From the NCBI GenBank assembly GCA_036491125.1, contig DASXCO010000180.1:1-45302 (forward strand): a DNA stretch of 45,302 nucleotides, written 5' to 3'. Source of the DNA: Acidimicrobiales bacterium (GTDB lineage Bacteria; Actinomycetota; Acidimicrobiia; Acidimicrobiales; AC-9). The notes beneath the pieces were generated by a model. That model did not search any database, was not told where the DNA came from, and was given only the letters and a program-made list of their open reading frames with translations. Positions 1 through 45,302 of this stretch are shown piece by piece (the stretch's first letter is position 1; each line of letters starts with the position of its first letter). Made by a program: the position numbers and the translations under genes.

Positions 1-324
1 CACGGCGCCGACCACGCCGATCCCGAAGGCTCCGACGCCCGGCTCGGTCATCACGGCGAGCCGCCGCTCACGCGAGAGATGCGGAAGGAGCCCGTCGGCG
101 GCGTCAGCGAGACCGTCGAGGTGCAGCAGACCGGTGAGCCCGAGGTCCGCCGCCACCACGACGGCCGCGGCGATCGGCGCGTTCCACGCCCTCGTCGCTC
201 CCCACCAGACCCCGCCCAGGGCCAGCCCCAGCGCGGCACCGACCAACGGGAACCACAGCAGCGCGCTGCCCGTGGGGCGGCTGGACCCGCCGAGCGGGGT
301 CAGGAAGGAGAGGGCGCGCCGCAC
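1..324 (-). CDS. cobS: Adenosylcobinamide-GDP ribazoletransferase, N-terminal part (truncated by window edge)
   Basis: CobS is a membrane enzyme that joins adenosylcobinamide-GDP to alpha-ribazole in the last steps of cobalamin assembly. 108 codons are visible from a GTG at 324, and the frame stays open to base 1. The N-terminus reads VRRALSFLTPLGG. The family hallmark TGLLHLDGLADAADGL follows at about residues 64-79, then ERRLAVMTEPGVGAFG. Hydrophobic stretches fit the first membrane helices. It starts 5 bases after the cobU stop, so it is very probably the third gene of the leftward cbiZ-cobU-cobS unit. The C-terminal half, normally bringing the protein to about 250 residues, lies outside the window. 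Identification is firm; the GTG start is the best choice because it immediately precedes the conserved N-terminus. Confidence 0.93.
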   Translation of the reverse strand, partial: MRRALSFLTPLGGSSRPTGSALLWFPLVGAALGLALGGVWWGATRAWNAPIAAAVVVAADLGLTGLLHLDGLADAADGLLPHLSRERRLAVMTEPGVGAFGIGVVGAV

Positions 325-329
325 CGCCG

Positions 330-824
330 TCAGGCCCGCTCGAGCGGTAGGACCCGTCCCGCCACGACCAGCAGGACCTCGTCGGCAGCGGCGGCGACCA
401 CCTGGTTGAGCGCGCCGAGCTCGTCACGAAACTGGCGTCCCATCTCGCTGCTCGGATGGACCCCAAGGCCCACCTCGTCGCTGACGACGACGGTGTCACC
501 GGCGCGCGCCGCGATGTCGTCGCGGAGCCGCTCGCCGTCAGCGGTGAACGACGGCACGCCGCCCAGCCAGGCGCCCAGCGAATCGACCAGCGCGGTGCCC
601 GGGAGCGCACGCAGCGCCGCACCCAGGTCCTCGCCCCGCCCGACCTCGACGGTGGACCAGCTGGCCGGCCGGCGGGCCCGGTGCACCGCGACGCGTTCGG
701 CCATCTCGGTGTCTGCGGCCACCGTCGTGGCCACATAGGTCACGGGCCCGGGCAGCCCGGCCGCCACCCTCTCACCCACCTGCGACTTGCCCGATCGGGC
801 TCCCCCGAGCACCAGCGTGATCAC
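330..824 (-). CDS. cobU: Adenosylcobinamide kinase / adenosylcobinamide-phosphate guanylyltransferase
   Basis: CobU phosphorylates adenosylcobinamide and transfers GMP to it, producing the substrate of CobS. The protein is 164 residues, slightly shorter than the usual 170-190. The P-loop GGARSGKS is at residues 7-14. His48 in AVHRARRP is the candidate guanylylated histidine, and VVSDEVGLGVHP matches the conserved DEVG segment. I chose the GTG at 824 because the family N-terminus (ITLVLGG) starts there and because it gives a 4-base GTGA overlap with the stop of cbiZ. An upstream in-frame ATG at 947 would add about 41 residues lying antiphase within cbiZ and is not credible. cobS follows after 5 bases. 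Confidence 0.95.
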   Translation of the reverse strand: MITLVLGGARSGKSQVGERVAAGLPGPVTYVATTVAADTEMAERVAVHRARRPASWSTVEVGRGEDLGAALRALPGTALVDSLGAWLGGVPSFTADGERLRDDIAARAGDTVVVSDEVGLGVHPSSEMGRQFRDELGALNQVVAAAADEVLLVVAGRVLPLERA

Positions 825-1450
825 CCTTCTCGCTCCCAGGTTCCACGCCGAACCGCGGCGTGGACGGCGCGCGCCAGGCGCGATCCCCACGTCGAGCGCG
901 GCCCGCCGAAGGCGAACGGCCGCCCCTCCGCGGGGCAGAGGACGCAAACCGCGTCGGTCGCCGTACCCGTGGCGTCGATTCCCAGCTCGGAGAGGGCCTG
1001 CACCTTGGCCTCGGTCGCGGTCGACACGGCGTTGACGAGCGCCGAGTCACTCAGCCGCTCGGGCACGCTGACCACGATGTTGATGGTGCCCACCAGCGGC
1101 TGGCGGGCAGCGTCCGGAGCCGCGGCCAGCAGCGGATGGCTCAGGCCGACAGTCGCCACCACCCCCACCCCGCCGTCGGTCGCCACGCCGTACTGGCGCA
1201 CGTCGGCGGCGGTGAGCATGCCGACACCGCGGCCCGGCAGGCCGAGCGACACCCCGAGCTTGCCCAGGTGGTGATCGGGGTCTCGCCGGGCGTAGGACGC
1301 TGGCACCTGGGCGTTGACGACCCAGCGCCTGACCCCGAGCCCGCCCCCGTGCGGCGCCGAGGCGATGGCGCGCACGGGCGCCGGCGACCTCCACACGAGC
1401 ACTGGAAGGTCGCGCCCGCTCTCCCGGCGAGACCTGATCTGCAACTGCAT
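821..1450 (-). CDS. cbiZ: Adenosylcobinamide amidohydrolase (corrinoid salvage)
   Basis: CbiZ removes the aminopropanol or nucleotide loop of scavenged corrinoids to give adenosylcobyric acid, which can re-enter the pathway. The 209-residue protein has the expected family order: VRRWVVNAQVP, then a DVRQYGVATDGGVGVVATVGLSHP segment (about residues 94-117), then GTINIVVSVPERLSDSALVNA and a late CPAEGRPFAFGGPRSTWGSR segment. The start is the ATG at 1450. A longer reading to 1816 would cross the riboswitch and is rejected. It is the first gene after the leftward cobalamin riboswitch and is translationally coupled to cobU. CbiZ is best known from archaea and some bacteria that salvage corrinoids, so its pairing with a de novo operon here is notable. 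Confidence 0.9.
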   Translation of the reverse strand: MQLQIRSRRESGRDLPVLVWRSPAPVRAIASAPHGGGLGVRRWVVNAQVPASYARRDPDHHLGKLGVSLGLPGRGVGMLTAADVRQYGVATDGGVGVVATVGLSHPLLAAAPDAARQPLVGTINIVVSVPERLSDSALVNAVSTATEAKVQALSELGIDATGTATDAVCVLCPAEGRPFAFGGPRSTWGSRLARAVHAAVRRGTWEREG

Positions 1451-1489
1451 GACGTCCACGCGTCCCTCCGCAACCCGGCCGTGAAAAGG

Positions 1490-1650
1490 GGTCCGGGCAG
1501 GCAGGTCTCCTGGCTCCCGGATCGACGCTCCCCTCGGCCTTCCCGCCCGATTGGGCCGTGGCCTGGCGATGAGGATCGCTCCCCGGTCACAGTTGCGGGA
1601 CAGCCCCGGACTCCCACCGGGTTCCCTGCGCTGCGGCGCCGACACTACCG
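1490..1650 (-). promoter_or_regulatory. Cobalamin riboswitch controlling cbiZ-cobU-cobS
   Basis: Read on the minus strand, the segment carries the cobalamin-riboswitch landmarks in order: an AGGGAACCCGGTGGGAGTCC core (about 1629-1610), then CGCAACTGTGACC (about 1600-1586), then the B12 box GAGCCAGGAGACCTGCC at about 1517-1501. It ends about 40 bases before the cbiZ ATG at 1450. The segment between the core and the B12 box contains GC-rich hairpins. The boundaries are approximate. The 5' end is within about 10 bases of the divergent cobO start, so its own promoter must lie inside the cobO coding region. Confidence 0.9.
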
Positions 1651-1658
1651 TGCCGGGA

Positions 1659-2183
1659 ATGGCACGCGCCGATTCGATCGTCCTGCTGAACACCGGGCAC
1701 GGCAAGGGCAAGTCGTCAGCCGCCTTTGGCGTGATGGGGCGGGCCTGGGCCCGAGGCTGGCGGGTCGGCGTCGTCCAGTTCGTGAAGGGCGGGAAATGGA
1801 AGGTCGGTGAGCGCAAGCTCGCCGATCACCTCGGCGTGGAGTGGCACACCCTGGGCGACGGCTTCACCTGGGAGTCGACCGATCTCGACGAGACGGCGGC
1901 CAAGGGGCGGCACGCCTGGGAGGTGGCCAGGGCCAAGCTGTCCTCGGGCGACTACGACCTGCTGATCCTCGACGAGGTCACCTACGCCGTGAGCTACGGC
2001 TGGGTGACCGTGGACGACGTCGTGTCGGGTGTACGCGATCGCGCTCCCCGCACGAACGTCGTGGTCACCGGCCGCGACGCTGCGCCGGAGCTGGTCGAGC
2101 TGGCGGACACGGTGACCGAGATGCGCAAGGTCAAGCACGCCTACGACCGCGGCATCACGGCCAAGAAGGGCATCGAGTACTGA
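1659..2183 (+). CDS. cobO: Cob(I)yrinic acid a,c-diamide adenosyltransferase
   Basis: This CobO/BtuR-type enzyme transfers the adenosyl group of ATP to the cobalt of reduced cobyrinic acid a,c-diamide. The 174 residues match the family length. The P-loop GHGKGKSS is at residues 13-20, followed by GWRVGVVQFVKGGK, LLILDEVTYAV and VVVTGRDAAPELVELADTVTEM. I chose the ATG at 1659, which directly precedes the conserved NTGHGKGKSS. An upstream in-frame start at 1551 would lie within the antisense of the riboswitch. The ribosome-binding site is weak (GGGA just before ATG), so the mRNA may be leaderless or start close to the ATG. cobB follows after a single base. Confidence 0.95.
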   Translation: MARADSIVLLNTGHGKGKSSAAFGVMGRAWARGWRVGVVQFVKGGKWKVGERKLADHLGVEWHTLGDGFTWESTDLDETAAKGRHAWEVARAKLSSGDYDLLILDEVTYAVSYGWVTVDDVVSGVRDRAPRTNVVVTGRDAAPELVELADTVTEMRKVKHAYDRGITAKKGIEY

Positions 2184-2184
2184 C

Positions 2185-3591
2185 GTGGGTGAGCTCGGCC
2201 CCCGCCTCGTGGTGGCCGGCACCCACTCCGGGGTTGGTAAGACGACCGTCGCCACCGGGCTCATGTCGGCCCTGTCGCGGCGGGGCGTCGCCGTCGCCAG
2301 CGCCAAGGTCGGACCCGACTTCATCGATCCCGGCTACCACGCCCTGGCCACGGGACGGCCCGCCCGCAACCTCGACGCCTGGATCTGCGGCCCCCCCGCC
2401 ATAGCGCCGCTGGCCGCCCGGGCCGCCGCATCGGCCGAGGTGCTGGTGGTCGAGGGGGTGATGGGGCTCTTCGACGGGGCCGCGTTCGAGGCCGACGGCG
2501 CGCGAGGGAGCACGGTGGAGGTGGCGTCCCTCCTCGACGCCCCTGTCGTCCTCGTGGTGGACGCGTCCGCCATGAGCACGTCCGTCGCCGCCCTGGTCCA
2601 TGGGTACAGCTCGTTCGACCGCGGCGTCCAGGTAGCGGGAGTTGTGCTCAACCGTGTGGGCAGTCCCGGCCACGAGGTCCTCCTGCGCGAGGCCCTCGAG
2701 CCGCTCGGCATCCCTGTCTACGGCGCCCTGCTCCGCGACGACACGCTGCAGTGGCGGGAGCGTCACCTGGGCCTGGTCCCCGTCGTGGAGCAGCGGCAGG
2801 AGGTCGATCAGTCGCTCGCCGCGCTGGCAGCTGCGATCGAGCGCCACTGCGACGTGCCCGGGCTGATGCGGCTGGCCCGGTCAGCACCGAAGCAGCAGGC
2901 CGCTGCGCTTGCCCCGGCTCGGGCGAGCGGGTCCGCTCGGGTGGCCGTGGCCGGCGGCCCCGCCTTCAGCTTCTCCTACCCCGACAACATCGAGCGGCTG
3001 GAGGAGGCAGGAGCCGAGGTGGTGCCGTTCGACCCCGCCGACGATGCGACGCTGCCGCATGATGTCGATGCCCTGTACGCCGGCGGCGGGTTCCCGGAGG
3101 TCTTCCTGGAGGCGCTGGCCGCGAACTCGCCGATGGTGGACGACGTGCGACGCCGCGTGGCCGGCGGCCTGGTCACCTGGGCCGAGTGCGGCGGGCTGCT
3201 GTGGCTGGCCCGCTCACTCGACGGGCGGCCGCTCTCGGGTGTCGTACCAGCCGTCGGCCGCATGACCGACCGTCTCACCCTCGGCTATCGCCGAGCCCGG
3301 ACCCGGGTCGCCTCGCCACTGGCCGAGCCGGGCGCGGAGCTACGCGGGCACGAGTTCCACTATTCCGTCCTGGATCCGGCGGGCGAGGCCCTCGACCTCG
3401 AAGGACGCTTCGGCGCCGGTAGGGGCGGGTTCGCCACGCCCACGCTCCTCGCGTCCTATCTCCACCTCCACCTCGGCGCCGACCCGGGCCCTGCGGAGCG
3501 GCTGGTCGCCGCGGCCAGCCGAGCGGAGGGCCGCAGCCGGGCTAGGGACCGGTCGCGGGCTGCTCGGCTCGGGCCGCCTCGGCCCGCCTGA
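2185..3591 (+). CDS. cobB: Cobyrinic acid a,c-diamide synthase (hydrogenobyrinate a,c-diamide synthase family)
   Basis: This CbiA/CobB-family amidotransferase uses glutamine and ATP to amidate the a and c side chains of cobyrinic acid. The 468-residue protein has the expected two modules. First is an N-terminal ATP-binding domain with P-loop GTHSGVGKTT (residues 12-21), AKVGPDFIDPGYH and the VEGVMGLFDG loop. Second is a C-terminal class I glutamine amidotransferase domain with YAGGGFPEVF, the nucleophile Cys in AECGGLLWL and the GHEFHYS motif. The GTG start lies one base after the cobO stop, giving a two-gene unit. No riboswitch is visible ahead of cobO-cobB. The last 50 bases overlap an antisense small reading frame at 3542-3673. 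Confidence 0.95.
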   Translation: MGELGPRLVVAGTHSGVGKTTVATGLMSALSRRGVAVASAKVGPDFIDPGYHALATGRPARNLDAWICGPPAIAPLAARAAASAEVLVVEGVMGLFDGAAFEADGARGSTVEVASLLDAPVVLVVDASAMSTSVAALVHGYSSFDRGVQVAGVVLNRVGSPGHEVLLREALEPLGIPVYGALLRDDTLQWRERHLGLVPVVEQRQEVDQSLAALAAAIERHCDVPGLMRLARSAPKQQAAALAPARASGSARVAVAGGPAFSFSYPDNIERLEEAGAEVVPFDPADDATLPHDVDALYAGGGFPEVFLEALAANSPMVDDVRRRVAGGLVTWAECGGLLWLARSLDGRPLSGVVPAVGRMTDRLTLGYRRARTRVASPLAEPGAELRGHEFHYSVLDPAGEALDLEGRFGAGRGGFATPTLLASYLHLHLGADPGPAERLVAAASRAEGRSRARDRSRAARLGPPRPA

Positions 3592-3673
3592 GCGCCTGGC
3601 GCTTCATGCGTGCCTTCTTGCGGCGGACACGGTCGTTGTGCCAGCGAACCGTCGGTCGTGCTCCTCTGCCCAT
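3542..3673 (-). CDS. Small, very basic protein of unknown function (43 aa)
   Basis: The frame encodes 43 residues beginning MGRGARPTVRWHNDR, followed by an Arg/Lys-rich stretch (VRRKKARMKRQALRR) and an Ala/Glu-rich end. The composition suggests an RNA- or ribosome-associated peptide. I recall short proteins of this general type in actinobacteria but cannot assign a family. It runs antisense to the end of cobB with a 50-base overlap. Its ATG at 3673 faces the repeat-containing spacer before the cobI riboswitch. The GAGG on the minus strand just upstream of the ATG is a plausible ribosome-binding site. The alternative is a chance frame in GC-rich DNA, since length alone is no support. Confidence 0.45.
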   Translation of the reverse strand: MGRGARPTVRWHNDRVRRKKARMKRQALRRAEAARAEQPATGP

Positions 3674-3704
3674 CTCCTCAGCCTAGGCGCGCCGCAACGT
3701 CCTC

Positions 3705-3780
3705 GGGCCGGCCTCCCGGGCCGCCCGTAGGCGCGCCGCGCCTGCCGCAAACGTCCTCGGGCCGGCCTCCCGGGCCGCCC
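3705..3780. repeat. Paired 22-bp near-palindromic repeats (locus A)
   Basis: Two identical copies lie at 3705-3726 and 3759-3780, 54 bases apart in the same orientation. Each has the core GGCCTCCCGGGCC between GC arms and is preceded by AACGTCCTC. The segment before each copy (starting TAGGCGCGCCGC) is also partly duplicated. The same element recurs at loci B (13783-13858) and C (33027-33086) and once inverted inside cobI (4707-4728). Here it sits between the small antisense gene and the cobI riboswitch. Confidence 0.8.
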
Positions 3781-3798
3781 CATTGCTCACGGAACTAG

Positions 3799-3929
3799 GA
3801 TCGTCGCCCGTCGCCAAGCGCGGGAAGCCGGTGGGAGACCGGCGCGAGTCAGATCCACTGTGACCGGGGAGCGAACCCCATGACCGGGGCGAGCGGCGAT
3901 CCGGGAGCCAGACACCGGCAGCGACGAGG
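3799..3929 (+). promoter_or_regulatory. Cobalamin riboswitch controlling the cobI-cbiX operon
   Basis: Plus-strand landmarks appear in order: CGGGAAGCCGGTGGGAGACC (about 3821-3840), CACTGTGACCGGGGAGCGAA (about 3856-3875) and the B12 box GGAGCCAGACACCGGC (about 3904-3919). A closing stem pairs TCGTCGC (3801-3807) with GCGACGA (3921-3927). The cobI ATG follows at 3955, so ligand-controlled access to the ribosome-binding site (CGGAGGCG at about 3941-3948) is the likely mechanism. This is inferred from the spacing. Confidence 0.93.
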
Positions 3930-3954
3930 ATCAGCGTGCACGCGGAGGCGAACC

Positions 3955-4749
3955 ATGGCCACGGCCGCAACCGAGCCCCGCGGCCGCCTGGTCGGGGTCG
4001 GCGTCGGCCCGGGCGACCCCGAGCTGGTCACCCGACAGGCGCTCCGGGTCCTCGCCGAGTCGGACCGGGTCGTGGCGCCGTCGAGCGCGGTCGACGCCGT
4101 CGGGCGCGCCGAGGCCATCGTCCGCCAGGCCAGCCCGGGGCTCCGCATGGACCGACTGGTCTTCGACATGACCGCTGACGGCACCCTGGGTGGACGGGCG
4201 GCCCGTGACGCCTCCCACCGGGCAGCAGCGCACTCCCTCCTCCCCTGGCTCGACGACGGCGAACAGATCGCCTTCGTCACCCTCGGCGACCCGAACATCT
4301 ACAGCACCTTCTCGTCGCTGACCGCCGCGGTCCGCTGCCTGCGACCAGCGGTGGAGATCGGCACGGTGCCCGGGATCATGGCCTTCCAGGCCCTGGCCGC
4401 CGAGGCCGGCGCCGTGCTGCTCGACGGCACCGAGTCGCTGTCGCTGGTCACCGCGCTCGACGGGCCCGAGGCACTCGACGCCGCCATCGAGGACCCGACC
4501 CGCGCCGTCGTCGTCTACAAGGGCGGCCGCCACGTGCCCGAGATCGCTGCCAGCCTCTCGCGCGCCGGTCGCCTCGACGGTGCGGTCATGGGCGAGCTGC
4601 TCGGTCTGCCCGGCGAGCGCGTCGGACCCCTGGCCCGGCTCGCCGACCGTCCGGCCACCTACCTGGCGACGGTCATCGTCCCGCCGAGCGCCCGTCGAGA
4701 GCGCGAGGCCGGCCCGGGAGGCCCGCCCGTGGAACGCGAGGAGCGGTGA
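3955..4749 (+). CDS. cobI: Precorrin-2 / cobalt-factor II C20-methyltransferase
   Basis: This SAM-dependent methyltransferase (CobI/CbiL) methylates C20 of the corrin precursor. The 264-residue protein begins with the family signature GRLVGVGVGPGDPELVTRQA (about residues 10-29). It continues with FVTLGDPNIYSTFSSL, the typical SAM-binding loop of the tetrapyrrole methylase fold, and VPGIMAFQALAA. I chose the ATG at 3955 because a start at 3880 would be inside the riboswitch. It is the first gene of the eight-gene operon and overlaps cobM by 4 bases (GTGA). Its low-complexity C-terminal tail is encoded by an inverted copy of the dispersed 22-bp element (4707-4728), which may have extended the protein. 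Confidence 0.94.
   Translation: MATAATEPRGRLVGVGVGPGDPELVTRQALRVLAESDRVVAPSSAVDAVGRAEAIVRQASPGLRMDRLVFDMTADGTLGGRAARDASHRAAAHSLLPWLDDGEQIAFVTLGDPNIYSTFSSLTAAVRCLRPAVEIGTVPGIMAFQALAAEAGAVLLDGTESLSLVTALDGPEALDAAIEDPTRAVVVYKGGRHVPEIAASLSRAGRLDGAVMGELLGLPGERVGPLARLADRPATYLATVIVPPSARREREAGPGGPPVEREER
4707..4728 (-). repeat. Inverted copy of the dispersed 22-bp element inside cobI
   Basis: This segment matches the reverse complement of the locus C element at 21 of 22 positions, keeping the core CCCGGGAGGCC. It encodes part of the Gly/Pro-rich tail of CobI (EAGPGGPPVE), just before the stop codon. It is a single copy, unlike the paired intergenic loci. Confidence 0.7.
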
Positions 4750-5561
4750 TCAGCTTCGTGGGCGCCGGCCCGGGCGCCGCCGACCTCATCACCCTGCGGG
4801 GCGCCCAGCGGCTCGGCCGCGCCGACGTGGTCGTGTGGGCATCCTCGCTGGTGCCCGACGCCCTCCTGACCCACACCCGGCCCGACGCCGTCGTCCACGA
4901 CTCGGCGACCATGACCCTCGAGGACGTCCTCGCCGTCTACGGCGACCACCCCGACGCGTCGATCGTGCGCCTCCACTCCGGCGACCCGGCGCTGTACGGC
5001 GCCATCCAGGAGCAGATCACCTGGTGCGTCGACAACGGGCGGGACTTCGAGATCGTGCCCGGCGTGAGCTCCCTGGGAGCTGCGGCCGCAGCTGCACGGC
5101 GGGAGCTGACCGTGCCCGCCCTGGCGCAGAGCGTGGTCATGACCAGGCTGGCCGGGCGGACGGCGGCGTCTATGCCGGCGCGCGAATCGGTGGCCGCCTT
5201 CGCCGCGCACGGCGCCACGATGGCGGTCTTCCTGTCGGGCGCCCGGCCGCGCCAGCTCCAGGATGAGCTCCTGGCCGAGGGCAGCGGTTATGGGCGTGAC
5301 ACCCCGGCCGTGATCGTGGTGCGCGCCTCCTGGCCGGACGAGGTGGTGGTACCGACGACGGTCGGTCGCCTGGCGGAGGATCTGGCCGCGACCGGGGCCA
5401 GGACCACCGTCCTCGTCCTGGTGGGACCGGCGCTGGCCGGCGCCGCCGGCAGTGACGGGACCCGCAGCCACCTCTACTCGCCGGCGTTCTCACACCAGTT
5501 CCGGCGCCGGTCGCCGCGGGGGTCGACGGCGGGCCGCGCCGCCCCCAAGGGGGCGCGGTGA
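4746..5561 (+). CDS. cobM: Precorrin-4 / cobalt-precorrin-4 C11-methyltransferase
   Basis: CobM/CbiF transfers a methyl group from SAM to C11 of the contracted macrocycle. The 271-residue protein starts at GTG with MISFVGAGPGAADLITLRG, the expected N-terminal signature. LHSGDPALYGAIQEQ (the SAM loop) and VPGVSSLGAAAA follow. The last 30 or so residues (rich in Arg, Ser and Ala) extend beyond the usual family end of about 250 and look unstructured. The start overlaps the cobI stop and the end overlaps the cbiD start, each by 4 bases, so translation is coupled through all three genes. Confidence 0.94.
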   Translation: MISFVGAGPGAADLITLRGAQRLGRADVVVWASSLVPDALLTHTRPDAVVHDSATMTLEDVLAVYGDHPDASIVRLHSGDPALYGAIQEQITWCVDNGRDFEIVPGVSSLGAAAAAARRELTVPALAQSVVMTRLAGRTAASMPARESVAAFAAHGATMAVFLSGARPRQLQDELLAEGSGYGRDTPAVIVVRASWPDEVVVPTTVGRLAEDLAATGARTTVLVLVGPALAGAAGSDGTRSHLYSPAFSHQFRRRSPRGSTAGRAAPKGAR

Positions 5562-6649
5562 GATCGGCGGAGCGAACCACCATTTCGCCGGAGCGAGGGC
5601 GCGGCCTGCGCACGGGCTGGACGACGGGTACCTGCGCGTCGGCCGCAGCCAAGGCGGCCGCGCAGGGTCTTCTGAGCGGCGAGGTCCCCGCCACCGTCGA
5701 CATCGCCCTCCCCGACGGGCGCCGGGTCGAGTTCGCCATCGAGCCCGGCGGCGCTCAAGCCCGGGCCGTCGTGGTGAAGGACGCTGGCGACGACCCCGAC
5801 TGCACGGACGGGGCCCGGATCACGGCCGAGGTGGCCTGGGGCGCGGCGTCGCTTTCGGGCCCCGAGCTGCGAGCCGGCCCGGGCGTGGGGACGATCACCA
5901 AGCCGGGGCTGGGCCTCGCCACGGGCCAGCCGGCCGTCAACCCGGTCCCCCGCCGCATGATCGGCGCCGCCCTGGCCGAGGTGACCGACCGACCGCTGGT
6001 GGTCACGTTCTCGGTCCCCGGGGGCGAGGCCATGGCGGCCAAGACCACCAACGACCGGCTGGGGATCGTCGGCGGCATCTCCATCCTGGGAACGACTGGG
6101 GTGGTCCGGCCCTTCTCGACCGCGGCCTACCGGGCGTCGGTCGTCCAGCAGGTCGACGTCGCCGCCGCCCAGGGCGAGACGATGATGGTGCTGGCGACCG
6201 GCAGCCGTTCGGAGCAGGCCGCCGTGCGCCTGCTCCCTCGCCTGGACCCGGTCTGTGTCGTGGAGGTCGGGGACTTCACCGGCATCGCCTTGCGGCGCGC
6301 CGCCGCCGCCGGTTTTCGACGGGCCGTGCTCGTCGCAATGGCAGGGAAGATCACCAAGCTCGCCGCGGGAGTGATGATGACCCACTTCCACCGGTCGAGG
6401 GTCGACAACGACCTCATGGCCCGGGTGGCCCGGGAGACGTCGGCGCCACCGCCCGTTCTCGACGCGGCCACGGCGACCGCCACCGCCCGGCACTTCTTCG
6501 ACGCGTGCCGGGCCGAGGGGTTCGCGTCCCCGCTCGAGGCACTCTGCCGCGAAGCGCGTGCTGCGTGTGAGGCGCACGTCGACCGGCGGCTGACCGTCGA
6601 GGTGTGGATGGTCGATTTCGACGGGGCCGAGGTGGTCGCCCGTGGCTGA
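5558..6649 (+). CDS. cbiD: Cobalt-precorrin-5B C1-methyltransferase
   Basis: CbiD methylates C1 after loss of the C2 extrusion fragment, a step specific to the cobalt-early pathway. The 363-residue protein shows the strongly conserved LRTGWTTGTCASAAAKAA (about residues 17-34). It also has DAGDDPDCTDGARI, GVGTITKPGLGL, and later GKITKLAAGVMMTHFH. The GTG start overlaps cobM by 4 bases and the gene overlaps cobL by 8. Its presence with cbiG and cbiX, rather than cobF and cobN, is the main evidence for early cobalt insertion. Confidence 0.95.
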   Translation: MRSAERTTISPERGRGLRTGWTTGTCASAAAKAAAQGLLSGEVPATVDIALPDGRRVEFAIEPGGAQARAVVVKDAGDDPDCTDGARITAEVAWGAASLSGPELRAGPGVGTITKPGLGLATGQPAVNPVPRRMIGAALAEVTDRPLVVTFSVPGGEAMAAKTTNDRLGIVGGISILGTTGVVRPFSTAAYRASVVQQVDVAAAQGETMMVLATGSRSEQAAVRLLPRLDPVCVVEVGDFTGIALRRAAAAGFRRAVLVAMAGKITKLAAGVMMTHFHRSRVDNDLMARVARETSAPPPVLDAATATATARHFFDACRAEGFASPLEALCREARAACEAHVDRRLTVEVWMVDFDGAEVVARG

Positions 6650-7829
6650 CCGCATCGCCGTGGTGGGCCTCGGCGCCGACGGGCTGTGCGGGGTGGGCAG
6701 CGAGGCGCGATGCGCCATCGAGCGAGCCACGCTCGTGGTGGGCGGACGCCGTCATCTCGCCGCGTTCGCACCGCCGAGCGGGACGCGCACCGCGCCGCTC
6801 ACGGCCGACGTGGGCGCGGCCCTGGACGAGATCGAGGCCGAGGCGGGCCCGGTCTGCGTCTTGGCGTCGGGCGATCCTGGGTTCTTCGGGATCGTCCGTC
6901 CGCTCGCCGAGCGGTTCGGGGCGGAGGGGCTGGAGGTGCATCCGGCTCCGTCTTTTGTCGCGCTGGCGTTCGCGCGGCTCGGGATGGCGTGGGACGACGC
7001 GGCCGTGGTCTCTGCCCACGGGCGCCCGCTGACGGCGGCCGCCCGGGCCGCGTCCTCACACGCCAAGGTGGCGGTGCTCGTCTCGCCCGACTCGCCGCCC
7101 GAGGCGCTCGGTCGCGCCCTCCTCGAGCTGGGCGTCACTGATCGGCGCGCCGCGGTGTGCGCCCGGCTGGGAGCCCCTGATGAGCGCGTCGACCTCGTGG
7201 ACCTCCACGCCCTGGCGGCAGGCACCTGGGACCCGATCTCGGTGGTGATCCTGCTGGCCGAGCCGGACCGGCAGTCTGCGCCGGTACTCGCCTGGGGTCT
7301 GCCCGACGGATCGTTCGATCATCGGGATGGGATGATCACCCACGCCGAGGTGCGCGCCGTCGCCCTGGGCAAGCTGTCGTTGCCGTCCCGCGGCGTGGTG
7401 TGGGACGTCGGCGCCGGCAGCGGCAGCGTCGCCATCGAGTGCGCCCGCTCGGTCCCGGCCGCGCGGGTGCTCGCCGTCGAGGAGAACATCGCCGACGCCG
7501 AACGGATCTCGCACAACGCCGACCGCCACGGCGTCACCGTGGAAGTGGTCACGGGCCGGGCGCCCGCGGCCTTCGAGGGGCTTCCCGATCCCGACCGGGT
7601 GTTCGTCGGCGGTGGCGGTCACGCCGTCTTGTCGGCTGTGCTCGAACGACTCCGTCCCGGCGGTCGGGTTGTCGCGACCTACGCCGCCGTCGACCGGGCC
7701 GTCGCCGCTGCCGATCGGTTGGGCGCGGTGGTGCAGGTGGCCGTCTCGCGAGGGCGGCGCCTTCCCGACGGGGGTCTGCGCCTGGCGGCCGAGAACCCCG
7801 TCTTCGTGGCGTGGGGTCCGCAAGCGTGA
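6642..7829 (+). CDS. cobL: Precorrin-6Y C5,15-methyltransferase, decarboxylating (CbiE-CbiT fusion)
   Basis: This two-domain enzyme methylates C5 and C15 and decarboxylates the C12 acetate side chain. The N-terminal CbiE domain (about residues 1-200) starts ADRIAVVGLGADGLCG and has LASGDPGFFGIVRPLAERFG. The C-terminal CbiT domain (about 215-395) has the SAM motif WDVGAGSGSVAIECAR and RVFVGGGGHAV. The 395 residues match the fused CobL form. The GTG at 6642 overlaps the end of cbiD by 8 bases. The reduced substrate would require precorrin-6A reductase (CobK/CbiJ), which is not encoded in the window. Confidence 0.94.
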   Translation: MADRIAVVGLGADGLCGVGSEARCAIERATLVVGGRRHLAAFAPPSGTRTAPLTADVGAALDEIEAEAGPVCVLASGDPGFFGIVRPLAERFGAEGLEVHPAPSFVALAFARLGMAWDDAAVVSAHGRPLTAAARAASSHAKVAVLVSPDSPPEALGRALLELGVTDRRAAVCARLGAPDERVDLVDLHALAAGTWDPISVVILLAEPDRQSAPVLAWGLPDGSFDHRDGMITHAEVRAVALGKLSLPSRGVVWDVGAGSGSVAIECARSVPAARVLAVEENIADAERISHNADRHGVTVEVVTGRAPAAFEGLPDPDRVFVGGGGHAVLSAVLERLRPGGRVVATYAAVDRAVAAADRLGAVVQVAVSRGRRLPDGGLRLAAENPVFVAWGPQA

Positions 7830-9490
7830 CGGTGCTGACGATCAGCGTCACCGAGCGCGGTCGGCTGCTGGCTAAACGGCTGCCTTTCGAGCACACCCAC
7901 GGCGATGTCGGCGCGACCGTGCGGGCCCGGTGGTCCAAGGTGGATGCGCTGGTGCTCGTGCTGGCCACGGGCGCTGCCGTGCGGATCGTGGCCCCTCTGC
8001 TGGAGGACAAGCGAGTCGACCCCGCGGTGGTGTGTCTGGACGAGGCCGGGCGCTTTGCCGTGGCCCTCTGCGGTGGCCACCTCGGGGGTGCCAACACGCT
8101 CGCCCGACAGGTGGCCGCGCTCGTCGGCGCCGAGCCCGTGGTCACCACGGCCACCGACGCCACCGGCACCTGCCCGCTGGACGCGCTGCCGGGCTTCATT
8201 GCGGACGGCGACGTGGCCGGGGTGACCGCGGCCATGCTCGATGGACGCGCACCACTCGTCGACAACGACCTGTCCTGGCCGCTGCCCTCGACGGTGCCCG
8301 TGGGCGCCGGGCCTGAGCGCCTGGTCATCACCGACCGGCGCGTGGAGCCCGGCCGTCATGGCGTGGCCGTCCTGCGACCACCCACCCTCGTCGCCGGGAT
8401 CGGCACCTCGACCGGTGCGCCGCCCGACGAGGTGGTGGGGCTGCTCGGCACGAGCCTGGCCGAGGCGGGGCTGGACGCCGCCTGTGTGGCGGAGGTGGCC
8501 ACCATCGACCGCCGGGCGGACGAGCCCGCGCTCCACGCCTTCGGTGGTCCCCTGCGACTGTTCCCGGCCGAGACCCTGCGGCGAGTCCGGGTGCCGACGC
8601 CCAGCGGGACCGTGGACTCCGCCGTCGGCACGCCGAGCGTCGCCGAGGCGGCGGCGCTCCTCGCCGCCGGCCCGGGCGCCGAGCTGGTCATCACCAAACG
8701 CACGTCCGCCCACGCGGCCGTGGCCGTAGCTCGACGGCGCCGCCCCCGAGGGCACCTGGCCATCGTCGGCCTCGGCCCCGGCGATCCCCGCCACCGCACG
8801 CCCGCCGCCGAGGCCGCCGTCCGCCACGCCGACATCGTGATCGGCTACGGCCCCTACGTTGAGCAGTGCGCCGACCTGATCGGCCCGCACCACCAGATCG
8901 TCCGCTCCCCCATCGGTGACGAGGAGGACCGGGCCCGCCAGGCCGTCGAGCAGGCCGGCAGCGGCCGTCGGGTGGCCCTCGTCAGCTCGGGCGACGCCGG
9001 GGTCTACGCCATGGCATCGGTCGCCCTCGAGCAGGCGACGGCGAGCGAGGGCGCGGCATCGGCGTTCAACCTCGACGTCGTGCCCGGTATCACCGCCGCC
9101 ACCGCCGCGGCCGCAGCCCTGGGCGCTCCCCTCGGCCACGATCATGCCGCCATCAGCCTCTCGGACCTGCTGACCCCGTGGGCCACGATCGAGTCTCGGC
9201 TCCAGGCCGTGGCCGCTGCCGATCTCGTCGTGTCGCTGTACAACCCCCGCTCCCGGGGACGCCCGTGGCAGCTCGACGCCGCCCGCCGGATCCTCCTCGA
9301 GCATCGGGTGCCGTCCACGCCCGTCGGCGTGGCGACCGATCTGTTCCGCAATGGTGAGCGGGTCCGCGTCACGACCCTCGCCGATCTCGACCCGGAGGAG
9401 GTGGGCATGACCACGTGTGTCGTCGTCGGCTCGTCGGCGACGCGGGTCGTGGACGGCAGGATGGTCACGCCCAGGGGGTACCGGCCGTGA
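7826..9490 (+). CDS. cbiG-cobJ: Fused CbiG (cobalt-precorrin-5A hydrolase) and CobJ/CbiH (precorrin-3B C17-methyltransferase)
   Basis: One 554-residue chain carries two steps of ring contraction. The CbiG part (about residues 1-300) contains ATGAAVRIVAPLLEDKRVDP, the LCGGHLGGAN loop and VAGIGTSTGAP. The CobJ part begins near residue 309 with HLAIVGLGPGDPRHRTPAA and continues with SSGDAGVYAMAS, VVPGITAATAAAAALG and SLYNPRSRGRPWQL. The start is a GTG overlapping the cobL stop by 4 bases; the longer upstream frame is only a shadow within cobL. CobJ carries out the C17 methylation and ring contraction, and CbiG opens the resulting delta-lactone, so the fusion joins neighbouring chemistry. The end overlaps the ferredoxin start. 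Confidence 0.94.
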   Translation: MTVLTISVTERGRLLAKRLPFEHTHGDVGATVRARWSKVDALVLVLATGAAVRIVAPLLEDKRVDPAVVCLDEAGRFAVALCGGHLGGANTLARQVAALVGAEPVVTTATDATGTCPLDALPGFIADGDVAGVTAAMLDGRAPLVDNDLSWPLPSTVPVGAGPERLVITDRRVEPGRHGVAVLRPPTLVAGIGTSTGAPPDEVVGLLGTSLAEAGLDAACVAEVATIDRRADEPALHAFGGPLRLFPAETLRRVRVPTPSGTVDSAVGTPSVAEAAALLAAGPGAELVITKRTSAHAAVAVARRRRPRGHLAIVGLGPGDPRHRTPAAEAAVRHADIVIGYGPYVEQCADLIGPHHQIVRSPIGDEEDRARQAVEQAGSGRRVALVSSGDAGVYAMASVALEQATASEGAASAFNLDVVPGITAATAAAAALGAPLGHDHAAISLSDLLTPWATIESRLQAVAAADLVVSLYNPRSRGRPWQLDAARRILLEHRVPSTPVGVATDLFRNGERVRVTTLADLDPEEVGMTTCVVVGSSATRVVDGRMVTPRGYRP

Positions 9491-9690
9491 AGCTCCCCGC
9501 CGGCCCGTCTCGACCCACGGTGACGATCGACGCCCGCTGCACGGCGTGCGGGGCCTGCATCGTCACGTGCCCCGAGACGGCGCTGCTGCCGGCACCGCGA
9601 CGCCCGCTCGTGGTGGATAACCGATGCACCGGCTGCCTGGCTTGTGTCGAGGTGTGCCCGGCGGGTGCCGTGTCCGAAGGTTGGCATTGA
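9487..9690 (+). CDS. 2[4Fe-4S] ferredoxin within the cobalamin operon
   Basis: This 67-residue protein has two C-x2-C-x2-C-x3-C clusters: CTACGACIVTC (residues 18-28) and CTGCLACVEVC (about 48-58), each followed by Pro. That is the classic bacterial two-cluster ferredoxin fold. The GTG start overlaps the cbiG-cobJ stop (GTGA) and the end overlaps the cobH start (TTGA), so it is made with the corrin enzymes. The exact partner is not evident from sequence. Reduction of a corrin intermediate, or of Co(II) before adenosylation by CobO, is a reasonable inference. Confidence 0.93.
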   Translation: MKLPAGPSRPTVTIDARCTACGACIVTCPETALLPAPRRPLVVDNRCTGCLACVEVCPAGAVSEGWH

Positions 9691-10298
9691 CTACTCCCCA
9701 TCCCATCGAGGTCGAGAGCTACCGTCTCCTCGACCAGCGGGTCGACCTGTCGCACCTCGCGCCGCTCGTGCGCGCCGTTGTCGCCCGCGTGATCCACGCC
9801 ACGGCCGACACCGACTACGCCGGCACCATGGTCCTCGACGAGAATGCCGTGCTCGCCGGCATCGAGGCCGTGCGCATTGGCGCTCCGGTCATCACCGACG
9901 TCGAGATGGTCGGCCACGGGATCACCGGCACAGCGTCGGTCTGCTGTCTCGATGAGATCGAGTCGACGCCGCCGTCCGGACCGACGCGCAGCGCCCGGGC
10001 CATGGCGCTGGCGGCTCGCCGCCACCCCACGGGGGCAGTGGTGGCGGTGGGCTGCGCGCCGACTGCGCTCCTCGAAGCGGTGCGGATGGCGACAGAGGAG
10101 GCGTTCGCGCCAGCGGTCATCGTCGGCCTGCCGGTCGGCTTCGTAGGGGCCGCAGACGCCAAGGCGGCGGCCCGGGCCAGCGGCCTACCCACGATCACCA
10201 ACGTGGGAGAGAAGGGGGGCTCGGCCGTAGCCGCCGCCGCCGTCAACGCCATCGTCCGACTGGCACGGGCTCCAGGAGGCGGGGGCGACAGTGGCTGA
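9687..10298 (+). CDS. cobH: Precorrin-8X methylmutase
   Basis: CobH/CbiC moves a methyl group from C11 to C12, giving (cob)yrinic acid. The 203-residue protein has the expected VARVIHATADTDYAG (the conserved His is proposed to be catalytic), ITDVEMVGHGI, VVAVGCAPTALLEA and the GLPVGFVGAADAK to NVGEKGGS run. I place the start at a TTG that overlaps the ferredoxin stop by 4 bases. It gives a normal N-terminus (TTPHPIEVESYRLLD), while the upstream frame runs back into the ferredoxin. It overlaps cbiX by 8 bases. Confidence 0.94.
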   Translation: MTTPHPIEVESYRLLDQRVDLSHLAPLVRAVVARVIHATADTDYAGTMVLDENAVLAGIEAVRIGAPVITDVEMVGHGITGTASVCCLDEIESTPPSGPTRSARAMALAARRHPTGAVVAVGCAPTALLEAVRMATEEAFAPAVIVGLPVGFVGAADAKAAARASGLPTITNVGEKGGSAVAAAAVNAIVRLARAPGGGGDSG

Positions 10299-11124
10299 GC
10301 GCGAACCCGCCCTGCTCCTCATCGGGCACGGCAGCCGCTCCGCCGCCGGGGTCGACCAGTACTGGATGCTCGCCGATGCGGTTCGCCGTTCGCGGCCGGG
10401 TCTGACGATGGGGTGCGGCTTCATCGAGCTGGCCCGACCCGACCTCGACGACGCCATCGGCGACCTCGTCGAGCGAGACGTGACATCGGTGATCGCGATG
10501 CCGTTGGTGCTGCTCGGCGCCGGACACCTCAAGAGCGACGGCCCCGCGGCGCTCTCACGGGGCCGGATCCGCCATCCCGGTGTCAACTTCACCTACGCCC
10601 GCGACCTCGGAATCCACCCCGCCGTCCTGGCCGTGGCCGAGGATCGCATACGCACCGCCGGCGGCGACGCGGTCGTCCTGGTGGGGCGGGGGTCGAGCGA
10701 CCCCGACGCCAACGCCGACCTCTACAAGGTGGGGCGCCTGCTCGACGACTCGAGGGGGCTGGGCATGGTCGAGCCGGCCTTCGTCTCCCTCGCCCGTCCG
10801 TCGGTCGCCGACGCCCTCGACCGCTGCCGCCGACTCGGCGCCAGCACCGTCGCCGTCGTCCCCTACTTCCTCTTCACCGGGCTCCTGGTCGACCGCATCG
10901 AGCGACAGGCCCGAGTCTGGGCCGAGCGTCATCCCGACGTCGAGGTCGTGGTCGGCAGCGAGCTCGGTCCCGACGAGCGCGTGGCCCGCCTCGTCATCGA
11001 GCGCTACGACGAGGCGAGGACCGGCGGCGCGGTCATGAACTGCGACTGCTGCATCTATCGCACGGCGCTACCGGGCTACGAGCAGCGCGTCGGAGCCCCT
11101 GCCGCCGCCACCCACACCCACTGA
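10291..11124 (+). CDS. cbiX: Sirohydrochlorin cobaltochelatase, long CbiX form
   Basis: CbiX inserts cobalt into sirohydrochlorin at the start of the cobalt-early pathway. The 277-residue protein is a tandem of two chelatase-like halves. The first keeps LLIGHGSRSAAG with the metal-binding His near residue 13. In the second half the corresponding site reads VGRGSSDPDAN, where the His is replaced by Arg. The tail contains MNCDCCIYRTALPGYE (from about residue 250), like the Cys-bearing tails of long CbiX proteins, and ends in alternating Thr-His, which may bind metal. The gene is the last of the operon; no convincing terminator is visible in the 86 bases before the next gene. Confidence 0.92.
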   Translation: MAEREPALLLIGHGSRSAAGVDQYWMLADAVRRSRPGLTMGCGFIELARPDLDDAIGDLVERDVTSVIAMPLVLLGAGHLKSDGPAALSRGRIRHPGVNFTYARDLGIHPAVLAVAEDRIRTAGGDAVVLVGRGSSDPDANADLYKVGRLLDDSRGLGMVEPAFVSLARPSVADALDRCRRLGASTVAVVPYFLFTGLLVDRIERQARVWAERHPDVEVVVGSELGPDERVARLVIERYDEARTGGAVMNCDCCIYRTALPGYEQRVGAPAAATHTH

Positions 11125-11210
11125 ATCATAGGCGGGCTGGGTCCGGGGCTTTTGTCGATGGACGGCCCATTTGGCAGGTCAGCGGGCCGGTCAGGGCGAA
11201 GGAGACTCGC

Positions 11211-12284
11211 ATGCGCAAGACCCTCGGCAGGGTGCCCTTCCGATCCACCGCCACCGTCGGTGGAGCCGTCCTCGCCAGCATCTTCACCGTCGCGACGTCG
11301 GCCGGGACGGCGACCGCGGCCACGGGCCTGGAAGGCATCCCGGCCTACTCACACATCGTCACCGTCGTCCTCGAGAACGAGGGCTTCGATTCCACCTACG
11401 GTCCCGCCAGCCCGGCCACCTACCTCAAGTCGCTGGTCCCACAGGGCGCGTTGGCGACCAACTATTACGCCACCGGACACGCCAGTCTGGACAACTACAT
11501 CGCCATGACCAGCGGGCAGCCGGACCAACCGGTCACCGGCTCCGACTGCGCCACCGTCAACCTCTACACCTGCGTCCAGGGCCAGCAGGCCATGTCGAAC
11601 GGCGCCAACGTCGGCGACCAGCTGGAGGCCGCCGGCCTCGGCTGGAAGCAGTACGCCGACGGGATCAGCACGAGCTGCCTGCACGCCTCCTACAGCCCCA
11701 CGGCGGGTACCGACCCGTACCAGGGCGCCGGGGCGAGTCCTCCGCCCGCCGGCCCCAACTACGCCGACCGGCACGTGCCGTTCCTCTACTACTCCGACGT
11801 AGTCGGCAACGACGCCCGCTGCCAGGCCCACGACGTGCCGTACTCCCAGCTGAGCACCGACATCACCAACGACACGGTTCCCGCCTACTCGTTCGTCACG
11901 CCCGACACCTGCAACGACGGGCACGACAATCCCTGTGCAGGCAAGACGACCGGGGGCCTGACCGCAGCCGATGCCTGGCTCTCAGCGAACATCCCCTCCC
12001 TCCTCAGCTACCTCCAGGCCCACAATGGTCTGCTGGTCATCACGACAGACGAGGCTTCGACCAGCGACACGACCGGCTGTTGCCACGGTGGTCCCGGCGG
12101 AGGCCCGGGCTTCGGCGGACGAGTCGGACTGTTGGCCCTCGGCCCGGGGGTCAAGGCCGGACAGACCATCTCGACCGCGTACGACCACGCGTCACTGCTG
12201 CGCACCGTGGAGGACTCCTTCGGCATCAGCAGCTATCTGAACAACGCGTCGGCTTCGGTCGGCATGCGCGACCTCTTCGGCTGA
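11211..12284 (+). CDS. Secreted phosphoesterase (phospholipase C / acid phosphatase-like family)
   Basis: The 357-residue protein starts with a Sec-type signal peptide (basic MRKTLGRVPFR, hydrophobic core about 14-35, and an Ala-rich cleavage region near TATAA). The mature part begins with YSHIVTVVLENEGFDSTYG, the metal-binding N-terminus of the phosphoesterase family. It continues with NYYATGHASLDNYIAMTSGQ, a VTPDTCNDGHD segment, LLVITTDEAS and AYDHASLLRTVEDSFG, all expected for that fold. Several cysteines, including SDTTGCCHGG, suggest disulfides in an exported enzyme. The substrate cannot be told from sequence. A clear AAGGAG lies 7 bases before the ATG. The gene stands alone and converges on the aldehyde dehydrogenase with a 9-base gap. 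Confidence 0.85.
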   Translation: MRKTLGRVPFRSTATVGGAVLASIFTVATSAGTATAATGLEGIPAYSHIVTVVLENEGFDSTYGPASPATYLKSLVPQGALATNYYATGHASLDNYIAMTSGQPDQPVTGSDCATVNLYTCVQGQQAMSNGANVGDQLEAAGLGWKQYADGISTSCLHASYSPTAGTDPYQGAGASPPPAGPNYADRHVPFLYYSDVVGNDARCQAHDVPYSQLSTDITNDTVPAYSFVTPDTCNDGHDNPCAGKTTGGLTAADAWLSANIPSLLSYLQAHNGLLVITTDEASTSDTTGCCHGGPGGGPGFGGRVGLLALGPGVKAGQTISTAYDHASLLRTVEDSFGISSYLNNASASVGMRDLFG

Positions 12285-12293
12285 TCGGCGCAC

Positions 12294-13712
12294 CTACAGC
12301 TGGAGGGATTTCACCTCCAGGTACTCCTCCAGGCCGAAGTGGCCGAGCTCCCGGCCGTTCCCCGACTGCTTGTAACCCCCGAACGGCGCCAGGGGGTTGA
12401 AGCTGCCCCCGTTGACCTCGACCTGACCGGTCCGGAGCCGGCGGGCGACCTCCTTGGCCCGCTCGGCGTCGCCCGCCCAGACACCGCCTGCCAAGCCGTA
12501 GAGGGAGTCGTTGGCGATGTTGACGGCCTCCTCCTCCGTGTCGTACGGGAGGATGGCCAGCACCGGCCCGAAGATCTCCTCCTGGGCGATCGTCATTCCT
12601 GGCCGAACGTCGGAGAAGACCGTCGGTCGCACAAAGTAGCCCCGCTCCTGTCCCTCGGGCGCCTCGGCGCCGCCGGTGAGGAGTCGAGCCCCTTCGTCGA
12701 GGCCCTTCTTGATGTACCCACGCACCCGCTCCCGCTGGGCAGCGGAGACGAGCGGTCCGAGACGCGATCCGTCGGCAAACGGGTCGCCGGGCGTGTACGT
12801 CTCGGCGGCTTTCACCGCCAGGTCCTCCACCTCGGCCAGGCGCGAGCGGGGGACGATCATGCGGGTGAGGGCGCTGCACGTCTGGCCCGAGTTGAGGAAG
12901 CACGCCCCGACGCCAGCGGGCACGGCCTGCTGCAGATCGGCGTCATCGAGGATCACGTTGGGCGACTTGCCGCCCAGCTCGAGGGCTATCCGCTTGACGG
13001 TGCCCGAGGCCAGCTCGCTGACGCGCTTGCCTGCCCGGGTCGATCCCGTGAACGAGACCATGTCGATGTCAGGATTCGATGCGATCGCCTCGCCCACCAC
13101 CGGACCGGTCCCGCTCACCAGGTTGAACACGCCCGCCGGGAGACCCACCTCGTCGATGATCTCGGCGAGGATGAACGCGTTGAGGGGTGCCACCTCGCTG
13201 GGCTTGAGAACGATGGTGCAACCGGCCGCCAGCGCCGGCGCGACCTTGGCCGCGATCTGGTGCAGGGGATAGTTCCACGGGGTGATGGCCCCCACCACGC
13301 CGATCGGCTCCCTGACGACGAGCGAGTTGCCGATCTGCTCCTCGAAGCTGAACTCGGTCGCCAGCTGGGCCATCGACCCGAAGCTCAACGTCGGCAGACC
13401 GGCCTGGATGATCATCGACAGGTTGATCGGCATGCCGACCTCGCTGGCGATGTCGTTGGCGATGTCGGCCATGCGGGCCTGGAGGCCCTCCTGGATCCGA
13501 GACAGGTACTTCGAGCGCTCCTCCGCCGAGGTCTGCGACCACGACGGGAAGGCCGCCTTCGCCGCCTTGGCGGCGCGGTCGACATCCTCGGGCGTCCCTT
13601 CGGGGATCGTGCCCATGACCTCTTCGGTGGTCGAGTTGGTCACGTCGATCGTCCCCTTGCCGGCCGAGGGCACCCACGCCCCGTCGACATAGATCTTGTC
13701 CCGGATCTGCAT
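12294..13712 (-). CDS. NAD(P)-dependent aldehyde dehydrogenase
   Basis: This 472-residue protein has the full aldehyde dehydrogenase layout: [20 protein letters not shown], the cofactor loop [16 protein letters not shown], the general base Glu245 in [10 protein letters not shown], and the catalytic Cys279 in [11 protein letters not shown]. Near the end are [11 protein letters not shown] and the usual [20 protein letters not shown] segment. The ATG at 13712 is preceded by AGGGAGG at good distance; the ATG at 13739 would add nine residues without support. The substrate is not determinable. The spacer upstream carries the paired locus B repeats. Confidence 0.93.
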
Positions 13713-13782
13713 GGCGCCTCCCTGGGCCGCGGCCCGCATCGACCGGCCATTCGAGTGTCGCCCACCTTAGGCCGCTTCGATC

Positions 13783-13858
13783 AGGCCGGCCTTCCGGGCC
13801 GGCCTCGCCGCTTCGCGCCGGCGGCTGCTTCCATCAGGCCGGCCTTCCGGGCCGGCCT
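13783..13858. repeat. Paired 23-bp near-palindromic repeats (locus B)
   Basis: Identical copies lie at 13783-13805 and 13836-13858, 53 bases apart. Each can fold as a 9-bp stem (AGGCCGGCC / GGCCGGCCT) with loop TTCCG. They differ from loci A and C in the loop (TTCCG instead of TCCCG). Copy 2 overlaps the stop codon of the secreted HExxH gene by two bases. As at locus A, the sequence before the second copy is a longer variant of that before the first. Confidence 0.8.
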
Positions 13859-14741
13859 AGCCGGACGAGCTGCACAGCACCGTCAGGCACGACTGACCCC
13901 CGGGCTGTGAGCTCGAGCCCGGCGGCGGCCCCGAGCCGCCCGAGGAGGGAGGCGACGACGAGGAGGGCGGCGGCCCCGCAGCGCTCTCTGAGCTGCCCGG
14001 GCTCGACGCGAAGAACAGAGGGATCAGCTGCCGCAGCTGGTCCGGCCCTGGCCGCGGCGCCAGCTGGCTGAAGTCGGCGTTGGGGCCCACCTGCCAGAAC
14101 GAGAAGGTCTCGGCGTAGTCCCCCGCGGGCGACGAGAAGTCGTCGCAACCGTCGCAGCCGAACCAGGGCGCCGACGTCGACGCGCCGCGCAGGTGCAGCC
14201 ACTCCCGCCGGCGCTCGGGCGTGTTGTAGGCCACGTCCGCAGCGTGACCGATCTCGTGGGCGATCACGTGGGCGACTGTCTGCTTCGACTCCCCATTCCG
14301 CAGGTAGATCTCGATCCGGTGCTCGTCGAAGATCGTCTGGCCCATCAGATCCGGTCGCGCCCCGAGGAACACGATCTGGTACCCCAACTGCTGCCAGGGA
14401 TACGAGATCTGCGACAGGGCGGCGGCGCCGATGGGCGGCGGTGGCGGGGTGGGCGGGGTCGGGCGAACCAGGGGCGCGCCCGGGGGTGGAGGCGGTGCCG
14501 GCGACGACGAGGGGTTCGGGTCCGGCGCCATGATGATCGGTCCGCCGGGATCGATCGAGACGGGCGTCCTGTCGACCGCGTGGGCGGGGCGGGCAGCATG
14601 GGTCGACGCGGCCCCGATCGACAGCAACGCGCCAGCAGTTCCGCCACCCAGCGCGGCGCTGGCGGCCACGGTGCCGATGAGGACCCGGCGCGTCAGCCTG
14701 GGCGTCCACAGCCGGGCCTTGGCCAGGCGCCCCTTCCCCAT
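13857..14741 (-). CDS. Secreted protein with HExxH metallopeptidase-like motif and Pro/Ser-rich flanks
   Basis: The 294-residue protein has a basic N-terminus (LTRRVLIG) and a hydrophobic signal segment (about residues 19-48). A Pro-rich linker follows (about 75-104), then a central domain with VIAHEIGHAADV. HEIGH is at residues 162-166, the zinc-binding motif of many metallopeptidases. FDEHRIEIYLRNGESKQTVAH precedes it, and a FGCDGCDD Cys pair and DYAETFSFW follow; the latter could supply a third ligand. The C-terminus is a Ser/Pro/Gly tail ending CLTVLCSSSG. A GGGAGGTGAGGGG ribosome-binding site precedes the ATG. I do not recognise a named family. It may be a peptidase-fold protein of the type predicted for extracellular or spore-like surfaces. 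Confidence 0.75.
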   Translation of the reverse strand: MGKGRLAKARLWTPRLTRRVLIGTVAASAALGGGTAGALLSIGAASTHAARPAHAVDRTPVSIDPGGPIIMAPDPNPSSSPAPPPPPGAPLVRPTPPTPPPPPIGAAALSQISYPWQQLGYQIVFLGARPDLMGQTIFDEHRIEIYLRNGESKQTVAHVIAHEIGHAADVAYNTPERRREWLHLRGASTSAPWFGCDGCDDFSSPAGDYAETFSFWQVGPNADFSQLAPRPGPDQLRQLIPLFFASSPGSSESAAGPPPSSSSPPSSGGSGPPPGSSSQPGGQSCLTVLCSSSG

Positions 14742-14900
14742 CCCCTCACCTCCCCAGCTGCCGGGCCGCCCCGCCTGCGAGCTGTGCCTTCGGTGGGGAC
14801 GACCGGCCCTCTGAGATTAGCCCAACGAGGTCGCCAGGCGCGCCGTCCTCCCTGGTCAGTGGGCTTCCGGGGGGCGACGGACGTGCCACCCACCCGCCTG

Positions 14901-15677
14901 TCACCCCCCAGACGCTCGGAGAGCCCGACGGTAGAGTCGAGGGGCGAGAACCCGCGCCACCGGAGCCAGCCTGGCCACCCGGGTGACGTCGATCTCGAGA
15001 CGCGATCGGCCGACGCCGTCGAGGAGGGCGCGCGACACCTGCTCCTCGGTGCGTCGCACCGATCGAGGGGGCAGCGGCATGCCGGCGTCCACCGCAGCGC
15101 GACCCATCGCCGTAGGCACCCAACCCGGGTAGAGGACGTGAAGGTGCACTCCCCTGGCCTCTCCCTCGTACGAGAGGCCTTCGGTGAACGCGCTCAGCGC
15201 CGCTTTGGAGGCGGAGTAGGCGGGCTCGCCGGGTGCCGGGGCCCGGGCGGCGTCCGACGAGACGTTGACGATCGAGCCGTGGCCGCGCTCGAGCATGCCG
15301 GGCAGCACGGCCAGGGTGCCGGCGACGGCGGCGAAGTAGTTGGTCTCCATCAGCCGGCGGTGCCGATCGAGCGGGTCCCCTTCGGTCGCCTCCTCGCCCA
15401 CCCCGGCGTTGTTCACCAGCAGGTCGATCCGACCGTGCTGCTGCTCCAGCTCGCCCAGGAGGGCGGCGTAGCCGGACGCATCGCTGACATCGCAGACGCG
15501 GTAGGTGGACCCGGACGTGCTCCGCTGCATCTCGGCGGCCACGGCCCGCAGCGGTTCCTCCCGCCGGGCCAGGGCGGTCACGACCGCGCCCGCCGCCGCC
15601 AGGTCGAGCGCCATCCTGCGTCCGAGGCCGGCGGAGGCGCCGGTCACCACGGCGAAGGACCCAGGTCTGATCGGCAT
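14901..15677 (-). CDS. Short-chain dehydrogenase/reductase
   Basis: The 258-residue protein has the SDR cofactor loop VVTGASAGLGRR (about residues 10-21), the NNAG motif in LLVNNAGVGEE, the catalytic Ser in NVSSDAARAP, and YSASK (Tyr and Lys). The VLYPGWVPTAM segment after the active site is typical. I prefer the ATG at 15677 (MPIRPGSFAVVTG). A start at 15728 adds 17 residues without a good ribosome-binding site. The substrate is unknown. The 159 bases downstream, before the HExxH gene, hold no feature I can name. Confidence 0.88.
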   Translation of the reverse strand: MPIRPGSFAVVTGASAGLGRRMALDLAAAGAVVTALARREEPLRAVAAEMQRSTSGSTYRVCDVSDASGYAALLGELEQQHGRIDLLVNNAGVGEEATEGDPLDRHRRLMETNYFAAVAGTLAVLPGMLERGHGSIVNVSSDAARAPAPGEPAYSASKAALSAFTEGLSYEGEARGVHLHVLYPGWVPTAMGRAAVDAGMPLPPRSVRRTEEQVSRALLDGVGRSRLEIDVTRVARLAPVARVLAPRLYRRALRASGG

Positions 15678-15764
15678 CCCCGTTTCATGGCCTATCGGCA
15701 GGGCGGTTGTCAATCCGACACTGATCACCCCGAACCTCCCCGTCGGCCGTTAGCGTCGGCGGGC

Positions 15765-16220
15765 ATGAGATGGGCGGCCCGGCTGGCCTACCAGCTGTTG
15801 CGGTTGACGTGGCTCATCCGCCGGCCCGTGACCCTCGGGGTCAAGGCCATGCTGATTGCGGACGACGACATCGTCCTCGTGCAGCACACCTATCAGCCGG
15901 GATGGCTGCTGCCAGGCGGCGGCATCAAAAGGGGCGAGACCCCGGAAGAGGCGGTGCGCCGCGAGTGCGCGGAAGAGCTCGGCGCCACCATCGGACCTAT
16001 GGAGCTGTTCTGCGTGTGCAGTCGCTTTCGCGACGGGAAGAGCGATCACATCACCGTCTTCGTCTGCCGCTCCTTCACCTTGGGCAAGAAGCGCGACCTC
16101 GAGATCGAGGCGTGTCAGCTCTTCCCGCTCGCCGCGCTTCCGCCTGACGCCTCGGCGGGCACCCGCCGGCGTATACGGGAGCTGATGGACGGCGATGGGT
16201 GCGGCGCCCGCAGGTGGTAG
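15765..16220 (+). CDS. NUDIX hydrolase
   Basis: This 151-residue NUDIX protein has the box GGGIKRGETPEEAVRRECAEELGA (about residues 49-72), with the expected G-x5-E-x7-R-E-x2-E-E-x-G spacing. It would hydrolyse a nucleoside diphosphate-linked compound; the substrate is not predictable. The N-terminus MRWAARLAYQLLRLTWLIRRP is hydrophobic and basic, as in NUDIX proteins annotated near glycan genes, and could associate with membrane. It overlaps the following nucleotidyltransferase by 26 bases if that starts at 16195. A three-gene run with the MptB-like protein is suggested by spacing. Confidence 0.88.
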   Translation: MRWAARLAYQLLRLTWLIRRPVTLGVKAMLIADDDIVLVQHTYQPGWLLPGGGIKRGETPEEAVRRECAEELGATIGPMELFCVCSRFRDGKSDHITVFVCRSFTLGKKRDLEIEACQLFPLAALPPDASAGTRRRIRELMDGDGCGARRW

Positions 16221-17025
16221 GCGACAGGTGTCCGACCCGAGCGCGACGGCCACGTCCGACGGCGAGCACCGCGACCTGGTTGCCGTCGTGCTGGCCGCAG
16301 GCGCCGGCCGTCGCCTGCGGCCGCTGAGCGACGTACGACCGAAAGCCTTGTGCCCGGTGAACAACGTCGCCCTCGTCGACCTCGCGCTCGAGCGGGCCGA
16401 GACCGTCGCGACCGAGATCGCGGTCAACGTCCACTACGGCCGGGAGCTGATGGAGCAGCACCTGGCCGGGAGAGTCCACCTCTCGCTCGAAGAGCCCGAG
16501 GCCCTCGGCACAGCGGGCGCCCTCGGTCTGCTGCGGGGCTGGATCGCCGGCCGCCCGGTGCTCGTGGTGAGCTCGGACGTCTGGCCGCGGTACCACCTCT
16601 CCGAGCTCGTCGAGGGCTGGGACGGGGCCCGGGCACGACTCCTCATGGTGGCGGGCGGCGACGGGCGGGGCTTCGGCCCCCTCACCTACGCGGGAGCGGC
16701 CCTGATGCCCTGGTCGGCGGTGGCTGGGCTCGAGCCAGAGCCGTCCGGCCTCTACGAGGCGTCGTGGCGGTCGCTCGACGCGGCCGGCCAGCTCGATCTG
16801 GTCACCACCGCCCACCCGTTCCTGGACTGCGGCACGCTGGGCGACTACCTGGCTGCCAACCTGGCCGCGTCGGGCGGGCGGAGCGTGATCGGGCCCGGTG
16901 CGATCGTGCACGGCGAGGTCGTTCGCTCGGTCGTCTGGCCTGATGGCATCGTGCGCGCTGGTGAACGACTGATCGACTCGATCAGGGTGGGTGCCGACCT
17001 GACCGTGACACCGAACAGGTCATGA
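16195..17025 (+). CDS. Sugar-phosphate nucleotidyltransferase-like protein
   Basis: The 276-residue protein carries the nucleotidyltransferase signature VVLAAGAGRRLRPLSDVRPKA (residues about 31-51) with the activating GxGxRxxP-type loop and catalytic Lys in RPKAL. The N-VHY-x-ELM and EALGTAGALG motifs follow, then VVSSDVW in place of the usual D-x-D metal site. The C-terminal part (SVIGPGAIVHGEVVRSVVWPDG) looks like the beginning of a left-handed beta-helix. It probably makes a nucleotide sugar such as GDP-mannose or dTDP-glucose. The start is uncertain: ATG 16195 overlaps the NUDIX gene, and GTG 16228 lies just after it. Confidence 0.8.
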   Translation: MGAAPAGGRRQVSDPSATATSDGEHRDLVAVVLAAGAGRRLRPLSDVRPKALCPVNNVALVDLALERAETVATEIAVNVHYGRELMEQHLAGRVHLSLEEPEALGTAGALGLLRGWIAGRPVLVVSSDVWPRYHLSELVEGWDGARARLLMVAGGDGRGFGPLTYAGAALMPWSAVAGLEPEPSGLYEASWRSLDAAGQLDLVTTAHPFLDCGTLGDYLAANLAASGGRSVIGPGAIVHGEVVRSVVWPDGIVRAGERLIDSIRVGADLTVTPNRS

Positions 17026-17094
17026 CGCGGTAGCCCTGGCCGGGGTGCACGCCCCGCATTGCCCAGCCCGGCTACGGTGCGGGCCGTAGGATAT

Positions 17095-18849
17095 ATGGCG
17101 AACGTGTTACGACCCTCGGCGGTACCGCGCGCCCCAGCTGAGGGCGGCCTGTGGGCCGATTCGGCGCGCCCCGGCACGGCGCTCGCTGGCCTCGTGGCGT
17201 CGGCACGGCGGGTGTCGCGCCACCAACTGGCGGTGCCGGGCGCGGTCGGGTTCCTCGGCACCTTCCTGGCGTCGATCGCGGCCACGCACCCCGGAGGGAT
17301 GTTCCTGGTCCGATCGGACCCGTGGTTCTTCCGGATCCCGCCGTTCTCAGGCGCCTCACAGAATCCGTCGCTGGTCGCGTTCTACTTCGGCGTCGTCCTC
17401 CTCGTCGGGGCGTGGCTCGCCGTGGTCCGCGCCACCCGGTCCGCTGACGGGCCGACCACCGGCCCGGTCATCGTCGTGATGGCCATCTGGGCCCTCCCGC
17501 TGCTCGTCGGTCCACCCCTGTTCAGCGGGGACGTGTTCGTGTATGCCGCCGACGGCCAGCTCGTGAGCCACGGCCTGAACCCGTACAGCATGACGGCATA
17601 CGCGTTGGGGCCGAGCCCGTTTCGGAGCGCCGCCCATGGAGTGTGGCTCCACACCGTGTCCCCCTACGGCCCGCTCTTCCTCCGGATGGCCGGGGTGGCA
17701 GCCACCATCGGTGCACACACGGTCGTGGGCGCGGTGATCGCCTTCAGGGTCCTCGCCTGTGCCGGCCTGGCCCTGGCAGGGGTCTCGCTCACCGCCATCG
17801 CCCGCCGCCACGGCCAACGGCCCGCGCACGTGTTGGCGCTGGCCCTGCTGAGCCCGCTTACCCTGCTCCATCTGATCAGCGCTGGCCACAACGACGCCAT
17901 CATGGTTGGACTGCTCGCGGCCGGCGTTGCCCTCGCCACCTCCGGACGACCCTTGGCCGGGATCGTGCTGTGCACCCTGGCCGCCGCCGTCAAGCTGCCG
18001 GCGGGCGTCGCCATCGTGTTCATCGGGTGGGAGATGGTCCGAGACCTTCCGTCGGTCCGGGCCCGGGCCGTCGTCCTGGCGAAGGGTGGGGTCGCAGCCC
18101 TGGGCACCATCGTCGTCGCCACGGCCGCCTCCGGGCTGGGTTGGGGATGGCTGGGTGCGCTCGGCGTACCGGGGACGGCCTCACCGCGCCTGGCGGTGGC
18201 GAACGACCTGGCCTTCGGCTTCGATCACTATCTCGGTCTCTCGTTCCTCACCGCGCTGCACCTGTGGCGAGACCTCGCCATGTTGGTTGCCCTCGCCGCC
18301 GTCGCCTACCTCGTGCTCCGGAGTCCGCGGGGCCGATGGATCCCCGCTCTTGGCGCCGCCCTGATCGTGGTCGCCGTCCTCGGACCAACCTTCTACCCCT
18401 GGTACCTCACGTGGGGGCTCATGCTCGTGGCCGCGACCGCCGCCGACCGATGGGAGCGGGCGATCATCTGGGCGAGCGTCATACCGACCTTTGCCGTGGC
18501 TCCCGGCGGTGAGGGCTGGCTGGACCAGCTGGCGACCAAGCTGGCCGGGACCTGGGTCGCCCGATCTATCGTCGGCGCCGTCGTCGCCGTCGCCGCCTTC
18601 ACGGTGCACCGGCCCGGGTGGATCGCCAACTTCTTCCGGACAGACCGGCGCGAGCCCGACAAGCACGACCTGGTCGGCGTCAGCGCTGCTCGCCATCCCG
18701 AGCCGGCGCCGATGTCGGCGACGTCGGACGGCGCCAGCCGCGGCGGACTCCGGGGACCACCCCCATCGGCCATCGACATCACCGCGGCCCCCAACGGACC
18801 GCGCCGACACGACGAGGACGAAGACGAGAACGAAGAGGTCGTGTCCTAG
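17095..18849 (+). CDS. Polytopic polyprenol-phosphomannose-dependent mannosyltransferase, MptA/MptB-like
   Basis: The 584-residue membrane protein has roughly 12-13 predicted hydrophobic helices. The motif FSGDVFVYAADGQLV (about residues 142-156), with its Asp in the first extracytoplasmic loop, is typical of GT-C glycosyltransferases, especially the actinobacterial alpha-1,6-mannosyltransferases. SAGHNDAIMVGLLAAGVAL and PTFYPWYLTWGL later in the chain also fit. It ends with a charged cytosolic tail rich in Asp/Glu (DEDEDENEEVVS). The ATG at 17095 is chosen; TTG and GTG starts upstream are possible. It follows a nucleotidyltransferase, consistent with cell-envelope glycan assembly. The acceptor is unknown. 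It converges on queA-like with a 33-base gap. Confidence 0.8.
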   Translation: MANVLRPSAVPRAPAEGGLWADSARPGTALAGLVASARRVSRHQLAVPGAVGFLGTFLASIAATHPGGMFLVRSDPWFFRIPPFSGASQNPSLVAFYFGVVLLVGAWLAVVRATRSADGPTTGPVIVVMAIWALPLLVGPPLFSGDVFVYAADGQLVSHGLNPYSMTAYALGPSPFRSAAHGVWLHTVSPYGPLFLRMAGVAATIGAHTVVGAVIAFRVLACAGLALAGVSLTAIARRHGQRPAHVLALALLSPLTLLHLISAGHNDAIMVGLLAAGVALATSGRPLAGIVLCTLAAAVKLPAGVAIVFIGWEMVRDLPSVRARAVVLAKGGVAALGTIVVATAASGLGWGWLGALGVPGTASPRLAVANDLAFGFDHYLGLSFLTALHLWRDLAMLVALAAVAYLVLRSPRGRWIPALGAALIVVAVLGPTFYPWYLTWGLMLVAATAADRWERAIIWASVIPTFAVAPGGEGWLDQLATKLAGTWVARSIVGAVVAVAAFTVHRPGWIANFFRTDRREPDKHDLVGVSAARHPEPAPMSATSDGASRGGLRGPPPSAIDITAAPNGPRRHDEDEDENEEVVS

Positions 18850-18882
18850 GAGCGGGCACTCCTCAGTCGTTCGCCGTCAGGA

Positions 18883-19923
18883 TCACGGCAGGATCAGGTG
18901 GAGGTCGCCGAGCTCGTGCCACAGATACGCGCCGTCGAGCGCGGCCCGGTAGGCGGACTGCAGGGCGAACGGCTCGGCGATGGCCTGGAGGATCAGCAGG
19001 TGGCTGGCCCGCGGCTCGTGCCAGCCGGTCAGCAGGCCGTCGACGGCGCGTACAGGCCGGTCCGGCGTCACGATCGTCTCCGTCCACCCGACGCCCTCGT
19101 GCACGAGACCGTCGTCGTCGACGACGGTCTCGAGGGCACGCACGACCGTCGTGCCCACGGCCACGACGCAGCCACCCGAGGCGCGGGTGTCGTTGACCCG
19201 ACGGGCCGTGGCCGCCGGCACCCGATACCACTCCGGCGGGGGCGGCTCGCCGACCTCGAGCGATGACACGCCCGCGTGGAGCACGAGGGGGCTCACGGCG
19301 ATGCCCCTGGCCACGAGGGCGGTGATGATGTCGGCGGTGAAGGCTCGACCCGCGCTCGGCATCTCCGCGCTGCCGAGTTCGGTCGCGTAGACGGTCTGGT
19401 AGGTCGCGAGGGGCCAGTCGCCGGGCGCGTGGCCATACCGGATGGGTCGACCGTGGGCTTGCACGAACGCCAGGTCGCCGATCGGCAGCTCCAGGGTGAC
19501 GACCCACAGACGGGCAGAGCCCCGCCAGCGGGTCACGAGTCGCACCGATCCCCCCGCCGGTAGCGACACCACGTCGCCGTCCCGTCCCCCGGGCTCGGGA
19601 AGGCTCGCCGGCCAGGCCGGTCGGCGCAGCTCGGCGAGCCACTCGCCGCCCGGCAGCCGTCCTGAGAGGTGCACGTCGACCCCGCTGCCGTCGAGTCGTC
19701 CCGCCAGCGCCGCCGGCAGCGTGCCCGACGTGTTGATCACCAGCAGGTCGCCGGCCTCGAGCAGTGTCGGCAGGCCACTGAAGCAGGCGTGCGCCGGTTC
19801 GGCCGCTCCCTTCGACACGAGCAGGCGCACGTCGTCCCGCCCCCGCCCACGAACCTCTGGCGGCTCACGCGCCTCGAGCGCCGGAGGAAGGTCGAAATCC
19901 AACGACGCCGTCGCCGTCGTCAT
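18883..19923 (-). CDS. QueA-like protein (S-adenosylmethionine:tRNA ribosyltransferase-isomerase family), divergent
   Basis: QueA normally transfers the ribosyl part of SAM to preQ1 in tRNA to make epoxyqueuosine. This 346-residue protein aligns along the family: LDFDLPPAL at the start, DLLVINTSGTLPAALAG, a TYQTVYATELGSAEMPSAG segment, VAVGTTVVRALETV, GWTETIVTP and LLTGWHEPRASHLLIL. However, the very conserved PTAGLHFT is replaced by PSAGRAFT (residues 189-196), and other positions differ. No tgt, queC, queD, queE or queG gene is in the window. It overlaps the SDR gene upstream by 4 bases (ATGA), so the two are coupled. It may be a paralog with another ribosyl-transfer or isomerase role. Confidence 0.75.
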   Translation of the reverse strand: MTTATASLDFDLPPALEAREPPEVRGRGRDDVRLLVSKGAAEPAHACFSGLPTLLEAGDLLVINTSGTLPAALAGRLDGSGVDVHLSGRLPGGEWLAELRRPAWPASLPEPGGRDGDVVSLPAGGSVRLVTRWRGSARLWVVTLELPIGDLAFVQAHGRPIRYGHAPGDWPLATYQTVYATELGSAEMPSAGRAFTADIITALVARGIAVSPLVLHAGVSSLEVGEPPPPEWYRVPAATARRVNDTRASGGCVVAVGTTVVRALETVVDDDGLVHEGVGWTETIVTPDRPVRAVDGLLTGWHEPRASHLLILQAIAEPFALQSAYRAALDGAYLWHELGDLHLILP

Positions 19924-20666
19924 GTCCCCACCAACTCGCTCCGCGCCGCCGCGTCGTCGCTGACCGCATCGACGCGGTACCGGCCGCTCGGCGTGCCCTG
20001 GCCCAGCAGGGCGAGCAGACCGGGAACGCTCGCTTCGGGGAGCGGACGGTCCGATATGTCCTCGCCAGGGAACGCCGCCTGGTGAAGGTCGGTCCGCATG
20101 TCGCCCGGATCGACCCACAGCACCGGCAGCTCGGGATGCTCCGCAGCGAGCACGTTGCTGAGCTGCTCGAGGGCTGCCTTCGACGATCCGTAGCCTCCCC
20201 AGCCGGCGTAGGGTTCACCGGCGGCGTCCGAGGTCACGTTCAGGATACGACCGCCCGTCGCTTCGAGGAGCGGTAGGGCCAGCTGCACGAGCCGCAGCGG
20301 CGCCACGACGTTGACCTCGTAGACGCGCCTGAGCTCATCCAGTGGGTAGTGGGCGAGCGCCGGCTGGGGGCTCGGTCCGAGCACGCTGGCGTTGTTGACG
20401 AGCAGGTCGAGTCGGCCGAGTCGAGCGGCCGCGGCCACGAGGCGGCTCCGGTGATCCTCGTCGGCCACGTCGCCGATGATGGTGACCACCGTCGTGCGCC
20501 GTCCCAGCTCGGCGCCGGCCCGAGTCAGCGACTCACCGCCCCTGGCGTCCAGCACGAGACGCCAACCGTGGTTGGCCAGAGCGCGAGCGAGGGCGAACCC
20601 AAGTCCTTTCGAGGCACCGGTGATGATGGCGACCCGTTCGCCACGAGATGTCGTTGTCTCAGTCAT
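19920..20666 (-). CDS. Short-chain dehydrogenase/reductase coupled to the QueA-like gene
   Basis: The 248-residue SDR has AIITGASKGLGFALA (about residues 13-27), LLVNNASVLGPSP, the Ser in ILNVTSDAAGEPYAG and YGSSKAALEQ, with Tyr and Lys of the active site. The post-catalytic segment is VLWVDPGDMRTDLHQ. I start it at ATG 20666 (MTETTTSRGERVAIITG). A further in-frame start at 20711 adds 15 residues with no support. The stop overlaps the start of the QueA-like gene by 4 bases. The pair is conserved in layout only to the extent visible here; a joint pathway is inferred. Confidence 0.86.
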   Translation of the reverse strand: MTETTTSRGERVAIITGASKGLGFALARALANHGWRLVLDARGGESLTRAGAELGRRTTVVTIIGDVADEDHRSRLVAAAARLGRLDLLVNNASVLGPSPQPALAHYPLDELRRVYEVNVVAPLRLVQLALPLLEATGGRILNVTSDAAGEPYAGWGGYGSSKAALEQLSNVLAAEHPELPVLWVDPGDMRTDLHQAAFPGEDISDRPLPEASVPGLLALLGQGTPSGRYRVDAVSDDAAARSELVGT

Positions 20667-20778
20667 GAAGCCGAACCTACGGATGGAAAGGCTCTGCGTC
20701 ATCGGGCGCACGGCCCAGCTGGACCCGGTAATTGGTCCTAGGACTGCGGGCTGAGTGAGCGGCCGCCGTCGAGCGCTG

Positions 20779-21450
20779 CTACGGCGCCGTGGGGCCCGAG
20801 CCAGCGTTTGGATCCACCAGCCCCACGCGGACCGCGTAAAGGGCCGCCTGGGTCCGGTCGGCCACCCCGAGCTTGCTCAGGACGTGGCTGACGTGGGTCT
20901 TCACCGTCTTCTCGGCGATCGACAGCTCGCGGGCGATCTGCTTGTTGGCCAGGCCCCGACCGACGAGGGCCAGCACCTCGCGCTCCCGGTCCGTGAGGGC
21001 CACGGGACCGGCGCCCGATCGCCCCGCGGCGTACTCGCGCAGCAGGCGGGCCGCTGGCCGCGAGCTCAAGGCCGCTTCACCCCTCGCCACGGCGCGTATG
21101 CCCTCGGCCAGCTCGGCCGGCGCCACGTCCTTGAGGAGGTAGCCGGCGGCGCCCGCCTGGACGGCGGCCAGCAGCTTGTCGTCATCGGGGAAGCTGGTGA
21201 GCACCAGCACCTTGGTGCCCGGGTGCTCCTCGGTCAGGCGGGCGACGGCGGCGACGCCGTCGATGCCGGGCATGACCAGGTCGAGCAGGACGACGTCGGG
21301 AGCCAGCGACCGGACCGCCGCCAGGGCCTCGGTGCCGTCACCCGCCTCTCCCACGACGGCGATCCCGTCCTGGACTGCCAGGAAGGTGCGCAGCCCCTCT
21401 CGGACCACCGGATGGTCGTCGACGATCACCACCCGGACCTCAGGCGTCAA
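20779..21450 (-). CDS. NarL/LuxR-type response regulator
   Basis: The 223-residue regulator has a receiver domain with VVIVDDHPVVREGL, phosphoacceptor Asp57 in DVVLLDLVMPG, Thr/Ser in VLVLTSFPDD, and Lys in GYLLKDV. A LuxR-type helix-turn-helix follows: LTDREREVLALVGRGLANKQIARELSIAEKTVKTHVSHVLSKLGV. The TTG start at 21450 overlaps the kinase stop region by 11 bases and has GAGGTG just upstream; a downstream GTG is possible. It forms a two-component system with the kinase ahead of it. Targets are not apparent. Confidence 0.92.
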   Translation of the reverse strand: MTPEVRVVIVDDHPVVREGLRTFLAVQDGIAVVGEAGDGTEALAAVRSLAPDVVLLDLVMPGIDGVAAVARLTEEHPGTKVLVLTSFPDDDKLLAAVQAGAAGYLLKDVAPAELAEGIRAVARGEAALSSRPAARLLREYAAGRSGAGPVALTDREREVLALVGRGLANKQIARELSIAEKTVKTHVSHVLSKLGVADRTQAALYAVRVGLVDPNAGSGPTAP

Positions 21451-22567
21451 CCGGCACCTCGGCTCGGATGGTCGACCCCCCGCCCGGAACAGACTCCAGC
21501 ACCAGCGTTCCGCCCAGGGCGCCAGCCCGCTCCTCCATCGATGTGAGGCCGAGGTGACGGGCCCGGAGACCGGACGACCCCGGATCGAAGCCCACGCCGT
21601 CGTCGCTGACCACGACCACCAACCGCCTCGCTGTCATCTCGACGGTGACATCCACGGCGCTCGGGCGGGCGTGGCGCACGGCATTGCCCAGGGCCTCCTG
21701 CACGATGCGGAACACCTCCCGCTCCGTGCGGGGCCGAATCCGACGTTCGCCGGTCGCGGTGAGCCCGATGGGAACCCGGTGCACGCGTCGCAGGATCTCG
21801 ATGTGCTTGCGCAGGGCCGGCACGAGCCCGTCGCTGGCGAGCTCGGGAGGGCGCAGCTCGAAGATCATCGAGCGCATCTCCTCCAGCGCCTGGCGGGCCA
21901 GCTCCTGGGACCGACGCAGCTGCTCCGCCGCCTCGGCGTGCTCGCTGCCCAGCATGGTCAGCCCGGTCTCGGACAACAGGACAGAGGTGAAGAGTGTCTG
22001 GGTCACCGAGTCGTGCAGCTCCCGGGCCAGGCGGTTGCGCTCCTCGACGACCCCGAGCTCGAGCCGCTCCTCGTGGAGTCGGACGTTCTCCAATGCCAAC
22101 GCGACCCGCGTCGCGAACCCCTGGATCAGCTCCTGGTCGAGCTCGTCGAAGCAGCCGCCCTCGATCTTGTCCGCCAGGTAGAAGGCCCCGATGACCCGTC
22201 CCTCGAGCTCCACGGGGACGCCAAGGAACGTTCCCATTCGGGGATGGGCGGCGGGCCACCATTCGAAGCGGGGGTCGGACTGGATGTCGTCACTGCGGTA
22301 GGCCTTGCCGTCCTGGAGGATGGCGCCCAGCAGCCCGTGCGTCCTCGGCAGGGGCCCGATGGCAGCCACCGCCTCGTCGCTCAGGCCCGAGGTCACGAAC
22401 TGGGCGAACTCACCCTCGTCGTCGGGGATGCCGATGGCGGCGTAGCGCGCGCCGACCAGGCCTCGGGCCGCCTCCGCCAGCCGCTCCAGCCGGCCCTCTG
22501 CGCCGAGGTCGACACCGAGCGAGAGCACGGCGTCGTCCACCGACCGGGAATTGAAGTCCCCCCGCAC
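21440..22567 (-). CDS. Soluble GAF-domain sensor histidine kinase (NarL partner)
   Basis: The 375-residue kinase has an N-terminal GAF domain (about residues 20-170; GVPVELEGRVIGAFYLADK and ELIQGFATRVALALENVRL at its end). A HisKA_3 dimerisation helix with phosphoacceptor His near 184 in RNRLARELHDSVTQTLF follows. The ATPase domain has EALGNAVRHARPS (N box), DDGVGFDPG and a G box. It lacks membrane segments, so it probably senses a cytosolic signal. I use the GTG at 22567; the open frame extends upstream only because of GC-rich phase overlap with the amidohydrolase. It starts 7 bases after that gene ends and is coupled to the regulator. Confidence 0.9.
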   Translation of the reverse strand: MRGDFNSRSVDDAVLSLGVDLGAEGRLERLAEAARGLVGARYAAIGIPDDEGEFAQFVTSGLSDEAVAAIGPLPRTHGLLGAILQDGKAYRSDDIQSDPRFEWWPAAHPRMGTFLGVPVELEGRVIGAFYLADKIEGGCFDELDQELIQGFATRVALALENVRLHEERLELGVVEERNRLARELHDSVTQTLFTSVLLSETGLTMLGSEHAEAAEQLRRSQELARQALEEMRSMIFELRPPELASDGLVPALRKHIEILRRVHRVPIGLTATGERRIRPRTEREVFRIVQEALGNAVRHARPSAVDVTVEMTARRLVVVVSDDGVGFDPGSSGLRARHLGLTSMEERAGALGGTLVLESVPGGGSTIRAEVPVDA

Positions 22568-22574
22568 GGCGCCG

Positions 22575-24215
22575 CTACCTCCGCAGCAGCCGTCCCGGCC
22601 GCGCGTCCTCCAGGTCGACCCCGCCGGCCCGCGTTGGGGTGCCACCGACCCAGACGTGATCGATGCCCACGCTGTCGACGACCAACCGGTCGGCACCGCC
22701 CGGAAGGTCCCACGTGCGGGTCGGCTCGGTCGTGCCCACCAGCTCGGGGTCGAACGCCACCAGGTCGGCCGCGTACCCCTCGCGGACCAGGCCCCGCCCG
22801 CCGAATCGGAACACCTCGGCCGGATGGCCGGTGAGCCGCCAGACGGCCTCTTCCAGCGACAGGGTCTGTCGTTGGCGCCACCAGTAACCGAGCAGGTGGG
22901 TCGAGAAGCAGGCGTCGCAGAGCTGGCTGGCGTGCGCCCCCGCGTCCGACAGGCCAAGCACGGTCCGCTTGTCCCGCAACAGGTCGGCCACCTCGACCTC
23001 GTCGTCGTTGAGCAGCACCACCTGGAACCGCGTCCGCAGACCCTCCTCCAGCGACAGATCGACGAGCACGTCGAAGGGCTCGACACCACGCTCCTCGGCG
23101 ACTTCCGCCACGGTGCGACCTCGCAGTGCCTGATGACACTCGGTCTCCTCGATCGACATCTTGGCCCACCGTCTCGCCCAGGCCTGGTTCACCTCCGGAC
23201 GGGCCCGCTCCCGCCACGCCGGGTCGGCGTACACGCCGGGCCGCTCGGCGCGCGGTACGGCCAGCACGTCCTTCATCGACGGGAGCATGGCGATGGGAAA
23301 GGGGTCCTCCAGCGCCACCTGCATGACCAGCGGACGGCACGCGATCTGCGGCCACACCTCGCCCCCCAACGTGGCGGTCTGCTCCGCCAGGGCCGTGGCC
23401 GTTCCCCGCGCACCAAAGCCCGTGAGCAGCGCCGTCCACGTCACCGGCAACCCCAGCCGGGTGGAGAGGGTGGCGAACTCGTCGAGGAACAGTCCGGGAC
23501 CGGGCGTGATCTGGACGAGGCCCTTGCCCGCCTCGCGCAGCGCGTCGGCGATACGGAAGACCTCGTCGACCTCGGCCAGGCGGCTCGGCACGGGTCGGCC
23601 CCCGGCCCCTGCGTGCGTCGGTGACCGCGACGTGGCGAACCCGAGGGCACCCGCGGTCATCGCCTCGAGCACCATCCGGCGCATGGCCTCGACCTCGTCG
23701 TCGGTCGCGGGTCGCTCGACGGCCTCGTCTCCCATGGCGTAGAGACGGAGGGGCGTGTGACCGATGAACGCGCCCACGTTGATCCGCTTCGGGATGCGGT
23801 CGAGCGTGTCGAGGTACTCCGGGAACGTCTCGAACCCCCAGGGGATGCCAGCCTCCAGCGCCTCGGCCGACATCCCTTCCACGTTCTCGAGCGTGTGAGC
23901 GATCGTCGACCGGTGCTCGGGTCGAGTGGGGGCGATCCCGAAACCGCAGTTGCCCATGGCCACCGTCGTCACCCCGTGCCAGCAGGAAGGAGTGAGATCG
24001 GGGTCCCACAGGATCTGGGCGTCGTAGTGGGTGTGGATGTCGATGAAGCCCGGCGCCAGGACGAGCCCCGACAGGTCCACCTCCTCAGCATCCGAGACGT
24101 CATCGGGAGCGCCATCGACCGACACGATCCGATCACCATCGATCACCACGTCGGCCCTACGGCCCGGCCCACCTGACCCGTCGACCACCAGCGCTCCCCG
24201 CAGCGCGTAGCTCAT
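22575..24215 (-). CDS. N-acyl-D-amino-acid deacylase-like amidohydrolase
   Basis: This 546-residue amidohydrolase-superfamily protein has the metal-binding HTHYDAQILWDP (near residue 63), VTTVAMGNCGFGIAP, SDAGAHASQLCD (metal-ligand Asp) and VREGYAADLVAFDP near the end, where the beta-sandwich of the urease-like fold returns. These match D-aminoacylase (NAAAR-related) enzymes that hydrolyse N-acylated amino acids. The ATG at 24215 has GGAGGAGGT right before it, so this start is firm. The kinase gene follows after 7 bases, so the two may be co-transcribed. The substrate is unknown. Confidence 0.87.
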   Translation of the reverse strand: MSYALRGALVVDGSGGPGRRADVVIDGDRIVSVDGAPDDVSDAEEVDLSGLVLAPGFIDIHTHYDAQILWDPDLTPSCWHGVTTVAMGNCGFGIAPTRPEHRSTIAHTLENVEGMSAEALEAGIPWGFETFPEYLDTLDRIPKRINVGAFIGHTPLRLYAMGDEAVERPATDDEVEAMRRMVLEAMTAGALGFATSRSPTHAGAGGRPVPSRLAEVDEVFRIADALREAGKGLVQITPGPGLFLDEFATLSTRLGLPVTWTALLTGFGARGTATALAEQTATLGGEVWPQIACRPLVMQVALEDPFPIAMLPSMKDVLAVPRAERPGVYADPAWRERARPEVNQAWARRWAKMSIEETECHQALRGRTVAEVAEERGVEPFDVLVDLSLEEGLRTRFQVVLLNDDEVEVADLLRDKRTVLGLSDAGAHASQLCDACFSTHLLGYWWRQRQTLSLEEAVWRLTGHPAEVFRFGGRGLVREGYAADLVAFDPELVGTTEPTRTWDLPGGADRLVVDSVGIDHVWVGGTPTRAGGVDLEDARPGRLLRR

Positions 24216-24352
24216 ACGACCTCCTCCGATCACCGCCGAGTCTCGCCACCGGAGCCGCCAACGTCAACGAGTGGCGACCAGCATGCCTCCAGCGGGCCGC
24301 CCCGGGTCGAGCCATCCACGCCCTCCGTGACCTCCGGTCCTACGCTTTGGCC

Positions 24353-24571
24353 GTGAAGGGTGACCGGGTCGAGATCCTCGTGGACGTCGGCGGCGGCGTG
24401 CGCCAGTTCGACGTGCGAGCGACGAAGGCGGGCCGGCGGATCGAGGTGTCCACCGCCCGGGGCGTGATGGAGGTGACCGAGGTGACCCGGTCGGGGCAGC
24501 CGGTGCGCACCGCCCGCTTCATGTCGACCCGGGTGGTCAGCGTCGTGGAGCATCCGGCCGCCGACAACTAG
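24353..24571 (+). CDS. Small conserved-looking hypothetical protein (72 aa)
   Basis: This short protein, starting VKGDRVEILVDVGGG, is rich in beta-strand-like alternation (VEILVDVGGGVRQFDVRATKAGRRIEV and MEVTEVTRSGQPVRTARFM) and probably folds as a small beta-barrel. No catalytic motif is visible. A TTG at 24347 would add two residues. It stands alone between the amidohydrolase promoter side and the M23 peptidase. I do not recognise a family; a chance frame is possible, but the strand-like residue pattern and regular codon usage favour a real gene. Confidence 0.55.
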   Translation: MKGDRVEILVDVGGGVRQFDVRATKAGRRIEVSTARGVMEVTEVTRSGQPVRTARFMSTRVVSVVEHPAADN

Positions 24572-24717
24572 GCGTCTCGAACCCGCTCCGCCGCACTGTG
24601 GTGCGGTTGGGTCAAATGTCGGAATTGTCGAGATGACGGCAGGATTCGCCCTGGGGTGGGCCGAACCACTCTTCCCATGTCGCGGAGAGTGCGTTGGTTC
24701 GTCGCGCCGGAGAACGG

Positions 24718-25644
24718 ATGAGCCGACCTCGGCTCCAGGACGAACGGCCGACAGCAGTCCCGCTGACGCAGCCGCCATCGCCGCCTGGTCCCGCCGAGCT
24801 CGCGGAACGCGCCACCTCCTCACCCCTTCTCATCGTCCGGCTCCTAGCCCGGACGGCATTCGCCCTCGATGCCGCGTTGCAGCCCCGCTGGCGCCGGGTG
24901 CATCACCAGCTCGACCGACTCTGGCCACGGGCCCGCTCCCGCAGGGACGACCGACCAAATGGTTTTCCCTGGGGGCAACCTCCACCGGTCCTGGCGACCC
25001 TCGTCCTGAGCACCTCGCTGGTGACGGTGCTCGCTGCCGCCGGGATCGCACTGGGCCTCGTCCCCGGCCACGGATCCGGAGGACCAGCGAACGCCGGCGC
25101 GTTCGCTGTCTCGGCCACAGGGCACGGGCCGGACGAGCGCCTGACGCGACGCGCACCAACACACGTCGTGGTGGTACCTCCCGCCCCTCCGGCGACGGAC
25201 TCGCTCTCCGGCGCACCGCCCCCTCTGCCTGCCGCGCCCGGACCGCCCGTGGCCGCAGTGCAGCCGGCGCCGGCCCCCGCTGGTCTCATCTGGCCCGTCC
25301 ACGGTCCCGTGGCCCAGGAGTTCGGCCACAACGGTCATCCCGGGATCGATATCGACGCGCCGTACGGCACGCCAATCCACGCCGCTGGCAACGGTGTCGT
25401 CACCTGGGCCGATTGGCAGGGCGGCTACGGCAACTTCGTGCTGATCGACCACGGCAGCGGGCTCGTGACCGGCTACGGGCACCAGTCGCGTATCGCGGTG
25501 ACCCGCGGCCAGAAGGTGAGCCAGGGGGATGTCATCGGGTACGAAGGGTCGACGGGGTACTCCACTGGTCCCCACGTGCACTTCGAGGTGCGCATCAACA
25601 ACGTGCCCCACAACCCGCGTCTGTACGTACCCGGCAACCCGTAG
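24718..25644 (+). CDS. Membrane-anchored M23 family peptidase (LytM-type peptidoglycan hydrolase)
   Basis: The 308-residue protein has a cytosolic N-terminus, a single membrane helix (about 91-113), a Pro/Ala-rich linker and a C-terminal M23 domain. The zinc-binding set is visible: HPGIDID (near residue 206) and the HVHFEV motif near 285, with a GYGHQSRI segment between. M23 domains cleave peptide cross-links in peptidoglycan; some are inactive activators, but here the three metal ligands appear present. The ATG at 24718 has GGAG 6 bases ahead, better than the TTG at 24694. It would act outside the membrane in cell-wall remodelling or division. Confidence 0.88.
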   Translation: MSRPRLQDERPTAVPLTQPPSPPGPAELAERATSSPLLIVRLLARTAFALDAALQPRWRRVHHQLDRLWPRARSRRDDRPNGFPWGQPPPVLATLVLSTSLVTVLAAAGIALGLVPGHGSGGPANAGAFAVSATGHGPDERLTRRAPTHVVVVPPAPPATDSLSGAPPPLPAAPGPPVAAVQPAPAPAGLIWPVHGPVAQEFGHNGHPGIDIDAPYGTPIHAAGNGVVTWADWQGGYGNFVLIDHGSGLVTGYGHQSRIAVTRGQKVSQGDVIGYEGSTGYSTGPHVHFEVRINNVPHNPRLYVPGNP

Positions 25645-25688
25645 GTCGTCAGCCGGCGGCGCGACGGCCAGCCCCGAGCTAAGGTGAC

Positions 25689-25700
25689 GCTGACGTCAGC
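25689..25700. promoter_or_regulatory. Perfect 12-bp palindrome upstream of the P450 gene
   Basis: GCTGACGTCAGC is a perfect palindrome ending 18 bases before the ATG of the P450 gene, next to a TAAGGT element (25679-25684) that could serve as a -10 box. It could be a regulator operator over the transcription start. No regulator gene sits immediately adjacent, so the binding protein is unknown. Confidence 0.4.
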
Positions 25701-25718
25701 GATCAGGGGAGGAGGTCC

Positions 25719-26942
25719 ATGCCGTCGTCCAGCGCCCAGCAGGCCTTCGATCGGACCGTCGGCGGCACGCGGGATCCATGGACCCGATTGGCCACCCTGC
25801 GCCGAGACGACGGGGTTGTCGAGGGCGACATCGTCCCCGACGCTGGCGCGGGCACAGACAGAAGCGGCCGACGGTTCGCGGTCCTCCGCTACGACGACTG
25901 CGCTGGCGTCCTCCGGGACAGCGTGACCTTCTCGTCGCGGGTCTACGAGAGGGTGATGGGCCCCGTCATGGGGCACACGATCCTCGAGATGGACGACCCC
26001 GAGCACGGTCGATTCCGAAGACTGGCGGGTCACGCCTTCCGCCACAAGGCGCTGGAGCGATGGGAGTCGGAGCTCGTCGAGCCCCTCGCCCAGGAGACCA
26101 TCGCTGCGTTCGCCGGGCGTGGTCACGCCGAGCTGGTGCGGGAGCTCACGTTCCCGTTCCCCGTCCAGGTCATCGCCCGCATCCTCGGTCTGCCCCGAGG
26201 CGACTACCCGATGTTCCAGGAGCTCGCGTTCACGCTCACCAGCGTGGGCGCGGGATACCGAGCCAGCCGCCAGGCTTCCGATCAGCTCGGCGCGTACCTC
26301 TTGCCGATTGTCCGCGATCGGCGCGCCCGCCCGGCGGACGACCTCATCAGCGAGCTGGCAGCGGCCGAGATGGATGGCGAGGCGCTCTGCGACGAGGAGA
26401 TCGTCTCCTACCTCCGGCTCCTCCTCCCGGCTGGGTCCGAGACCACCTACTGCTCGATCGGCAACCTCCTCTTCGCCCTGCTCACCCATCGGGACCAGCT
26501 CGAGGACGTACGCGGCGACAGCGCGCTCATGCCCCGAGCGATCGAAGAGCTGTTCCGCTGGGAGCCGGCCATCCCCTTCATCCCTCGTGTAGCCACCCGT
26601 GACGTCAGCATCGCCGAGGTCCCCATCCCAGCCGGTGCCCGTGTGACGGTGTGCCTCGGCTCGGCGAACCGGGACGAGACCCGATTCATCGAGCCCGACC
26701 GATTCGACATCCATCGGCCAGAGCAGCAGCAGCTCGCCTTCGCCTCCGGGCCTCACATGTGCCTGGGGATGCACCTGGCCCGCATGGAGATGCGAGTCGT
26801 GCTCGCCGCGATTCTGGACCGTCTACCCGACATCGAGTTGGCACCCGGTCCAGACGGATCGGATACCGCTGACCCGCATATTCATGGCCTCGGATTCCGC
26901 AAGCCCACCAGCGTCCCGGTGCGGTTCACGCCTCAGCCATAG
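25719..26942 (+). CDS. Cytochrome P450
   Basis: The 407-residue soluble P450 has the oxygen-activating I-helix segment PAGSETTYCSIG, the ExxR pair in EELFRWEPAIPF, and the heme loop FASGPHMCLGMHLARME with proximal Cys348. The Thr of the usual AGxDT motif is kept as SETT. Length matches the bacterial class I type, needing ferredoxin and a reductase partner; none is adjacent. The substrate is unknown. GGGGAGGAGG precedes the ATG at ideal distance. Confidence 0.92.
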   Translation: MPSSSAQQAFDRTVGGTRDPWTRLATLRRDDGVVEGDIVPDAGAGTDRSGRRFAVLRYDDCAGVLRDSVTFSSRVYERVMGPVMGHTILEMDDPEHGRFRRLAGHAFRHKALERWESELVEPLAQETIAAFAGRGHAELVRELTFPFPVQVIARILGLPRGDYPMFQELAFTLTSVGAGYRASRQASDQLGAYLLPIVRDRRARPADDLISELAAAEMDGEALCDEEIVSYLRLLLPAGSETTYCSIGNLLFALLTHRDQLEDVRGDSALMPRAIEELFRWEPAIPFIPRVATRDVSIAEVPIPAGARVTVCLGSANRDETRFIEPDRFDIHRPEQQQLAFASGPHMCLGMHLARMEMRVVLAAILDRLPDIELAPGPDGSDTADPHIHGLGFRKPTSVPVRFTPQP

Positions 26943-27022
26943 AGCGCGAACGGCGCCCATCCCCTCGTAACATACGCGGCAATTCGGGCGCGGCAAAACA
27001 ACGACCATAGACGCAGACGACC

Positions 27023-27037
27023 CGTTGTGTTACAACG
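27023..27037. promoter_or_regulatory. Inverted repeat upstream of the Asn-rich secreted protein
   Basis: CGTTGT and ACAACG flank a 3-base centre at 27029-27031. It sits in the 149-base, AT-richer spacer before the secreted protein gene. A related shorter palindrome (GTTGTGACAAC) occurs at 42092-42102. It could be an operator; there is no direct evidence. Confidence 0.35.
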
Positions 27038-27091
27038 ATGAAAGAACGGCGGGCTCGGCGGAGTCCTATAACAAAAGAGGGGGGAGCAACT

Positions 27092-27760
27092 ATGCCGAAC
27101 ATTCGGCATATCGCGGGCGCGCTGACGCTCGCATCGGGGAGTGTTTCGCTGGGGTTGTTTGCAGCCACGGCGTCGGCTCAGGCAGCGGGTACTGGTGGCA
27201 CAGCTGTCGGAGCCGCTTCCGCAGGTAGTGGCCAGGCCTCGGCGATCGGTGCCGCCACGACAGGGCCCGAAACAACGCCGGGAGGGCCTGGAACAATTCC
27301 GGCAGGGCCGGCCCCAGGTGCTCTGCGATCGCCGGCGCCCACCGGCGGTGGCGGGGGCGGCAACTTCTCGAACAACACCGTGCAGGTCATCGCCGGCAAC
27401 CACACCGGGACATGCTCGCCGGTCGTCGGTCAGCAGGTGAGCGGCGCCAATACCGCTCAGGCCGCCGTCACCAACAACAGTGGCAACGCGAACGACAGCC
27501 CATCCGTCAACAATGGCGACGCGTCCGGCAACGGCAGGGGTACCGGTGGCACCGAGAACCACAACATCACAGCGATCAACCAGAATGTGTCGGTCAGCTG
27601 CTTCAACAACACCACGCCCCAGACCGTGACCAAGACGGTCGTGGTGCCGCAGACCGTGACCAAGACGGTCGTGGTGCCGCAGACCAACACGGTCGTGCAG
27701 CAGGTCCAGCAGGCCCCGGTGGCCTCGGCCGTCACCACGACGGCGCACTTCACCGGCTAG
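27092..27760 (+). CDS. Secreted Gly/Asn/Thr-rich protein of unknown function
   Basis: The 222-residue protein starts MPNIRHIAGALTLASG with a signal peptide to about residue 31 (ASAQA). It then has a Gly/Ala/Pro-rich stretch with a run of six Gly, and a domain rich in Asn, Gln and Val (FSNNTVQVIAGNHTGTC to NHNITAINQNVSVSCFN). Two cysteines bracket this domain and may form a disulfide; the pattern recalls small secreted beta-rich surface proteins. The C-terminus contains two exact repeats of QTVTKTVVVP encoded by a 30-bp duplication. GAGGGGGGAG precedes the ATG. AT content is higher than in neighbours, mainly because of Asn codons. I do not recognise a family. Confidence 0.75.
   Translation: MPNIRHIAGALTLASGSVSLGLFAATASAQAAGTGGTAVGAASAGSGQASAIGAATTGPETTPGGPGTIPAGPAPGALRSPAPTGGGGGGNFSNNTVQVIAGNHTGTCSPVVGQQVSGANTAQAAVTNNSGNANDSPSVNNGDASGNGRGTGGTENHNITAINQNVSVSCFNNTTPQTVTKTVVVPQTVTKTVVVPQTNTVVQQVQQAPVASAVTTTAHFTG
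27620..27679 (+). repeat. Tandem 30-bp repeat inside the secreted protein gene
   Basis: Two identical 30-bp copies (27620-27649 and 27650-27679) begin CAGACCGTGACCAAGACGG and encode QTVTKTVVVP twice. A third, partial copy (CAGACCAACACGGTCGTGC) follows. Because it is in frame with no interruption, it looks like a recent internal duplication able to change copy number. Confidence 0.9.
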
Positions 27761-27781
27761 CACTACCAGTCGAAGTACGGA

Positions 27782-27818
27782 ACAGAGGGCCGCACGCCAT
27801 AGGTGTGCGGCCCTCTGT
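27782..27818 (+). terminator. Strong hairpin after the secreted protein gene
   Basis: A perfect 14-bp stem (27782-27795 paired with 27805-27818, starting ACAGAGGGCCGCAC) encloses a 9-base loop. It sits 22 bases after the stop of the secreted protein gene and ends 38 bases before the L,D-transpeptidase ATG. No T-run follows, so it is an actinobacterial-type hairpin terminator or a processing site. Confidence 0.75.
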
Positions 27819-27855
27819 ACCATTGCTCCAGGAACGAGGGGGGAGGGTTCCGCCA

Positions 27856-28647
27856 ATGTCACGGACCAGGTCGACGATGACGTTCGTCGCAGCGGTTGCC
27901 GCCATTGCCGTTAGTGCCCTGGCCGCTGGCTGCGGCAATAGCAGCGACGCCGCGCAAGCAAAGGCCGCCCTGAGAGCATCGGCGTCGACCAAGGCGCACC
28001 CCACGGCGGTGTCGCGACAGGCGACGCCCGCGGGCCCGCAGTTCCCCGCCTACACGGCCACCGCTCAGGGTCCACAGATCGACGTCCACAGCGCCCCGAA
28101 CGGGCCGACCACGCTCACCCTGAACAGCCCGCTGCCTGAGGGCACACCGCTCACCCTTCTCCTCACGCCGAGCATCGCTCAGACGGCGGGGGGCTGGCTC
28201 CAGGTGTTCCTACCGACCAAGCCCAACGGCAGCACCGGCTGGATTCCCGCGAGCGAGGTGAAGGTGCAGGGCGACCCCTACCGGCTGGTCGTCACCCAGT
28301 CGACGCACCAGCTGAGTATGTACAACCTCGACAACCTCGTGCGCTCCTACCCGATCGCGGTGGGCGCACCGGAGACACCCACGCCCCTCGGCACCTACTA
28401 CATCACCGAGCTGCTCAAGACCACCAACCCCGACGTCTACGGTGACTACGCCTACGGCCTGTCGGGCCACTCCCCGACCCTCACCGACTTCGATGGCTAC
28501 GACGCCGAGATCGGCCTTCACGGCACCGGCGATCCATCCAGCATCGGCCAGAGCGTCAGCCACGGCTGCGTGCGGCTCAACAACGCCGACGTCGACGCCC
28601 TCGTTCCCCTGCTCCCCCTCGGCACGCCGGTCGAGATCCGGGCCTGA
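27856..28647 (+). CDS. L,D-transpeptidase lipoprotein (YkuD domain)
   Basis: This 263-residue protein has a signal peptide ending in the lipobox ALAAGC (Cys near residue 26), so it should be a membrane-anchored lipoprotein. An SH3-like or Ig-like region follows (IDVHSAPNG to GSTGWIPASEV). The YkuD domain begins YRLVVTQSTHQLSMYN and ends with the catalytic SHGCVRLNN (nucleophile Cys238) and a conserved HGTGD. These enzymes form 3-3 peptidoglycan cross-links. GGGGGGAGG precedes the ATG by about 9 bases. It is separated from the preceding gene by a strong hairpin and is probably transcribed on its own. Confidence 0.93.
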   Translation: MSRTRSTMTFVAAVAAIAVSALAAGCGNSSDAAQAKAALRASASTKAHPTAVSRQATPAGPQFPAYTATAQGPQIDVHSAPNGPTTLTLNSPLPEGTPLTLLLTPSIAQTAGGWLQVFLPTKPNGSTGWIPASEVKVQGDPYRLVVTQSTHQLSMYNLDNLVRSYPIAVGAPETPTPLGTYYITELLKTTNPDVYGDYAYGLSGHSPTLTDFDGYDAEIGLHGTGDPSSIGQSVSHGCVRLNNADVDALVPLLPLGTPVEIRA

Positions 28648-28659
28648 GCAGCGGTCGCG

Positions 28660-29070
28660 CTAGCGCCGGCGGGTCTTCCTCGCCGGCCCGGCGACCCGTT
28701 TGGTCTTGGTCGCCTTGGCGGTCTTGGTCGCCTTGGCGGTCTTGGTCGACTTCGCTGCCCGAGCCGCCCGAGCCGGCTTCGCCGGTGCCCTGGCGCCGAC
28801 CCGCCGGCTCACTCTCCCGGCAAGGCCCTCGAGGCACTGCGCCCACGTGCGCTCGCCTACCGCCCACAGCCACAGCTCGTAGTCGTAGCCGCGGAGGATC
28901 GCCGACAGCGCGGCTCGATCCACACCTTGCCCGGCGAGCGCGGGACCCCACGCCTTCCACAGCGGTGTGACGATGAGCCGACCCGAGGCGATCTTCGCCC
29001 GCACCGCATCCGGCTCGCTCGTCACGCGAGCCCGCAGTCCGACCGGCTCGGCGAGCCCCGGCAGCTCCAC
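28660..29070 (-). CDS. Small protein with Lys/Ala/Thr-rich histone-H1-like tail, last gene of the siroheme cassette
   Basis: The 136-residue protein has a globular N-terminal part (about 1-93) with IVTPLWKAWGPALAGQGVDR and YDYELWLWAVGERTWAQCLEG, rich in Trp. A basic tail follows of repeated Lys-Thr/Ala units (about 94-136, including an 18-base DNA repeat read as TKTAKA), like eukaryotic H1 or bacterial HU-type tails. The GTG start lies 5 bases after the FrhB-like gene, so it belongs to the same leftward unit. I do not recognise the N-terminal family. A role in nucleic acid binding is suggested only by the tail. Confidence 0.7.
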   Translation of the reverse strand: MELPGLAEPVGLRARVTSEPDAVRAKIASGRLIVTPLWKAWGPALAGQGVDRAALSAILRGYDYELWLWAVGERTWAQCLEGLAGRVSRRVGARAPAKPARAARAAKSTKTAKATKTAKATKTKRVAGPARKTRRR

Positions 29071-29075
29071 GAGGC

Positions 29076-30368
29076 TCAGCGCTCTCGAAAGACGGGAGCC
29101 CGGTCGGTGTCCGCATACGACCGGAGGTGCTCCTCGAAGTCGACGAACAGCGACCCATCAGGGTCGAAGGGCCTCGAGAGCGTCTGGAGAGCGATCTTCT
29201 TGTCGAAGCCGCTCAGCTTGTGGAGCGGCTCGACCGCGTCGAGGCCCCGAACCTCCAGCCGGTCTCTCGCCAGCTCGAAGGCCGTGCGACCGGGCTCGGT
29301 GCGCACCAGGACGCTCGAGTACCCCTCGTCGCTCCCGACACTGCCGACCGAGATGTCGGCCCCGTGGCCCAAGAAGTCGGCGCACTCGTCGCAGCCCTTG
29401 AGGGCGGCACCGTGGAAGTCGCGCACGGGTTCGTCCACGAGGCGGTTCCCCTCGCGGTCCTCGACGATCATCCGACCGTGGATGACGTCCACCTTGCCCA
29501 CCTGGGACAGCAGAAGTCCTCGCTCGTCTCGCAGCTCGCGAAGCATGAGACCCCGGTAGTCGAAGCTCTTGGTGCACAACAGGGCGATCGTGAGCACGAC
29601 AGCCTCGACCCGCGACTTGCCCCAGGTCCACGGCCGGGCCTGCATGGCTCTGATCCCTTGCACCTCGCACGGCGTGCCGACCACGGCGATCCGTGGATCG
29701 GGGGGAAGGTCGTGGCGATCAAGATCCAGATGACCAAGGGCCATGGTCTGGTTGTAGAAGCTGCCGGCCGAAGCCGCGACCTCGTCGGGCGTCCGGGCCA
29801 GGTGGGCGACGCCCTTCCACGGCTTGTTGTCGTCCTCGCGCGCCAGCAGCACGCCGTCCAGGTGGCCGGCCTCGAGGGCGGCAACGAGGATGGCGCTCAC
29901 CACGCCTCCGTCCTGGGCTCCCGACATGCCGCCGGCCACCCGGGCCGTGTGCGAGTCCCGCACGACGCCCAGCCCGTTGCTCGCCGGTCCCCCGGTGATC
30001 GTCCACCCCGAGTCTGCACCATCAGGCGGCGGGCTGACTGCGTCTGCCCGCCCTCGCGCCCCGTTGCCGTTGCGGCGGGATGACAGGGTGACCGGTGTCT
30101 CCTCGATGAGCGGCCAGGTCGCCTCGTAGCGCAACCCACCCCGCGGGCAGAAGTCCCAGCACAGCGAGCAGCCCGTGCACATCTTCACCAGCTCGGGCAG
30201 ATCGTCGGTACCGATGCCGATCGAGTCGGAGGGGCACACCGCGACGCAGGCGCCACACTGGATGCAGCGCTCAGCATCGATGACCGCCGCCTCGAGCTCC
30301 CAGAACCAGGTCTTGCCGGGCGCCTCCTCGGCGCCGCTCATCTCCTCGCGGATGGTGAAGCCGGCCAT
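29076..30368 (-). CDS. FrhB-type coenzyme F420 dehydrogenase/hydrogenase beta subunit with N-terminal 2[4Fe-4S] ferredoxin domain
   Basis: The 430-residue protein has an N-terminal ferredoxin-like domain. Cys35, 38, 41 and 45 (CIQCGACVAVCP) and Cys64, 67, 70 and 74 (CTGCSLCWDFCP) would hold two 4Fe-4S clusters. The FrhB core (about 150-420) has VVGTPCEVQGIRAMQ, KGCDECADFLGHGADISVG and SVLVRTEPG, matching the family that moves electrons between F420 (via FAD) and iron-sulfur carriers. I chose the ATG at 30368, which overlaps the NirA-like stop by one base (TGATG). The stretch between domains is variable. The pairing implies that it feeds electrons to the siroheme enzyme; F420H2 as donor is inferred from the family. 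Confidence 0.88.
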   Translation of the reverse strand: MAGFTIREEMSGAEEAPGKTWFWELEAAVIDAERCIQCGACVAVCPSDSIGIGTDDLPELVKMCTGCSLCWDFCPRGGLRYEATWPLIEETPVTLSSRRNGNGARGRADAVSPPPDGADSGWTITGGPASNGLGVVRDSHTARVAGGMSGAQDGGVVSAILVAALEAGHLDGVLLAREDDNKPWKGVAHLARTPDEVAASAGSFYNQTMALGHLDLDRHDLPPDPRIAVVGTPCEVQGIRAMQARPWTWGKSRVEAVVLTIALLCTKSFDYRGLMLRELRDERGLLLSQVGKVDVIHGRMIVEDREGNRLVDEPVRDFHGAALKGCDECADFLGHGADISVGSVGSDEGYSSVLVRTEPGRTAFELARDRLEVRGLDAVEPLHKLSGFDKKIALQTLSRPFDPDGSLFVDFEEHLRSYADTDRAPVFRER

Positions 30369-32029
30369 CAGGCGGACCCGTTCAGCGTCGCCCGCACGTC
30401 GGCGTTGGCCACCCGCCGGGACCACCGATGGAACGGCTCGTCGTCCGCGCGCTCGGCTTGGTAGCGACGCAACACCCGCACCAGGGCGTCGGGCACGTCG
30501 TCGATGGGCTTGGCGCCTTCGACCCAGTCGGTGAACCTGGCCTCTGCGCCCAGGCTGCCCCCGACGCCGATGTCGACCGCCTCGGAGATCCGATCAGGCA
30601 GGTGCGCCGTCTCCCCACGGAAGCCGATGTCGGCGATCTGGGGCTGGGCGCACGATGCCGGGCACCCCGAGAAGTGCATGCGGACGATGCCGTCGCCGTT
30701 GCTGCTCCCGTTCGCCCCAGTCCAGTCGGCGCCCAGCTCGTCGTCGAGGAAACGGGCCCACTGCGTGGCGCGCGCCTTGGTCTCGACCACGGCGAAGCGA
30801 CAGAACTCGCTGCCCGTGCAGGCGGCAACGCCGCGGGTGAAAGGCCCAGGGTTGGGACTGTGGACCCCGAGCAGCGGCTCGGCCAGCAGATCGTCGAGGC
30901 GATCCTCGGGCACTCCCGGGAGAACCAGGTTCTGATCTGTCGCCAGCCGCAGCTGGCCGTCCCCGTAGGTCTCGGCCAGTCGGGCCGCCTCGATGAGGTC
31001 CCCTCCCGACATCCGGCCCACGGTCACGCTCAATCCCACGTAGAACCGCCCTCGCTGACGCTCGGCGTGGACACCCACGTGGTCGCCGCGGTAGCGCCGG
31101 GTCAGCTGCTCTCCGGCGGGTGCGAGCGCAACCGCACTCCTTGCCCCCAGTTCGGCGCGAAATCCCTCGGGCCCGAGCTCCTGGACCAGATACCGCATCC
31201 GGCAGATGCCGCGGTTCTCCCGATTTCCCAGCTCACCGTAGAGCTGGGCGATGGCCCTGGTGAGCTCCACGGCCTGCTCGGGCCGAACGAAGACGTCGAT
31301 GTCCGACGCCATGCGGGGCCCGTCGGACAGTCCCCCGCCGACGAGGACGTTGAACCCGACAGTTCCGTCCTCGGCGCGAGCGGGCCACATCCCGATGTCG
31401 TTGATCTCGGCCTGGGCGCAGTCCTCACGGCACCCCGTGACGCTCATCTTGAACTTGCGGGGCAGGTTGGCGTACTCGCGGTTCCCGGTGAAGAAGTTGG
31501 AGATGGCGGAGGCGACGGGCGAGGCATCGAAGACCTCCTCGGCGTCGATCCCGGCGACCGGGCAGCACAGCACGTTGCGGGCCGAGTCGCCGCACGCCTG
31601 CACGGTGACCACGCCGACCGACTCCAACCGTCGCCAGATCTCGGGCACGTCCCCGATGCGGATCCAGTGCAGCTGCACGTCCTGGCGCGTCGTCAGGTCG
31701 CAGAAGCCGTCTCCGAACGCCGGGTTGGGCTCCGGGCCGCGAGCGAACTGCTCCGCGATCTCGCCGATGGTCCGGGCCTGGACGGCGCTGAGGCGACCCC
31801 CCGGAACCTTGATGCGCACCATGAACGCATCCCCGCCCTGACGCTGGGGATAGAGGCCCACCCACTTGAGCCGCTCCTGCTCACCGTCAACGGCGGCGAT
31901 GGCCTCGGGGCCCTCTTTGGCGTAGCGGTCGATGACGGCCTGGTAGACGTCGAGGGGGGGGCGCGCCAGCTTGATCCGCTCGACTTCGTTGAGCTTTCCC
32001 ACCGTCCGAAACGGCCGTAGGAACTCCAT
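30368..32029 (-). CDS. NirA-type siroheme nitrite or sulfite reductase
   Basis: The 553-residue enzyme has the two-repeat nitrite/sulfite reductase ferredoxin-like fold. Cys404 and Cys410 (CTGSEFC) and Cys456 and Cys460 (CPASC) are the 4Fe-4S and siroheme-binding cysteines. The CTGxEFC form followed by AVVETK is nearer to nitrite reductase and mycobacterial NirA/SirA than to CysI. Other matches are WVGLYPQRQ, DLTTRQDVQLHWI, VQACGDSARNVLCCPVAG and VTGCREDCAQAEINDIG. These enzymes carry out six-electron reduction of nitrite to ammonia or sulfite to sulfide; which one cannot be told. ATG at 32029; the ribosome-binding site is weak. It is first in the unit and directly coupled to the FrhB gene. 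Confidence 0.92.
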   Translation of the reverse strand: MEFLRPFRTVGKLNEVERIKLARPPLDVYQAVIDRYAKEGPEAIAAVDGEQERLKWVGLYPQRQGGDAFMVRIKVPGGRLSAVQARTIGEIAEQFARGPEPNPAFGDGFCDLTTRQDVQLHWIRIGDVPEIWRRLESVGVVTVQACGDSARNVLCCPVAGIDAEEVFDASPVASAISNFFTGNREYANLPRKFKMSVTGCREDCAQAEINDIGMWPARAEDGTVGFNVLVGGGLSDGPRMASDIDVFVRPEQAVELTRAIAQLYGELGNRENRGICRMRYLVQELGPEGFRAELGARSAVALAPAGEQLTRRYRGDHVGVHAERQRGRFYVGLSVTVGRMSGGDLIEAARLAETYGDGQLRLATDQNLVLPGVPEDRLDDLLAEPLLGVHSPNPGPFTRGVAACTGSEFCRFAVVETKARATQWARFLDDELGADWTGANGSSNGDGIVRMHFSGCPASCAQPQIADIGFRGETAHLPDRISEAVDIGVGGSLGAEARFTDWVEGAKPIDDVPDALVRVLRRYQAERADDEPFHRWSRRVANADVRATLNGSA

Positions 32030-32154
32030 CGATCCCGGTCCTCGACTGAGCAGATGGTCCGGGCTCGGCCACCCGGGCGCAGGCCCGCGATCCTAGCGTG
32101 ATTTCTGACTAACCTGATCAACTATTGAGGATTTGGGGCGAAACGGGCTCGGCG

Positions 32155-32982
32155 TCACCTCCGCCCCGCGCCCACGCGAGCGAGCCGATCCGACACCGAG
32201 ATCGGGAGGAGCCGGTTGAGCGCCCACCCCAGCTTGGCCTCGGGTGAGACGGGGACCAGGGCGCGGTCGTGCTCGACGGCGGCGAGAATCGCCATGGCCA
32301 CCCGCGACGGCTGGTAGTTCCGTCGTCGGAACACGGTGGCAAGACGGCGCACCTGGGCGGGATCGGCTCCCCGGAACCGCGCCCGGGAGATGATCGGGGT
32401 GTTGACGATTCCCGGGCAGATCACCGACACCCCCACCCCCTGGCGGTACCAGTCGGCCCGTAAGCAGCGCGAGAACGCCAGCACGGCGGCCTTGCTGGTG
32501 ACATAGCCGGCCTCGTTGGCCGTGGTCGTGTATGCGAGTCCCGACGCCATGTTGACGACGTGCCCCCTGCCGCGGGCCACCATGGCGGGCCCGAACGCCT
32601 GGCATCCGTGGATCACCCCCATCAGGTTGATCCCGAGGATCCACTCCCAGTCCGACGGCTCCATGTCGAGGAAGCGGGCGGACATGCCCACGCCCGCGTT
32701 GTTGACCAGCACTTCCAACGGCCCGTGGACGCCGTGGACCTTCTCCGCCAGCTCGGTCATTGCCCCGCGGTCGGCCACGTCCACCCCGAAGGCGTCGGCC
32801 GGTGGGCCGATCCCCGAGCAGTCGGCAGCCGTGGCCTCGGCCCCCGCCTGGTCGATGTCCACCGCCAGGACGGACGCGCCGACCCGGGCGAAGGCGAGCG
32901 CCGTCTCCCGCCCGATGCCGCTGGCGGCGCCGGTGACCAGGACGGGCCCCGCGGATGGATCTGCGCTCGGTCTGGTCGGCAA
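32155..32982 (-). CDS. Short-chain dehydrogenase/reductase
   Basis: The 275-residue SDR has VLVTGAASGIGRETA (about residues 14-28), the VDID acidic cofactor turn favouring NAD, LVNNAGVGMSARFL, the Ser in VVNMASGLAYTTT and YVTSKAAVL. VICPGIVNTPI is the standard post-catalytic segment. The TTG start at 32982 is preceded by GAGGAG, and TTG gives a normal N-terminus. It is followed (leftward) by 125 bases before the NirA-like ATG and preceded by the locus C repeat. Substrate unknown; it may work with the AurF-type protein upstream, as both run the same way. Confidence 0.86.
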   Translation of the reverse strand: MPTRPSADPSAGPVLVTGAASGIGRETALAFARVGASVLAVDIDQAGAEATAADCSGIGPPADAFGVDVADRGAMTELAEKVHGVHGPLEVLVNNAGVGMSARFLDMEPSDWEWILGINLMGVIHGCQAFGPAMVARGRGHVVNMASGLAYTTTANEAGYVTSKAAVLAFSRCLRADWYRQGVGVSVICPGIVNTPIISRARFRGADPAQVRRLATVFRRRNYQPSRVAMAILAAVEHDRALVPVSPEAKLGWALNRLLPISVSDRLARVGAGRR

Positions 32983-33026
32983 TGGGGCTCCTCGGGTCGC
33001 CGGGGTGCCGACGCTATCGAGTGGAT

Positions 33027-33086
33027 GTGTGGCTGGGCCGGCCTCCCGGGCCGGCCGTGTGGCTGGGCCGGCCTCCCGGGCCGGCC
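33027..33086. repeat. Tandem copy of the 22-bp near-palindromic repeat (locus C)
   Basis: A 30-bp unit starting GTGTGGCT is exactly duplicated (33027-33056 and 33057-33086). Its 22-bp core (33035-33056 and 33065-33086) is the same element as loci A and B, in the same orientation on the plus strand. Each core can fold as an 8-bp GGCCGGCC stem with a TCCCG loop. The second copy ends one base before the stop codon of the AurF-type gene. Confidence 0.9.
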
Positions 33087-33087
33087 G

Positions 33088-34023
33088 TCATGCCGCCGGG
33101 GTCCCTTGCGGGTCGACGCCGCACAGGTCTCGCCAGCCTCGGGGCACCCGCCCGGGTGTGACCACCTCTGCCTGGAGCATGGCGTCCAGGACTGGCCGGG
33201 TCGCCTCGTATCGGAGGGCGACCCGTTCGGGGGTGCGATTGGCGGCACGCCAGGTGGCCCACCCCGGCAGTCCGACGGTCTCGTACACACCGGGGTGCAC
33301 GAGCAGGCGGAACATGTCCCGGATGACGAGCGGCGCGATGTGGCGAACGGCGAAGCGGTCCGTCCACGACGCCCGACGCCACTCCTCGGGCAGCACGGTA
33401 CGGGCGAAGGCGAGGTGACGAGCCTCCTCCTGGCGGTGGTAGCGATTGACGTTGACCAGGAAGGGGTCGGTGTCGGGGTGCTCGGCGGCCTTCTTCTGCA
33501 GGAGGTCGGGGATCTCCTCACCGGCCAGCACGAGGACGTCCAGCAGCGCTGGCCGGCGGATGATGGCTCCCATCCCGACCCGCTGGATCGACCGGAACAG
33601 CGCCTTGTCCAACGGGCTGCGGGCGCTGGGCTGCAACTGGTCCAGCAGCCGGGAGAAGAGGCGAGAGTGCCGTGTCTCCTCACCCATCTCGTGGAGGGCG
33701 TACACGACGCGGGGGTCGGTGTAATCCCGCTGCAGAGCCAGCTGGAACGAGAACCCCGCCATCAGGATGGCCTCGAACTGGAGGCCCGCCTCGACGATCG
33801 ATGCCACCTCCTCGCGGGACAACGTGATCAGCTGCTCGGGACTCAGCTCGAGATCAAGGCCCGCCACGCTGAGCAGCTCGGACGGCAGCACCGCCCCGGC
33901 GCCCACCTCGCCGCTCACGTCGACGTCCGGCTCGATCGTGCGGCGCAGCGACGCCGCCGACAACCGCTCGATCTTGACGTCCGCCTGCGCGTCTGGCTTC
34001 AGGTCCCCACTCACAGCAGCCAT
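33088..34023 (-). CDS. AurF-type (p-aminobenzoate N-oxygenase family) diiron protein
   Basis: The 311-residue all-helical protein has the diiron-binding set of the family: Glu in EAGLQFEAILM (Glu84), EETRH (115-119, in HEMGEETRHSRLF), EEIPDLL (169-175) and EEARH (199-203, in YHRQEEARHLAFA). Such proteins oxygenate aryl amines or related substrates, but many homologues have unknown substrates. ATG at 34023 is placed 6 bases after a -10-like box, so the mRNA would be leaderless. The gene is divergent from a TetR-type regulator with only 48 bases between start codons and a shared inverted repeat, so control by that regulator is likely. Confidence 0.85.
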   Translation of the reverse strand: MAAVSGDLKPDAQADVKIERLSAASLRRTIEPDVDVSGEVGAGAVLPSELLSVAGLDLELSPEQLITLSREEVASIVEAGLQFEAILMAGFSFQLALQRDYTDPRVVYALHEMGEETRHSRLFSRLLDQLQPSARSPLDKALFRSIQRVGMGAIIRRPALLDVLVLAGEEIPDLLQKKAAEHPDTDPFLVNVNRYHRQEEARHLAFARTVLPEEWRRASWTDRFAVRHIAPLVIRDMFRLLVHPGVYETVGLPGWATWRAANRTPERVALRYEATRPVLDAMLQAEVVTPGRVPRGWRDLCGVDPQGTPAA

Positions 34024-34029
34024 GGATGG

Positions 34030-34059
34030 AGTATCCTACGAATTGACGGAAATCGTCAA
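34030..34059 (-). promoter_or_regulatory. Promoter and operator between the diiron and TetR genes
   Basis: Read leftward, TTGACG (34059-34054), an 18-base spacer and GATACT (34035-34030) form a plausible promoter with its start at or next to the ATG at 34023. The -35 box is one arm of a perfect inverted repeat, TTGACG (34043-34048) and CGTCAA (34054-34059), separated by GAAAT. The repeat is the likely operator of the TetR protein for both directions. Confidence 0.6.
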
Positions 34060-34071
34060 CCCTTCATTTCT

Positions 34072-34686
34072 GTGACCTTGGACACGCTTCGGACCACCAC
34101 GCCGGCACCCCCCTCCAAGGGCGAGCGGACCCGCCAGGCCCTCCTCGACGCCGCCATCCAGCGCTTCTCGGCCGACGGGCTGAGGGGCGTGGCCCTCTCC
34201 GATGTGGCGCGCGACGTGGGCGTGACGCCGGCGGCCGTCTACGCCTACTTCCCGGGCAAGGAGGCCCTCTTCACCGCCGCTGTGGACGCCGACGCCGACG
34301 CCCTGGTGGAGGTCGCCCTCCACGCCGTGGAACGCGGCCGGTTCACGGGCGACTGGGCCGCGCTGATCCAGCTGTTGCTCGACTCCCTGCCCGACCATCC
34401 GCTCGCCCGGCGCGTGCTCTCTGGCCTCGAGCCCGAGTCGACCGAGCGACTGCTCGACATCCCCGCCCTGGCCCGGCTGCGAGCTCAGCTGGCCGAGCTG
34501 CTCGCGAGCGACCAGGACATCGGGGCCGTGCGTCACGACGTGGATCCCACGCAGCTCGCCGACGGGTTGGTGACCATCGTGCTGGCCCTGCTCATCGGCG
34601 TCCTGCAGACCGGAGGCCGACCGCAACCAGAGCGTGCTCCCGGCGTGATCGCCGTGTTCGAAGCAGCGCTGGGCGCGCCCGGCTGA
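34072..34686 (+). CDS. TetR/AcrR-type transcriptional regulator
   Basis: The 204-residue protein has an N-terminal helix-turn-helix (GERTRQALLDAAIQRFSADGL to VTPAAVYAYFPGKEALF, about residues 17-65) with the usual family spacing, and a helical ligand-binding domain. The start is the GTG at 34072; a TTG two codons later is also possible. The C-terminal domain has no recognisable specificity motif. It is divergent from the AurF-type gene across a 17-base inverted repeat, so autorepression and control of that gene is the straightforward model. Confidence 0.9.
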   Translation: MTLDTLRTTTPAPPSKGERTRQALLDAAIQRFSADGLRGVALSDVARDVGVTPAAVYAYFPGKEALFTAAVDADADALVEVALHAVERGRFTGDWAALIQLLLDSLPDHPLARRVLSGLEPESTERLLDIPALARLRAQLAELLASDQDIGAVRHDVDPTQLADGLVTIVLALLIGVLQTGGRPQPERAPGVIAVFEAALGAPG

Positions 34687-34730
34687 CGCCCGGACACAGC
34701 CCCGACACCGTACGCCGGTAAGATCGCGAC

Positions 34731-35321
34731 ATGCGGCTGAGGGCACTCCTCGTCGCGGCGTCGGCAGGGGCGCTGGGCCTCGGGGGTTGTGCCACGAGCT
34801 CACCCGCGGCGCATACCAACGTGCAGGGCCTGGCCCCCTCGCACACCACTGCCACGACCGCGCTTCCGGCGGCATCGACCACGACCTCGGGATCATGCTG
34901 GGAGGGCTCTCTCACCCTCTACCAGGACCCCAGCGCCTGGCGCTGCACGGCGGCGAACCAGATCATGGATCCCTGCTTCGCTCCACCTGGTCAACCCGAT
35001 GCAACACAACTCGTCTGCGCGTCAACGCCATGGGCGCCGGCGACCCGGTTGCTGCTCACCCAGTCGTTGCCCCTCGACGCGGCCAACACACCCGGCTCCG
35101 GGCCCAGACCGGTCTGGGCCATGGAGCTGACCAACGCTGATCGATGCGTCCTCGGCACTGGGACGGCGACCCAGGTCGGCACGACCACCCTCGAGTACCT
35201 CTGCACCTCGGGCGCACTGGCCGGCAAGATCGACCGCAGCCGCCAGCCCTGGACCGTGCAGTACCGAGCCCCGACATCGTCGACGCTGCGACCACTCGCC
35301 GTGCGCAACGCCTGGGCCTGA
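34731..35321 (+). CDS. Lipoprotein of unknown function
   Basis: This 196-residue protein has a signal peptide with lipobox LGLGGC (Cys near residue 20), so it should be lipid-anchored outside the membrane. The mature part has a Thr/Ala/Ser-rich linker, then a small domain with six or so cysteines, including SCWEGSLTLYQDPSAWRC, MDPCFAPPG and DRCVLGTG, suggesting disulfides. TAAGAT lies 12 bases before the ATG at 34731 and could be a -10 box. No family recognised. The 223-base spacer after it contains the inverted repeat at 35482-35512 and then the convergent ribbon-helix-helix gene. Confidence 0.7.
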   Translation: MRLRALLVAASAGALGLGGCATSSPAAHTNVQGLAPSHTTATTALPAASTTTSGSCWEGSLTLYQDPSAWRCTAANQIMDPCFAPPGQPDATQLVCASTPWAPATRLLLTQSLPLDAANTPGSGPRPVWAMELTNADRCVLGTGTATQVGTTTLEYLCTSGALAGKIDRSRQPWTVQYRAPTSSTLRPLAVRNAWA

Positions 35322-35481
35322 CCGCCCTTCGGCGGATGACCCAGGTAGCGGGTGGCCGGCGGGTCACCCTTCCCGGCGGCGAAGAGGCGCCCCTACCGGC
35401 CACCGCAGTTCGCCCGGGGCCCACGAGGGGGGAATCTGTGGCCGCAGGTCGAGCTGACAACAGGATACCCCAGCACGTTGC

Positions 35482-35512
35482 CTGTGTCATCCGTGTTTCA
35501 CAGATGACACAG
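35482..35512. promoter_or_regulatory. Perfect 10-bp inverted repeat between convergent genes
   Basis: CTGTGTCATC (35482-35491) and GATGACACAG (35503-35512) form a perfect stem with an 11-base centre (CGTGTTTCACA). It is AT-richer than its surroundings and sits between the convergent lipoprotein and RHH genes. It could be a bidirectional terminator or an operator; the sequence does not decide. Confidence 0.5.
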
Positions 35513-35544
35513 ATGCTGGATACGTGTGCCCTGTCGCGCTGCGC

Positions 35545-35760
35545 CTATCGGGTCCGCCCGTCGGATCGGGATGTGCTGCCGTCGAGTCGCTCACGAACTT
35601 CGCGCGCCAGGCTGCGATCCTCGGTCAGCAGACGTCGCCCCATCTGCCGCACGAGCTCGGCGACATTCGTCCGCTCTCGAAAGGCGTGCACCCGCAAGGC
35701 TTCGTAGACCTCCGGCTCCACGTCGATCGTGAGCCTGTGCGGGTAGCTCCGACCGCCCAT
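35545..35760 (-). CDS. Ribbon-helix-helix (CopG/Arc-type) DNA-binding protein
   Basis: This 71-residue protein begins MGGRSYPHRLTIDVEPEVYEALRVHAF, a beta-strand followed by a helix as in ribbon-helix-helix repressors. RERTNVAELVRQMGRRLL then makes the second helix. A GGAGAAGG sequence precedes this ATG, so I prefer it over one ten codons upstream. No toxin-like gene is adjacent, so it is not obviously half of a toxin-antitoxin pair. Its target is unknown; inverted repeats nearby (35482-35512) are candidate sites. Confidence 0.75.
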   Translation of the reverse strand: MGGRSYPHRLTIDVEPEVYEALRVHAFRERTNVAELVRQMGRRLLTEDRSLAREVRERLDGSTSRSDGRTR

Positions 35761-35879
35761 CAGCCTTCTCCCATCCCGAGCCCCCATCACAAATCAGGAA
35801 GTCGCCAGCACGAGCGCGTATTGTAAACGGCGTAAATGCCAGGGGCACGGATATTCCGAATGAGCCAGACTCTTCGGCC

Positions 35880-36863
35880 ATGAGCGCACGCAACCAGCAG
35901 GTCGTCGCTGCCAATGGCGTTCGCATCAACGTGGTCGAGGAGGGCCACGGCCCCCTGGTGCTGATGGTGCACGGCTTTCCCGAGTCGTGGTACTCGTGGC
36001 GGCACCAGCTGGCCGCCCTGGCCGACGCCGGCTACCGGGCCGCGGCCATCGACGTACGAGGCTACGGCCGCTCGTCGAAGCCCGCCGCCGTCGACGCCTA
36101 CGGGATGCTCGCGCACGTCGCCGACAACCTCGGGGTGGTGGCCGCGCTGGGCGAGGAGACCGCTGCGGTCGTGGGCCACGACTGGGGCTCGCCCATCGCC
36201 GCGGCCTCCGCGCTGCTGCGTCCTGACGTGTTCCGGGCCGTGGGCCTGCTTAGCGTGCCGTACTCCCCACCCGGACGGACGCGGCCCACCGACGCCTTCC
36301 GGCGCATGGGTGGAGACGAGGAGTTCTACATCTCCTATTTCCAGGAGCCGGGACGGGCCGAGGCCGAGATCGAGGAGGACGTGCGGGCCTGGCTCCTCGG
36401 CATGTACGTGGCGGCGTCGGGAGACGCGGTGGCGCCACCCGATGGGCACACGATCGCCACGGTGGCGCCGGGCGGCCGGATGCGTGATCGCTTCGTGATC
36501 CCCGACCACCTGCCCAGTTGGCTCACCGAGGACGACCTCGAGACCTACGTTGCCGAGTTCGAGCGAACCGGCTTCACCGGCGCGCTCAACCGCTATCGCA
36601 ACGTCGATCGGGATTGGGAGGACCTCGCCATCTGGGCCCATCGGCCGATCACGGTGCCCTCGCTGTTCATCGGGGGCACCCGCGACGGGCCCACACTGTG
36701 GGGAGCATCGGCCATCGCCAGGTTCGACCAGACCCTCCCCGATCTCCGGGGCTCGCACGTGCTGGCCGGCTGCGGGCACTGGACGGCTCAGGAACGCCCG
36801 AGCGAGGTGAACGACCTACTCGTCGGCTTCCTCGCCGAGGCTCTCCGTCCCCCGGGAGGGTGA
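35880..36863 (+). CDS. Alpha/beta hydrolase, epoxide hydrolase-like
   Basis: The 327-residue hydrolase has the oxyanion segment VHGFPESWYSWRHQ, the nucleophile Asp101 in VVGHDWGSP, the acid in GGTRDGPTLWG and the His in GCGHWTAQERP. An Asp nucleophile with HGFPE is the pattern of epoxide hydrolases and haloalkane dehalogenases; epoxide hydrolase is the nearest. Substrate unknown. The ATG follows an AT-richer 119-base spacer shared with the divergent RHH gene. Confidence 0.88.
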   Translation: MSARNQQVVAANGVRINVVEEGHGPLVLMVHGFPESWYSWRHQLAALADAGYRAAAIDVRGYGRSSKPAAVDAYGMLAHVADNLGVVAALGEETAAVVGHDWGSPIAAASALLRPDVFRAVGLLSVPYSPPGRTRPTDAFRRMGGDEEFYISYFQEPGRAEAEIEEDVRAWLLGMYVAASGDAVAPPDGHTIATVAPGGRMRDRFVIPDHLPSWLTEDDLETYVAEFERTGFTGALNRYRNVDRDWEDLAIWAHRPITVPSLFIGGTRDGPTLWGASAIARFDQTLPDLRGSHVLAGCGHWTAQERPSEVNDLLVGFLAEALRPPGG

Positions 36864-36923
36864 GCAGCTAACCTGGCTCTCCGGGCTGACATCTCGACAA
36901 ACCGGTGCCAGGGGGGGAGCGCC

Positions 36924-36983
36924 ATGGCGAAGAGGGCGAGTGCGGTAGGCGCGCACCCGAGCGCGGGAGCGCCTCGGGGCTAG
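36924..36983 (+). CDS. Possible 19-codon leader peptide before the orphan response regulator
   Basis: A run of seven G followed by AGC precedes ATG 36924, a strong ribosome-binding-site-like stretch. The frame reads MAKRASAVGAHPSAGAPRG and stops at 36983, 13 bases before the regulator's GTG at 36997. It could be an upstream reading frame or a chance start; nothing else supports it. Confidence 0.25.
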   Translation: MAKRASAVGAHPSAGAPRG

Positions 36984-36996
36984 CGCCCTGCCGGTC

Positions 36997-37674
36997 GTGA
37001 CAACACCGCAGAAGCCCAAGCGCCAGCCGGTGCGGGTGGTCCTCGTCAACGACGAGCAGATCATCATCGACGGCCTCCGGACGATGCTGGCGAGCCACAG
37101 GGAACAGGTGAAGGTCGTTGGGCGCGTGCTGGCCTCCGAGGACCTCGCGTCGACGATTCCCGATCTCGGAGCCGAGGTCGTACTGGTCGACCTCCACATC
37201 CAGGGCGCCAGCGGGCTCGAGCTGGCGGCCCGCCTGCTGGCGGACAGGCCGCCTTTCCGGCTGGTGATCTTCACCGACGACAGTGAGGAGCGCCGACTCT
37301 TCGAGGCCCTGCGGCTCGGAGTGTCCGGGTACCTCCTCAAGTCGCTCAACGCGGTCCAGCTGGCGGACCACCTGGTGCGGGTGGCCGACGGTCAGGTCGT
37401 CATCGACCCCATGATGGCCACCCGCATCGCCCTCCGCGGCGCCCACTTCGGGGGCGCCGAGATGTGGCCGGGCAGCCAGCTGTCGCTCAGCCAGCGCGAG
37501 AGCCAGGTGATAGCCCTGCTGGTGGAGGGACTGAGCAACCGTCTCATCGCCGCCCAACTGGTCGTCGGCGAAGAGACCGTGAAGACCCACCTGCGGTCGA
37601 TCTACCGGAAGCTCGGCGTCAACGACCGGTCCCACGCCGTGGCCACGGTCATGCACCTCGGCATCTTCGGCTGA
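36997..37674 (+). CDS. LuxR-type orphan response regulator
   Basis: The 225-residue protein has a receiver domain with phosphoacceptor Asp65 in VVLVDLHIQG, a VNDEQIIIDGL start in place of the usual DD acidic pair, and Lys in GYLLKSL. A LuxR DNA-binding domain follows: LSQRESQVIALLVEGLSNRLIAAQLVVGEETVKTHLRSIYRKLGV. No kinase is adjacent. The altered acidic pocket (Asn-Asp-Glu) still provides acids, so phosphorylation remains possible. GTG start at 36997. The 167 bases after its stop hold only GC-rich stems that I cannot classify. Confidence 0.88.
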   Translation: MTTPQKPKRQPVRVVLVNDEQIIIDGLRTMLASHREQVKVVGRVLASEDLASTIPDLGAEVVLVDLHIQGASGLELAARLLADRPPFRLVIFTDDSEERRLFEALRLGVSGYLLKSLNAVQLADHLVRVADGQVVIDPMMATRIALRGAHFGGAEMWPGSQLSLSQRESQVIALLVEGLSNRLIAAQLVVGEETVKTHLRSIYRKLGVNDRSHAVATVMHLGIFG

Positions 37675-37841
37675 ACCGGGGTGTGGAGCATTCACCCGCC
37701 CAGAGATCGATCTCCCGTTGTCGGGCCCTTCGGGGCTGGGTAGACCCGGCCGAGGCCTTCGCCTGGGTGATCAAGCCCGCCGGGCCCACCGCAGCCGAAG
37801 CTGAGCCGGCTGGGGCCGTCCCCCACCCCGACCCTGACCGG

Positions 37842-38081
37842 CTATCTGACGCTCGTCGCCGCCGAGTCCTCGGCCGCCACCGAGCCCCCGCTCAATCCGC
37901 CCTCCTGACGAAGGAGGGCGCGATGGCGCTCACACAGTCCGAGCAGATCGTCGTCGTCGATCACAGCGGCGCACTGCTGGCCATTCGGCTCATCGGCCCA
38001 GCAGCGGTCGTGCGCTGGACAGGGCTCGGCCGGACCGGCCGCGATCAGGGACGCCTGCGGGCGCGGGAACGAGGCGATCAC
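37842..38081 (-). CDS. Small Cys/His protein, possible zinc-binding hypothetical
   Basis: The 79-residue frame contains PCPAHDRCWADEPNG then QCAAVIDDDDLLGLCERHRAL, a C-x5-C ... C-x13-C-x2-H pattern that resembles short zinc-binding proteins of actinobacteria. Codon third positions are GC-rich as in real genes. However, the plus strand also has an open frame from ATG 37923 with AAGGAGG ahead of it, so strand choice is uncertain. I favour the minus strand because of the metal-ligand-like pattern. Start is GTG at 38081. Confidence 0.4.
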   Translation of the reverse strand: MIASFPRPQASLIAAGPAEPCPAHDRCWADEPNGQQCAAVIDDDDLLGLCERHRALLRQEGGLSGGSVAAEDSAATSVR

Positions 38082-38149
38082 CCTGGAGGACTTCCCCGCT
38101 CACGGGCACACCTCCTGCCGGCGCCGGCGATCGACCTTGGGGGCGATAC

Positions 38150-38488
38150 CTACGAGGAAGATGGCGGGAGCGACCGGCCCGACCGCGCCCAGGCATGCGC
38201 GTCTCGAACATCCATGACCCGTTGCCAGCCGAACCAGACCAGCCTGCCGATGGCCACGGCGTGGACGGCGCGCGCCCACCGGACCGTCTTCCAGGTGACG
38301 CCCGCGGCCACCAGCAGGACCACGGCCGCTGCGATCAATGGCCAGCGAGGACCAGCGAGCACCATCGCCGCGCTGGCGATGATCGTGACCAGGAGGAGGA
38401 GCACCGCGGTGCGCATCACCGCCCGCCACAGCGAGCGGCGAGCCAGCAGCGTGACCAGACCCAGCGCAGCGCCAAGGACAATCACCAT
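38150..38488 (-). CDS. Small membrane protein of unknown function
   Basis: The 112-residue protein has three hydrophobic segments, at about residues 1-14, 23-45 and 49-64 (VLLLLVTIIASAAMVLAG and PLIAAAVVLLVAAGV in the latter two). A more polar C-terminus follows (RLVWFGWQRVMDVRDAHAW). ATG at 38488. No family recognised. It follows the Pro-rich protein gene in the same direction with 124 bases between. Confidence 0.6.
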   Translation of the reverse strand: MVIVLGAALGLVTLLARRSLWRAVMRTAVLLLLVTIIASAAMVLAGPRWPLIAAAVVLLVAAGVTWKTVRWARAVHAVAIGRLVWFGWQRVMDVRDAHAWARSGRSLPPSSS

Positions 38489-38612
38489 GGGGCCACGGTA
38501 CCCGGAGGCCGGCGTTGCCAGGCGTCGCTTCCGGCCGTGCCAGCGGTCGTGCCTGGCTCGTCAATCCGGTTTCGCCAGACCGGCCCCACCTACGTCCCCG
38601 ACCCGGTGGGCC

Positions 38613-39161
38613 TCAGCCCACCCTCGGGATCGGGATCGGAGGTGAGGGTGGCCGGGGCAGCGGCGGCAGCGGCAGGGGCGGCACCGGCGGGATGAGGCTC
38701 CGTCGGGGCGGGGGCGGGGGCGGTGGCGCGGGTCGCGGTGGCACGGCCTTCGGGGGGGCCGGGAACGTGGCCGCAGCGGCGCTCACCGGTGCCGGCACGG
38801 GGTGCGGACTCCCCGGCGGTCCGAAGTCGTAGCCGATGTCGAGCCCTTGGCGGGGCAGGGCATAGTCAGGGACGCCCTGCGTCGCGACCGGCCCCGACGG
38901 CGGTGGCGCGGTGGCGGTTCGCGGAGGGGGAGGGGCCCCGCCGGGCAACCGGTGCGGGGCGGGCTGGGTGAGCGTGCCACCGTCGGCGACATAGCTGATC
39001 GAGGTGGCCAGCACGAACAGGACCGGTAGAACCGACACGCCTCGGGGCCGCCACCGTTCGGCGAGCTGGCGGGCCCGGTAGACGGCGTAGGTCGTCCCGG
39101 CGATCAGGCTGGCCAGCAGCGTCGTCCCCGGCACGAAGAGCGACGCGCGCTCTCCGTCCAT
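38613..39161 (-). CDS. Membrane protein with long proline-rich C-terminal tail
   Basis: The 182-residue frame has one or two hydrophobic helices at the start (FVPGTTLLASLIAGTTYAVY and SVLPVLFVLATSISYV) and then about 110 residues dominated by Pro, with runs such as PAPPPPPPP and PPLPLPPLPR. The coding DNA of the tail is a simple C/G repeat, so slippage or a sequencing error could shift the frame. The N-terminal hydrophobic part supports a real gene, but the ribosome-binding site is weak. Function unknown. Confidence 0.5.
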   Translation of the reverse strand: MDGERASLFVPGTTLLASLIAGTTYAVYRARQLAERWRPRGVSVLPVLFVLATSISYVADGGTLTQPAPHRLPGGAPPPPRTATAPPPSGPVATQGVPDYALPRQGLDIGYDFGPPGSPHPVPAPVSAAAATFPAPPKAVPPRPAPPPPPPPRRSLIPPVPPLPLPPLPRPPSPPIPIPRVG

Positions 39162-39295
39162 CAGAAGGGGCGCTTTCGCCAGGCACCACGCACTGGGCGA
39201 CGACCCTATCCCCCATCGGTGTGGTCACGAACCGGCGGGCCCGGTGCCAGAAGAGCACACTGGCGTGAAGGCCAGTCTCGGGGAGCCGACCCCGG

Positions 39296-39814
39296 TTACC
39301 AGCCCACAGCGCCATCGACGAGCTCGCGAATGAGGTCGGCGTGCCCGTTGTGCCGTGCGTACTCCTCGATCATGTGGACGTAGATCCAGCGCAACGAGCA
39401 GGGCTTCCCGTCTCGAGTGCCGGTGTCGTCCAGCGCGTAGGCGGCGGCAGCCCTCCGACTGGCGTCGCACTCCGCCTCCCACGTGCGCAGGTCCTCGTCC
39501 CAATCGGCGTCCTCCAGGCGGTCGAACTCGCTGTCCCTGCCAGCCTGGTCGCGGAAAAGACGCGGCGCGTTCGCCTCGCGAAGCAGCGTCCGACGGAACC
39601 ACGCCCGCTCGACCTCGGCCAGGTGGCGCACAAGACCGTGAAGCGACAGCTTCGAGGTCGACACCGGTCGGGCCTTGCGCAGTGTCGGGTCGACCTCTTC
39701 GCACTTGAGGAGAAGGGTCGTGCGGTGGAAGTCGAGCCATCCCTCGAGCATCTCCCGCTCGGGCAGGACATATGGAGGCTCCCGTCGGCGAGGATCCTCC
39801 ATGTCATCGATCAT
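39296..39814 (-). CDS. DinB-like / DUF664-type protein
   Basis: The 172-residue protein has MLEGWLDFHRTTLLLKCEEVD (about residues 22-42), LSLHGLVRHLAEVERAWFRRTLL and SLRWIYVHMIEEYARHNGHADLIRELVDG. These are the three metal-ligand His segments typical of the DinB/YfiT fold of thiol-dependent transferases (the last is very typical of DUF664). Mycothiol-dependent chemistry is a common suggestion for the fold, not evident here. I start it at ATG 39814; 39802 is possible. The 134 bases downstream are empty of obvious features. Confidence 0.85.
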   Translation of the reverse strand: MIDDMEDPRRREPPYVLPEREMLEGWLDFHRTTLLLKCEEVDPTLRKARPVSTSKLSLHGLVRHLAEVERAWFRRTLLREANAPRLFRDQAGRDSEFDRLEDADWDEDLRTWEAECDASRRAAAAYALDDTGTRDGKPCSLRWIYVHMIEEYARHNGHADLIRELVDGAVGW

Positions 39815-39997
39815 CGGCGACGCCCCCTGTCGGTTGTCTGAAGGACCCGCCTTAGGCCCCGCGTCCCGAAACCACTGCAAATCGCCTCGACGTGCATTCT
39901 ACGGAGACTCTCAGGCCGCTTTACGCCTGGTCCCAGGGGTTTCCATGCAGGCCCATGGGCAACGCACGCAGAACTCTAAGTTCAAGAGGATCTAATC

Positions 39998-41113
39998 GTG
40001 ACAATGGTGGCTAGCCGACAGCTCGAGGAAGCACGAGAGGCGGACGGGAATCAACCGCCGGTGGGTCGGCGACGCAACGGTCAGGTGCGATTCGCGCTCA
40101 CGCTTCTCGCCCTCGGCGTCCTCGTCGTACTGGTCGTCACCCAACGAAGCCTCATCGCGTCGTCTATCGCCACTCTTGGTCACGTCAACCTGGTGTGGCT
40201 GCCGGCGGCGCTCGGCCTCGAATGGGCATCGATCGCGGCCTTCGCCCTGATGCAGCGCCGTCTCTTTCGAGCGGGGAACAAGAGCGCCACGCAGAGGTCC
40301 GTGATGGCGACCACCGTCGCTGGCAACGCCATCTCGGTCTCGGTGCCCTTGGCCGGGCCCCAGCTCGGGACCGCCTTTGCCTTCCGGCGCTTCCGGAGGC
40401 TGGGGATCGACGCCGCACTCGCGGGGTGGGCGCTGGTCGTCTCGGGCGTCGTGGCGTCGCTCGCCGCCGGCCTCGTCATCGTCGCAGGGACCGTACTCTC
40501 CGGAAACAGCGCGGTGTCGAAGTCTGGCGCCATCGGCGGTGTCATCGGAGTCGGAATTCTCGCCGTCGCCACCCTTGCGCTTCGCCGCCCGGCCCTTCAC
40601 CGGGCGGTCGAGCATTGGCTGGTGTGGATCCTCGAGCGTGCCCAGCGCGTGCTCCGCCTTCGTCATCGGAGCCCACACGCCGCGATCACGGGATTCGTCG
40701 CCCGTGTCCGGACCCTTCGGCTCCGGCGAACCGACTGGGCCAGGGTCCTCGGGTTGGCCCTCGCGAACTGGCTCACTGACGCAGGCGTCCTGGTGGTGAG
40801 CATCCTCGCCGTCAGCGGCACCGTGCCGTGGCGAGGCGTGCTCCTCGCCTACGGGGTCCGGATCGCGGCGGGAAGCATCTCGATCACTCCTGGCGGCCTC
40901 GGGGTGGTCGAAGGAGCGCTCGCCGTCGCGCTGGTGGGCGTCGGCATGCAGCGTCCCTCGGCCGTGGCTGCAGTGCTCCTCTACCGTTTCATCAGCTTCT
41001 GGTTGGTGACCGGCGTCGGCTGGACGGTTTACCTCGTCAGCCAGCGGAGCGGCTCGAAGAGGTCCCTCGGACTGGCTCGGCGCCGAAGATTGGGCGTGCA
41101 GCAGGCGGGCTGA
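39998..41113 (+). CDS. Polytopic membrane protein, lysylphosphatidylglycerol-synthase-TM / UPF0104 type
   Basis: The 371-residue protein has about eight hydrophobic helices. The conserved features are NAISVSVPLAGPQLGTAFAFR in the first half and SITPGGLGVVEGALAVALVGVG near the end, both characteristic of the flippase-like domain found in MprF and UPF0104 proteins. A role in moving or modifying a lipid is inferred from the family only. The GTG start is 8 bases after AGAGGA, and an ATG two codons later is possible. It converges on the cation transporter with an 8-base gap. The 183-base spacer before it includes a CCTGG-TC-CCAGG hairpin. Confidence 0.85.
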   Translation: MTMVASRQLEEAREADGNQPPVGRRRNGQVRFALTLLALGVLVVLVVTQRSLIASSIATLGHVNLVWLPAALGLEWASIAAFALMQRRLFRAGNKSATQRSVMATTVAGNAISVSVPLAGPQLGTAFAFRRFRRLGIDAALAGWALVVSGVVASLAAGLVIVAGTVLSGNSAVSKSGAIGGVIGVGILAVATLALRRPALHRAVEHWLVWILERAQRVLRLRHRSPHAAITGFVARVRTLRLRRTDWARVLGLALANWLTDAGVLVVSILAVSGTVPWRGVLLAYGVRIAAGSISITPGGLGVVEGALAVALVGVGMQRPSAVAAVLLYRFISFWLVTGVGWTVYLVSQRSGSKRSLGLARRRRLGVQQAG

Positions 41114-41121
41114 TCGGCGCT

Positions 41122-41793
41122 CTACGGGTCGGCCACACCAGCGGATTGCCCAGCGGACCGGTCTGCCGACTGCCACCCCTCGCGAGCTTCGTTGAACGCT
41201 ACGATCGCCACCACGCCGGCCGCCAGGGGGTCGGTCCACCACCATCCAGTAGTCGTCTGCAGGACAAGGGCGAGAAGTACCCCCGCCGCCAGACAACCGT
41301 CAATGAGCGTCATCATCCCGTTGGCCACGAGTGGACGGTTGCCCAGCGCCCGGCCGGTCCGACGCTTGCCTCGAGCCAGGACGAACATGACCACGACGGT
41401 GGCAGCGATGAAGCCGATACCGACTGGAGAGGACTCAGGTCGCGTTCGTGCGACGAGGGCATGCACAGCCTGGGCCCCCAGGTAGAGACTGAGCACCCCG
41501 AAGGCGCCGGCGATGAGACGCAGCGCCCGCCGGGCTCGAAGCGGCTCCACCGCCTCGGGCGCACCACCCAGGTGCCAGAGGACCACAACTGACGCGAAGA
41601 CCTCGATGCACGAATCGAGGCCGAACGCGACAAGGGCCAGCGAGTGAGCCGCCAGTCCGGTGCCGATGGCCACCACGGCCTCCAGGCTGTTCCACGCCGT
41701 GGTGAGGTACTCGAGGCGACGACCGCGGCGCTCCAGGACCCCCGGCCCGCCATGATCCGTGTCTCTCCCTGGCACGATCGGCGCTTCGTCCAT
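41122..41793 (-). CDS. Cation diffusion facilitator-like membrane protein, short form
   Basis: The 223-residue protein has about five to six membrane helices with VAFGLDSCIEVFASVVVLWHL and NGMMTLIDGCLAAGVLLALVL. They carry the Asp and other polar residues that line the metal site in the transporter family, followed by WWWTDPLAAGVVAIVAFNEAREGW. It lacks the C-terminal cytosolic metal-binding domain of full-length members (usually about 300 residues). ATG at 41793 is fixed by AAGGAGGAGGT. Likely exports a divalent metal, unproven. Confidence 0.82.
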   Translation of the reverse strand: MDEAPIVPGRDTDHGGPGVLERRGRRLEYLTTAWNSLEAVVAIGTGLAAHSLALVAFGLDSCIEVFASVVVLWHLGGAPEAVEPLRARRALRLIAGAFGVLSLYLGAQAVHALVARTRPESSPVGIGFIAATVVVMFVLARGKRRTGRALGNRPLVANGMMTLIDGCLAAGVLLALVLQTTTGWWWTDPLAAGVVAIVAFNEAREGWQSADRSAGQSAGVADP

Positions 41794-42122
41794 ACCTCCT
41801 CCTTCGTGCCGGAGGAGGAATGTGACCTCGGCCGGCACCAGCTGCCTGCCGAAGGTCTCGCCCACTCGACGCTGCCGCCGAGCCCGCCGACCGGGGGCGC
41901 ATGCCCCAGTGTGTCGACCAGACGGATACGGACTACTCCCCTTCGTCAGACAGTCTAGCCATCTCTCGACGGGGGTGGTGCGTGCTGGCCAATCGGAGCG
42001 CCCGAATGCGGCGTGCGGCTAGTTGTCAGTACCGCCTCGGGGTGATCGCGAAACTCGCTTCCTCGGCTTCGCGCCTGCGGCCATACTTCCTGTTGTGACA
42101 ACCGCGATGGTGATGGTGCGTC
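41794..42122. other. 329-base divergent spacer without a convincing gene
   Basis: This spacer separates the leftward transporter from the rightward Erm-like gene. Open frames on the minus strand here and into the methyltransferase are phase shadows. It contains an 11-bp palindrome (GTTGTGACAAC, 42092-42102) 20 bases before the Erm-like start and GC-rich hairpins (about 42050-42080) that could attenuate transcription. No leader peptide is clear. Confidence 0.6.
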
Positions 42123-42659
42123 GTGTCCGTCGAGCGGCGGACACATTGGGGTTACCACCAGCTCGCTGATCTCTGGGCTCGCAGGTTGGTGGAATCGGCC
42201 GGTATCCGGCCGGATCAGCTGGTCCTCGACGTCGGCGCCGGCAGTGGTGCGCTGACGTCGCATCTGGTCTCGTCCGGCGCTCGGGTGGTCGCTGTCGAGC
42301 TGCACCCGGCAAGGGCCAATTTGCTCCGGACGCGCTTTCGGGACCAGCCCGTCGTGGTCGTGGAGGCCGACGCCGCGGACCTGCGTCTACCGCGACGACC
42401 ATTCAGTGTGGTGGCGAACCCGCCCTTCGCCGTGACCACCGCCCTGCTGCGTCGGCTGCTAGGCCGCGGGAGCCGACTTCGGGCCGCTGACCTCGTGGTT
42501 CCCACCCAGGTTGGCGCCCGATGGGCGGGTGGACGAGCCCCAGGGTCGCAGCGATGGTCGCAGGTGTACCGCGTCGGAGTCGTGACCAGGGTCCCAAGCC
42601 ACGCCTTTCTGCCTCCGAGTCGACTGTCCAGCGTCGTGCTGCGCATCGAGCGCCGGTAG
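42123..42659 (+). CDS. Short Erm/KsgA-type rRNA adenine N6-methyltransferase
   Basis: The 178-residue protein has the SAM motif VLDVGAGSGAL (residues 34-44), an acidic ribose-binding VVAVELHPARANLL, an aspartate turn EADAADL, and the catalytic NPPF (residues 99-102, in VVANPPFAVTTALLRRLL). RWSQVYRVGVV and a FLPPSRLSSVVLRI ending resemble Erm enzymes, which dimethylate A2058 of 23S rRNA and confer macrolide-lincosamide-streptogramin resistance. It is much shorter than typical Erm (about 250) and close to the 179-residue mycobacterial Erm(37). The N-terminal segment replaces the usual QNF motif with GYHQLADLW. GTG start; no clear ribosome-binding site. Confidence 0.82.
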   Translation: MSVERRTHWGYHQLADLWARRLVESAGIRPDQLVLDVGAGSGALTSHLVSSGARVVAVELHPARANLLRTRFRDQPVVVVEADAADLRLPRRPFSVVANPPFAVTTALLRRLLGRGSRLRAADLVVPTQVGARWAGGRAPGSQRWSQVYRVGVVTRVPSHAFLPPSRLSSVVLRIERR

Positions 42660-42703
42660 ATGCAGCGTTGCGGCCAAATGGGTCTGGCAATAGTTTAGGA
42701 GCT

Positions 42704-42739
42704 ACTTGACTGTTGGACGGGGTTCACATACAGTTAAGT
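42704..42739 (+). promoter_or_regulatory. Promoter and operator of the ArsR-SRPBCC operon, probably leaderless
   Basis: TTGACT (42706-42711), a 17-base spacer and TACAGT (42729-42734) make a near-ideal promoter whose start would fall at or next to the GTG at 42742. The two boxes sit inside an imperfect inverted repeat, ACTTGACTG (42704-42712) and CAGTTAAGT (42731-42739), with 8 of 9 pairs. This is a plausible ArsR operator that would block RNA polymerase directly. Confidence 0.75.
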
Positions 42740-42741
42740 CT

Positions 42742-43095
42742 GTGCCTAACCAACCTTCCGGCCTCGACCAGCTGTTCCAGGCGTTGGTCGATGCGAGCCG
42801 ACGCAGCATGGTCGAGCGGCTGATCCAAAGCCCGGCCTCGGTGAAGGAGTTGGCCGAGCCCCTCGCCATGTCGCTACCTGCGGTCATGCAGCACCTCGGG
42901 GTGCTCGAGGCGTGCGGTCTCGTGCGCTCAGAAAAGGTCGGCCGAGTAAGGACCTGTCATATCGAGCCGGGAGGACTGCGAGTCGCCGAGGACTGGTTGC
43001 GTGCGCAACGGACCGCCTGGGAGCACCGTCTCGACCGTCTCGGCGAACTTCTCGCCGAGAATCCCCAACCCGTATCGGAAAGGACTTCCCAATGA
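42742..43095 (+). CDS. ArsR-family regulator
   Basis: The 117-residue protein has the winged-helix pattern LFQALVDASRRSMVERLIQSPASVKELAEPLAMSLPAVMQHLGVLEACGLVRSEKVGRVRTCHIEPGGL, with no metal-binding Cys pair. It is therefore probably not a classical arsenic sensor but one of the class paired with SRPBCC proteins. I start it at GTG 42742 because the promoter upstream leaves no room for an earlier start. The gene overlaps the SRPBCC gene by 4 bases (ATGA). Confidence 0.92.
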   Translation: MPNQPSGLDQLFQALVDASRRSMVERLIQSPASVKELAEPLAMSLPAVMQHLGVLEACGLVRSEKVGRVRTCHIEPGGLRVAEDWLRAQRTAWEHRLDRLGELLAENPQPVSERTSQ

Positions 43096-43547
43096 CCGAC
43101 CACGCCGTCACTCATGCCACCTTCAGTCTCGAACGCACGTACCAAGCACCGCCCGAGGCCGTTTTCATGGCGTGGGCCGAACCGGTGGTCAAAGTCCGCT
43201 GGTTCGCTGGCAACCCCGAAGACTACGAACTGGACTTTCGACCCGGCGGCGTCGAGCGCAACAGGGTCATCCACGAGGGCAAGCAGATCACCTGGGAGTC
43301 GCTCTACCGCGAGATCGTCACCGACGAGCGCATCGTCTACACGTCGGTGCTCTCCGAGCAGGGCACGGTGGCGACCGCGTCGTTGACCACCATCGAGCTC
43401 GTCCCCGAGGGTCAAGGGACCCGCCTGGTGCTGGTCGAGGCCGGCGCCTACCTCGACGGACGGGAGCAGCCGGCGTGGCGGGAGCAGGGCACCGCCGACT
43501 GGCTCGATGCTCTCGGTGCAGAGTTGAAGAACGGTTCCAGTGCCTGA
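43092..43547 (+). CDS. SRPBCC (AHSA1-like) protein
   Basis: The 151-residue protein begins MTDHAVTHATFSLERTYQAPPEAVFMAWAEPVVKVRWF, the typical start of SRPBCC/AHSA1 proteins, and continues with FRPGGVERNRVIHEGK and LVPEGQGTRLVLVEAGAYLDG. The helix-grip fold binds a hydrophobic ligand. Pairing with ArsR by a 4-base overlap is a common layout; the SRPBCC protein may be the effector, with the regulator controlling both. Ligand unknown. Confidence 0.9.
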   Translation: MTDHAVTHATFSLERTYQAPPEAVFMAWAEPVVKVRWFAGNPEDYELDFRPGGVERNRVIHEGKQITWESLYREIVTDERIVYTSVLSEQGTVATASLTTIELVPEGQGTRLVLVEAGAYLDGREQPAWREQGTADWLDALGAELKNGSSA

Positions 43548-43590
43548 CCTCACCGCTGGCGCTCGACGTTCGACGAGACCAGACCGGCAC

Positions 43591-43606
43591 GTCGGCGTAA
43601 GCCGAC
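43591..43606. terminator. Short hairpin between convergent genes
   Basis: GTCGGC and GCCGAC close a GTAA loop at 43591-43606, 43 bases after the SRPBCC stop and 9 bases before the stop of the convergent small gene. There is no T-run. It is a candidate bidirectional terminator. Confidence 0.35.
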
Positions 43607-43615
43607 AGGCTGGCT

Positions 43616-43810
43616 CTAGGGACTGCCCCCGGCGCGGCCGATGAGGGTGTCGCGATTGAGCCCGTAGCGCATAAGGACTGCGCTATCCCGATCGAGGTCG
43701 AACGGGTCCGGAAGTTGCGCCATGATCTCGTCTATAAGCGCATCGCCGTAGTTGGCCCGACGCAAGACTTCTCTGGCTTTGGCCTTCGACAAGCTGCGCG
43801 GAGTGGTCAC
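43616..43810 (-). CDS. Small conserved-looking acidic protein (64 aa)
   Basis: The 64-residue protein reads SKAKAREVLRRANYGDALID then EIMAQLPDPFDLDRDSAVLMRYGLNRDTL. It is mostly helical with an LPDPFDLDRD motif; I recall similar short proteins in actinobacteria, but no function. GTG start at 43810 with GGAG 8 bases ahead. It converges on the SRPBCC gene. The 249 bases between its start and the cupin ATG hold the palindrome at 43995-44009 and nothing else I can identify. Confidence 0.7.
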   Translation of the reverse strand: MTTPRSLSKAKAREVLRRANYGDALIDEIMAQLPDPFDLDRDSAVLMRYGLNRDTLIGRAGGSP

Positions 43811-43994
43811 CGGTCGACTCCTCTCCTGGCTGCCTCAGGCCGACAGACCAGCGCCCGATTCTCGCGTAGCTAGGCGCTGGCTCGCATTCGCCGACCACAG
43901 CCCCGGTTCCGTCAGCGTTCTGGTCCTCGTGCTCGAGCTCGACGCCAACAGGCCACCGGGGATTTCCCCGCTCGTGCGATCGGTTGTTGGCCAA

Positions 43995-44009
43995 CGTCAC
44001 AATGTGACG
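43995..44009. promoter_or_regulatory. Perfect 15-bp palindrome upstream of the cupin gene
   Basis: CGTCACA and TGTGACG flank a single A. It ends 50 bases before the cupin ATG, where an operator over a promoter would be expected. TGTGAC half-sites resemble those bound by CRP-like or GntR-type proteins, but no such regulator is adjacent. Confidence 0.5.
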
Positions 44010-44059
44010 CCTGAATTCACGCCTTCCTAGTGACGGCACCAACGACACAGGAGGTCACA

Positions 44060-44440
44060 ATGCCGCGGATCAGCAAGAAGGAGGCGCCGATCCTTGTCGA
44101 CGCACCGGTCATCCAGGGCCGCTACGCCGAGCTCGACGACTGGACCGTCTCGTTCGAGACCTTCCGAGCCGACGCCGACGGGACGCCGATGTTCCGGGGC
44201 CTGCCGGATGACCGCTGCCAATGCCCCCACTGGGGCCTCGTCGTCTCCGGTCGACTGGTGCTCCGATATCACGACCGCGAGGAGACCTACGTGGCTGGCG
44301 ACGCCTACTATGCCCCGCCTGGCCACGTGCCGATCGTGACTTCAGGGACTGAGACCGTCGAGTTCAGTCCCTCGGTGCAGCTGGAGCAAACCATGGCGGT
44401 TGTGGCCGCCAATATGTCGGCCGTAGCGGGTTCAGAGTGA
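44060..44440 (+). CDS. Cupin-like protein
   Basis: The 126-residue protein has the cupin-type core WGLVVSGRLVLRYHDREETYVAGDAYYAPPGHVPIV (about 59-94), with a single His in the second motif region and CQCPHW before it. The classical metal-binding set (two His, Glu, His) appears incomplete, so metal binding is uncertain. CAGGAGGT precedes the ATG. It overlaps the next gene by 4 bases (GTGA), implying joint action. Ligand unknown. Confidence 0.78.
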   Translation: MPRISKKEAPILVDAPVIQGRYAELDDWTVSFETFRADADGTPMFRGLPDDRCQCPHWGLVVSGRLVLRYHDREETYVAGDAYYAPPGHVPIVTSGTETVEFSPSVQLEQTMAVVAANMSAVAGSE

Positions 44441-44847
44441 GGGCCGTCGAGCGTTCGACCCGGGAGGTGGCGGATGAGTTGGTCTCCTTTCTCGAGACCG
44501 GCACGCCGCCCGACGGTCTGTTTACCGCGGAGGTCTTCTGTGACTTCACGATGCCGCAATGGCGGCTGCAAGCGGCTGGCATCGAGGATGTGGTCGCCTT
44601 GCGAAAGGGTGGGCACCCAGCTCCGGGGCGGGTCCCCCGATCACGTCTCGACGCCACCACGACCGGGTTCGTGCTCGAGGTCGAGGAGGAGTGGGACCAG
44701 GACAACGAGTCGTGGTACTGCCGCGAGCTGATTCGGGCCGATGTCTCCGACGGCGCCATCTCGCAGCTGTCGGTGTACTGCACAGGTGACTGGGACTCCC
44801 AGCGCGTGGCCAGCCACGCAGCGACGGTGCAGCTGCTGAGGACCTGA
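44437..44847 (+). CDS. NTF2/SnoaL-like protein
   Basis: The 136-residue protein has ELVSFLETGTPPDGLFTAEVFCDFTMPQWRLQAAG, then TTTGFVLEVEEEWDQDNESWYCRELIRADV. These are a start helix and curved sheet as in the NTF2-like fold of SnoaL-type proteins. No clear catalytic Asp-His pair is evident. GTG start overlapping the cupin stop. It may bind the same small molecule as the cupin, which is inference. Confidence 0.72.
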   Translation: MRAVERSTREVADELVSFLETGTPPDGLFTAEVFCDFTMPQWRLQAAGIEDVVALRKGGHPAPGRVPRSRLDATTTGFVLEVEEEWDQDNESWYCRELIRADVSDGAISQLSVYCTGDWDSQRVASHAATVQLLRT

Positions 44848-44880
44848 CGGAGCCTGGGGGGACGGCTCTACCATCTACTC

Positions 44881-45302
44881 ATGGAGGCTTCGGCTGACAA
44901 GGTCGGCGATGCCCTGAGGGCGCAGGTCCAGTCGTTCTACGAGGCCCGGGAGGCCGGCGACGCCGAACTCATGGCAACGGCGGCGCTCGGCATGCCGGCG
45001 GGTCAGCGCTTCGGCGTACATCCAGGGCAGGTGCCTGCCCTCGTGCACGAGGCGTACACCGTCGCCGGGTCAAGTCTGAGCCGTTGCCGCTTGGCCGCGG
45101 CGCTGGCGCGGGCGTGGGTCTATGGCGGCGACGCTGACCGAGCGGTCGCGTTCGCAGCGGAGGCTGTGGATCTGGCGGAAGGACTCGGCGATCCCGACGT
45201 CCTTGCCGACGCGCTCGACGCCGCGCTGCTCGTGCGCTGGGGACCCGATGACTTCGAGCAGCGCCTCCGGCTCGCAGCAAGGTTGGCCGAGGCGGCGGCC
45301 CA
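44881..45302 (+). CDS. TPR-like helical protein, N-terminal part (truncated by window edge)
   Basis: From ATG 44881 the frame stays open for 140 codons to the window edge. The sequence is Ala-rich helical repeats: CRLAAALARAWVYGGDADRAVAFAAEAVDLAEGLGDPDVLADALDAALLVRWGPDDFEQRLRLAARL. This resembles the tetratricopeptide-like regions of large LuxR/SARP regulators or guanylate/adenylate-cyclase-linked ATPases. I cannot tell which, as the rest is outside. It starts 33 bases after the SnoaL-like gene. Confidence 0.65.
   Translation, partial: MEASADKVGDALRAQVQSFYEAREAGDAELMATAALGMPAGQRFGVHPGQVPALVHEAYTVAGSSLSRCRLAAALARAWVYGGDADRAVAFAAEAVDLAEGLGDPDVLADALDAALLVRWGPDDFEQRLRLAARLAEAAA

Follow-up and report, generated by a model that had tools for sequence, protein, structure and literature searches.

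The 45,302-nucleotide stretch of DNA from an Acidimicrobiales bacterium analysed here (GCA_036491125.1, contig DASXCO010000180.1; hereafter the window) carries a siroheme reductase gene that runs directly into a gene for a ferredoxin-FrhB protein. This raises the question of which anion the two proteins reduce, and from which donor the electrons come. The initial annotation had proposed an F420H2-linked nitrite or sulfite reductase serving nitrogen or sulfur assimilation. In the answer developed below, the cassette quite probably encodes a bacterial variant of an assimilatory F420H2-dependent sulfite reductase (aFsr), as judged from sequence comparisons. Gene order and its conservation, intact cofactor ligands, shared clades, pathway context and F420 biosynthesis genes were all observed directly.

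Organization of the cassette

Table 1. Features of the cassette in the window.
Feature	Position	Strand	Remarks
α, putative NirA-type siroheme-[4Fe-4S] sulfite reductase	30368..32029	-	ATG start, 553 aa
β, ferredoxin(2x[4Fe-4S])-FrhB protein, putative FAD-containing F420H2 dehydrogenase subunit	29076..30368	-	ATG start, 430 aa
γ, small protein	28660..29070	-	GTG start 5 bases past the β stop; 136-aa ORF
γ, conserved domain	29070-28792		~100 aa

The initial annotation described a NirA-type reductase with Cys404, Cys410, Cys456 and Cys460 overlapping a 430-residue ferredoxin-FrhB protein by one base. This was confirmed by reading the sequence, in which the α stop and the β ATG have one base in common (TGATG). 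The description as a two-gene cassette holds for the pair, but a third conserved gene, γ, lies within the same interval (28660-32029). The four α cysteines are the cluster and siroheme ligands, and two NIR_SIR and two NIR_SIR_ferr stretches (Pfam) give the protein the two-half layout of an aSir-type enzyme; R115, R151, K192 and K194 are proposed as the anion-binding residues. The AlphaFold model of α (pLDDT 85.8) gave its best TM-score, 0.87, with Mycobacterium tuberculosis NirA (1zj8). The earlier suggestion of an Fsr-like enzyme with separate subunits, its siroheme half being of the NirA rather than the Fsr-C type, is supported. A further set of cysteines in the N-terminal half of α (146, 156, 200 and 204) was considered as an extra cluster or entry point for β and was rejected, since most solo actinobacterial NirA proteins share them.

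The β protein comprises Fer4, FrhB_FdhB_N and FrhB_FdhB_C domains (Pfam) and contains exactly 12 cysteines (35/38/41/45, 64/67/70/74 and 234/265/326/329), which are predicted to form two ferredoxin clusters and one cluster within the FrhB core. The structural model of β (pLDDT 62.5, and below 50 in the ferredoxin part) was of too low a quality, above all in its ferredoxin half, for F420 or α to be docked onto it.

The α-β pair is conserved and ancient

The pair is conserved across the Acidimicrobiia, where a search had been suggested, and beyond. Gene α lies directly upstream of β on the same strand in all 84 testable loci, which come from Acidimicrobiia, Rubrobacterales and one Chloroflexota bin, and the two genes overlap by 1 or 4 bases in 66 of the 79 loci with a placeable start. 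An FrhB gene seemed to be missing beside α in one genome (G286) and in several Rubrobacteraceae; this was an artefact of stop-to-stop open reading frames merging, and FrhB is present. The pair also occurs on six haloarchaeal plasmids in identical order, with the genes overlapping or abutting. Moreover, 34 diverse homologues of α and 34 of β show no variation at any catalytic or cluster residue. With this and the adjacency in every testable locus, the pairing is not due to chance. In the α tree every FrhB-paired α, haloarchaeal aFsr included, falls into one clade (99/99) with solo NirA outside; in the β tree every paired β, again with haloarchaeal aFsr, forms one clade (100/98) with other FrhB proteins outside. 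The α-β pair is thus real and old. No FrhB partner was found beside solo actinobacterial NirA in the loci examined, no natural α-β fusion was seen among the loci read and no relatives were present in the viral contigs searched.

Comparison with known sulfite reductases

An F420-linked two-gene sulfite reductase has been suggested before. In 2012 this arrangement was put forward for haloarchaea as aFsr, a putative assimilatory F420-dependent sulfite reductase with an aSir-type siroheme subunit (aFsr-α) and an Fsr-N homologue (aFsr-β) encoded by adjacent genes (Susanti and Mukhopadhyay, 2012; PMC3448663). The β-subunit tree of that study already includes Rubrobacter xylanophilus Rxyl_0964 and a Thermobaculum protein; its text describes aFsr for haloarchaea only. 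The window proteins match this scheme: α is of the two-half aSir type, with the four cluster cysteines invariant and a NirA/SiR fold, β is an Fsr-N homologue with an FrhB core and two N-terminal ferredoxin-type [4Fe-4S] sites, the genes are adjacent, and each protein groups with its haloarchaeal counterpart. The bacterial form differs in sitting in sulfate-assimilation operons, with cofD/cofE in Rubrobacteraceae, and in having γ.

Methanogen Fsr (PDB 7np8 and 7npa; PMC10229431) likewise combines a ferredoxin and an FrhB-type F420H2 oxidase that feed a siroheme-[4Fe-4S] site, and its cluster-1 pattern (PC...C...CX2C) is shared by β. However, Fsr consists of one chain, whose siroheme domain is Dsr-like and of half size and which also has a 2x[4Fe-4S] ferredoxin inserted, whereas two genes are used here and α is a full two-half NirA-type protein without the inserted ferredoxin. 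Indeed, the α model reached a Foldseek TM-score of just 0.32-0.36 with Fsr. The cluster-1 spacing is X30/X60 in β and X40/X54 in Fsr, X30 taking the place of the X40 loop segment. Judged by sequence, the second ferredoxin motif of β has four cysteines where Fsr has three and a glutamate from loop 171-189 that completes cluster 3. Among siroheme enzymes of other types, M. tuberculosis NirA is the nearest fold to α by TM-score and has the K-x-K type of site of solo actinobacterial NirA, but is only ~32% identical to α. Escherichia coli CysIJ also pairs a siroheme subunit with a flavoprotein subunit in sulfate assimilation; CysI, however, is only weakly similar to α, and CysJ, an NADPH diflavin reductase, is no relative of FrhB.

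F420H2 as the likely electron donor

CofD exceeded its curated cut-off in 38 of the 40 genomes with the pair, and the genome of the window, in which a check for F420 biosynthesis genes had been suggested, does encode CofD and FbiC/CofG. The mere presence of F420 genes was rejected as discriminating evidence and weighs little, because nearly every genome of the class has cofD (227 of 247). The informative evidence is the linkage of cofD in Rubrobacteraceae, where the gene order is cofD-cofE-cysH-α-β-γ-sat-cysC and cofD lies no more than 8 kb from α in 18 of 19 genomes; the window's genome, like Acidimicrobiia in general, has no cofD beside the pair.

FrhB-fold enzymes that do without F420 exist, such as plant HCAR, which is fed by ferredoxin. 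It is conceivable, if unlikely, that β is similarly fed by ferredoxin or another flavoprotein and that the proximity of F420 genes in Rubrobacteraceae is a coincidence. HCAR is indeed among the Foldseek matches of the β model, and the near-universal CofD does not discriminate against such a scheme. However, the nearest PDB sequences to β are all F420-active (Fsr, the F420-reducing CODH component and FrhB), with HCAR a far weaker match (E 1.7e-4 versus 1.6e-36), and the Foldseek ranking agrees with that by sequence, although nearness of this kind does not by itself show which donor is used. The position of cofD/cofE within or beside the Rubrobacteraceae operon and the origin of the haloarchaeal sister enzymes in F420-making archaea also speak against ferredoxin feeding. 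These data suggest that F420H2 is most likely the donor. No assay of F420H2-dependent sulfite reduction by any aFsr was found in the literature searched.

Sulfite as the likely substrate

In 85 loci, many of them incomplete, the neighbours of the pair included CysH (44), the siroheme synthase Met8 (35), CysD (26), CysN (24), Sat (17) and CysC (14), with CysH, Met8/CysG-N, CysD, Sat and CysC named via NCBIfam. In the window cysH does not adjoin the pair; family searches located CysD and CysN on contig C36 of the same genome and CysH on contig C89, and the genome also encodes a separate NirB. In 30 of the 40 genomes with the pair, no NIR_SIR protein other than α is present. Moreover, K192-x-K194 is invariant in the 34 homologues and aligns with KFK of E. 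coli CysI, not with KWN of tobacco NiR. Solo actinobacterial NirA has the Lys-x-Lys pair as well, so the motif tells sulfite-type from nitrite-type sites but does not reveal whether an enzyme has an FrhB partner.

If the enzyme instead reduced nitrite with F420H2, to assimilate nitrogen or to detoxify nitrite, it would have a precedent in FsrII of ANME archaea, for which F420H2-dependent nitrite reduction has been shown (PMC9295563). The α model is also close in fold to plant nitrite reductases, and its best NCBIfam name is ferredoxin-nitrite reductase, at a score that reaches the cut-off of neither nitrite reductase nor NirA. This alternative is nevertheless improbable: the sulfate-assimilation operons, the Lys-x-Lys rather than Lys-x-Asn site, the separate NirB and the usual lack of another candidate sulfite reductase all favour sulfite, which is most likely the substrate. 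Of the two anions and two pathways first put forward, sulfite and sulfur are therefore favoured, and nitrogen assimilation is unlikely as the main role; a nitrite side activity is likely for any such enzyme. Finally, solo NirA-type enzymes without an FrhB partner exist, and a reference given in PMC11237513 calls M. tuberculosis NirA a siroheme sulfite reductase, but the notion that α is an ordinary ferredoxin-dependent sulfite reductase merely co-transcribed with a β acting in some other F420 reaction is scarcely credible, given that no testable locus (0/84) splits the pair and that both proteins keep to corresponding clades in bacteria and archaea alike.

A third gene, γ

Of 84 bacterial loci, 78 have γ after β. 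Counted by genome, γ was found in 26 of 28 with the pair as against 0 of 268 others; the six haloarchaeal loci that were examined lack it. Searches of γ against Pfam, NCBIfam and PDB sequences gave no credible match, and a match to L23 was rejected as covering only the Lys/Ala tail of P0003. No published description of γ was found. Whereas the pair had been proposed in 2012, γ is a new element of the bacterial cassette. It has several invariant tryptophan and arginine residues. As no cysteine is invariant, γ probably serves as a small subunit in structure or assembly rather than as an electron carrier.

Proposed mechanism and significance

In the proposed aFsr-type mechanism, α and β would form a complex in which the FAD of β accepts a hydride from F420H2 and splits it into single electrons. 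These would pass through the FrhB-core cluster and the two ferredoxin-type clusters of β to α, where the siroheme and [4Fe-4S] cluster would reduce sulfite to sulfide in a six-electron reaction, consuming three F420H2 per sulfite. Downstream of CysD/CysN or Sat/CysC and then CysH, the α-β enzyme would catalyse the final reduction of the sulfate-assimilation pathway, standing in for CysIJ or a ferredoxin-dependent Sir. A more tentative extension, plausible rather than probable, is that Rubrobacteraceae and many Acidimicrobiia have an α-β-γ enzyme as their only sulfite reductase; F420 would then be needed by these bacteria to grow on sulfate, and γ would be a required part with which haloarchaea dispense.

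What is known of F420 enzymes in bacteria concerns mainly single-step reductions in mycobacteria and streptomycetes. If the present reading is correct, F420 powers a core assimilation step in Rubrobacter, is indispensable to the nutrition of some aerobic actinobacteria from soil and hot springs, and drives sulfite reduction in bacteria as well as archaea. Since Rubrobacter is culturable, the 2012 prediction, apparently never assayed, is directly testable. Beyond this, γ represents a small protein family whose association is sharply delimited.

Gene content and cluster ligands of the cassette

Gene reading confirmed the initial annotation of a NirA-type siroheme reductase (alpha) with its four cysteines, overlapping by one base a protein that combines ferredoxin clusters with an FrhB core (beta). 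The last base of the alpha TGA is the first base of the beta ATG, and five bases separate the beta stop from the start of a small third gene, gamma.

Genes of the cassette in the window
Gene	Position	Strand	Product
alpha	32029-30368	-	553 aa, stop TGA
beta	30368-29076	-	430 aa, start ATG
gamma	29070-28660	-	136 aa ORF, start GTG

Both repeated halves of the NirA/SiR fold are present in alpha, and its cluster cysteines, together with R115, R151, K192 and K194, are invariant in 34 diverse alphas. In beta, two CX2CX2CX3CP motifs are followed by FrhB_FdhB_N and FrhB_FdhB_C. All of its twelve cysteines, exactly the number required for three [4Fe-4S] clusters, are invariant in 34 diverse betas. Crystal structures of the methanogen enzyme Fsr display the core cluster pattern PCX40CX54CX2C (PMC10229431); beta shares the PC..C..CX2C arrangement, with spacings of X30 and X60. 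The second ferredoxin cluster of Fsr is completed by a glutamate from an extended loop, whereas beta has four cysteines here and the segment matching the loop is ten residues shorter.

Conservation and kinship of the pair

The search for the gene pair across Acidimicrobiia showed it to be kept: both genes are present in every genome that bears it (5 of 247 in the class), and it reaches Rubrobacterales. Scanning one genome per species for beta relatives yielded 244 stretches, the best 80 of which come mostly from Acidimicrobiia and Rubrobacterales, with one Chloroflexi-labelled and one Acidobacteriota-labelled bin. In the alpha tree the Acidobacteriota-labelled copy (L042) falls inside Acidimicrobiia and is therefore possibly a misbinned contig. 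Alpha lies directly upstream of beta on the same strand at 84 of 84 testable loci, an 85th being cut by a contig end. Of the 79 loci with a placeable start, 66 have the two genes overlapping by 1 or 4 bases.

Haloarchaeal plasmids also bear the pair, with alpha and beta in unchanged order and annotated as ferredoxin-nitrite reductase and Coenzyme F420 hydrogenase/dehydrogenase. A tree of 40 siroheme reductases unites all FrhB-paired alphas in one clade (99/99 support) of actinobacterial and haloarchaeal members and a diverged second actinobacterial lineage (genomes G451 and G281), outside which fall 17 unpaired actinobacterial NirA proteins, E. coli CysI and tobacco NiR. The betas likewise form one clade (100/98 support), with methanogen Fsr, the CODH component and a second FrhB of the window's own genome falling outside it, although the deep joins of this tree are uncertain because several long branches meet there. 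The outlines of the two trees agree. The simplest reading is that alpha and beta would constitute a single two-gene unit, passed on together by inheritance and by transfer.

The diverged pair (L136, G451:C119; L139, G281:C15) has an alpha 41-44% identical to that of the window, and it immediately follows an ordinary solo NirA in G451. The second FrhB-type protein (L002:1153-2307, on G000:C47; 384 aa) belongs to a clade other than that of beta and, by eye, adjoins frames resembling formamidopyrimidine-DNA glycosylase and uracil-DNA glycosylase.

F420H2 as the probable electron donor

Among proteins of solved structure, beta is closest by sequence to Fsr, FrhB and the F420-reducing CODH component; the plant enzyme HCAR, which is also of FrhB fold and is fed by ferredoxin, has an E-value some 30 orders of magnitude weaker. 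The Foldseek ranking agrees, albeit from a poor model of beta. Of the F420 biosynthesis genes that the initial annotation proposed to look for, CofD and FbiC/CofG were found in the own genome. Of 40 pair-bearing genomes, 38 have a CofD scoring above the cut-off, but as CofD is present in 227 of 247 genomes of the class, its presence alone is weak evidence for the donor. Physical linkage is stronger evidence: by comparison of positions, 18 of the 19 Rubrobacteraceae genomes (family f65) have cofD no more than 8 kb from alpha. Most likely, electrons would pass from F420H2 to FAD, through the three [4Fe-4S] clusters of beta to the siroheme-[4Fe-4S] centre of alpha, and so to sulfite.

In one Rubrobacteraceae genome the cofD beside the pair appears broken (G425:C1:1460816-1461613), matching in three pieces, one with an internal TAG, which may reflect a sequencing error or a real loss; the alpha-beta pair is intact.

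Sulfite rather than nitrite as the probable substrate

Clustering of the ORFs around 85 loci gave as recurrent neighbours CysH (44), the siroheme synthase Met8 (35), CysD (26), CysN (24), Sat (17), TauE-like permease (15), CysC (14), CofD (11) and CofE (11). NCBIfam served to check a single representative of each, CysN excepted; CysN and the permease were named by eye, the permease representative having no NCBIfam match. The Rubrobacter order is cofD-cofE-cysH-alpha-beta-gamma-sat-cysC-tauE, and in Acidimicrobiaceae cysH-alpha-beta and met8-cysN-cysD diverge, pointing apart. In the own genome the pair is separate from cysD and cysN (contig C36) and cysH (C89), and a separate NirB is on C124.

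Alpha is the sole NIR_SIR protein in 30 of 40 pair-bearing genomes and, provided that these assimilate sulfate, must be their sulfite reductase. In structures of the two enzyme types Lys-x-Lys marks sulfite reductases and Lys-x-Asn nitrite reductases (K215/K217 in E. coli, K224/N226 in NiR). Lys192-Phe-Lys194 of alpha aligns with KFK of E. coli CysI, where tobacco nitrite reductase has KWN. Lys-x-Lys also occurs in solo actinobacterial NirA, in line with the description of M. tuberculosis NirA as a sulfite reductase. The proposed two-gene F420H2-linked nitrite or sulfite reductase appears right as to the kind of enzyme and narrows to sulfite, with a correction for prior art.

In Halomontanus rarus (L132:4293-8185) and Natronococcus occultus (L133:4544-8182) alpha carries a fused rhodanese-like domain, a hint of sulfur chemistry rather than nitrogen chemistry.

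Precedent in haloarchaea

Exactly this unit was proposed in haloarchaea by Susanti and Mukhopadhyay and named aFsr, with an aSir-type alpha and a beta homologous to Fsr-N (PMC3448663); the name was later repeated as putative (PMC9295563). Their text confines aFsr to haloarchaea, and their Fsr-N tree includes a Thermobaculum protein as well as Rubrobacter xylanophilus Rxyl_0964. Because the 2012 paper lists Thermobaculum, the Chloroflexi-labelled copy (L036) may be real. A search of mostly open-access literature found neither an aFsr assay nor a description in Actinobacteria. New here are gamma, the broad bacterial spread of the pair within sulfate-assimilation operons and, in Rubrobacteraceae, its operon linkage with F420 biosynthesis.

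The third gene

Searching with a profile placed gamma directly after beta in 78 of the 84 bacterial loci that could be tested. It was found neither in six haloarchaeal loci nor in the diverged lineage, where one locus was testable. Single copies occur in 26 of 296 genomes of the phylum, all among the 28 with a close alpha; the other two are G435, with alpha at a contig end, and G063, from the diverged clade, which is without gamma. Within the class it is in 3 of 247 genomes, all among the five with the pair. No relatives were found in Pfam, NCBIfam or PDB. Among its invariant residues are Trp, Arg, Glu and Gly; none is Cys, which makes an electron carrier unlikely, and gamma may have a structural or assembly role.

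Elsewhere in the window, a cobalamin riboswitch (Rfam RF00174, 91.5 bits; 1484-1667, minus strand) lies in a region (about 1-11124) of cobalamin-biosynthesis-like genes, with CbiD-, CbiC- and CbiX-like frames recognized by eye, some 20 kb from the cassette.
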